From NCBI GenBank assembly GCA_019894795.1, contig JAGXNV010000006.1, positions 1 to 33,314 of the forward strand: a DNA stretch of 33,314 nt. The letters run 5' to 3'. The notes under the pieces are model-generated. The model saw nothing but the letters and a program-made list of their open reading frames with translations. It was not told the DNA's origin and did not search any database. Position numbers and translations under genes: made by a program. Positions 1 through 33,314 of the stretch are shown piece by piece. The stretch's first letter is position 1; each line of letters begins with the position of its first letter. The DNA is from Candidatus Heimdallarchaeota archaeon. Lineage in GTDB: Archaea > Asgardarchaeota > Heimdallarchaeia > Heimdallarchaeales > Heimdallarchaeaceae.

Positions 1-2837
1 GTACCAATAGTATCATCTGTAGTTTCCTTGATAAACACCTGTTCTTCTTTATAGTACTTACCTAGTTTGGGTTGCTCATTGAGTATCTCCTGTAGTAACA
101 ATTCCGTCCTTTTCTTTGTTAGTTTAGCTAGTTCAGCTAATCTAGCAATTGGTACCTGTATCCCCGAAGTTATATTCCAAATAATCGTTCCATTCAGTTG
201 TTTCTTTTGTAGATTATGTTTCTCTTTCAACCACGTTGTTCTGGTAGTTATACCATACCCAAGCGCTTGTCTCATCTCTCGTTTATTGGTCCATACTTTA
301 CCATTCCTCAGATATTCTTTCAGAGAGATGATTCTCGTAGTTTCTTCATCCTTTTCTTCCTCAGCTAAAACTTCCCCAAGGTTATTACTTGCTTTGACGA
401 CACCTAAGAAGAAGAGAGGGGAGAGAAAGGTCCAGAGAGCAGAGAAATCAGGGACGGTGCCAAGGATAATGATGTTAAGACAGAGAATAGAAGTGGTGAG
501 TAGAAGAATGGAAGCTTTCCCTAAAACTCTCGTCCTGCAGAGGTTATCCTCAACAAAAGCCATGGTTCTGACATAGTGGGCAGCATAATAGATAGCTAAG
601 GTAGAGAATATTACACAGGCATAGAGGAAATAGTAGGCTTGCCAAAGATCTGTAAAGAAGAAACTGAAAAGAGTAGGTTCTTCAATTATGAACTGAAGTT
701 TATCTGCTACGAAGAACAATAGCAGTACATTGGTCGTAAGAGAACCGATAATAAAAGCTATTAGACCTGCTCTCCACATTTGCTTCCTCGATTTCCTTGA
801 AAGAGTTTCAATTGTTTTGCTAAAGAGATCATAAAAGGATTCTACTTCATCAAAGAACTCTCGGAGTTTGACTAACCCTTGCTTGATTTTTCCTTTATCA
901 AAAGAAACACCTTCTACCAAAGTGCTGAGATAATAGCTGCAAAGGGTAGCTAAAGCGACTAAAGACCAATGGTTGAGTTGGAATAAGTAGAGTAAAGCAA
1001 GGAACCCTAAATATAAACTAAAACTAACGATAAGTTGGAGGATAAACCTGTTCCTTTCCCTCTTTTTCTCTTCTTCCTCTTCTAGAGGGGGGTGATCATA
1101 ATTTTCTTCTTTCGCTATTCTTTTTATCCTTCTCCTGAGGATAATCTTTTCATTCAAAACAAGGAAGAGAAAACCATAGATAGCTAAGATCCAGTCGATA
1201 TTGTACCAATTGAGCATGTATGTATCTGCTGGTTCCTCGGGGGTGGGGAGGATTTGATAAGTGATATTCGTTAGATTAAAAGGTGATTTCACACCAAAAA
1301 AGGTAAGAGATAGTTTAATCTCATAAATTCCCAAGAAAACGTGAAAGAATGTTGGAATATCGAACGTTTCCTGATACCCTTTGTTAAGAGAGATTTTTGT
1401 TGAGCCGTTAGCAGTAAGAGAAATCAGAACACGCTCAAAAACTCTGTCGTATTCGGAAATAATGTTGAAAGATACAGTTAATTCTGTATCAGAATAATTT
1501 ACTGCTTTGAAGAAATTAGTGAAGCTTAAGCTGGTTATCCCTAGCGTAGAAGGGGTGATCAGGATATGCGAGCTAACTAGTTGTTCCAAATTTTCTCCGT
1601 TAAATTCTATCAAAGGGTCAATGGTGATGGTACTAGAGTTGAATATGCTGAAGGTTCCTGAGGTTTCCCTACCGAGATATATCTGCAGTGTCAATTCCTC
1701 ATGAAAAGTTGTGGTAACGAACCTTGCACTAATAGTATGCGCAGGTAATAATCGGTCCAAGTAAGTTATCTCTCCTTCATAAACAACTCTTGTTCCCGAA
1801 AGAATTTCGTAATCAATAGCACGATAGGTTTGTGTTCCAACAAATTTGCAGTTGAGATGTAAGGTGATTACTTGTTCGTCTACATCGCTTTGTGGTTTAA
1901 GAGATGAAAGGTTGAAGGTATGGTTTAATATCTCATCTTCCCATTCTACCAAATTAAAAATGGTATCAGAAAGATCATTAGCATTGAAGAATGAGAAAGC
2001 AGAAAAGTTGATATCTTGTATAATAATCAATCCAAAAGGCAGCTCATAGACGAAAGTAACAGAAAGAACATTAAACCCTAGTTTGGGATAAAGGTTCAAA
2101 GATAGCAAATTCCAACTTTTTTCCTCAAATTCTAGGCTTACAGGTAGTTGGTCATTCAGTTGAAATTCAACCCTAGGATTGACTGCAAAAGAACAATTTG
2201 AGTTGAAAGTGAGAGTAAAATTAGCTTCTGCTGTTTCATTGAAAAAGTAAAAAGCAGTAAGAAAACTTAATCTTCGAACTGAGAAGAAAGTTCCTTCTTT
2301 GGAAAACGAATTGGGAACAGAAGGGAGAGAAGAGCTTTGATGAGAAAGGATGGGCGGGTATAGTTGATTTAATGAAGTAGAACTATGGATAATTAATGTC
2401 CCTGATTCATAAATTCCCGCTTGACCTCTACAAATAACGGTTACATTCATCGCTCCGTTAAATTCTTCAGGGTAGAGAAAGGATTGACTCAAATTATGTT
2501 CAGAACCATCTTGGTAAAAACGATCAATGGTGAAATTAACCGGAGAGGTATCGATTGAAAACTGTATTTCTAATCCTTCAGCGGTACTTCTATCACCTGT
2601 TACTGTAAAAACCATATTTAGACTGTTTAACCTATTCAATTCTACCTGTGATAAAGAAAGTGTGAAGGATTGTTCCCTAAACGTTTGATTAAATTGAAAG
2701 ATTATTTCTTGGGGTAAGGAAGAAGAGAGGGTAGAGGGGTTTTGCTCAGTAAAATTTCCATGAATTTGAGAAACAAAGCATCCGCTAATTACAGCTGTCA
2801 ATAATAATATGTAAGCAAGCTTACTTCTCTTGCCCAT
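1..2837 (-). CDS. Large multi-pass membrane protein with extracellular N-terminal region, partial (3' end outside window)
   Basis: An unbroken minus-strand frame runs from an ATG at 2837 to the window edge, at least 945 residues, and explains why no convincing plus-strand gene lies here. Residues about 6-25 form a hydrophobic signal sequence (KLAYILLLTAVISG). Residues about 30-535 are rich in beta-type, Asn/Ser/Thr patterns and look extracytoplasmic. About seven membrane segments follow between residues 541 and 815, with a charged loop (RRRIKRIAKEEN, then an EEEEEKKRERNR run) after the first. The last 130 residues visible are soluble, charged and probably cytoplasmic. I recognise no named family. 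It is divergent from the beta-helix gene at 2925, and both could be envelope proteins. The frame is certain; function is unknown. Confidence 0.8.
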   Translation of the reverse strand, partial: MGKRSKLAYILLLTAVISGCFVSQIHGNFTEQNPSTLSSSLPQEIIFQFNQTFREQSFTLSLSQVELNRLNSLNMVFTVTGDRSTAEGLEIQFSIDTSPVNFTIDRFYQDGSEHNLSQSFLYPEEFNGAMNVTVICRGQAGIYESGTLIIHSSTSLNQLYPPILSHQSSSLPSVPNSFSKEGTFFSVRRLSFLTAFYFFNETAEANFTLTFNSNCSFAVNPRVEFQLNDQLPVSLEFEEKSWNLLSLNLYPKLGFNVLSVTFVYELPFGLIIIQDINFSAFSFFNANDLSDTIFNLVEWEDEILNHTFNLSSLKPQSDVDEQVITLHLNCKFVGTQTYRAIDYEILSGTRVVYEGEITYLDRLLPAHTISARFVTTTFHEELTLQIYLGRETSGTFSIFNSSTITIDPLIEFNGENLEQLVSSHILITPSTLGITSLSFTNFFKAVNYSDTELTVSFNIISEYDRVFERVLISLTANGSTKISLNKGYQETFDIPTFFHVFLGIYEIKLSLTFFGVKSPFNLTNITYQILPTPEEPADTYMLNWYNIDWILAIYGFLFLVLNEKIILRRRIKRIAKEENYDHPPLEEEEEKKRERNRFILQLIVSFSLYLGFLALLYLFQLNHWSLVALATLCSYYLSTLVEGVSFDKGKIKQGLVKLREFFDEVESFYDLFSKTIETLSRKSRKQMWRAGLIAFIIGSLTTNVLLLFFVADKLQFIIEEPTLFSFFFTDLWQAYYFLYACVIFSTLAIYYAAHYVRTMAFVEDNLCRTRVLGKASILLLTTSILCLNIIILGTVPDFSALWTFLSPLFFLGVVKASNNLGEVLAEEEKDEETTRIISLKEYLRNGKVWTNKREMRQALGYGITTRTTWLKEKHNLQKKQLNGTIIWNITSGIQVPIARLAELAKLTKKRTELLLQEILNEQPKLGKYYKEEQVFIKETTDDTIG

Positions 2838-2862
2838 TTTGTTCACTATTACATGATTAAAT

Positions 2863-2876
2863 TCGTTTAAAAACGA
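2863..2876. promoter_or_regulatory. 14-bp palindrome in divergent promoter region
   Basis: TCGTTTAAAAACGA is a 6-bp inverted repeat around AA. It lies between the divergent starts at 2837 and 2925 and overlaps the TTTAAA-like box expected for the leftward gene. It could be a regulator site or simply a symmetrical TATA element. Confidence 0.35.
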
Positions 2877-2924
2877 GGAGAATATTTTGCTGGTTTTTAT
2901 AGATTCATTTGGTAGTTTTAGTGT

Positions 2925-4082
2925 ATGAAGTCATGCTCACGCAAAAAGTGCATTGTTCTTTCCTTGTTAGTGCTTTCTTGCTTAATGATAAGTAGTAAAA
3001 CACCTAGAGGAGTTCATACAGAACAAACTAATGTTGAGCAGAATTATATCGATCATGAACCTATCATCATTACTTCTGATGCTGGTTTTTCTGTTTTTAG
3101 TGGTTCAGGAACTTTAGAGGAACCATATGTCATTGAGAAATTGAATATCACTACAAATGAGGGATATGGTATATCTATCTCTCAAACTACAAAGTATTTT
3201 GTGATCAGTGATTGTTACATTGATGCCACATATGCGGGAATCACTATAGAAATGGTAGCAGAAGGAACGGTTGCAATAATAAACAATGTCTGCACTAGTA
3301 ATGAGAATTCAAATGGAGTGGGTATTCAAATAGCCTTTTCTAACAAAGTTGGATTGAGAGACAATGTCTGTAATGATAATGAAGCATTTGGTATCTTGTT
3401 ATTCTTCTCTTATGACCTAATTCTTTACCGAAATACATGCAATAACAATGGCATGAATGGGATAGTTGCAGCTTATGCCAATAACTCTCTATTTTCTGAA
3501 AATGTTTGTATTAATAATGGTTGGGAAGGATTGTATCTTGCAGGATCAGCAGGATCTAATCTAGTGAGTAATATCTTTTCAAATAATCAAGAATATGGGA
3601 TAAGAATAGAGTATGCGGACAATTCTGCTCTTGTAAACAATACAATAGAAGAGAATAAAGCTTGTGGGATATATGTTTGGGAAACAGATGGTTGTTTATT
3701 CAACTATAATTGGTTTATAAAAAATTATTACAGTTCTCTTTACTTTACTTCAAGCTGTGAGAACAACAGTGTTTTTCTTAACAATTTCATAGAGAATGGT
3801 TTTTCTGATAACAGTCAAGCAGTTGATAAGGGAAACAACACATGGCATGATGAAGTTAAACAAATTGGTAATTATTGGTCTGATTTAGGAAAAAGAATGA
3901 CTTATCAGATATATGGAGAGGGCTATTCAGAGGATTTATATCCCTTAAACGAACCAATTTACTTTTCAGACAAGACAATAAGTAATGAATTCAATGAAAT
4001 TAGGTTTGATTACGTTATCTTATTAATTCTTCTCCCAGTTTCATACTTAAAAAAGAAGAAGTTAAATCTTCGTAAAACATGA
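2925..4082 (+). CDS. Secreted right-handed beta-helix (NosD-like) surface protein
   Basis: The 385-residue protein begins with a Lys/Arg-rich signal peptide (CIVLSLLVLSCLMISS, residues about 10-25). It then has the segment typical of archaeal NosD-like proteins, with PIIITSDAGF and GSGTLEEPYVIEKLNI near residues 46-75. About eight 22-25 residue coils follow, with recurring NN, N.G.G and NVC patterns, as in parallel beta-helix repeats. A GNYWSD motif lies near residue 315, also common in this family. The C-terminus has a hydrophobic stretch (YVILLILLPVSYL) and a Lys-rich tail, so the protein is probably anchored outside the membrane. Such proteins often bind or process polysaccharide, but no catalytic residues can be assigned here. 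A TTTTTATAG box lies about 30 nt upstream of the ATG. Confidence 0.85.
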   Translation: MKSCSRKKCIVLSLLVLSCLMISSKTPRGVHTEQTNVEQNYIDHEPIIITSDAGFSVFSGSGTLEEPYVIEKLNITTNEGYGISISQTTKYFVISDCYIDATYAGITIEMVAEGTVAIINNVCTSNENSNGVGIQIAFSNKVGLRDNVCNDNEAFGILLFFSYDLILYRNTCNNNGMNGIVAAYANNSLFSENVCINNGWEGLYLAGSAGSNLVSNIFSNNQEYGIRIEYADNSALVNNTIEENKACGIYVWETDGCLFNYNWFIKNYYSSLYFTSSCENNSVFLNNFIENGFSDNSQAVDKGNNTWHDEVKQIGNYWSDLGKRMTYQIYGEGYSEDLYPLNEPIYFSDKTISNEFNEIRFDYVILLILLPVSYLKKKKLNLRKT

Positions 4083-4176
4083 CTTTTGATCAAAATAATT
4101 CTCCCCTAATGAAATATGAGAAACAAACTATACGAAAAATGGTTGAATTAATCTATATTTTCAAGAATTATGGCTT

Positions 4177-5277
4177 TTAAAGAAGTGCATCAAGTTTATC
4201 CTCAAAAGTTTCATAGGATTGAATAAAATCACTAGGTACTTCGGTAGAAGCCATTTTGTTTTGCCAGATGAGTGACTGTTCTATTTCACCGAATCCAGGT
4301 TTTAACGTACATAGTGTTTTAAAATTAAATGACGATTGCAGATGATTCAATGGTTCCATTCTATAAAAATCTGAATACTGACTGAGTACTAAAACGGATA
4401 GATTTGGTATCGTTTGGAGAAACAAATTAATTTTATCATAAGCTTTAGTATATATTTGTTCAATATTGTAAGTTCTACTTCCAGTATAAATACAGAGAAT
4501 CCCCGGATTTTGCTTGACAGAAAATTGTGCAGTTTTCTTTCTGATAACCTCAATTACTTTATCTTCAATATCTTTTAATTCCTTATGAACAAGAGCAAAA
4601 CCTTGTAACTTTGTAGAACCAATCTCGAGATTTAATTTTCCTTCTATCACCATCTTCCCCTCACCACCCTTATCTTTAGTTTCAAGTGTTTTTTCTTCTA
4701 TCTTCTGTAAAAGGTCATTTTGGATATTGTTTGGAATATCGACTAAAATTCCAGCCATTTTGACATTATATTTATGCTTTAATTTTACTAGTTTAAAATA
4801 GAATTCTTGTTTTTCCCTATATTTATCAGGATTGTTTATTGTGGTAACTTCGAGATTAAAAATTCTATTAGCGAGTTTGATTTCTATATCAGGTTTTTTA
4901 TCAGGAGTTTTTTCGTTAGTAAAAACAGTTTCAAATCCTTGTAATTTAAATTTTAAAGCCATTTCTAATTCATAGAGAGCTGATAAAGAATTTAAGTAAT
5001 CATCATTGTTGAAGAAACGTTTAATTCGTGGTTTATAATTTGGGATTTCAGAGAAAATCTTAACAAGTTTGTTAACCTTAATTAACCAATCATAATGAGC
5101 ATTACTTTCAAATCTTACATTAAAAGATGGATGTCTAGGAACTTTGAGTTTATTCTTTTTTGCAAATTTTGAGATTTCAAGAAGCGCTTTAACTCCTTCA
5201 TCTAGTAATGGATTATTTTCACAAAGCAATTTATGAAAATGTTCTATTCTATTCCATTCACTAAGAAATCTTTTCAT
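4177..5277 (-). CDS. PD-(D/E)XK nuclease-like protein of unknown role
   Basis: This 366-residue soluble protein has the outline of a PD-(D/E)XK fold. A helix with Glu (SLSALYELEMALKF, residues 98-110) is followed by KPDIEI (128-133) and NLEVTT (141-146), so D130 and E143 could be metal ligands. The usual lysine of ExK is replaced by Thr (EVT), so activity is uncertain. The N-terminal 90 residues are helical and basic, and the C-terminal half is alpha/beta without a recognised domain. A TTTAAATAT box near 5301-5309 (minus-strand reading) places the transcript start almost at the ATG. The gene ends beside the micropeptide/receptor island, in the place where an earlier receptor seems to have been lost. 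A defence or repair nuclease is possible but not shown. Confidence 0.6.
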   Translation of the reverse strand: MKRFLSEWNRIEHFHKLLCENNPLLDEGVKALLEISKFAKKNKLKVPRHPSFNVRFESNAHYDWLIKVNKLVKIFSEIPNYKPRIKRFFNNDDYLNSLSALYELEMALKFKLQGFETVFTNEKTPDKKPDIEIKLANRIFNLEVTTINNPDKYREKQEFYFKLVKLKHKYNVKMAGILVDIPNNIQNDLLQKIEEKTLETKDKGGEGKMVIEGKLNLEIGSTKLQGFALVHKELKDIEDKVIEVIRKKTAQFSVKQNPGILCIYTGSRTYNIEQIYTKAYDKINLFLQTIPNLSVLVLSQYSDFYRMEPLNHLQSSFNFKTLCTLKPGFGEIEQSLIWQNKMASTEVPSDFIQSYETFEDKLDALL

Positions 5278-5362
5278 GCTAGTATAATATTAACTACTTA
5301 TAATATTTAAACTAATTTTATAATCTTCCTTAGAAGTGTTTCAATTATTGATCACAGAGACA

Positions 5363-5387
5363 TTCTTTGGAGGTTTTTCTTTTTGTC
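5363..5387 (+). repeat. Trace of a lost receptor gene: conserved receptor 3' flank
   Basis: The 25 bases here (TTCTTTGGAGG, then a T-rich tail ending TTGTC) match exactly the stretch that follows receptor stop codons at 11772, 13922 and 16009. No receptor gene precedes it; the nuclease-like gene starts 86 bp to the left on the other strand. The simplest reading is that a seventh receptor stood here and was deleted, leaving its tail and the peptide slots behind. Confidence 0.65.
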
Positions 5388-5455
5388 ATAAAAAAAATAA
5401 TCTATAAAATATCTTTTAGAAATTCAAAGGGTTCATTGATATTATTCTTAACCCA

Positions 5456-5512
5456 TTGTTTGATCCTGAAGACGGAGACGATACGATAAGTCCACCTCTG
5501 TGGCATCCCTTA
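5456..5512 (+). pseudogene. Decayed DPEDGD/PPLW micropeptide, slot 1
   Basis: In frame from 5459 the DNA reads FDPEDGDDTISPPLWHP, a full micropeptide core. The start has been lost: where intact slot-1 copies read ATGAACCAA, this one reads AACCCATTG. The frame then runs on past the normal stop to 5572. A TTG at 5456 could in principle initiate, but no Shine-Dalgarno is visible. It lies between the receptor 3' trace and the next peptide copy, as slot 1 does elsewhere in the island. Confidence 0.6.
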
Positions 5513-5525
5513 AAGTGTGATAATT

Positions 5526-5598
5526 ATGATGAAAAACTAAATACGACCCAGAAGATGGAGACGAAAGTATAACACCACCGCTTTGGTCTCCATATTAA
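5526..5598 (+). pseudogene. Frameshifted micropeptide, slot 2
   Basis: ATGATG is followed by five A residues (5532-5536). The intact paralogue at 16167 has four. Removing one A gives KYDPEDGDESITPPLWSPY and a stop at 5598, the same core as the peptide at 9810. As written, translation ends after four codons (ATG ATG AAA AAC TAA). It may be a true frameshift, a homopolymer assembly error, or, less likely, a programmed slip. Confidence 0.6.
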
Positions 5599-5649
5599 TC
5601 TCATTTCTTTTTTTCTTTTTCATATTCTTGTTTGATGTAGCTTCTACTA

Positions 5650-5737
5650 GTAAAACTGTTTTCTTGTCAGTTTCTTTCTTGTAGTCTTTTAGTATGTTCT
5701 ATCTCTTCTAAGAGTAACTTAGATGAGTGATGCAAAA
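5650..5737 (+). promoter_or_regulatory. Conserved promoter/leader of micropeptide A
   Basis: This block recurs before six plus-strand peptide genes and, more diverged, before the minus-strand one at 32115. It contains AAACTG (5653) and CAGTTT (5668) as an inverted repeat with a 9-nt spacer, then TTTCTTTCTTGT. A TTTTAGTATG box at 5687 lies about 45-50 nt before the start codon, and AGTGATG lies 5 nt before the start. The box position predicts a leader of roughly 20 nt carrying the GTGAT Shine-Dalgarno. Confidence 0.65.
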
Positions 5738-5806
5738 ATGATGAAAATGTACGATCCTGATGAAGGAGACGAGGATATTCTCCCCCCTGGTTGGTTTCCA
5801 AACTAA
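5738..5806 (+). CDS. Micropeptide A (DEGDED type), proximal to receptor 1
   Basis: This is a 22-residue peptide: MMKM, then YDPDEGDEDILPPGWFPN. Evidence that it is a gene is the family resemblance: eleven other intact copies in this window keep D, GD, PP, W and P while other positions vary, always in an ATG-to-stop frame behind the same leader and GTGATG motif. No signal peptide, membrane segment or cysteine is present. It is acidic, with one aromatic at each end of the core. It sits 80 bp upstream of receptor 1, whose central region is unlike that of the other receptors, and this peptide is likewise the odd one among proximal peptides (GW instead of LW, DEGDED). I infer that it is the ligand or regulator of receptor 1; function is unproven. 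Confidence 0.75.
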   Translation: MMKMYDPDEGDEDILPPGWFPN

Positions 5807-5845
5807 CCATTTTTTTATTTTCAATATTATCTAGTATTATCACAG

Positions 5846-5854
5846 TATATAAAT
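5846..5854 (+). promoter_or_regulatory. TATA box of receptor 1
   Basis: TATATAAAT is centred about 27 nt before position 5877. This would put the transcript start just ahead of the ATG at 5886 and favours that start over the GTG at 5877. Receptors therefore have promoters separate from the peptides. Confidence 0.65.
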
Positions 5855-5885
5855 GAATTTACGGATTAAAGCTTGAGTGTTGCAT

Positions 5886-7457
5886 ATGGGGTATGATAAT
5901 TTGTTTCATTACATTGAGAAAATAAGGACATGTGATGAATTGAATGAAATTACTGAAGATTTAAGGATAATTGCAGCAAATGAAAAATCGGCAATAGTCC
6001 TAAAATTAATTGAAGAAGCACTTCATCGAAGTGAATATTTGAATAATATAAAGGCTTCCATTAACCTAAAAGAACTACAAATAAAGCAACTATACGGTTT
6101 TTTGGAAACAATTCCTATTATTGAGGAAATACTTTTCTCTATGAAATCTGCATCAGAAGAACTAAATTATCCAGAAGGAATCATCCTAAGTTATTCGATT
6201 GAATATGGTATAGAAAAATTCAAGGGTAATAAAGATCTCAGCCAAATTGCAATTCAAAAAGCAATGGATTTATTGGAAAAACAAGTTAATTTTGACAAAT
6301 ATGTTTACAATGTTTGTAGATATAGTTATGCAATAGAAAATTGGTTAGAGAAACACGACCCAAAAAGTGGAGCGATATTAGAAGAATGTTTCACTTATTT
6401 TATCGATAGGGCAATTTACAAAGGCGCAATTCATTCTCTTGGTTATTTGAGTTTGATATATTTTCACTTTTCAAGAAGAACAGAAGCAATTGAAATAGTA
6501 AAAAAACTTTTAACTAGCAAAATAAAAATTGAGAAACTTTCTAAAGACCTTCAAACTGTTGTTTATTACTTCCTAGGTGTTGTTTTTAAATTAGACTTTC
6601 GTCTTTTGGAGGCGGAGAAATACTTAATTCAATCAAAACAAGTATTCGAATCTAATGGAAATGGAGATATTTCTTCAAATTACTATTTAACAACACTTTC
6701 TCATCTTACTACAATCTATGCTTTACAAGGAAAAATAGATTTAGCTCTTGAACAAATGAAAAAGGTTGAAGAGTTATTAGAAAAGGAAATATTTCTAAGG
6801 AATCTTTACTCTTTTAATAAAAATCAAATAATCCATACTTTCAATTTAACTAAATTTTACATTCTATCAAGATTACATCACTTCAATGTAGAAAAAAATC
6901 AAGATTTAATTCAGACTATTATTAGCAATGTTGGAACTTACCACAGTAATGCCATTATGTTGAGCGAGTTTATACTAAATGCCAACTTAGCTAAAGTAAT
7001 GTTACAAGATATAAAGAATTTGAATAATCCAAGCACTAGAAGAATAGAACATATTCTAGATTTCCTAATATGTCGGGGAATTGAATCTGATATGCAAACT
7101 CTTCAAAGGATAAACACACTCAGAAGAAGACCTGTAGAGGAGAGAATGACTACTGTTGAAAAAGCATTGGCTGATTTGCTAGCTGCCCAAGAATATTACA
7201 AAATCAAACGGTTTTTAGAAATTCACTCATTATTAAAGAATTATCAAAACCATCTTCAGTCTATAGAAGTTCTCGAATTACGTGTCTTCATGGAAGCGTT
7301 CATCCAGGTAGGGGAGTATAAGAACGGTGATCCCCTTGGTCCAGCTTTACAATATATGGCCATTAAGAAGTGTAGACTCTATGGGTTCTCTAGATTAGAA
7401 AACAAGCTACTAGATTACTTACAGTTACAACATAAGGAGATCACAAGAACAACATAG
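5886..7457 (+). CDS. Receptor 1: helical-repeat (TPR-like) protein paired with micropeptide A
   Basis: This 523-residue all-helical protein has no membrane segment, signal peptide or visible DNA-binding domain. Its repeat units look TPR-like, for example TTLSHLTTIYALQGKIDLAL around residues 270-290. The N-terminal block (ANEKS..VL, ELQIKQL, EELNY..GIIL) is most like receptor 5. The central block, residues about 190-390, has no close partner in this window. The last 75 residues (MEAFIQVGEYKNGDPLGPAL, then QYMAIKKCRLYGFSRLENK) are almost identical in all six paralogues. By outline it resembles Rap-type RRNPP peptide receptors, but no homology is claimed. It has its own TATA box, so it may be expressed independently of the peptide. 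GTG at 5877 is an alternative start. Confidence 0.8.
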   Translation: MGYDNLFHYIEKIRTCDELNEITEDLRIIAANEKSAIVLKLIEEALHRSEYLNNIKASINLKELQIKQLYGFLETIPIIEEILFSMKSASEELNYPEGIILSYSIEYGIEKFKGNKDLSQIAIQKAMDLLEKQVNFDKYVYNVCRYSYAIENWLEKHDPKSGAILEECFTYFIDRAIYKGAIHSLGYLSLIYFHFSRRTEAIEIVKKLLTSKIKIEKLSKDLQTVVYYFLGVVFKLDFRLLEAEKYLIQSKQVFESNGNGDISSNYYLTTLSHLTTIYALQGKIDLALEQMKKVEELLEKEIFLRNLYSFNKNQIIHTFNLTKFYILSRLHHFNVEKNQDLIQTIISNVGTYHSNAIMLSEFILNANLAKVMLQDIKNLNNPSTRRIEHILDFLICRGIESDMQTLQRINTLRRRPVEERMTTVEKALADLLAAQEYYKIKRFLEIHSLLKNYQNHLQSIEVLELRVFMEAFIQVGEYKNGDPLGPALQYMAIKKCRLYGFSRLENKLLDYLQLQHKEITRTT

Positions 7458-7477
7458 AATTTTAGGGAGGGGTTCCT

Positions 7478-7510
7478 ATATTCTTTGGGGATTTTTTTAT
7501 TTGTCTCTAA
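7478..7510 (+). pseudogene. Decayed downstream ten-codon reading frame (FFG- type)
   Basis: The position matches the MFFGGFSFC- frame that follows other receptors and keeps the GGGAGGGG motif. The start is ATA instead of ATG, and the residues have changed (FFGDFFICL). Loss of start and loss of sequence together suit a decayed copy. Confidence 0.35.
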
Positions 7511-7713
7511 ATTTCTTCTTACTTTAGAAATAGTCTTTTCAGATTAGGATTAATTTCACTTTAGCCTTCAAGTAGCCTACCCTTTGTCCTCAACTTTTTT
7601 ATTCTCATCTAATCTATATATTATTTGAAATTAATTGGAGTTGATTTGTCTTAGCTTTACCTTTATTCCTTCATATTAACCCGCCATTAGGGATTGGTGT
7701 CATTAACAATGAA

Positions 7714-8409
7714 GTGATCGAACGTAGAAAAACACAAACAAATGAACTTCACCCATACAGAATACTTGCACTTCTTATTGAACTATACAACAATGCAAAA
7801 TATCGAGATAAATTACCTGCCATTCTGGATGAGCATTTAGAAGAACCTGTAGAAAACTATAGAAATCTATGTTTAACAGGTGATGATGATGTGAGTGGTT
7901 ATTTTACTTATATATGTCTTAAATTTGAGTTAGATACAAAACATGAAGATTCAAATAAAGTTCTTTTGACCAATATTAGTTATAATAGAGAATCTATCAA
8001 AGGAGAAATTGAGTTAAATGCTGAAGAATTTTTCTTTATCCTAGTAAATTTATCTGTTGAATTATTAGCAAAATTTGATATAACACTTGATAAAATTGAA
8101 ATTGATGTAAGAAGAAGAAGGGAAGATAACACTAAAAAAAGGAATATCATCAGATCAGATTATTTCAGACTAGATGATATCGCTTTTGATTATCTAATGT
8201 ATATCAAGGAAGAACTAAAGGAAGAGAGGATAAAACCTATAGAAATCCTACGAAACAGTGGTATCAACACTCTAATCCTGTTGAAAGAAGAGGAAAGTGT
8301 TACCAAATTCATTAATGAAGCTTTAAACAACATTCAATTAAGTTCAGACCATACTAAGAATCATAAACTAATTGTCGACTGTTTCTATGAGTGTTTGAGA
8401 TACGATTAA
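7714..8409 (+). CDS. Unrecognised soluble protein inside the island
   Basis: The 231-residue frame starts at GTG 7714; no ATG, GTG or TTG lies upstream in frame before a stop. The protein is charged and mixed alpha/beta: a helical N-terminus (YRILALLIELYNNAKYRDKL), an acidic TGDDDV segment near residue 56, and a helical EFFFILVNLSVELLAKF segment near residues 108-124. A basic VRRRREDNTKKRNI run lies near residues 133-146. I recognise no family and see no catalytic motif. A TATATATT box near 7615 would leave a leader of about 70 nt. It follows receptor 1 without any peptide slot between, and faces the DUF917 gene tail to tail. Whether it belongs to the peptide/receptor system or is a chance insertion cannot be told. 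Confidence 0.7.
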   Translation: MIERRKTQTNELHPYRILALLIELYNNAKYRDKLPAILDEHLEEPVENYRNLCLTGDDDVSGYFTYICLKFELDTKHEDSNKVLLTNISYNRESIKGEIELNAEEFFFILVNLSVELLAKFDITLDKIEIDVRRRREDNTKKRNIIRSDYFRLDDIAFDYLMYIKEELKEERIKPIEILRNSGINTLILLKEEESVTKFINEALNNIQLSSDHTKNHKLIVDCFYECLRYD

Positions 8410-8466
8410 GAGAATAATTCTGTTTGCATCATTTGTTTCTTTTAGGCATTTAAGGTCTTTATCCTA

Positions 8467-9585
8467 CTATATCTTGAATGTACTCGCTTTTTTATACTTT
8501 GACCAATCCTTTTTGAAAGTCCTTGGACCGAATACTTGTAGTCCTTTTTCTGATTGCCAAACCTCTGGGGCATCTCTCGTAAAAACTGTCACCTCTCTCC
8601 CTTTTTTGAAATCATCCTCCCATGGTGTTAAACCGTACCCTGTTTTAGAATCAACAATATACATCCCATCCGGACAAGTAACAAATGATTTGCCATTTAA
8701 CCAGGATAGAAGATATTCATTCTGGTACCAAACCTTCAATTCATGGTTTGTTATATCCATGGAATCTAGGATGATTTCCCCTGATGTAAATCCTCCTTCT
8801 TCTGTTCTTGAAAAATCTCTCACCTTCCCAGTAAAAACTATTCTAGTATCAGGAAGAGTATCAAAAATTGTTTTCATAGGCTGCTTCTTTTGTTCGTTAG
8901 CTATCCTTACCTGCTTACCTAATTCCATAGCTAAAGACAAGGTTAGGGGAATAACTGCTTGCTGAGCTTCTTTAATCTTCATAGGGCATCGAGCAACACC
9001 CACTGAACCTCCCGATAAACGTGAAGAGGTCCTAGCAAAGAGTTCTCCTCTAAGATCATCGGTCACATTTTTCACAATTTGTGTATCTCCATAATGATTA
9101 ACTATTGAAAAAGGAGCTATTGGAATATCTTTGACTCTTGTTGTGCTGATAGATATTTTTGGCTTACTCCTTCCACAGCAATCTCCATTGACGGCTACTT
9201 TACCCATTTGAGCAGCCACCATCAAAGGAATAATACTGTTATTGGGTCCAAGTTCAGTAGCTACAAGAGCGCTAAACTCTTTGTCTAGGAACATTTCAAG
9301 TTCTTTAACAGCTGTAACCATTGGATTATTTTCTACTATTTCTTTTCCTTCAACTAGTTTTTTATCTTCTTCTGTGATTCCTCCACCAACCATTCCAATG
9401 ATACAAAGACTATCGTCTGGTTGAAAATCTGTTAAGTCAGCAATTGTAAAATTCATGCCCAAATCATATATTTTATTGATATTCTCAAGAGCCTTAACTT
9501 CACTTCCTCCTCCACCACAAGCTAAAATCTTTGCACCTATAACAAGATCGTAAGCATCTTGTTTTGATAATTTGCGAACAGTCAT
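8467..9585 (-). CDS. DUF917 family protein
   Basis: This is a 372-residue protein with the hallmarks of the DUF917 (S-Me-THD, hydantoinase-associated) family. It has an N-terminal LSKQDAYDLVIGAKILACGG with a following Gly run (residues 5-26), then ADLTDFQPDD, NGDCCGRSKPKISISTT, and a C-terminal all-beta part with TCPDGMYIVDSKTGYGLTPW. Members are found near hydantoinases and amidohydrolases, but the reaction is not established and no such partner is adjacent here. Length is normal for the family. A TAAAAG box around 9612-9620 (minus-strand reading) gives a start within a few bases of the ATG. It splits the island, being divergent from the peptide genes at 9730 and convergent with the gene at 7714. 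Confidence 0.85.
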   Translation of the reverse strand: MTVRKLSKQDAYDLVIGAKILACGGGGSEVKALENINKIYDLGMNFTIADLTDFQPDDSLCIIGMVGGGITEEDKKLVEGKEIVENNPMVTAVKELEMFLDKEFSALVATELGPNNSIIPLMVAAQMGKVAVNGDCCGRSKPKISISTTRVKDIPIAPFSIVNHYGDTQIVKNVTDDLRGELFARTSSRLSGGSVGVARCPMKIKEAQQAVIPLTLSLAMELGKQVRIANEQKKQPMKTIFDTLPDTRIVFTGKVRDFSRTEEGGFTSGEIILDSMDITNHELKVWYQNEYLLSWLNGKSFVTCPDGMYIVDSKTGYGLTPWEDDFKKGREVTVFTRDAPEVWQSEKGLQVFGPRTFKKDWSKYKKASTFKI

Positions 9586-9639
9586 GACAATTGAATTAGG
9601 ATGTGCAGACTTTTATGCTTTTTCTGTTGATATTTCTTC

Positions 9640-9729
9640 TAGTAAAACAATTGTATTGACAGATTCTTTCTTGTTGTCTTTTAGTATGCTCTAGCACTTC
9701 TAAGTATAACTTAAACATGTGATGCAAAA
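9640..9729 (+). promoter_or_regulatory. Conserved leader of micropeptides B and C
   Basis: A diverged copy of the island promoter: TTCTTTCTTGTTGTC, TTTTAGTATG, then TGTGATGCAAAA before the ATG. The AAACTG/CAGTTT inverted repeat is degraded here (AAACAA and CAGATT). This is the only slot-1 peptide with this promoter, probably because no receptor lies upstream to transcribe it. Confidence 0.55.
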
Positions 9730-9798
9730 ATGATAAACAAAACATTTGATCCCGAAGACGGCGACGATTCTATTCTTCCTCCACTTTGGTGGCCTTAA
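9730..9798 (+). CDS. Micropeptide B (EDGDD type), slot 1 before receptor 2
   Basis: This peptide has 22 residues, MINKT then FDPEDGDDSILPPLWWP. GTGATG lies 5 nt before the ATG. It is the first of two peptide genes only 11 nt apart, which are likely co-transcribed. The core matches the slot-1 peptide at 16088 and the decayed slot-1 copies at 5456 and 11851 (FDPEDGDD with aromatic Phe). It has no signal peptide and no cysteine. Its relation to a particular receptor is unclear, because slot-1 peptides are not the nearest to any receptor start. Confidence 0.7.
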   Translation: MINKTFDPEDGDDSILPPLWWP

Positions 9799-9809
9799 AC
9801 GTGATTATT

Positions 9810-9881
9810 ATGATGAAGACTAAATATGACCCTGAAGATGGAGACGAAAGTATAACTCCCCCACTTTGGTCTCCAAATTAA
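9810..9881 (+). CDS. Micropeptide C (EDGDES type), slot 2 before receptor 2
   Basis: This 23-residue peptide is MMKT plus KYDPEDGDESITPPLWSPN. A GTGAT motif overlaps the space after the stop of peptide B, so the two genes look like one bicistronic unit. The core is the type found next to receptors 3, 4 and 5, not the EPGDDDIG type next to receptor 2. It could therefore address a different receptor than its neighbour. A T-rich run follows the stop. Confidence 0.7.
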   Translation: MMKTKYDPEDGDESITPPLWSPN

Positions 9882-9931
9882 CCACTTTTTCCTTTTTCTT
9901 TTTGATTATCTTTTCTTTGTTGATAGTTTTT

Positions 9932-10020
9932 CTAGTAAAACTGTTTTCTTGTCAGTTTCTTTCTTGTAGTCTTTTAGTATGTTCTATCTCTTCTAAGAGT
10001 AACTTAAACGTGATGCAAAA
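9932..10020 (+). promoter_or_regulatory. Conserved promoter/leader of micropeptide D
   Basis: AAACTG (9938) and CAGTTT (9953) form the inverted repeat with a 9-nt spacer. Then come TTTCTTTCTTGTAGTC, TTTTAGTATG, and GTGATGCAAAA before the ATG. It is almost base-identical to the block at 5650. Confidence 0.65.
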
Positions 10021-10086
10021 ATGAAGACTAAATATGATCCGGAACCTGGCGACGATGATATAGGACCACCTTTGTGGCATCCTTAA
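10021..10086 (+). CDS. Micropeptide D (EPGDDDIG type), proximal to receptor 2
   Basis: This peptide has 21 residues, MKT then KYDPEPGDDDIGPPLWHP. It differs at one residue (His for Arg before the final Pro) from the peptide at 32050-32115, 22 kb away and on the other strand, which also directly precedes a receptor of the same central type. That match of peptide class with receptor class is the best sign of cognate pairing in the window. GTGATG lies 5 nt before the ATG, and a T run follows the stop. Confidence 0.75.
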   Translation: MKTKYDPEPGDDDIGPPLWHP

Positions 10087-10119
10087 TTTTTTTATATAAA
10101 TGTTAAAATATTACCCTCC

Positions 10120-10128
10120 TTTATAAAT
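10120..10128 (+). promoter_or_regulatory. TATA box of receptor 2
   Basis: TTTATAAAT is centred about 26 nt before position 10150. It supports the ATG at 10156 rather than the GTG at 10147 as receptor start. Confidence 0.6.
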
Positions 10129-10155
10129 CAATTTTCTGATATAATTGTGAAGGCT

Positions 10156-11748
10156 ATGGTTAATATCGATTTATTCAGTACTATCAAAGAAAAACTAATC
10201 TTAGTAGAAACGAAAGATGATTTCAAACCTGTTTTCAAAATAATTCAGAGACTAGCATCTAATGAACGTTCAAACAAAGATGTGCTAACTTTGCTTGAGG
10301 AAGGAATGATGAAAGCTGTTTGTTTAGAAGATAACGAATCTTTAGTTAATTTATATGGTCTAAAAATATTACAATTGGAACATTTAAAGACAAATTTACC
10401 CATTATTTCAGAACTGCTAGATGAAATGTATAAAATAGCTGAAAGGCAGGAATATAAAGAAGGATTAGCGTTCTATTACTCCTTTGTCTGGTACATTGAG
10501 AAATTTAAGGGAAAGCAAGAACAAAGTAAAAAAGCTATTTTAAAAGCAAAAGATATTCTAGATCATGCTGAAAAGAAAAATGAATATATTTACCATTTTG
10601 TCAGATATTCTTACGCAGTAGAACAATGGACAGCATATCATGATAAAGATTGCGCGGAAATTTTTGAAGAATGTTTGCTATATTTTTATAATAATGAGTT
10701 CTATAGAAGTGTTGTCCAAACGTTAGGGCTTCTGACGATTATCTATCAACAGACTCAGAACAAGGAAAAGGCTTCCAGTGTGTCTAAATTGCTACTTAAT
10801 CATAGCCATTCCTTTAATCAACAACCTGAAGATATAAAGGCTATAGCATATTATCTTGCGGGAGTAAGTCAATTATTAGAACATAATCTCGGGCAGGCAG
10901 ATAATCTGCTTAGTGAATCCTATTCTTTACTAAATAACAAACTGTATCATAGCAATTTTTATCCTTATTATATTATCAGATTATTATCCCACATAGCTAT
11001 TATACATGCATTGCAAGGTAAACTTGAACAATCATTTGAAGAAATTGTGAAAATTGAAAATTTATTTGATGACGAACACATCAACAATGGTATGGATAAT
11101 AATAGCAAAGAGCAAGTAATCCATACATTAAATTTAATCAAGTTCTATGTTTATTCAAGATTGTTCGATTTTAAGGCAGAAAAGGTTCAGATTCTTATTA
11201 ATAAAATATATCAAGGAATTGAAAATAACTACAGTGATTCTATACTTCTTAGTGAGTTTATATTGAACGCAAAATTAGATAGTGAACAAGTTAAAAAATT
11301 GATAAACACAAGGAATGCAAGTTTATTTAGAGTTAAACATATCTTAAAATATGCTCTAACAAAATCAAGTAACGATTCTGAAATGAGAATAAAATCTCTC
11401 AAAAGCATACGTAGCAATAAACAAACAATTAAGAACTTCACTTTTATTGAAAAAGCTCATTCTGATCTACAACTAGCTCAAGAATTATTCTCACTCAAAA
11501 GATATGCTGAAATTTCCCCTCTTCTTAAGAAATATGAAAATAGATTAAAACAAATCGAAGTACTTGAGATGCGTATCTTCATGGAAGCGTTCATCCAAGT
11601 AGGGGCGTATAAGAACGGTGATCCTCTTGGTCCAGCTTTACAATATATGGCCATCAAGAAGTGTAGACTCTATGGGTTCTCTAGATTAGAAAATACTTTG
11701 CTTGATTACTTACAATTGCAACATAAAGAGATTACAAGAGCAGTATAG
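10156..11748 (+). CDS. Receptor 2: TPR-like protein paired with micropeptide D
   Basis: This 530-residue helical-repeat protein is cytoplasmic by appearance. Its N-terminal block (SNERSN, LVNLYGLKILQLEHL, YKEGLAFYYSFVWY) resembles receptor 4. Its central block (IYQQTQNKEKA, IKAIAYYLAGVSQLL, LIKFYVYSRLFDF) resembles receptor 6 instead. Residues about 440-530 are the shared C-terminal block (MRIFMEAFIQVGAYKNGDPL through LENTLLDYLQLQ). A TPR-like helix pair is seen in LLSHIAIIHALQGKLEQSFE. It lies 69 bp after peptide D and has a separate TATA box. The combination of N-terminal and central types is evidence of recombination among paralogues. No enzymatic motif is visible; a binding or scaffold role is inferred. 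Confidence 0.8.
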   Translation: MVNIDLFSTIKEKLILVETKDDFKPVFKIIQRLASNERSNKDVLTLLEEGMMKAVCLEDNESLVNLYGLKILQLEHLKTNLPIISELLDEMYKIAERQEYKEGLAFYYSFVWYIEKFKGKQEQSKKAILKAKDILDHAEKKNEYIYHFVRYSYAVEQWTAYHDKDCAEIFEECLLYFYNNEFYRSVVQTLGLLTIIYQQTQNKEKASSVSKLLLNHSHSFNQQPEDIKAIAYYLAGVSQLLEHNLGQADNLLSESYSLLNNKLYHSNFYPYYIIRLLSHIAIIHALQGKLEQSFEEIVKIENLFDDEHINNGMDNNSKEQVIHTLNLIKFYVYSRLFDFKAEKVQILINKIYQGIENNYSDSILLSEFILNAKLDSEQVKKLINTRNASLFRVKHILKYALTKSSNDSEMRIKSLKSIRSNKQTIKNFTFIEKAHSDLQLAQELFSLKRYAEISPLLKKYENRLKQIEVLEMRIFMEAFIQVGAYKNGDPLGPALQYMAIKKCRLYGFSRLENTLLDYLQLQHKEITRAV

Positions 11749-11768
11749 AATTCTAGGGAGGAGTTCCT

Positions 11769-11867
11769 ATGTTCTTTGGAGGTTTTTCTTTTTGTCTCTT
11801 AATTTCTTCTGATTTTTTGCATTTCTTTCTTCTTAGATTATTGATAGACTATGAACCAGACATATAA
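11769..11867 (+). CDS. Possible short reading frame after receptor 2 (MFFGGFSFC- type, extended)
   Basis: The frame starts MFFGGFSFCL, 7 nt after a GGGAGG Shine-Dalgarno and 20 nt after the receptor stop. Here the usual stop codon is changed (TTA instead of TAA), so the frame runs on for 32 residues into the decayed peptide at 11851. The first nine residues match the copies at 13919 and 16006. It could be coding, or the stretch could be only a conserved 3' untranslated/termination region. Confidence 0.3.
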   Translation: MFFGGFSFCLLISSDFLHFFLLRLLIDYEPDI

Positions 11868-11922
11868 TCCTGGACGGAGACGATGCGATAAGTCCACCTC
11901 TGTGGCATCCCTTAAAGTGTGA
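11851..11922 (+). pseudogene. Frameshifted micropeptide, slot 1 before receptor 3
   Basis: It begins ATGAACCAGACATATAATCC like an intact slot-1 gene. It then lacks two bases relative to CCTGAAGACGG, so the frame leaves the DPEDGD core after five residues. The lost frame downstream still reads GDDAISPPLWHP. The shifted frame ends at 11922. Peptide function is presumably gone. Confidence 0.6.
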
Positions 11923-11927
11923 TAACT

Positions 11928-11999
11928 ATGATGATGACTAAATATGACCTTGATGAAGGAGACGAAGGAATTTTACCTCCTGCGTGGACACCTAATTAA
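11928..11999 (+). CDS. Micropeptide E (DEGDEG type), slot 2 before receptor 3
   Basis: This 23-residue peptide begins MMMT followed by KYDLDEGDEGILPPAWTPN. Its twin is the slot-2 peptide at 16167, and the DEGDE..ILPP pattern also recurs in peptide A. The Pro after the first Asp has become Leu, the only such change among intact copies. Of the three possible ATG codons the first follows a GTGATAACT segment that may act as a weak Shine-Dalgarno. PPAW replaces PPLW. Confidence 0.65.
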   Translation: MMMTKYDLDEGDEGILPPAWTPN

Positions 12000-12049
12000 T
12001 TTCTTTTCTTATTTTTCTTCATCAAACTCTTGTTTTGATGAAGTTTCTA

Positions 12050-12140
12050 CTAGGAAAACTGTTTTATTGTCAGTTTCTTTCTTGTAGTCTTTTAGTATGT
12101 TTTAGCATTTCTAAGTATAACTTAAATGAGTGATGCAAAA
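12050..12140 (+). promoter_or_regulatory. Conserved promoter/leader of micropeptide F
   Basis: AAACTG (12056) and CAGTTT (12071) form the inverted repeat. They are followed by TTTCTTTCTTGTAGTC, TTTTAGTATG and GAGTGATGCAAAA before the ATG. Confidence 0.65.
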
Positions 12141-12209
12141 ATGATGAAAACATATGATCCTGAAGACGGAGACGAATCGATAACACCGCCATTGTGGTGT
12201 CCCGTATAA
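12141..12209 (+). CDS. Micropeptide F (EDGDES type), proximal to receptor 3
   Basis: This 22-residue peptide is MMKT plus YDPEDGDESITPPLWCPV. It shares the EDGDES.TPPLW core with the peptides directly before receptors 4 and 5, whose central blocks also match that of receptor 3. It carries one cysteine just after the conserved Trp, where the family varies most (C, H, F, S, T, W, R). A Shine-Dalgarno GTGATG lies 5 nt before the ATG. The gene stands 99 bp before the receptor start. Confidence 0.75.
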   Translation: MMKTYDPEDGDESITPPLWCPV

Positions 12210-12277
12210 GACGCTCTTTTCTTTTTTCAATAGAATAATTTAGCTACAAAAATATAGGTATTTTGTATTACACCAAG

Positions 12278-12286
12278 TATATAAAT
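12278..12286 (+). promoter_or_regulatory. TATA box of receptor 3
   Basis: TATATAAAT is centred 27 nt before the ATG at 12309, which predicts an essentially leaderless receptor mRNA. Confidence 0.65.
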
Positions 12287-12308
12287 CATTTTTCCGATTA
12301 CTAATTAG

Positions 12309-13898
12309 ATGTGGAGTACTAAAAATATAGAAAATAACTTGGATTCTATTCAAAATAAGAGCGAAATGGAAGTAATGATTAGAGAATTAAAAATCATATC
12401 CTCTAATGAAAAATCCCAAGAAATTGTTACTTTAATAAAAAAAGCTCGTAAAAAATGCATTGAGATAGATGATAAGGAGAATCAAGTAATTCTATATGGA
12501 CTCCAAATTGGTCAACTGTACCACTTTAAGAAGCATCTAAATTTGGTTTCTAATCTTCTAAAATCGATGAAAGAGCTTTCGGTTGAAATTGACTATACAG
12601 GCGGAATAGCATTTTCGCTTATGTTTGAATGGTTAATTGAAAAAATGAAAGGAAATAAAGAAAATTACTCTAATGCGATAGAAAAATCCATCCAAACCAT
12701 AACAAAGGAAAAAATAAATGATGAGTATATACAAACTATGTGTAATTACTCCTATGCTGTTGAAATCTGGTTGGAAAATCATGATGTCAGAAGCACAAAC
12801 ATGCTTGAGAATTGTTTAGATTTCTTCTATCGAAATAAGTACTATAGAAATTTGACCCAAACACTAGCAATACTATCCATAATATATTCTCACACTCAAA
12901 AATCAAATAAAGGTCTCAGAATAATCCAAGATATACTCTCAAACAGAAATATTTTCAACGATTTGCCTTTGGATGTTAAAGCAATTACATATTATTTTTC
13001 AGGTTTAACGCATTTGTTACAGGCAAATCTCAGACTCTCTGAATCATATTTCGATGAAGCTTATGATATCTTTAAACCGATTTACAAAAGCAGTATTTAC
13101 TTCAGTAATTTTCTTACATTGCACTCTTATCTTGCTACTGTCAAAGGATTGCAAGGCAAAACAGATCAAGTATATGCCTTAATTAAAGATGCAAAAACTC
13201 TTCTCCAAACAGATTATATGAAGACTAATTTAGATCAAATTACAAGAAAGCAGATAGTTCATACACTCAATCTCGTAAAATTCTACAATATTTCACGTTT
13301 AGGAAATTATGCTCCCCACGAACATCAAGAGCTGATTGGTAAGATAATTGATAACTGCAAAGACCTGTATAGCGATTTCATGACACTTAGTGAATTTATC
13401 CTCAGTGCCAATCTCGGTTCTGATAAACTTCAACAGTTATTGGAAATAGATAATTTCAGCATCAACCGAGTAAAATATCTGATTGAGTTTATGTTTGAAA
13501 AACAGAAATTAGATACAGAGATTAACAGAGAACAGAAAGTCTCGAATTGTATTGTTATTTTAGAAAAGCGTGAAAAGACAACCAAAACTACGTTTATGGA
13601 AGATGCTTATACAGATCTCCTTATTGCCCAACAGCTGTTCTCTCTTAAGCGATATGCTGAAATCACCCCTCTGCTTAAGAAATATGAAAACAGATTAAAG
13701 CAAATAGAAGTGCTTGAGATGCGTATCTTCATGGAAGCGTTCATCCAGGTAGGGGCATATAAGAACGGTGAGCCTCTTGGCCCAGCTTTACAGTATATGG
13801 CCATTAAGAAGTGTAGACTCTATGGGTTCTCTAGATTAGAAAACAAGTTACTAGATTACTTACAGTTACAACAACAGGAGATTACGAGAACAATATAG
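12309..13898 (+). CDS. Receptor 3: TPR-like protein paired with micropeptide F
   Basis: This 529-residue helical protein has a central block (YYFSGLTHLLQANLRLSESY, IYKSSIYFSNFLTLHSYLAT, LVKFYNISRLGNY) of the type shared with receptors 4 and 5, although its N-terminal 185 residues differ from both. HSYLATVKGLQGKTDQVYAL is a TPR-like unit. The C-terminal block (LKKYENRLKQIEVLEMRIFM onward) is conserved. The ATG directly follows the TATA spacing, so the start is firm. There is no membrane, enzymatic or DNA-binding motif. It is followed after 20 nt by the short MFFGGFSFC frame. Confidence 0.82.
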   Translation: MWSTKNIENNLDSIQNKSEMEVMIRELKIISSNEKSQEIVTLIKKARKKCIEIDDKENQVILYGLQIGQLYHFKKHLNLVSNLLKSMKELSVEIDYTGGIAFSLMFEWLIEKMKGNKENYSNAIEKSIQTITKEKINDEYIQTMCNYSYAVEIWLENHDVRSTNMLENCLDFFYRNKYYRNLTQTLAILSIIYSHTQKSNKGLRIIQDILSNRNIFNDLPLDVKAITYYFSGLTHLLQANLRLSESYFDEAYDIFKPIYKSSIYFSNFLTLHSYLATVKGLQGKTDQVYALIKDAKTLLQTDYMKTNLDQITRKQIVHTLNLVKFYNISRLGNYAPHEHQELIGKIIDNCKDLYSDFMTLSEFILSANLGSDKLQQLLEIDNFSINRVKYLIEFMFEKQKLDTEINREQKVSNCIVILEKREKTTKTTFMEDAYTDLLIAQQLFSLKRYAEITPLLKKYENRLKQIEVLEMRIFMEAFIQVGAYKNGEPLGPALQYMAIKKCRLYGFSRLENKLLDYLQLQQQEITRTI

Positions 13899-13918
13899 AA
13901 TTCTAGGGAGGAGTTCCT

Positions 13919-13951
13919 ATGTTCTTTGGAGGTTTTTCTTTTTGTTTCTAA
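13919..13951 (+). CDS. Possible ten-residue peptide after receptor 3 (MFFGGFSFCF)
   Basis: An ATG-to-TAA frame of ten codons lies 20 nt after the receptor stop, with GGGAGG seven bases before its ATG. The product is hydrophobic with one cysteine. The same peptide, differing only in the last residue, follows receptor 4. A variant with silent third-base changes follows receptor 5. Its size is near the limit of what sequence alone can support. Confidence 0.35.
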   Translation: MFFGGFSFCF

Positions 13952-14000
13952 ATTTCTTCTGGCATTTTGTATTTCTCTATTCTTAGTTTACTAATAGAAC

Positions 14001-14051
14001 CATGAAGACGGAGACGATGCAATAACACCCCTATTGTGGTCTCCAAATTAA
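14001..14051 (+). pseudogene. Fused remnant of slot-1 and slot-2 micropeptides before receptor 4
   Basis: The frame reads HEDGDDAITPLLWSPN to a stop but has no start: a stop codon (TAG at 13995) lies just upstream. The left edge resembles the start of a slot-1 copy (GAACCATGAAGACGG), while the end (LLWSPN) is that of slot 2. A deletion between the two slots by recombination in the shared GAAGACGGAGACG stretch explains it. Receptor 4 thus keeps only its proximal peptide. Confidence 0.55.
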
Positions 14052-14090
14052 TCCTCTTTTTTTCAAACTCTTGTTTTGTTGATATGTTTA

Positions 14091-14181
14091 CTAGTAAAAC
14101 AGTTTCTTTGTCAGTTTCTTTCTTGTTGTCTTTTAGTATGTTTTAGCATTTCTAAGTATAACTTAAATGAGTGATGCAAAA
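14091..14181 (+). promoter_or_regulatory. Conserved promoter/leader of micropeptide G
   Basis: A copy of the island leader with TTTCTTTCTTGTTGTC, TTTTAGTATG and GAGTGATGCAAAA. The left arm of the inverted repeat is changed (AAACAG) while CAGTTT at 14112 is kept. Confidence 0.6.
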
Positions 14182-14247
14182 ATGATGAAAACATATGATC
14201 CTGAAGACGGAGATGAATCTCTAACCCCGCCCCTGTGGCACCCCTAA
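14182..14247 (+). CDS. Micropeptide G (EDGDES type), proximal to receptor 4
   Basis: This peptide has 21 residues, MMKT then YDPEDGDESLTPPLWHP. It is the only intact peptide gene before receptor 4. The class follows the receptor's central block (shared with receptors 3 and 5), not its N-terminal block (shared with receptor 2), which helps locate the likely specificity region. GTGATG lies 5 nt before the ATG, and a T run follows the stop. Confidence 0.75.
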   Translation: MMKTYDPEDGDESLTPPLWHP

Positions 14248-14347
14248 TTTTTTTATACTGTAAATTACTAAAATTAACACGTTGTTTTGTTTAAATATCA
14301 AGATGTATGATTTAGATGTAATCGTGTTATCCAAAATATTATCATAG

Positions 14348-14356
14348 TATATATAT
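14348..14356 (+). promoter_or_regulatory. TATA box of receptor 4
   Basis: TATATATAT is centred about 26 nt before 14378, favouring the ATG at 14384 over the TTG at 14375. Confidence 0.6.
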
Positions 14357-14383
14357 TAATTTAAACATTAGATATTGACTAAA

Positions 14384-15985
14384 ATGTGTGAAGGGTCAAA
14401 AGCTAGGGAAATAAATGATAAATTACAATTGATATTATCTGAAACAAAAATCGATGAAATTCTCAGGAAATTACGTGTTCTAGTGTCAAATGACCGTTCA
14501 AACCAAACCATAATGAAAATTACTAAGGAAGCCATAAAGAAATTCACAAAAATGGGAAATCATAAAGGTTTGGTTGATTTATACGGTCTTCTTATTTTAC
14601 AGTTAGAACATCTTAATGAAAATGCTGATAATGTATCTGTGTTAATAGAAAAAATGCAAAAGACAGCTGAGAAACATCAGTATAAAGAAGGTTTGGCCCT
14701 TACGTATTCATATTTGTGGTATAATGAAAAACTCAAGGGAAATTCAAAGGCAAGTAGAGAAGCAATTTTCAAAGCGAAAGAAATAATTGATAATCTAAAA
14801 GAATGTGAGAATTACAACTACTACTTTGTTATCTATTCATTTGCAATGGATCGATGGTTAGAAAAACACGATACATCTGTAATAAGCTTATTAGAAGATT
14901 GTATACAGTATTATTACAAGAACAATTTTCATAGAAGTTTGGCTCAAACTTTTAGTTTTTTGAGCATCATCTATACTAGAAAACATAAAAATAAAAGAAT
15001 ACTAAAATTAGGCAATGAAATCCTTGCAAATCGAACTCTCTTTGAAAAATTACCTCCTGATGTGGAAGGAATAATCTATTATTTTACAGGTTTAGGTCAT
15101 ATGTTAGACGCCAATTTAGTGATGGCTGAATCATATTTCAACGAAGCTTATGATATCCTTAAACCCATTTACAAAAGCAGCATTTACTTCAGTAATTTTC
15201 TTATCTTGCACTCGTATCTTGCAACTGTCAAAGGATTGCATGGTAAAACTGATCAAGCATATTCTTTTATTAAAGAGGCAGAAAATATTCTCCAATCTGA
15301 TTTCATAAAAACTAATTTAGATGAAAACACTGAAAAGCAGATTGTTCATACCCTCAACCTAGTAAAATTCTACAACATTTCACGTTTAGGAAAATATAGT
15401 CCCCAGGAACATCAAGTGTTGATTAATGAGATAATTGAGAATTGTAAAGACCTTTATAGTGATTTCATGACCCTTAGTGAGTTTATTCTTAACTCCAATC
15501 TCGATTCTGATAAACTCCAATTATTACTATCAATCGATAATTTCAGTATAAATCGAGTAAAACATCTAATCGAATTCATGCTTGAAATGCAAAGGTTAGA
15601 TACAGAAATTAGTCAAGAACAAAAAGCTTTGAACTGTATTTCCATCTTGAAAAGCCGCGTAATAACAAGCAAGATTATCTTCATGGAGAATGTCTATGCA
15701 GATTTGCTTATTGCTCAACAACTGTTCACTCTTAAACGGTATGCAGAAATCTCTCCCCTTCTTAAGAAATATGAAAACAGATTAAAGAAAATAGAAGTGC
15801 TTGAGATGCGTATCTTCATGGAAGCTTTCATTCAAGTAGGAGCATTCAAGAGCGGAGATCTTCTAGGACCTGCATTACAATACATGGCTATAAAGAAATG
15901 CAGACTCTACGGATTCTCTAGATTAGAAAACACATTACTAAGGTACTTACAATTGCAGCATAAGGTTATAACAAGAGCAAATTAG
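14384..15985 (+). CDS. Receptor 4: TPR-like protein paired with micropeptide G
   Basis: This 533-residue helical protein is clearly mosaic. Residues about 1-185 (SNDRSN, LVDLYGLLILQLEHL, YKEGLALTYSYLWY) resemble receptor 2. From about residue 190 (SLAQTFSFLSIIYTRKHKNK onward) it is nearly the same as receptor 5 for some 200 residues. The C-terminal block is conserved but has more silent changes than the others (ATGGCTATAAAGAAATGC) and reads GDLLGPAL and LLRYLQLQ. The intergenic stretch before it (14250-14347) is AT-rich and holds only a spaced AACACG/CGTGTT pair. Role inferred as for its paralogues. Confidence 0.82.
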   Translation: MCEGSKAREINDKLQLILSETKIDEILRKLRVLVSNDRSNQTIMKITKEAIKKFTKMGNHKGLVDLYGLLILQLEHLNENADNVSVLIEKMQKTAEKHQYKEGLALTYSYLWYNEKLKGNSKASREAIFKAKEIIDNLKECENYNYYFVIYSFAMDRWLEKHDTSVISLLEDCIQYYYKNNFHRSLAQTFSFLSIIYTRKHKNKRILKLGNEILANRTLFEKLPPDVEGIIYYFTGLGHMLDANLVMAESYFNEAYDILKPIYKSSIYFSNFLILHSYLATVKGLHGKTDQAYSFIKEAENILQSDFIKTNLDENTEKQIVHTLNLVKFYNISRLGKYSPQEHQVLINEIIENCKDLYSDFMTLSEFILNSNLDSDKLQLLLSIDNFSINRVKHLIEFMLEMQRLDTEISQEQKALNCISILKSRVITSKIIFMENVYADLLIAQQLFTLKRYAEISPLLKKYENRLKKIEVLEMRIFMEAFIQVGAFKSGDLLGPALQYMAIKKCRLYGFSRLENTLLRYLQLQHKVITRAN

Positions 15986-16005
15986 AATTCTAAGGAGGGG
16001 TTCTT

Positions 16006-16038
16006 ATGTTCTTTGGAGGTTTTTCTTTTTGTCTCTAA
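16006..16038 (+). CDS. Possible ten-residue peptide after receptor 4 (MFFGGFSFCL)
   Basis: The frame ATG to TAA has AAGGAGGGG six to seven bases before its ATG and starts 20 nt after the receptor stop. The product is the same as at 13919 apart from the last residue. The Shine-Dalgarno here is the strongest of the set. A purely transcriptional role (T-rich end of the receptor mRNA) cannot be excluded. Confidence 0.35.
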   Translation: MFFGGFSFCL

Positions 16039-16087
16039 ATTTCTTTTGACCTCTTGTATTTCCTTCATCTTTGATTATTGATAGACT

Positions 16088-16180
16088 ATGAACCAATTAT
16101 TTGATCCTGAAGACGGAGACGACGCAATATCCCCTCCACTTTGGTGCCTTAGAAAAGAGATGATATATGATGAAAACTAA
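16088..16180 (+). CDS. Micropeptide H (EDGDD type), slot 1 before receptor 5, with extended C-terminus
   Basis: This 30-residue peptide is MNQL plus FDPEDGDDAISPPLWCL and a charged tail (RKEMIYDEN). Related copies stop right after W.P; here one C seems to be missing from TGGTGCCC, so Pro and the stop are lost and translation runs on, overlapping the next peptide by 14 nt. It has no leader of the usual kind upstream: the DNA before it is the receptor-4 3' flank (ATTATTGATAGACT), as for the other slot-1 copies. It may be active or drifting. Confidence 0.55.
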   Translation: MNQLFDPEDGDDAISPPLWCLRKEMIYDEN

Positions 16181-16238
16181 ATATGACCCAGATGAAGGAG
16201 ACGAAGGCATTTTACCCCCTGCGTGGACACCAAATTAA
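16167..16238 (+). CDS. Micropeptide I (DEGDEG type), slot 2 before receptor 5
   Basis: This 23-residue peptide is MMKT plus KYDPDEGDEGILPPAWTPN. It is the near twin of peptide E. The start overlaps the end of peptide H, so translation may be coupled. The class differs from that of the proximal peptide J. A T-rich segment follows the stop. Confidence 0.7.
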   Translation: MMKTKYDPDEGDEGILPPAWTPN

Positions 16239-16288
16239 TCTTTTTGCCTTTTTTCTTTTTCAAATTCTTATTTGATGAAGCTTCTACT

Positions 16289-16377
16289 AGTAAAACTGTT
16301 TTCTTGTCAGTTTCTTTCTTGTAGTCTTTTAGCATGTTCTAGCACTTCTAAGAGTAACTTATTAGAGTGATGCAAAA
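16289..16377 (+). promoter_or_regulatory. Conserved promoter/leader of micropeptide J
   Basis: AAACTG (16293) and CAGTTT (16308) form the inverted repeat. Then come TTTCTTTCTTGTAGTC, TTTTAGCATG and GAGTGATGCAAAA before the ATG. Confidence 0.65.
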
Positions 16378-16446
16378 ATGAACCAGACATATGATCCGGA
16401 AGACGGAGACGAATCCTTTACTCCTCCATTGTGGTTTCCTAATTAA
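16378..16446 (+). CDS. Micropeptide J (EDGDES type), proximal to receptor 5
   Basis: This 22-residue peptide is MNQT plus YDPEDGDESFTPPLWFPN. It keeps the EDGDES.TPPLW core of the proximal peptides of receptors 3 and 4, but its first residues (MNQT) are those of slot-1 genes. This suggests that ends and cores recombine. GTGATG lies 5 nt before the ATG. Confidence 0.75.
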   Translation: MNQTYDPEDGDESFTPPLWFPN

Positions 16447-16476
16447 CCACTTTTTTTATTTTATATTATCTTCTAC

Positions 16477-16485
16477 TTTATATAT
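16477..16485 (+). promoter_or_regulatory. TATA box of receptor 5
   Basis: TTTATATAT is centred about 37 nt before the ATG at 16518, giving an expected leader of about ten bases. Confidence 0.55.
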
Positions 16486-16517
16486 CAATTTGAGGATAAG
16501 ATTCCGAGTAGGTTTGG

Positions 16518-18104
16518 ATGCAGAAGGAGAGTCTAATAAACCAAGTTAAAAATATTAGAAATCACGAAGAACTTCAAGAAATAATTAAAGATTTACGTGT
16601 AGTTTCAGCAAACGAAAAATCCGAAACCGTTTTAGAAATAATAAGAAGAGCAGTTAAATGGGGTAAAAAATTAGACCATAAAATATCCATTGTTAATCTA
16701 TATGAACTTGAAATAAAGCAATTATTTCATAAAAAAATCTCAATAAAGAGAATTAAATTTCTTCTAACTGAAATGTTTAGAATATCAGAAGAAATCAATT
16801 ATAGTGATGGGTTAATATTGGCACATTCAATTAAATGGGGTATTTTAAAGTTAGAGGGGAGAATTAAAGAAAGTACTAATGCGCTAAGAAAAGTAGAATC
16901 GCTTTTATCAAATACAGAACAAAAGGATGAATATGTTTATTATATGTGTAAATATTCGCTTGCTTTTGAAGACTGGATGTTGAATCATAATTCTGAAGTA
17001 GCAAATGATTTTGAAAAATGTAATGAATTTTTCTTTAAAGAGGGTTTTTACAGAAGCCTAGCTCAAACTTACAGTTTTCTGAGTGTTATCTACACAAGAA
17101 AACAGGAAGGCAAGAAAGCATTAGATATGGGCAATCAAATTCTAGCTAACAGATCTCTCTTTGAGAATTTACCTCACGATGTTCAAGGAATCATTTACTA
17201 TTTCACAGGTTTAGGACATATGTTAGAGGCTAACTTAGTAATATCTGAATCTTATTTCAATGAAGCTTACACTGTCCTTAAACGGATCTATAAGGATAGT
17301 ATCTACTTTAGTAATTTCATTATTCTACACTCTTATCTTGCAACGGTTAAAGGATTGCAAGGTAAAACAAATCAAGCTTATTCTTCAATTAAAGAAGCAA
17401 AAATTATCCTCCAATCTGAGTTTATAAAAAAGAATCTAGATGAAAATTCTGAAAAACAGATAGTTCATACCCTTAATCTCGTAGATTTCTACAATATTTC
17501 GCGTTTGGGTAATTATACCCTCCATGAACATCAAGTACTGATTGGTGAGATAATTGAAAATTGCAAAGACCTGTATAGCGATTTCATGACTCTTAGTGAG
17601 TTTATCCTTAGTGCTAATCTGGGTTCGGATAAGCTTCAACTGTTATTAGCAATTGATAATTTTAGTATTAACCGAGTAAAACATCTAATCGAGTTTATGC
17701 TTGAAAAACAGAAGCTAGATACAGAAATTAGTAAGGAACAAAGGAGCTTGAATTGTATCTCCATACTGAAAAACAGAGAAGTAACAACCAAAACCACCTT
17801 TATGGAACATGCTTATGTAGATCTACTTGTTGCACAGCAATTATTCTCACTTAAGCGATATGCTGAGATCTCCCCTCTGCTTAAGAAATATGAAAACAGA
17901 TTAAAACAAATAGAAGTTCTTGAGATGCGTATCTTCATGGAAACGTTCATCCAAGTAGGAGCATTCAAGAGCGGAGATCCTCTTGGTCCAGCTTTACAAT
18001 ATATGGCCATTAAGAAGTGCAGAATCTATGGGTTCTCTAGGTTAGAAAATAAGTTGCTAAATTACTTACAGTTACAATATAAAGAGATAAAAAGAACTGT
18101 ATAG
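16518..18104 (+). CDS. Receptor 5: TPR-like protein paired with micropeptide J
   Basis: This is a 528-residue helical protein. The N-terminal block (SANEKSETVL, YELEIKQL, SEEINYSDGLIL) resembles receptor 1, while the central block is almost that of receptor 4 (FTGLGHMLEANLVISESYFN, LHSYLATVKGLQGKTNQAYS). The C-terminal block is conserved, with METFIQVGAFKSGDPLGPAL. TPR-like units are visible, but no motif for catalysis, membrane insertion or DNA binding. It is the last receptor of the tandem array; no peptide gene follows it, and unrelated membrane protein genes begin at 18197. Confidence 0.82.
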   Translation: MQKESLINQVKNIRNHEELQEIIKDLRVVSANEKSETVLEIIRRAVKWGKKLDHKISIVNLYELEIKQLFHKKISIKRIKFLLTEMFRISEEINYSDGLILAHSIKWGILKLEGRIKESTNALRKVESLLSNTEQKDEYVYYMCKYSLAFEDWMLNHNSEVANDFEKCNEFFFKEGFYRSLAQTYSFLSVIYTRKQEGKKALDMGNQILANRSLFENLPHDVQGIIYYFTGLGHMLEANLVISESYFNEAYTVLKRIYKDSIYFSNFIILHSYLATVKGLQGKTNQAYSSIKEAKIILQSEFIKKNLDENSEKQIVHTLNLVDFYNISRLGNYTLHEHQVLIGEIIENCKDLYSDFMTLSEFILSANLGSDKLQLLLAIDNFSINRVKHLIEFMLEKQKLDTEISKEQRSLNCISILKNREVTTKTTFMEHAYVDLLVAQQLFSLKRYAEISPLLKKYENRLKQIEVLEMRIFMETFIQVGAFKSGDPLGPALQYMAIKKCRIYGFSRLENKLLNYLQLQYKEIKRTV

Positions 18105-18124
18105 AACTCAGGTGAGGGATTCTT

Positions 18125-18157
18125 GTGTTCTTTGGGGGGTTTTCCTTCTATTCATGA
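18125..18157 (+). CDS. Possible ten-residue peptide after receptor 5 (GTG start, -FFGGFSFYS)
   Basis: The frame begins with GTG after a GGTGAGGG motif and reads FFGGFSFYS to TGA. Against the copy at 16006, the codons for Gly, Gly, Ser and the third Phe pair differ only in third bases (GGA/GGG, GGT/GGG, TCT/TCC, TTT/TTC), keeping FFGGFSF. Silent change with conserved residues is what coding selection would give, though over a very short span. Confidence 0.35.
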   Translation: MFFGGFSFYS

Positions 18158-18196
18158 GATTTTTTATATTACTGACGTTAGTTATAGCTGAGTATT

Positions 18197-18580
18197 ATGG
18201 TTTTGGTAGTATTAATCTATATAGGCTCAGTTATGATAATCTTGTGGGGTATTGGCCATATCTTTCCTACAAAGAGTATTGTGAAAGGTTTTGGAGTACT
18301 TTCAGATGACAATAAGAAAATAATAACTATGGAATGGATAGCCGAAGGTATGGCTTTGATATTTCTAGGTCTTCTCCCATTGTTTACTGTTATTTTCAGT
18401 GATAGTAATGAGAGTGCTTTCTACATTAGCATATTGGCTTCAGCAGTTATGTTGATTGTAATGGCTATTCTTTCTGCTTTTACCGGTGCAAGAACATCTG
18501 TCTTACCTATGAAAATGTGTCCATTCATTAAAACTCTTGGAGCAATTTTGATGATTCTTGGAGTAGTTATACCGATGTAA
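18197..18580 (+). CDS. Small membrane protein (four hydrophobic segments)
   Basis: This 127-residue protein has four hydrophobic segments: residues 1-20, about 45-66, 73-95 and 108-127. Between the first two is the segment GIGHIFPTKSIVKGFGVLS and DDNKKIITMEWIAEG. I do not recognise the family. A TTTTTATATT box at 18161-18170 and the ATG at 18197 give a nearly leaderless mRNA and fix the start. It stands alone at the right edge of the repetitive island. Confidence 0.7.
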   Translation: MVLVVLIYIGSVMIILWGIGHIFPTKSIVKGFGVLSDDNKKIITMEWIAEGMALIFLGLLPLFTVIFSDSNESAFYISILASAVMLIVMAILSAFTGARTSVLPMKMCPFIKTLGAILMILGVVIPM

Positions 18581-18630
18581 TGTCTCCTCTTGTCTTCTTA
18601 AGAAAATTAGAGAGCAAAATATTATAGACA

Positions 18631-18655
18631 CCCATATCAACATGTTGATGATGGG
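18631..18655. promoter_or_regulatory. 25-nt near-perfect palindrome
   Basis: CCCATATCAACA and TGTTGATGATGGG are arms of an inverted repeat with a perfect 14-bp core (ATCAACATGTTGAT) and a single unpaired base. It lies 51 nt after one membrane-protein gene and about 50 nt before the TATA-like box (18702-18712) of the next. A regulator binding site is likely; a terminator hairpin is the other option. Confidence 0.5.
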
Positions 18656-18734
18656 ATGATAACTCATGGTATGATTCAATTTTTCTTCTTTTTAGTTAAC
18701 AATATTTAAAAGAAACTTTTACTGATTGCCAACT

Positions 18735-19145
18735 ATGTGGGACATTCTTATCGGTATTCTTCTGATACTTCACGGGCTTATTTTTATCATGTTTCTAGTT
18801 TACGTTAAATTACCTGAAGAGAATCAATATTTTGGTTGGTCAAGAAAATCATGGTTATTAGATAAAATTCTAGGCGAGAAAGTAATAAAGATCATAGGAT
18901 TAGTTCTTTGGTCCTTTATTATAGGCGGGTTCGTAGCTTCAGGTATAGTGTTATTGACAGGAAGTGATGTTTGGAGTTTGTTAACTATCATTACTTCGTT
19001 TGTATCACTTCTCTCATTCTTGCTCTTCTGGCCTGATTTACAACCAAAACCCAAAAACTTCATCCTTGGTCCTATCATCGCAGTAGGCGTAATAATTGCT
19101 CTGCTCATATTTCAATGGCCAACAGCTGCAATATTGTTTGGGTAA
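18735..19145 (+). CDS. Small membrane protein (four hydrophobic segments)
   Basis: This 136-residue protein starts at the ATG (MWDILIGILLILHGLIFIMF); a TTG at 18726 is possible but would lie upstream of the transcript start predicted by the ATATTTAAA box near 18702-18712. It has four hydrophobic segments, with the charged loop KLPEENQYFGWSRKSWLLDK after the first and FWPDLQPKPKNF before the last. No family is recognised. It may share control with nothing else: the 25-nt palindrome just upstream is its own. Confidence 0.7.
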   Translation: MWDILIGILLILHGLIFIMFLVYVKLPEENQYFGWSRKSWLLDKILGEKVIKIIGLVLWSFIIGGFVASGIVLLTGSDVWSLLTIITSFVSLLSFLLFWPDLQPKPKNFILGPIIAVGVIIALLIFQWPTAAILFG

Positions 19146-19288
19146 GAAGATCTCCATTTTAATCTCACAATCTTATTTGAGATTTTTCTTGTTTTTTCAA
19201 AAATTACTCAGTTTAGATCCCGGGTCTATTTCCAGTGGAATTTGATAAAAATATAGAACAGATCATCAGAAAAACTCTAATTCCCTCT

Positions 19289-19624
19289 CTATTCCTTAAC
19301 TGCGTATCTGTCTTTGTCTTCAAAAAATTCCATACTAGCGTAACCTGCATATATTTTTGCAGAATGGGTTTCTCCTTCAAGTACGTAGAAGCGATCTCCT
19401 TTGGTGTATGTATACTCTTTACCTTCAACAATTATCTCAAGTTTCCCTTCTAAAACTATCCCCCACTGAGCTAAATGTGCATGTGCAGAAACTTCTGCAT
19501 CTTGGCTGAAATGCATGAAAATAATTTGATGATTCTTATCTTGGGATAAATAAGCTGTAATTCCGGGTATAGAAATATCTGCTTCTGGTAGCTTTCTTAT
19601 TGCTTCTGGAAATATCTCTTTCAT
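19289..19624 (-). CDS. Cupin-domain protein
   Basis: This 111-residue single-domain beta-barrel protein matches the small cupin_2 type. The first cupin motif is SAHAHLAQWGIVLEG (two His of HxH, with Gln where Glu is usual), followed by KLEIIVEGKEYTYTKGDRFYVLEGETH with the His of the second motif. It could bind a metal and act as a small-molecule isomerase or sensor, but no substrate can be inferred. It follows the molybdopterin enzyme on the same strand after about 160 bp, so co-expression is possible though not shown. Confidence 0.85.
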   Translation of the reverse strand: MKEIFPEAIRKLPEADISIPGITAYLSQDKNHQIIFMHFSQDAEVSAHAHLAQWGIVLEGKLEIIVEGKEYTYTKGDRFYVLEGETHSAKIYAGYASMEFFEDKDRYAVKE

Positions 19625-19782
19625 GATAATTATAGAGTTGAGTGACGATTTATAAGGATTAATACACGTAAGTGTGTGCTAAAATTGGTTTTGATAATCT
19701 TACCATATACAATTTACGTGGTAAGAATATTTCAGCTATTGATTTTAACCATCCAGCGTAAAAAACATTGCTTTTGCTTGAT

Positions 19783-21741
19783 TTATTTTGCACTCTTCAT
19801 TTTAACTTTCGCTGAGTTGAATCTAGGTCCACTTCCTATAACTTGTGGTGTGCCATCTGTTAAAATATTGAGGGGATTACCTTCTATCCCTGTTAAAGGT
19901 CTAGGTGACCAAAGCACTCCTGAGATAGTATTACTGGTTACAACAGCATTAATTGTTACCTTACCCTGATTATTAAACAACATTACCTTATCATTGTTTT
20001 TTATATTCAATCTCTTTGCGTCTTTGGGGTTTATCCAAACAATCTGTGGTATTGGACCGTAAACATCTATGAATTGTGAGTGAGTATAATTAGGAATAGA
20101 GCTGTTAAGTAACACAAACCAACCTTCGTCATTTATAGTGGGTAATTGTTCGGGTAAAGGATTAAATCCTAATTCTTCAGCTTCAGAGGAGTAGAATTCT
20201 ATCTTGCCTGATGAAGTCTGATATTCATTCATAGGTTTAAGTTTAAGTTTCAATTCTTTTCCTTCTCTAAGATCATCAAGAGTTCCATTTTGAAATGATG
20301 ATCCAAGAGTTTTATCAAGCACTTGCCAAGAATCTTCAAAGAGCCATTCTTCTTCCAACCCCAACTCTTCTGCAAGACTTTGCATCAAAGACACCTCATC
20401 CTTACTCTCCCCTAATGGCTCTATGGTTTTGTTAGATATCCTTGTGTAAAGATGGTGGTCGGAAAAGTTGAGATCATCCTTCTCCAAATAAGTTGAGGCA
20501 GGTAGGATAACATCCGCAAGATAAGCAGTTTCTGTCCAATGAGTGTCATGAACAACAGTAAAAACATCATTCTTAGAAAAGCCAGCTCTTACATCTTTCA
20601 GATTAGGTAAAGTAACTGCAGGATTACATCCATATACAAAAACAAACTTAAACTTACCAGAAACAAGTTCGGATCCTACCGAAACATGATGAACTATGTT
20701 GATGTTTTTAGTTGTTAATCTACTCCCATTTAGATAATCGAGGTCAATTTCTCTTCCTCTTGAATCGCTATAATGGAACCCTCTATTAAATCCAAGCAAA
20801 GCTGGAAGAAGAGAAACGGCTCTTGCAGCTTCAGCTCCATGAAAAGATTTCTGTAAACCAAGACCTATCATAAATGTTCCATGCTTAGCATTAGCATAAA
20901 TCGAACCTAGCTTTACAATATCAACCCAACTTACTCCAGTAGTATTCTCTAAACGTTCAGGAGTCCAAGATAATACTTCCTCCTTGTATTGTCGAAAGCC
21001 AATTGTGCTTTTTTCAATAAAGTCAGTATCAATATGATTATTCTCTATCAGGTATCTTGCTATACCATAAGTTAAAGCAACATCGCTTCCAGGTCGGGGA
21101 CTTACCCACATATCAGCTGCTTGAGATGTCTCACTGTTTCGTGGATCTATAGAGACGATGGTTGTTCCTTTGTCCTTTCTAGCTTGATGACTCAATGTCC
21201 ACATATGAGATGAGCTTACCTTGGCATTGTTACCCCAGAAGATTATGACTTCCATATCAAGCAATGCTTCTGGTTGTACTCCATAGGCTAGACCATAATG
21301 AAGGCCTATTCCTTTATGACCTGAAGCACTACATAGAGCATAATCTGTTTTAGTTGCTCCAAGAGCGTTCCATAATCTTCGAGGATAATGCGATGCAAGA
21401 AATCCTTGGTTACCTGCATAGTCCAAAAGTAAAACAGACTCTTCTCCATGTGTCTGAATAGTTTCTTGAAGCTTATTTGCTATGAAACTAATAGCTTCTT
21501 TCCATGACACACGTTTGAATTGATCACCATTGTTGTTTCTTAATCGTATATGAGGATAAAGCACTCTATCCTTACTGTATACTCTCGCGGGATCACCCCT
21601 TCCTCTAGGGCATAGAAAACCTTGAGTTACAGGATTAGCTGTACTACCTTTGACGGAAACTATCTTGTCATCTTTCACTTCTACATCTATAAAGCAAGTA
21701 TCAGGACAGTCTCGATGGCACACAGTCTTAATATTAGTCAA
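19783..21741 (-). CDS. Molybdopterin-dependent oxidoreductase, catalytic subunit
   Basis: This 652-residue member of the DMSO-reductase family has Cys8, Cys12, Cys16 and Cys44 (CHRDCPDTC and CPRG) to hold an N-terminal 4Fe-4S cluster. Molybdopterin-binding segments follow, including IFWGNNAKVSSSHMW and TTIVSIDPRNSETS, and a C-terminal dinucleotide-binding domain (WINPKDAKRLNIKNNDKVML). Cys137 in ALCSASGHKG is the likely metal ligand position. The protein has no Tat signal, so it is probably cytoplasmic. No electron-transfer or membrane subunit lies beside it, so the substrate (formate, sulfur compound, hydration or other) cannot be assigned. The start is TTG; no ATG fits the conserved N-terminus. 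Confidence 0.9.
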   Translation of the reverse strand: MTNIKTVCHRDCPDTCFIDVEVKDDKIVSVKGSTANPVTQGFLCPRGRGDPARVYSKDRVLYPHIRLRNNNGDQFKRVSWKEAISFIANKLQETIQTHGEESVLLLDYAGNQGFLASHYPRRLWNALGATKTDYALCSASGHKGIGLHYGLAYGVQPEALLDMEVIIFWGNNAKVSSSHMWTLSHQARKDKGTTIVSIDPRNSETSQAADMWVSPRPGSDVALTYGIARYLIENNHIDTDFIEKSTIGFRQYKEEVLSWTPERLENTTGVSWVDIVKLGSIYANAKHGTFMIGLGLQKSFHGAEAARAVSLLPALLGFNRGFHYSDSRGREIDLDYLNGSRLTTKNINIVHHVSVGSELVSGKFKFVFVYGCNPAVTLPNLKDVRAGFSKNDVFTVVHDTHWTETAYLADVILPASTYLEKDDLNFSDHHLYTRISNKTIEPLGESKDEVSLMQSLAEELGLEEEWLFEDSWQVLDKTLGSSFQNGTLDDLREGKELKLKLKPMNEYQTSSGKIEFYSSEAEELGFNPLPEQLPTINDEGWFVLLNSSIPNYTHSQFIDVYGPIPQIVWINPKDAKRLNIKNNDKVMLFNNQGKVTINAVVTSNTISGVLWSPRPLTGIEGNPLNILTDGTPQVIGSGPRFNSAKVKMKSAK

Positions 21742-22056
21742 AGAATCATCTCGGTTTATTCTTTAATCGGCTATAATATCAAACATGAAGATGATTTTAA
21801 ATCTTCTTGAACTCATGTTTCAGAGGTTTAGATATAACTAGCCCAGATAATCTTGTTATAAAAAGGAGAGGAAATAGAGGATTAGTTTCCTTCGAGTGAT
21901 GCAACATAATCCTTATGCCCTCTCTTCACCACCCTCTACTTCCAATAGTTAAACGATAATATCCTAATTAAACTACTATGAAATAAATGGACAAGTAATC
22001 TTTTTCTCTCTTTGAGAAGGTTTTTATCACAACAAGAAAAAGTTAAAGTGAGAAAA
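21742..22056. other. Intergenic region with a 40-nt hairpin
   Basis: Between the divergent molybdopterin and pyrophosphatase genes, AAACATGA (21781) and TCATGTTT (21813) pair. An inner AGATGATTT/AAATCTTCT pairing has one mismatch, making a long imperfect hairpin. A GTTATAAAA box near 21854 is followed by GAGTGATGCAACAT, reminiscent of the peptide leaders. The 17-codon frame from 21899 does not have the peptide core, and I do not call it a gene. Confidence 0.4.
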
Positions 22057-22602
22057 ATGGAAGATAAAGATTCTTTGTGGCACGAAATTAAAGCAGGTCC
22101 TAATCCTCCTGAAGAGGTTTACGCTATAATTGAGAACCCTAAAAATAGTAAGAATAAGTATGAATTAGGAAAAGATGGGGTAATTTATTTAGATCGCGTT
22201 TTGCATTCATCTGTCCATTTTCCAGGTGATTATGGTTTAATCCCTCAAACATATTTTGAAGATGGCGACGCACTGGATATCCTTGTTCTCATTTCTGAAC
22301 CAACTTTTACAGGATGTGTTGTAGCTGCCCGGCCTATTGGTGTTCTTAGGATGAGAGATGAGAAAGGACATGATGACAAGATTTTGGCTGTCGCTTCAAC
22401 AGATCCTTTCTATCACAGCGTTTATAGCTTAGACGATGTTTATCCTCACACACTTAGTGAAATTGCAGAGTTTTTCAAAACTTACAAAGGCTTAGAACAT
22501 GGTAAAAAGGTAGAGGTTTTAGGCTGGGATAAAAAAGAGGAAGCCTTCAAGAGCATAACTCACTCTATGAAATTGTACCAAGAATTATTCGATAAAAAAT
22601 AA
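22057..22602 (+). CDS. ppa: Inorganic pyrophosphatase (family I, soluble)
   Basis: This 181-residue enzyme hydrolyses pyrophosphate to two phosphates in the cytoplasm. Family I landmarks are present: NPPEEVYAIIENPKNSKNKY at the N-terminus, VHFPGDYGLIPQT, the DGDALDILV metal-binding site (the family pattern usually has Pro or Glu where Ala stands here), and HDDKILAV. The ATG at 22057, 5 nt after GTGAG, gives the usual family length. A TTG at 22012 would add a 15-residue tail not typical of the family. It is 109 bp ahead of the PEP carboxykinase gene on the same strand. Confidence 0.92.
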   Translation: MEDKDSLWHEIKAGPNPPEEVYAIIENPKNSKNKYELGKDGVIYLDRVLHSSVHFPGDYGLIPQTYFEDGDALDILVLISEPTFTGCVVAARPIGVLRMRDEKGHDDKILAVASTDPFYHSVYSLDDVYPHTLSEIAEFFKTYKGLEHGKKVEVLGWDKKEEAFKSITHSMKLYQELFDKK

Positions 22603-22711
22603 GCAAACTTATTTTCTCCCGTCTTATTTCATTGTCATAACGGAATATTCATAATTCAAATCTATAGGAGAAGCACAATAGAATTTACAATTAGTTAGGA
22701 GAACGCTTATT

Positions 22712-24601
22712 ATGGCTCTCGAAAAATGGATAAACAATGAGGATTTAGAGAAACTACTTGCTCTCGAAAATCCTAAAGCTGAAAAGGTAATTGAACAATT
22801 TCTTACACTTTGCAAACCTGCTAAAGCAAGAGTTATTGATGATTCACCTGAAGATATTGCTTATGTTCGTCAACTTGCCATTGATAACGGTGAGGAAATG
22901 AAATTGGCAATAAATGGACATACAATTCATTATGACGGTTTTTATGATCAAGCTAGGGATAAAAAGAACACTCGGTTACTTGTTCCAGCTGATGAAAAGG
23001 AAAAATATGGTCAACATATTAACACCGCTGATCGTGATGAGGGATTAAAAGAAGTTTTAGAGATTATGGATGGGGTAATGGAAGGAAAAACTGCTCTCAT
23101 AAGGTTTTTCAGTCTAGGTCCAACCAAATCAAAGTTTTCACTTCTTGCTCTTCAAATTACAGATTCTGCTTATGTAGCTCATTCTGAGGATATTTTGTAT
23201 AGAATGGGATATGAGGAATTTAAGCGCAAAAAAGGTGACGATTTCTTCTACTTAATACACTCAGCAGGTGAACTTACAGATAAAAATGTTACAAAAAACG
23301 TTGATAAAAGAAGAGTATACATCGATTTAGTAGAAAATCGTGTTCTTACAGTTAACAACCAATATGCAGGAAACAGTTTAGGATTAAAGAAACTTGCTTT
23401 AAGATTAGCGATTAACAAAGCTGTAAATGAAGATTGGCTAACTGAACACATGTTTATTGGTGCTGTTTGGCCTCTGGATGAAAGTAGAAAAACGTACTTT
23501 CTTGGAGCTTTTCCAAGTGCTTGTGGTAAGACTAGTACAGCTATGATCCCAGGTTTTACAATTGTTGGAGATGATATAGCTTATCTGAGGTTAAATGAAG
23601 TCGGTGAAGTTAAAGCTGTTAACATCGAACAAGGTATTTTTGGGATTATTAAAGATGTTAATCCAGAAGATGACCCAGAAATTTACAAAAGTCTACGTAC
23701 ACCAAGAGAAGCCATCTTCTCAAATGTATTAATCAATGAAGGAACACCTTATTGGTTAGGAATGGGGAAACAAGTTACTGTTCCAGACAAAGGTATCAAT
23801 TGGACTTCCTCCAAGCTTGGAGATTGGGAAGCAGGAAAACATTTCGACGATGAAGGTAATGAGTTCAAATTCTCTCATCCAAATGCTAGGTATACCATTA
23901 GAATTGAAGGACTTGAGAATGCTGATGAAGCAATTCATGATCCTGACGGTGTCAAAGTTTCAGGAATCATCTATGGAGGTAGAGATTCTGATACATCTGT
24001 CCCTGTTTATGAATCATTCTCATGGGAACATGGAGTATATGTAGGAGCGTCAATTGAATCTGAAACTACTGCAGCAACACTAGGTAAGGCAGGTGTTAGA
24101 GCACATCAACCAATGGCAAACATTGATTTCATCGTTGTACCACTTGGTAAATATTTACAAGCTCACTTAGATTTCGGTAAAAGAATCGATGATGCAAAAC
24201 GTCCTCGTATATTCTCAACCAACTACTTCCTTAAGGATGACAATGGTCTTTATTTCGATGAAATCTTGGACAAAAAAATTTGGTTGCTTTGGGCTGAAGG
24301 TAGAATTCATGGAGAGTATGAGGCTGTGGAAACACCAATAGGTCTCATTCCAAAATATGAAGACATAGCTAAACTCTTCAAAGGAGTATTTGATGTTTAC
24401 TATGGTAAGGAGAGATATGAGGCTGAATTCTCAGTAAGGATACAAAAATTCCTTGAAAAAATCGATAGAATTAAAACAATCTTCCGCGGAGAAAAAGATG
24501 TTCCTGAAAAATTCTTTGTAGAATTAGAAGAACAAAAGAAACGTCTTCTAGTTGCTAAAGAGAAGTTTGGTTCTGATATTTTATCTCCCTTTCTTTTTTA
24601 A
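22712..24601 (+). CDS. pckG: Phosphoenolpyruvate carboxykinase (GTP)
   Basis: This 629-residue enzyme interconverts oxaloacetate plus GTP with phosphoenolpyruvate, CO2 and GDP, linking the C4 acids to gluconeogenesis or, in reverse, to anaplerosis. The GTP-type family is recognised by FFSLGPTKSKFSLLALQITD, the kinase P-loop FPSACGKTSTAMIPG near residue 270 with its active-site Cys, and SGIIYGGRDSDTSVPVYESF with WEHGVYVGASIESETTAA. Length is close to the family norm. GGAG lies about 11 nt before the ATG. The preceding pyrophosphatase may be co-expressed. Confidence 0.95.
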   Translation: MALEKWINNEDLEKLLALENPKAEKVIEQFLTLCKPAKARVIDDSPEDIAYVRQLAIDNGEEMKLAINGHTIHYDGFYDQARDKKNTRLLVPADEKEKYGQHINTADRDEGLKEVLEIMDGVMEGKTALIRFFSLGPTKSKFSLLALQITDSAYVAHSEDILYRMGYEEFKRKKGDDFFYLIHSAGELTDKNVTKNVDKRRVYIDLVENRVLTVNNQYAGNSLGLKKLALRLAINKAVNEDWLTEHMFIGAVWPLDESRKTYFLGAFPSACGKTSTAMIPGFTIVGDDIAYLRLNEVGEVKAVNIEQGIFGIIKDVNPEDDPEIYKSLRTPREAIFSNVLINEGTPYWLGMGKQVTVPDKGINWTSSKLGDWEAGKHFDDEGNEFKFSHPNARYTIRIEGLENADEAIHDPDGVKVSGIIYGGRDSDTSVPVYESFSWEHGVYVGASIESETTAATLGKAGVRAHQPMANIDFIVVPLGKYLQAHLDFGKRIDDAKRPRIFSTNYFLKDDNGLYFDEILDKKIWLLWAEGRIHGEYEAVETPIGLIPKYEDIAKLFKGVFDVYYGKERYEAEFSVRIQKFLEKIDRIKTIFRGEKDVPEKFFVELEEQKKRLLVAKEKFGSDILSPFLF

Positions 24602-24701
24602 TTTCAATTAAAACATTCAGGAGATGAATTCCATCTCCCTATTTTTCAATTAATTTTGTGGTGCATATATATTATAGAATTGTACACAATATTAGTTCAA
24701 G

Positions 24702-24935
24702 ATGACGATAGCATATCAAACTGATAATAAACAGAGCAGGAAAGTGAATAAGTTTGCAATAATTAATTGTATTATTGGAATACCAACTATTTCACTTTTA
24801 GCATTTTTAATGATTAAGGGGTTGTTAGCAAATTACATTGTCACATCTTCGATAGCTCTTAGTTTTCTTGTACTTGGTGTGAGCTATTCAATTTTCAAAA
24901 TCGTGAAGGAAAAAAAGGAAGCACGAAAAACATGA
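24702..24935 (+). CDS. Small two-segment membrane protein
   Basis: This 77-residue protein has hydrophobic segments at about residues 18-38 and 43-65, a basic N-terminal part (NKQSRKVNK), and a Lys-rich tail (KIVKEKKEARK), so both ends are probably cytoplasmic. A CATATATAT box at 24664 gives a start within a few bases of the ATG. Family not recognised. Confidence 0.6.
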   Translation: MTIAYQTDNKQSRKVNKFAIINCIIGIPTISLLAFLMIKGLLANYIVTSSIALSFLVLGVSYSIFKIVKEKKEARKT

Positions 24936-25743
24936 AAAAATGATTGTTTTAAACTGTTCTAGAGTGTATGTAACACCTTCAAAACTAGTGTTTGGAGCTA
25001 AAAATAGATTTTTGTCGAGAATAAGAACTTAGAACAAGAAAAATTGGCAATTTTACTATTACAAGCTCACAATCTCGATATATTTTCTCTTGTACTATTT
25101 ATGTCGGGACTTGTACAAAGGAATAAACTTTCAAGAAAACAATTGCTCATTATGCAAATCAGAATTACTATTAACTACAGAACTAAATAAAAGGCAGGAC
25201 ATTATCCTAAGGAATCAATATTAACAATACGACAAATATAGGAGATATATGCTTATACAAAATAAAAAATGGCAGAGATCAAAGTGAGTACAAAATGAGT
25301 AGATATTAAGTAGAAGTACTATTGTGTGCAACTACAACAAATGAGTTGAAAAATAGATGTAAGAAACTAAAATCAAAGTAAGATTCATGGTAGATATTTT
25401 GATGAAAACAAGTAGAGAATAGAGAAAGAAAAAACAAATAAAGTAAGTAATAAACAAAAATGTTTACAATAATAATAAGTATCTGTAAATGTTTAAACAG
25501 AATAACTTTTTTTTCAAGCAGACAATAGAGAATTGCACAAAAGAAAGAAAAAACTGGTTCTGAAAAAATCAAATAAAGAAATTCATAAGTAAAAGCAAAA
25601 TGATGATTAGAACAGCTCAATAAAAGGTATTAAACAAAACGAGAAAATGTAATAATACAATGGTAATACAATAAGTATACGTGATGATTACTAGGTTATA
25701 AGGTTGAAAATGTTTATAATGATGACAAAAGCCTCGTAAAAAT
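24936..25743. other. 808-bp A-rich intergenic region, possible gene remnant
   Basis: No convincing gene is seen on either strand. From 25008 to 25190 an open frame without an ATG start reads a protein-like stretch (LAILLLQAHNLDIFSLVLFM), which may be a decayed gene. After 25300 the plus strand is strongly A-rich with AGTAAGTAA-type simplicity; the 104-codon minus-strand frame at 25306-25620 there is low-complexity Phe/Leu/Ile and looks non-coding. TATA-like GTTTATAAT at 25712 belongs to the next gene. Confidence 0.45.
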
Positions 25744-26274
25744 ATGATTGAAGAAGTTAGAGAATTACTTAAGCGAATTGATCAGATCATTGATTCGGAG
25801 TCGAGAAGGTTGAATGACCAAATTGATGAGCTGAAGGAAAAACTAACTGATTTTAAAGAATCAGGAGAGAATTTTACTTCTATTAGAGATGAAATCAAAA
25901 ACCTTACTTCACAATTGGATGAAATTACTTATGAGCGAGATGGATTGCAGAAAACTGTTGAGAAACTCTCACCTCTTGAACCTAAGGTTAGGGAATTAAG
26001 TGAGCTAGTAAAGAATCTGACTCTTCAACAAACGGGATATATTTTTACAATTAAGGTTATATCAAATTGGATACCCAGTCAAAAAGAGAATATTGATGTC
26101 CTTGTTGCTTTAGCTTCTTCACCAAATCATACAAGCACGTTAACAGAGTTACATAACAAAACAACTATTCCTGAAGTTACATTAAAGAATAGAATCCTTC
26201 CTATTCTAGAAGATAATTCATTAATTAAGACAGAAAATAGAGAAATAAAATTGACGATAAAAGAGAATGAGTAA
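25744..26274 (+). CDS. Coiled-coil protein with C-terminal winged-helix-like domain
   Basis: The 176-residue protein has a long charged heptad region (residues about 1-95, e.g. DQIDELKEKLTDFKESGENF and LTSQLDEITYERDGLQKTVE). A C-terminal part follows (VLVALASSPNHTSTLTELHN, VTLKNRILPILEDNSLIKT) that fits a winged helix-turn-helix. This suggests a dimeric DNA-binding regulator, perhaps of the pilin-like gene that follows 66 bp later. A TATA box at 25712-25720 leaves almost no leader, so the ATG is firm. Confidence 0.65.
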   Translation: MIEEVRELLKRIDQIIDSESRRLNDQIDELKEKLTDFKESGENFTSIRDEIKNLTSQLDEITYERDGLQKTVEKLSPLEPKVRELSELVKNLTLQQTGYIFTIKVISNWIPSQKENIDVLVALASSPNHTSTLTELHNKTTIPEVTLKNRILPILEDNSLIKTENREIKLTIKENE

Positions 26275-26340
26275 TCAATATATCAATCGTGTAAGAAGTT
26301 CCGCAAACTTAAATAAGACAAATTGTTAAACATAATATAC

Positions 26341-27153
26341 ATGAAGAAAATGCTCAAATCTCGCCGAGGAGTATCAAGTATTATATCGACATTAGTAATT
26401 TTTACAGTAATGGTCTCTGCCTTAGGTTTAGCTTTTTCTCAAATTATTCCATCTTTAGAAAGGTTTCAAACACAAAGTGACTTGACAGCAGCAACTAATA
26501 CGTTTTTAGCATTTGATTCAGAAATTAAAACTTTGATCAACACCCCTGATAATTCTTCAAGTGTAATAAGATACAATCTTGACACCGGTATTCTAGATTT
26601 GAAACAAAATAGAGAAATATCCCTGATGATAAACTCGGGAGGAGTTGCTCTATTGAATCGATCCTATTTTTCAGGAGAGATTGAATATAAAATTGAAGGA
26701 AATTTCGCAGGGTTAGGTGGAGCAATATACGACTTTGGCAGCCCACTACTACTTGTTTATTCGCTAAATAGAACAGCACAAATGATGAATATTGTTCATC
26801 AAACGTCCGATGGGTATAAATCTATTCAACTGTATTATAGTGTTTTTGTGAGCATTGAAAATACTAGTGAAACTGACGTAGAAGTTAATTTTATGATAAT
26901 ACATCTTAACACTTCAAAATCTACTGATGGGCAAGGAGAGTATTTTCCAATAATAAATACTCAAGATAAGATCCAGATAGTGAAACTAAGTCAAATTATA
27001 GAAAGTATATATCTAGGTGAGCAAAATGACGAGCTAACAGTAGAAGCTCAAACTACAGGTTTCTCACAGAATATTGCATATACATTGGCACCTCCTGTGT
27101 TCTCATTAACTGTTAATATCATACACATAAACATCGATTTTCGTACCGCATAA
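26341..27153 (+). CDS. Pilin-like secreted protein with class III signal peptide
   Basis: This 270-residue protein has an archaeal prepilin-type N-terminus: KSRRG followed by VSSIISTLVIFTVMVSALGL, with predicted cleavage after Gly10 by a PibD-like peptidase. The remaining 235 residues are beta-rich with several N-glycosylation sequons (NSS, NRS, NRT, NTS). It may build or sit on a pilus or act as a single anchored surface protein. The CTTAAATAA box at 26308 supports the ATG at 26341 rather than the TTG at 26323. The gene is larger than most pilins. An ABC exporter pair lies downstream. Confidence 0.75.
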   Translation: MKKMLKSRRGVSSIISTLVIFTVMVSALGLAFSQIIPSLERFQTQSDLTAATNTFLAFDSEIKTLINTPDNSSSVIRYNLDTGILDLKQNREISLMINSGGVALLNRSYFSGEIEYKIEGNFAGLGGAIYDFGSPLLLVYSLNRTAQMMNIVHQTSDGYKSIQLYYSVFVSIENTSETDVEVNFMIIHLNTSKSTDGQGEYFPIINTQDKIQIVKLSQIIESIYLGEQNDELTVEAQTTGFSQNIAYTLAPPVFSLTVNIIHINIDFRTA

Positions 27154-27215
27154 GTTAGAGTCAGTGTTTCTATATACGACACAAAAGAATATAATAGAGA
27201 GAGAGTATGTCTAAC

Positions 27216-27293
27216 TAGCGAAGTTTTCTCGTGTGGGGTTGGACTTATTGGTGTAAGACCCTTGAATGATAATCTCACTTCGAAACTTCGCTA
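27216..27293 (+). ncRNA. Candidate structured RNA or regulatory hairpin
   Basis: TAGCGAAGTTT (27216) and AAACTTCGCTA (27283) are perfect 11-bp complements around a 56-nt interior that can pair further (TCG.GTG with CAC..CGA, GGGT with ACCC). A GAATATAAT box about 25 nt upstream would start transcription at the left arm. It does not fit a tRNA (no T-loop in place, no D-stem). It could be a small RNA or the leader/terminator of the flanking genes. Confidence 0.35.
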
Positions 27294-27387
27294 CCCTATT
27301 TTTTACTATTATACTCTACTCTGTAAAAACTTAGGAACAATAATACAAATAAATACTTATTATCACTTAATAGCTGGTAGGATTAAG

Positions 27388-28239
27388 ATGAATCAAATCG
27401 TTCGCTTCGCTAATGTATCAAAAAAATTTCAATTATTCTGGGAGGAATTAGTTATACTTAAGGAAGTAAACTTAGAAATAGAGAGAGATGAATTGGTATT
27501 ATTATATGGTCCAAGCGGAAGTGGGAAAACAACACTATTGAACCTTTTAACTGGTCTTTTACACCCCAATGAGGGAGAAATAGAAGTAGCTGGATTGTAC
27601 ATAGATTTAATCGCAGACAGAGAAAAAGCTGATTTTCGCTCAAACTACCTAGGAATCGTTTTTCAAGAAAATAATCTAGTGTCCACACTTACTGTAACAG
27701 AAAATATAATTCTCTTCCAAGAGTTATGTGGTTTTGATGGAGAGGAGGAAGAAAGAGAAAGCAAGATAAACAAATTGCTAAAGAGATTGAAGATAGATAA
27801 CAGAAAGGATAGTTTCCCAGCGCAGTTAAGCGGGGGAGAAAAGAAACGTGTTGCCATAGCAAGAGCATTGTCCAATAACCCGTATATCCTAATTTTAGAT
27901 GAACCTACAGGTAATTTAGATCGTGAATCAGCTGATATGCTGTGTAATCTAATTCAAGAAATATTCATAACAACAGACATTACAATCATTATTTCGTCGC
28001 ATGATCCTAAAATGAAGGAAATAGCATCGACAGTATATCATGTAGGAGCACAATCTGTAACACTTGAAGAAGAACATCCTGACAGGAGAAAGAAGCAAGA
28101 CACCAAATATAGATCAATTAGTTCTAAGGAGATGCAAATCGAAGAACCTGAACTTAATGATGATTATACAGAACATGAAATAATGAATATGACAGAGGAA
28201 GAAATCGACTTCATGGAAGGAGAAGAACAGGAAAATTAG
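27388..28239 (+). CDS. ABC transporter ATP-binding protein (LolD/MacB type)
   Basis: This 283-residue ATPase has Walker A GPSGSGKTT (residues 41-49), Q-loop VFQENNLVS, signature LSGGEKKRVAIARAL, Walker B YILILDEPTGNLD and the H-loop IISSHD. The pattern is that of the LolD/MacB/FtsE group, which works with FtsX-like permeases such as the one encoded 19 nt downstream. About 55 residues beyond the usual end form an acidic, charged tail (EEPELNDDYTEHEIMNMTEE). The start is set at the ATG matching the family N-terminus (MNQIVRFANVSKKF), with an ATAAATACT box upstream. It probably powers substrate extraction or mechanical signalling, not import. Confidence 0.92.
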   Translation: MNQIVRFANVSKKFQLFWEELVILKEVNLEIERDELVLLYGPSGSGKTTLLNLLTGLLHPNEGEIEVAGLYIDLIADREKADFRSNYLGIVFQENNLVSTLTVTENIILFQELCGFDGEEEERESKINKLLKRLKIDNRKDSFPAQLSGGEKKRVAIARALSNNPYILILDEPTGNLDRESADMLCNLIQEIFITTDITIIISSHDPKMKEIASTVYHVGAQSVTLEEEHPDRRKKQDTKYRSISSKEMQIEEPELNDDYTEHEIMNMTEEEIDFMEGEEQEN

Positions 28240-28258
28240 ATAGGTTAGTGGTATAGAG

Positions 28259-30070
28259 ATGATAGGACAACTGAAATTTGCTTGGATTGATTTCAAGAGA
28301 TCTTTTCTTAGTTCATTATTCACCTTCATTAGCCAGATAATAACCTACTCAGCAATTACAATCAGCATAGGTTTATTCTCACTAATGAAAGCTAATCTCC
28401 AAATGTCGCTGGATTATGTTTATTACAGTTCTTACACACTAATTACAATATTTTTCATTGTGGTTTGTATAATAATTGGAGTAATTGTAACTAGAAGGTC
28501 AATAGATCTTAAGTTTCAAAGTCAAAAAGATGATATCGCTGTGATGAAAAATGTGGGAGGAAAAAGTAGGTGGATATACAGTTATTTTCTCTTCAATCAG
28601 ATTTTGACAGCAACGATAATGTTGGTTCTAGGAATGATTATAGGATTAATTGTTCTAGTTATAACAGGTGTTTCGTTTGGGTTCGGGAGCATATTTAACT
28701 ATGTAGGGTTTCTCCCAATACTAGGAGGAAACTTAGTAATATTGGTTTTTTCTTACATTAAAGCGCATTATACAATATTGAAATTCATAAGCGAAAAGGA
28801 TTTTGAGATATCTTCAAGTAGTTTAAGTAATTACAAAAGCATCTTTGAATTTGACGCTTTAATAAACAAATTCAATTCATCAGTAAAATTAGGGGTGAAA
28901 AATTTCTTAAGATCAGGAAAAATTCTAACAAGTTTGTTATTTAGTTTCTTTCTGATATTTTCTTCAATTTCCTTTGTATTGGGACCATTGACAGTTGCTG
29001 AAACACATACAGCAAATCTTGATAATAGATTTGGAAACTATACTTATGCTATAGGTTCGCCTGAAGTTATAAGCTTCTTTAATCAAAGTTTACCGGTTCA
29101 AGAGTATAGTAATAGTTCCTATACAGGATTAGGGAATGATCTTACTTACTTCTATGAAACCTCACTATCATCACAATTGCTAACAGAATTACAAGAGACA
29201 GGAGTCGATTATCACAAGTATTTCATTTCAAAACTGCAGATACAAGAACTCTCAGGGCATGATATAGTGAATGAGGTTTACATGCCTATAGGTCAAAATC
29301 GCAAAGTATATGCTACTATAATAGGATATGAAGATATTAATTTCGAAGAAAATGAATATATAGCAGGAACCAACCCAAGACTTTCTAAAAATGAAGTTTT
29401 AATTGGTGATACCTTGGAAGCTAAGTTTTTTGAGAATAGCACACTTCAAAAATTGAAACTTCATGATGATTCAAATGATTACCAAATTAGTGGAGCAGTA
29501 ATAGATAGTTTTGCTGCAGGATACAGTGTCTATTGTCCATTGAATAAATTAATCTCAGATGGAGTTTCTAATGGTACTAATTTACTAATGTTAGAAAACT
29601 TAGATGGAGCAGTTTATGATGAAATAAGTGAGATTCTTGAAGGATATGGATATCAAATAGTAGATATAAAAAGTATGATCGAACAAAATCTATCAAATTA
29701 TAACAGTTTTACTACTATGTTTAAAGTGCTCGGAGGGATATTGTTCGCAATCTTTTCATTCCAGGTAATAGTATATTCATTCCTGTATTTCCTAACATAT
29801 CGAAAGGACTTCGAACTACTTTATCGGCTAGGAATAAAAAAGAGAAGCATATATGGATCAGTTATTACGGCAATCCTTCTACAAATTATTCCAGGTATAG
29901 CATTAGGAAGCTATTTCGGAGCAATAATAGGAAGATATTTTCTTGTACCGTACGCAGTATTATCAAACTTTGCAGTAATAATTATATCAGTAATAGTAGG
30001 ATTCATACTAATAGCAACAACTACTTCAATCTATGCAAGTAGAAAAGGGTTGGAAAAAGTGATAACATAG
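28259..30070 (+). CDS. FtsX-like/MacB-type ABC permease
   Basis: This 603-residue membrane protein is the partner of the ATPase just upstream. It has two FtsX-like membrane bundles: an N-terminal one (residues about 20-170, with the coupling segment KFQSQKDDIAVMKNVGGKSR) and a C-terminal one (residues about 490-595). The helix LLFSFFLIFSSISFVLGPL near 225-245 leads into a large extracellular domain of about 240 residues. The end, IYASRKGLEKVIT, is a typical FtsX C-terminus and recurs as an isolated remnant at 32286-32330. Function is probably lipoprotein, lipid or peptide export; whether it serves the nearby micropeptides is speculation. Confidence 0.88.
   Translation: MIGQLKFAWIDFKRSFLSSLFTFISQIITYSAITISIGLFSLMKANLQMSLDYVYYSSYTLITIFFIVVCIIIGVIVTRRSIDLKFQSQKDDIAVMKNVGGKSRWIYSYFLFNQILTATIMLVLGMIIGLIVLVITGVSFGFGSIFNYVGFLPILGGNLVILVFSYIKAHYTILKFISEKDFEISSSSLSNYKSIFEFDALINKFNSSVKLGVKNFLRSGKILTSLLFSFFLIFSSISFVLGPLTVAETHTANLDNRFGNYTYAIGSPEVISFFNQSLPVQEYSNSSYTGLGNDLTYFYETSLSSQLLTELQETGVDYHKYFISKLQIQELSGHDIVNEVYMPIGQNRKVYATIIGYEDINFEENEYIAGTNPRLSKNEVLIGDTLEAKFFENSTLQKLKLHDDSNDYQISGAVIDSFAAGYSVYCPLNKLISDGVSNGTNLLMLENLDGAVYDEISEILEGYGYQIVDIKSMIEQNLSNYNSFTTMFKVLGGILFAIFSFQVIVYSFLYFLTYRKDFELLYRLGIKKRSIYGSVITAILLQIIPGIALGSYFGAIIGRYFLVPYAVLSNFAVIIISVIVGFILIATTTSIYASRKGLEKVIT
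30028..30059 (+). repeat. Direct repeat, left copy, at the permease 3' end
   Basis: The 32 bases here match 32288-32319 at 30 of 32 positions (shared AGTAGAAAAGGGTTGGAAAA). The two copies bracket the micropeptide K / receptor 6 / micropeptide L module. Confidence 0.6.
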
Positions 30071-30208
30071 TTCATTAGGTCTTTAGAACAAAGTAATTTT
30101 ACTGAAACTTCTGCAATCTAAACTCGTTATTTTCATTAGTGTCTTCTTTTTCTTTTGAGGTTTAATATTCTCCTTACATATGAATATAAACAATTCAAGT
30201 GATGCAAT

Positions 30209-30274
30209 ATGAAACAATGTTATGATCCTGAACCTGGTGACGATGATATTGGCCCTCCTCTATGGTGGCCATAG
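30209..30274 (+). CDS. Micropeptide K (EPGDDDIG type), convergent with receptor 6
   Basis: This 21-residue peptide is MKQC plus YDPEPGDDDIGPPLWWP. AAGTGATG lies 4 nt before the ATG. The core is the same as that of peptides D and L. It is on the plus strand, tail to tail with receptor 6 (72 bp between stops), whereas L precedes that receptor on the minus strand. Its upstream region lacks the AAACTG/CAGTTT leader; a TTTAATATT box near 30162 could serve. A run of eight T follows the stop. Confidence 0.7.
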   Translation: MKQCYDPEPGDDDIGPPLWWP

Positions 30275-30346
30275 ACAACTTTTTTTTCTTATTAAAAAAA
30301 CATAGATGAAAAACTACAAAGAAAATAAGAACTCCTCTCTCGAGCT

Positions 30347-31921
30347 CTATACTGTTTTTGTTAACTCCGTTTGCTGCAATTGCAAGTAATCCAGTAGTTT
30401 ATTTTCTAATCGGGAGAACCCATAAAGCCTGCATTTCTTAATGGCCATATATTGGAGAGCTGGACCAAGAGGATCTCCGCACTTATACGCCCCTACCTGG
30501 ATGAGCGCTTCCATAAAAACACGTAATTCCAAAACCTCTATTTGATTGAGACGATTCTCGTATTTTTGTAAGAGAGGGTAAATTTCTAAATGCCGCTGTT
30601 TTTTAAAAAGCTCTTGAGCTAGCAACAAATCAGAATATGCTTGCTCAATAAATGTACAGCCTTTCTTTTTAGACCCCTTGTTTAGTATTTTGAAGTAAGA
30701 ATCAATTTTCTTTTTATCATTGTCTTCCAATCTTTCTTTAGTATAGTCTATGATTTGTCGAATTCGTTGTAAACTAGCATTATCTGATAATGACAGTTTT
30801 TCTAGTTGTTTCTTATCTAATTCTGCATTAAGAATGAATTCACTTAGAAGCACAGAATCGTTGTAATTGTCTTCAATTCCTCGATGTATTTTCTCTATAA
30901 GAGATTGTACCTTGTCTGCATTAAAATCATATAGGCGAGAGTAAACATAAAATTTTATTAAATTTAATGTGTGAGGAACTTGCCTCTTGCTGTAGATATC
31001 CATGTTCTTAATAAAAAAATCATCTTCTAGCAAATCTTCTATTTTCTTAATATTTTCGTAAGATTGCTCAATTTTACCTTTTAAGGCTTGAACAATAGCC
31101 AAATGTGATAACAATCTAGCATAGTAATAGGAGTAATAACTACTCAGCTTCAGTTTTGAATTCATGAGCAGATAACATTCATTTAATAGATATTCTGATT
31201 GCCCCAAATTATGCACCAGTAATTGACCCACTCCAGCAAGATAATACGCTATGGCTTGAACATCTTCTGGTAAATGTGTAAAGAGATATTTGTTGTTGAA
31301 GAGCTGTTGAGAGGTCATTATTGCTTTTTCTTTATTTTGTGTTTGCTGATAGATTATACTTAAAATGCCTAAAGATTGTATTAAACTTCTATAATATCCT
31401 TCTTTAAAGAAATATTTTGAGCATTCTTCTAAAATTGGACCACTTTTGATACTATGATCTTCTAGCCAATATTCAATTGCTAATGAGTAGTTACAGATAT
31501 AATAGACATATTTTTCAGGATTAGAAGTCTTCCTTATGTGATTAATTGATTCCTCAAGCGCTTTTCTACTTTTTTCTTTATTGCCTTGTATTTTCTCAAT
31601 ATACCATTCAATATTGTAAGATAGAGCTAAACCCTCAGAATACTCAATTTCAATGGATAATTCTTTCATTTCTTGAACAATTTCAACCATTTCAGGAATT
31701 TTATCCAATAAATGTTCAATTTGAGAAATTTTGATTTCATAAATTTTTATTAAAGATTTTTTATCATTAAGCAATCTGCATTTTTCTACAGTTTTTTCTA
31801 ATAAGTTAAGATTGTTTATTTCATATTTTTTATTGGAGAATATAACTCTTATTTTATCAAGAAATCTCTCCAAATCCGCTCTTAATGTAATTTCATTTAA
31901 TTCTCTAATCAGTTCTTCCAT
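30347..31921 (-). CDS. Receptor 6: TPR-like protein paired with micropeptide L
   Basis: This 524-residue helical protein is the sixth paralogue, about 12 kb from the tandem array and inverted. Its central block (IYQQTQNKEKA, VQAIAYYLAGVGQLLVHNLG, LIKFYVYSRLYDFNADKVQS) is of the receptor-2 type. Its N-terminal block (MEELIRELNEITLRADLERF) has no close partner here. The C-terminal block is conserved (IQVGAYKCGDPLGPALQYMA, then IKKCRLYGFSRLENKLLDYL). SHLAIVQALKGKIEQSYENI is a TPR-like unit. The TATA-like TTTAAATAT (minus strand, 31951-31959) favours the ATG at 31921 over GTG 31933 or TTG 31936. The 3' flank keeps GAGGAGTTCTT, but the FFGGF frame is decayed. Confidence 0.82.
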   Translation of the reverse strand: MEELIRELNEITLRADLERFLDKIRVIFSNKKYEINNLNLLEKTVEKCRLLNDKKSLIKIYEIKISQIEHLLDKIPEMVEIVQEMKELSIEIEYSEGLALSYNIEWYIEKIQGNKEKSRKALEESINHIRKTSNPEKYVYYICNYSLAIEYWLEDHSIKSGPILEECSKYFFKEGYYRSLIQSLGILSIIYQQTQNKEKAIMTSQQLFNNKYLFTHLPEDVQAIAYYLAGVGQLLVHNLGQSEYLLNECYLLMNSKLKLSSYYSYYYARLLSHLAIVQALKGKIEQSYENIKKIEDLLEDDFFIKNMDIYSKRQVPHTLNLIKFYVYSRLYDFNADKVQSLIEKIHRGIEDNYNDSVLLSEFILNAELDKKQLEKLSLSDNASLQRIRQIIDYTKERLEDNDKKKIDSYFKILNKGSKKKGCTFIEQAYSDLLLAQELFKKQRHLEIYPLLQKYENRLNQIEVLELRVFMEALIQVGAYKCGDPLGPALQYMAIKKCRLYGFSRLENKLLDYLQLQQTELTKTV

Positions 31922-31950
31922 GGAGTTAATCACCAAAGGTGAAAAACATT

Positions 31951-31959
31951 ATATTTAAA
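31951..31959 (-). promoter_or_regulatory. TATA box of receptor 6
   Basis: TTTAAATAT on the minus strand is centred about 26 nt before position 31929, just ahead of the ATG at 31921, as for the other receptors. Confidence 0.55.
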
Positions 31960-32049
31960 CACTATAAACAATTCTATAATAATTGCATTTAAATTGCATG
32001 TGAACTCTAATTATACATATATAAAAATAAAAAATAAATAAAGGAATCC

Positions 32050-32115
32050 TTAAGGTCTCCATAAGGGGGGGCCAATATCATCGTCGCCGGGTTCAGGATC
32101 ATATTTAGTCTTCAT
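32050..32115 (-). CDS. Micropeptide L (EPGDDDIG type), proximal to receptor 6
   Basis: This 21-residue peptide is MKT plus KYDPEPGDDDIGPPLWRP. It differs from peptide D, which precedes receptor 2, by one residue only (Arg for His). AAGTGATG lies just upstream of the ATG; an in-frame ATG two codons earlier (ATGACAATG) is a possible alternative start. It stands about 130 bp before the receptor, on the same strand, as in the tandem array. Confidence 0.75.
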   Translation of the reverse strand: MKTKYDPEPGDDDIGPPLWRP

Positions 32116-32205
32116 TGTCATCACTTGTTAAAGTCATACATATAGTATTAACAAGCTACTAAAAGACACAAGGAAAGAAGTTGACAGAATAATTGTATTT
32201 GTAGA
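32116..32205 (-). promoter_or_regulatory. Diverged copy of the micropeptide leader before L
   Basis: Read on the minus strand it holds CTGTCAACTTCTTTCCTTGT, then TCTTTTAGTAG and AAGTGATG, in the same order as the plus-strand leaders. The inverted repeat is not preserved. Confidence 0.5.
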
Positions 32206-32285
32206 GAATTCTTAACAAACAGCTCAGAATATGCAAAATAATATATTTTATGAATAATTAGAAATGTAAAAAAATCAATCTAACA

Positions 32286-32330
32286 CCAATTTATGCTAGT
32301 AGAAAAGGGTTGGAAAAAGAAATTATATGA
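32286..32330 (+). pseudogene. Remnant of an FtsX-like permease C-terminus (right direct repeat)
   Basis: The frame reads PIYASRKGLEKEII to a stop, almost the last residues of the permease that ends at 30070 (SIYASRKGLEKVIT). Nothing permease-like precedes it. It is either a duplicated end left by insertion of the K/receptor 6/L module, or the tail of a second permease gene destroyed by that event. Confidence 0.55.
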
Positions 32331-32344
32331 TCTACGGTCTGAGC

Positions 32345-32626
32345 TCATGAAATGGGAACAAAATCCTTTGTTAGCATCTTGTTAATTTCTCTTTGAGGTA
32401 CCTCTTTACTTCTAAGACCCGCAACAAAGACATTAAGACAATCTTTACAATAGACTTTCTTGATTCTAGTATTATAGGTCAAGGGAGACATAAATTTACT
32501 CTTGCCACAGATCGAGCATCTATCTTGAATACCTGCTGTAATATCAGTTGTACAATCTTCGCAGTAATTAACCTTACCCTGGACAGGACGTCCGCATTTA
32601 GCACAAAAACGTACTCTAGTAACCAT
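32345..32626 (-). CDS. Small zinc-ribbon protein
   Basis: This protein has 93 residues from the ATG at 32626, chosen because a GTTTAAAAT box lies at 32654-32662 on this strand; ATG 32647 would add seven residues. Four Cys pairs make two zinc-binding modules: CAKC with CEDC (a short zinc ribbon) and CSIC with CKDC. The C-terminus (REINKMLTKDFVP) is helical. Such proteins act in transcription, translation or as adaptors; no closer assignment is possible. Confidence 0.75.
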   Translation of the reverse strand: MVTRVRFCAKCGRPVQGKVNYCEDCTTDITAGIQDRCSICGKSKFMSPLTYNTRIKKVYCKDCLNVFVAGLRSKEVPQREINKMLTKDFVPIS

Positions 32627-32647
32627 AATATCGAGATTTCCGGTCAT

Positions 32648-33009
32648 TAAAAGATTTTAAACATTTGTATAGTTAAACAAAAGCTGACAAGTATACAGAC
32701 TCCCCTTTGTTTCAACTGGAAGTGGATAAAATTGTACATATTATACAAAAAAGTATACTATAGGTAAATTGTACATAGTCCCCCAACATAAGCAAAAGTT
32801 TAATTATATAAGTCTTTCTATATTTAATACAAAAAATAGTTATTTATATAGACAATAGTCTCCAATGGAACTGAAGGGGTGACTCTGAATTTAAGTCGGA
32901 AATACTTTGTTAATACGTAGCTTTTTATTGGTCTATACCTAGACAAACGTGATATCTACCTTTAAATACATATTTCAGAGTAAACTTAACAAGCAGCAAA
33001 GTGAGACTT
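32648..33009. other. Intergenic region with short repeats
   Basis: No gene is seen between the divergent zinc-ribbon gene and the gene at 33010. AAATTGTACATA occurs at 32729 and again at 32766, a perfect 12-nt direct repeat 37 bp apart, and the 6-bp palindrome GTATAC occurs twice nearby. This would suit a regulator site. A TTTAAATAC box near 32962 belongs to the gene at 33010. Confidence 0.4.
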
Positions 33010-33314
33010 ATGCCTAAAGAAGTTACGATTAAACTACCTGATGGAACGATCATAAGAATACCTTCAGGGGATACTGAGAGTTTAAAGACAACACTTGCTT
33101 TAGTTACAGGAAAAGAAGCTGCAGCAACTGAAGGAGAGCGAGAACCAATTAAAGTGAACTCTATTAACGAACTACTTGGTGGTTCAATCATTGAACGAGT
33201 TGCCAGTATTATTAGAAACCATTATCCTGAAAGTGATTGGTTTACTTCTAATGAAGTCTGTGAGTTGTATGAAGTTGTTTTCAGGGAAGGAATAAAGATG
33301 AGCACCGTAAGTAC
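33010..33314 (+). CDS. Unrecognised protein, partial (3' end outside window)
   Basis: An open frame of 101 codons starts at ATG with MPKEVTIKLPDGTIIRIPSG and continues through VNSINELLGGSIIERVASII and ESDWFTSNEVCELYEVVF to the window edge. The first 25 residues suggest a small beta domain. The later part is helical and looks like the start of a helix-turn-helix or partner-binding region. GTGA lies a few bases before the ATG, and a TTTAAATAC box is about 45 nt upstream. The minus-strand frame opposite is a shadow. Function unknown. Confidence 0.7.
   Translation, partial: MPKEVTIKLPDGTIIRIPSGDTESLKTTLALVTGKEAAATEGEREPIKVNSINELLGGSIIERVASIIRNHYPESDWFTSNEVCELYEVVFREGIKMSTVS

Follow-up and report, generated by a model that had tools for sequence, protein, structure and literature searches.

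Firmicutes and their phages are known to use peptide signals that act through intracellular TPR receptors. In the RRNPP (or RRNPPA) systems of Firmicutes, which include Rap-Phr, NprR, PlcR, Rgg, PrgX and AimR, a short peptide gene lies beside the gene of a TPR-type intracellular receptor, and a genome may hold many paralogous pairs with duplicated peptide genes. The modules described here resemble them in both respects. Unlike the RRNPP systems, however, they are archaeal, show no detected sequence homology to them and encode receptors without a recognisable DNA-binding domain; their peptides are acidic, of the form DPxxGD....PPxWxP, with no signal sequence seen; and the modules stand between copies of gene ends and between inverted peptide genes. 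Even-Tov et al. 2016 reportedly described duplication-driven divergence and transfer of Rap-Phr pairs. The idea shared with that model is that duplication and horizontal movement of signalling pairs are a source of new specificity; it is not known to include inversion of receptors or the duplication of gene ends where pairs insert.

In the open-access literature searched we found no report of archaeal peptide signalling with intracellular TPR receptors. Text searches of two RRNPP papers turned up no archaeal system and no inversion in one (PMC12700828) and neither archaea nor recombination in the other (PMC9765709). Invertible DNA segments, among them invertons, fimS and pneumococcal hsdS (PMC5903667, PMC9993118, PMC4948785), offer another comparison, as in invertons too a gene segment stands between inverted repeats in both orientations. 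Here, by contrast, it is the peptide genes that serve as the repeats, an invertase was not found, and the two orientations are known from different species only. Integrative elements in gene 3′ ends likewise duplicate the 3′ end while sparing the gene, with clean sites in relatives, whereas the cassette described here has no integrase and no attachment sequence common to its carriers.

The window, that is, the whole stretch of DNA analysed, is an entire contig of 33,314 nucleotides, and the nearest named relatives of its genome are Heimdallarchaeota assemblies. It carries, in order, a tandem array of five receptors (5877-18104), an ABC ATPase with an FtsX-type permease (27262-30070), the module of receptor 6 and a zinc-ribbon gene. 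The features around receptor 6 are as follows.

27262-28239, plus strand: ABC transporter ATPase (Pfam ABC_tran, 3.4e-36), adjoining the permease upstream in relatives
28259-30070, plus strand: FtsX-family permease, intact (Pfam FtsX, 4.2e-7)
30027-30059 (similarity to 30068), plus strand: permease 3′ end, copy 1 of the direct repeat, 31/33 identical to 32287-32319
30071-30208, plus strand: leader of peptide K, with direct homology to the DNA 3′ of the permease in G006, G003 and G014
30209-30274, plus strand: peptide K gene, translated as MKQCYDPEPGDDDIGPPLWWP, with the family motif found in about 90 distinct peptides
30275-30326, no strand assigned: post-K sequence of G003/G014 type (alignment z = 11.5 for G003, 8.4 for G014)
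30298-30350, minus strand: array-type post-receptor element behind receptor 6 (z = 8.3 against the element behind array receptor 3)
30347-31936, minus strand: receptor 6, 529 aa, all-helical and TPR-type (AlphaFold2 pLDDT 89), with a 74% orthologue in G006
32050-32115, minus strand: peptide L gene, intact, translated as MKTKYDPEPGDDDIGPPLWRP, upstream of and co-directional with receptor 6
32116-32286, minus strand: leader of peptide L, matched at this site in the same orientation by G006 (81%) and G003 (80%)
32287-32319 (similarity to 32328), plus strand: permease 3′-end remnant, copy 2 of the direct repeat, with orthologous remnants in G006 and G003
32345-32647, minus strand: double zinc-ribbon gene (Pfam DZR_2, 1.3e-6), the conserved right neighbour in 19/22 family genomes

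Judging from where homology to its relatives begins, the true start of the ATPase is probably near 27382. The permease has orthologues of 84-86% identity in G018, G006, G014 and G003. Receptor 6 is without a recognisable DNA-binding domain and has an alternative start in an internal ATG at about 31921. An Rfam search of the window gave no match, and the reading of an RNA element was dropped. Elsewhere in the window, the array (5447-16446) holds two or three peptide units per receptor, several of them degenerate (for instance, the one at 5530 lacks an ATG and that at 13983 is broken). About 9 kb of other genes (18112-27261), read as molybdopterin oxidoreductase, pyrophosphatase, PEP carboxykinase and others, part the array from the ABC genes; in G018, G014 and G006 the ATPase has a receptor or peptide as its immediate upstream neighbour. 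The window's own genome has further modules on other contigs, at L139 (G000:C327) and L144 (G000:C110), including a second-subfamily receptor with two convergent peptide genes.

The sequence-only reading had reported that the last 32 bases of the permease gene recur, 30 of 32 matching, beyond the module. The repeat is real, and its size required correction: the ungapped core spans 33 positions in the window, 31 of them identical (30027-30059 and 32287-32319), and the copy reaches 71 nt in G006. A repeat search of the window extended the tract to 30027-30068 against 32287-32328 (36/42, 86%). The runner-up among plus-strand matches within the window scored 21/33, none of 365 sampled 33-mers outside the array had a second copy this good, and a genome-wide search placed the permease end at two sites only (E = 6e-8). 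The frame that had been noted, IYASRKGLEKEII followed by a stop, is present, and peptide K (plus), receptor 6 (minus) and peptide L (minus) do lie between the copies, with receptor 6 inverted relative to the five array receptors.

Orthologous remnants occur in G006 (71 nt, 89%, including permease 3′ flank) and G003 (35 nt, 89%), where the permease frame reads IYVSRKGL-stop and IYARRKWLEKVIPDN-stop, respectively. The remnant thus decays differently in each of three species, indicating that it is not retained coding sequence. Its left edge falls at the identical base in the window, G006 and G003, with no permease sequence ahead of it, and 32127-32286, just before it in the window, bears no resemblance to the permease body. 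Since the remnant is common to the window, G006 and G003, it is older than these species, and the insertion by all appearances is older than the species of the window.

A comparison of the permease locus in relatives, proposed in the same reading as a way to find an intact site, did reveal such sites. The permease and the zinc-ribbon gene are neighbours in 19 of 22 family genomes, with a gap of 10-104 bp in 13 of these. In G018, with the permease reading rightward, the site is clean and the gap is 10 bp; clean sites in more distant relatives have gaps of about 20-100 bp. Filled sites differ in content. Following the permease, the window has K, receptor 6 (minus), L (minus), the leader, the remnant and the zinc ribbon, and G014 has a peptide, a second peptide, a receptor (plus), an inverted-peptide fragment and the zinc ribbon. 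G006 and G003 share one order: a peptide, a receptor on the plus strand (74% to receptor 6 in G006, 49% in G003), an inverted peptide (MIKQKYDSEPGDDDIGPPLWWP in G006), a leader, the remnant, a HEAT-repeat-like gene and the zinc ribbon. The HEAT-repeat-like gene fills the gap between remnant and zinc ribbon in these two genomes (L060 in G006, L064 in G003) and is absent from the window and G018.

Two further genomes carry gene-end copies at this site. In G017, the final 67 nt of its own permease recur behind its own receptor (86.6%, E = 1e-19); that permease is only 54% identical, and the gene-end duplication is independent of that in the window clade. In G015, a lone peptide unit stands in the gap between permease and zinc ribbon, flanked by two gene-end fragments (L073). 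One is a partial copy of the 3′ end of its own zinc-ribbon gene (92% to G020), and the other consists of 29 nt resembling the permease end of the window clade (83%, E = 6e-5). The similarity of this foreign fragment suggests transfer between species. The two cases together indicate that duplication of a neighbouring gene end recurs at this site and is not a one-off accident.

Phylogenetic analysis places the clean G018 as sister to G003, which carries cassette and remnant (support 97/100 in the permease tree and 95/99 in the downstream-DNA tree). Because its sister is filled, secondary loss of the insert in G018 is favoured. The HEAT-like gene is missing from G018 too, so its clean site is not accounted for by recombination that merely cut out the DNA between the repeats, and a clean allele may have replaced the site. 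No undisputed never-filled site was found in any species inside the clade. We rejected the idea that permease and remnant are plainly fused at the G018 junction: its left part matches G003 at 29/29 positions, and the 22 nt on the right are non-discriminating, with 14/22 matches both to the window remnant and to the G014 permease. The window remnant enters the zinc-ribbon flank just as the G018 permease does, and owing to this continuity the remnant may be the original permease end and the present permease end the copy. The window is the first branch of the clade in the permease tree (83/89) and the downstream-DNA tree (83/90), both with modest support; the ATPase tree instead joins it with G006 (96/96).

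Our main reading, to which we give a probability of about 0.62, is that of an old cassette insertion behind the permease with duplication of the gene end, followed by recurrent gain and loss and by later recombination that turned the receptor. Peptide/receptor cassettes, found in one family of Heimdallarchaeia, would land repeatedly in the gap between the permease and the convergent zinc-ribbon gene. In the ancestor of the five-species clade to which the window belongs, a cassette would have entered directly after the permease stop codon, an event that we infer, and about 33-71 bp of permease end and flank would have come to stand on both sides. The direct repeats would then decay, and the insert could be lost, as in the clean G018 and the partly lost G014. 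The ancestral cassette would have comprised two facing peptide genes with the receptor in between, and receptor segments would be exchanged or reversed via recombination between inverted peptide genes and other conserved module ends, so that receptor 6 is read from L in the window and its counterpart from K in G006. Homologous recombination, not an integrase, would be behind these changes. Counting against this model, homologous recombination would have little length to work with in repeats of 33-71 nt (86-94%), and the cassette has no identified recombinase.

The orientation of receptor 6 is opposite to that in the relatives with a receptor at this site. Window 30366-32126 matches G006 8919-7155 in reverse (80% over 1.77 kb), and the flanks, 29900-30273 and 32050-32318, match G006 in direct orientation. 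A reversed core between direct flanks points to a turned segment between inverted peptide genes; peptide L is an inverted repeat of peptide K (53 nt, 85%), and the leaders of the two have diverged. In both the window and G006, the C-terminus ...WRP goes with the 5′ side of the receptor and ...WWP with its 3′ side. A one-step flip between K and L was rejected, as the left junction lies beyond K and an array-type element stands behind receptor 6. This junction is marked by the overlap of the post-K sequence (30275-30326), whose counterpart in G003 and G014 stands before a plus-strand receptor, with the array-type element (30298-30350); the two share about 18 nt. In the simplest reading, an array-type peptide-receptor unit, joined to leader L, may have replaced an older plus-strand receptor. 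The reversed receptor 6 would stem from later recombination between inverted module copies.

A clean inversion was found elsewhere. Receptors of a second subfamily, about 20% identical to receptors 1-6, lie between a 23S rRNA and a HerA-like gene, flanks that were named from their own sequence and not by database match. The rRNA side can be seen in 11 other genomes, and in these the receptor is directed away from the rRNA and meets a convergent peptide gene at its 3′ end. G001 (L138, 1875-3918, with L124, L126 and L127) has syntenic flanks on both sides of a reversed receptor. The segment between inverted repeats is thus met in both orientations between species, G001 against the 11. The G001 arms are identical inverted repeats of 114 nt, each holding a whole peptide gene, MYDPEPGDEDTLPPHWFP. 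A simple assembly error behind this inversion is less likely because the assembly k-mer given in the contig name, 141, exceeds the 114-nt repeat. In G004, G011 (decayed), G014 and G018, too, receptors are flanked by a second, inverted peptide copy or by what is left of one.

Whether these changes of orientation serve any function is a separate matter. There is about an even chance that they do not act as a switch and are neutral side effects of recombination among highly repeated genes: tandem duplication has made many repeats, and at the permease site the 85% identity of the K/L arms over only 53 nt, with diverged leaders, indicates that flipping there is infrequent. Against this stand the inverted peptide copies that flank receptors at the permease site and in five genomes (G001, G004, G011, G014 and G018), together with the perfect identity of the G001 arms. 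A reversible switch, in which peptide genes acting as inverted repeats flip the receptor between two promoter/peptide contexts while cassettes move and leave a copy of a neighbouring gene end, is a doubtful proposal that we put forward tentatively.

The peptide genes are abundant and show signs of selection. About 90 distinct peptides were found, 72 of which carry the 15-residue core (Y/F)DPxxGDxxxxPPx(W/Y). Over these 72, mean codon entropy is 0.42, 0.43 and 1.34 bits at positions 1, 2 and 3, and this third-position wobble indicates that the peptides are translated and under selection. A peptide gene adjoins most surveyed receptors. Receptors occur in 21 of 228 genomes of the phylum, all of one family, with up to 11 receptor matches per genome. 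Peptide and receptor distances are correlated (Mantel r = 0.505; 0/5000 permutations as high, the best 0.186), and mapping the four peptide classes onto the receptor tree takes 5 changes, where shuffled classes take 25. This covariation shows long joint inheritance; it fits a pairing of peptide and receptor, which is not proof of binding. More receptor homologues, of 20-25% identity and without a recognisable peptide gene, were seen at L130-L137.

The AlphaFold2 model of the receptor (pLDDT 89) is an all-helical TPR-like superhelix, and some family members have weak TPR Pfam matches. Rap and NprR are among its many TPR fold matches, at a TM of about 0.5 by target length, a weak likeness to RRNPP receptors given how widespread TPR folds are. 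No RRNPP-type Pfam domain was found, and a PDB profile search returned weak generic TPR matches only. We infer that the peptides act as exported pheromones and the TPR proteins as their sensors; export through the neighbouring ABC permease is a guess, and such a permease is near modules only at some loci. If the signalling role is true, relatives of the eukaryote ancestor would possess a communication system open to testing. This set of peptides and receptors is diverse, co-varying and confined to one Asgard family, and the scars left by gene ends, like the inverted peptide genes, reveal how pairs of this kind may multiply, move and swap partners.

The peptides could instead be cis-acting stalling leader ORFs (PPxWxP-stop) or toxin-antitoxin parts and not exported signals, as they are short, without a signal sequence, contain Pro-Pro and another Pro close to the end, and in most cases immediately precede the receptor. 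We regard this as unlikely, since peptide genes are also convergent to the receptor (14 subfamily-2 loci) or alone (G015, G013), two or three may accompany one receptor, each with its own leader, and peptide class follows receptor phylogeny.

The direct repeats at the cassette ends, the intact permease and the clean site in a sister species are also what an integrative element would leave, with the permease 3′ end as attachment site, an integrase acting in trans, the repeats as attL/attR and G018 as the excised attB. We hold this to be quite improbable. The genes between the repeats in the window are those of peptides and a receptor alone, without a site-specific integrase; G017 and the window clade have not duplicated the same sequence; at other places, solitary modules are flanked by other repeats or by none; and the receptor has no match in phage records or IMG/VR, a result on which the reading of viral carriage was dropped as well. 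Our main reading, cassette insertion with gene-end duplication, also accords with one half of the sequence-only reading, as shown by the clean sites, the remnant in three species and G017; its other half, in which a second permease was replaced by the module and left its last bases, is very improbable despite a window remnant that ends in frame with a stop, as a search found no second permease in 22 family genomes, three species share the base at which the remnant begins and have nothing of a permease ahead of it, and G017 shows a like pattern from its own permease end.

Of 67 receptors, 22 have direct repeats on their flanks that lie outside the peptide genes, against none of 81 control positions. 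The reading of all such repeats as insertion scars was rejected: in many of these 22 cases the repeat is the post-receptor element, which tandem duplication has spread through the arrays, so the count overstates insertion scars. The clearest site-specific scars are those of the window clade and G017. The post-receptor element was also considered as a third conserved small gene and rejected; it is open at a few loci and broken in the window. At L044, a solitary module is surrounded by an identical 29-nt direct repeat (572-600 and 2814-2842), TTGACCCCGGGTCAATTTCCAGTGGAACA. A dispersed palindromic element, TCTTACCAC...GTGGTAAGA, lies near several modules (L047, L051, L054 and L033).
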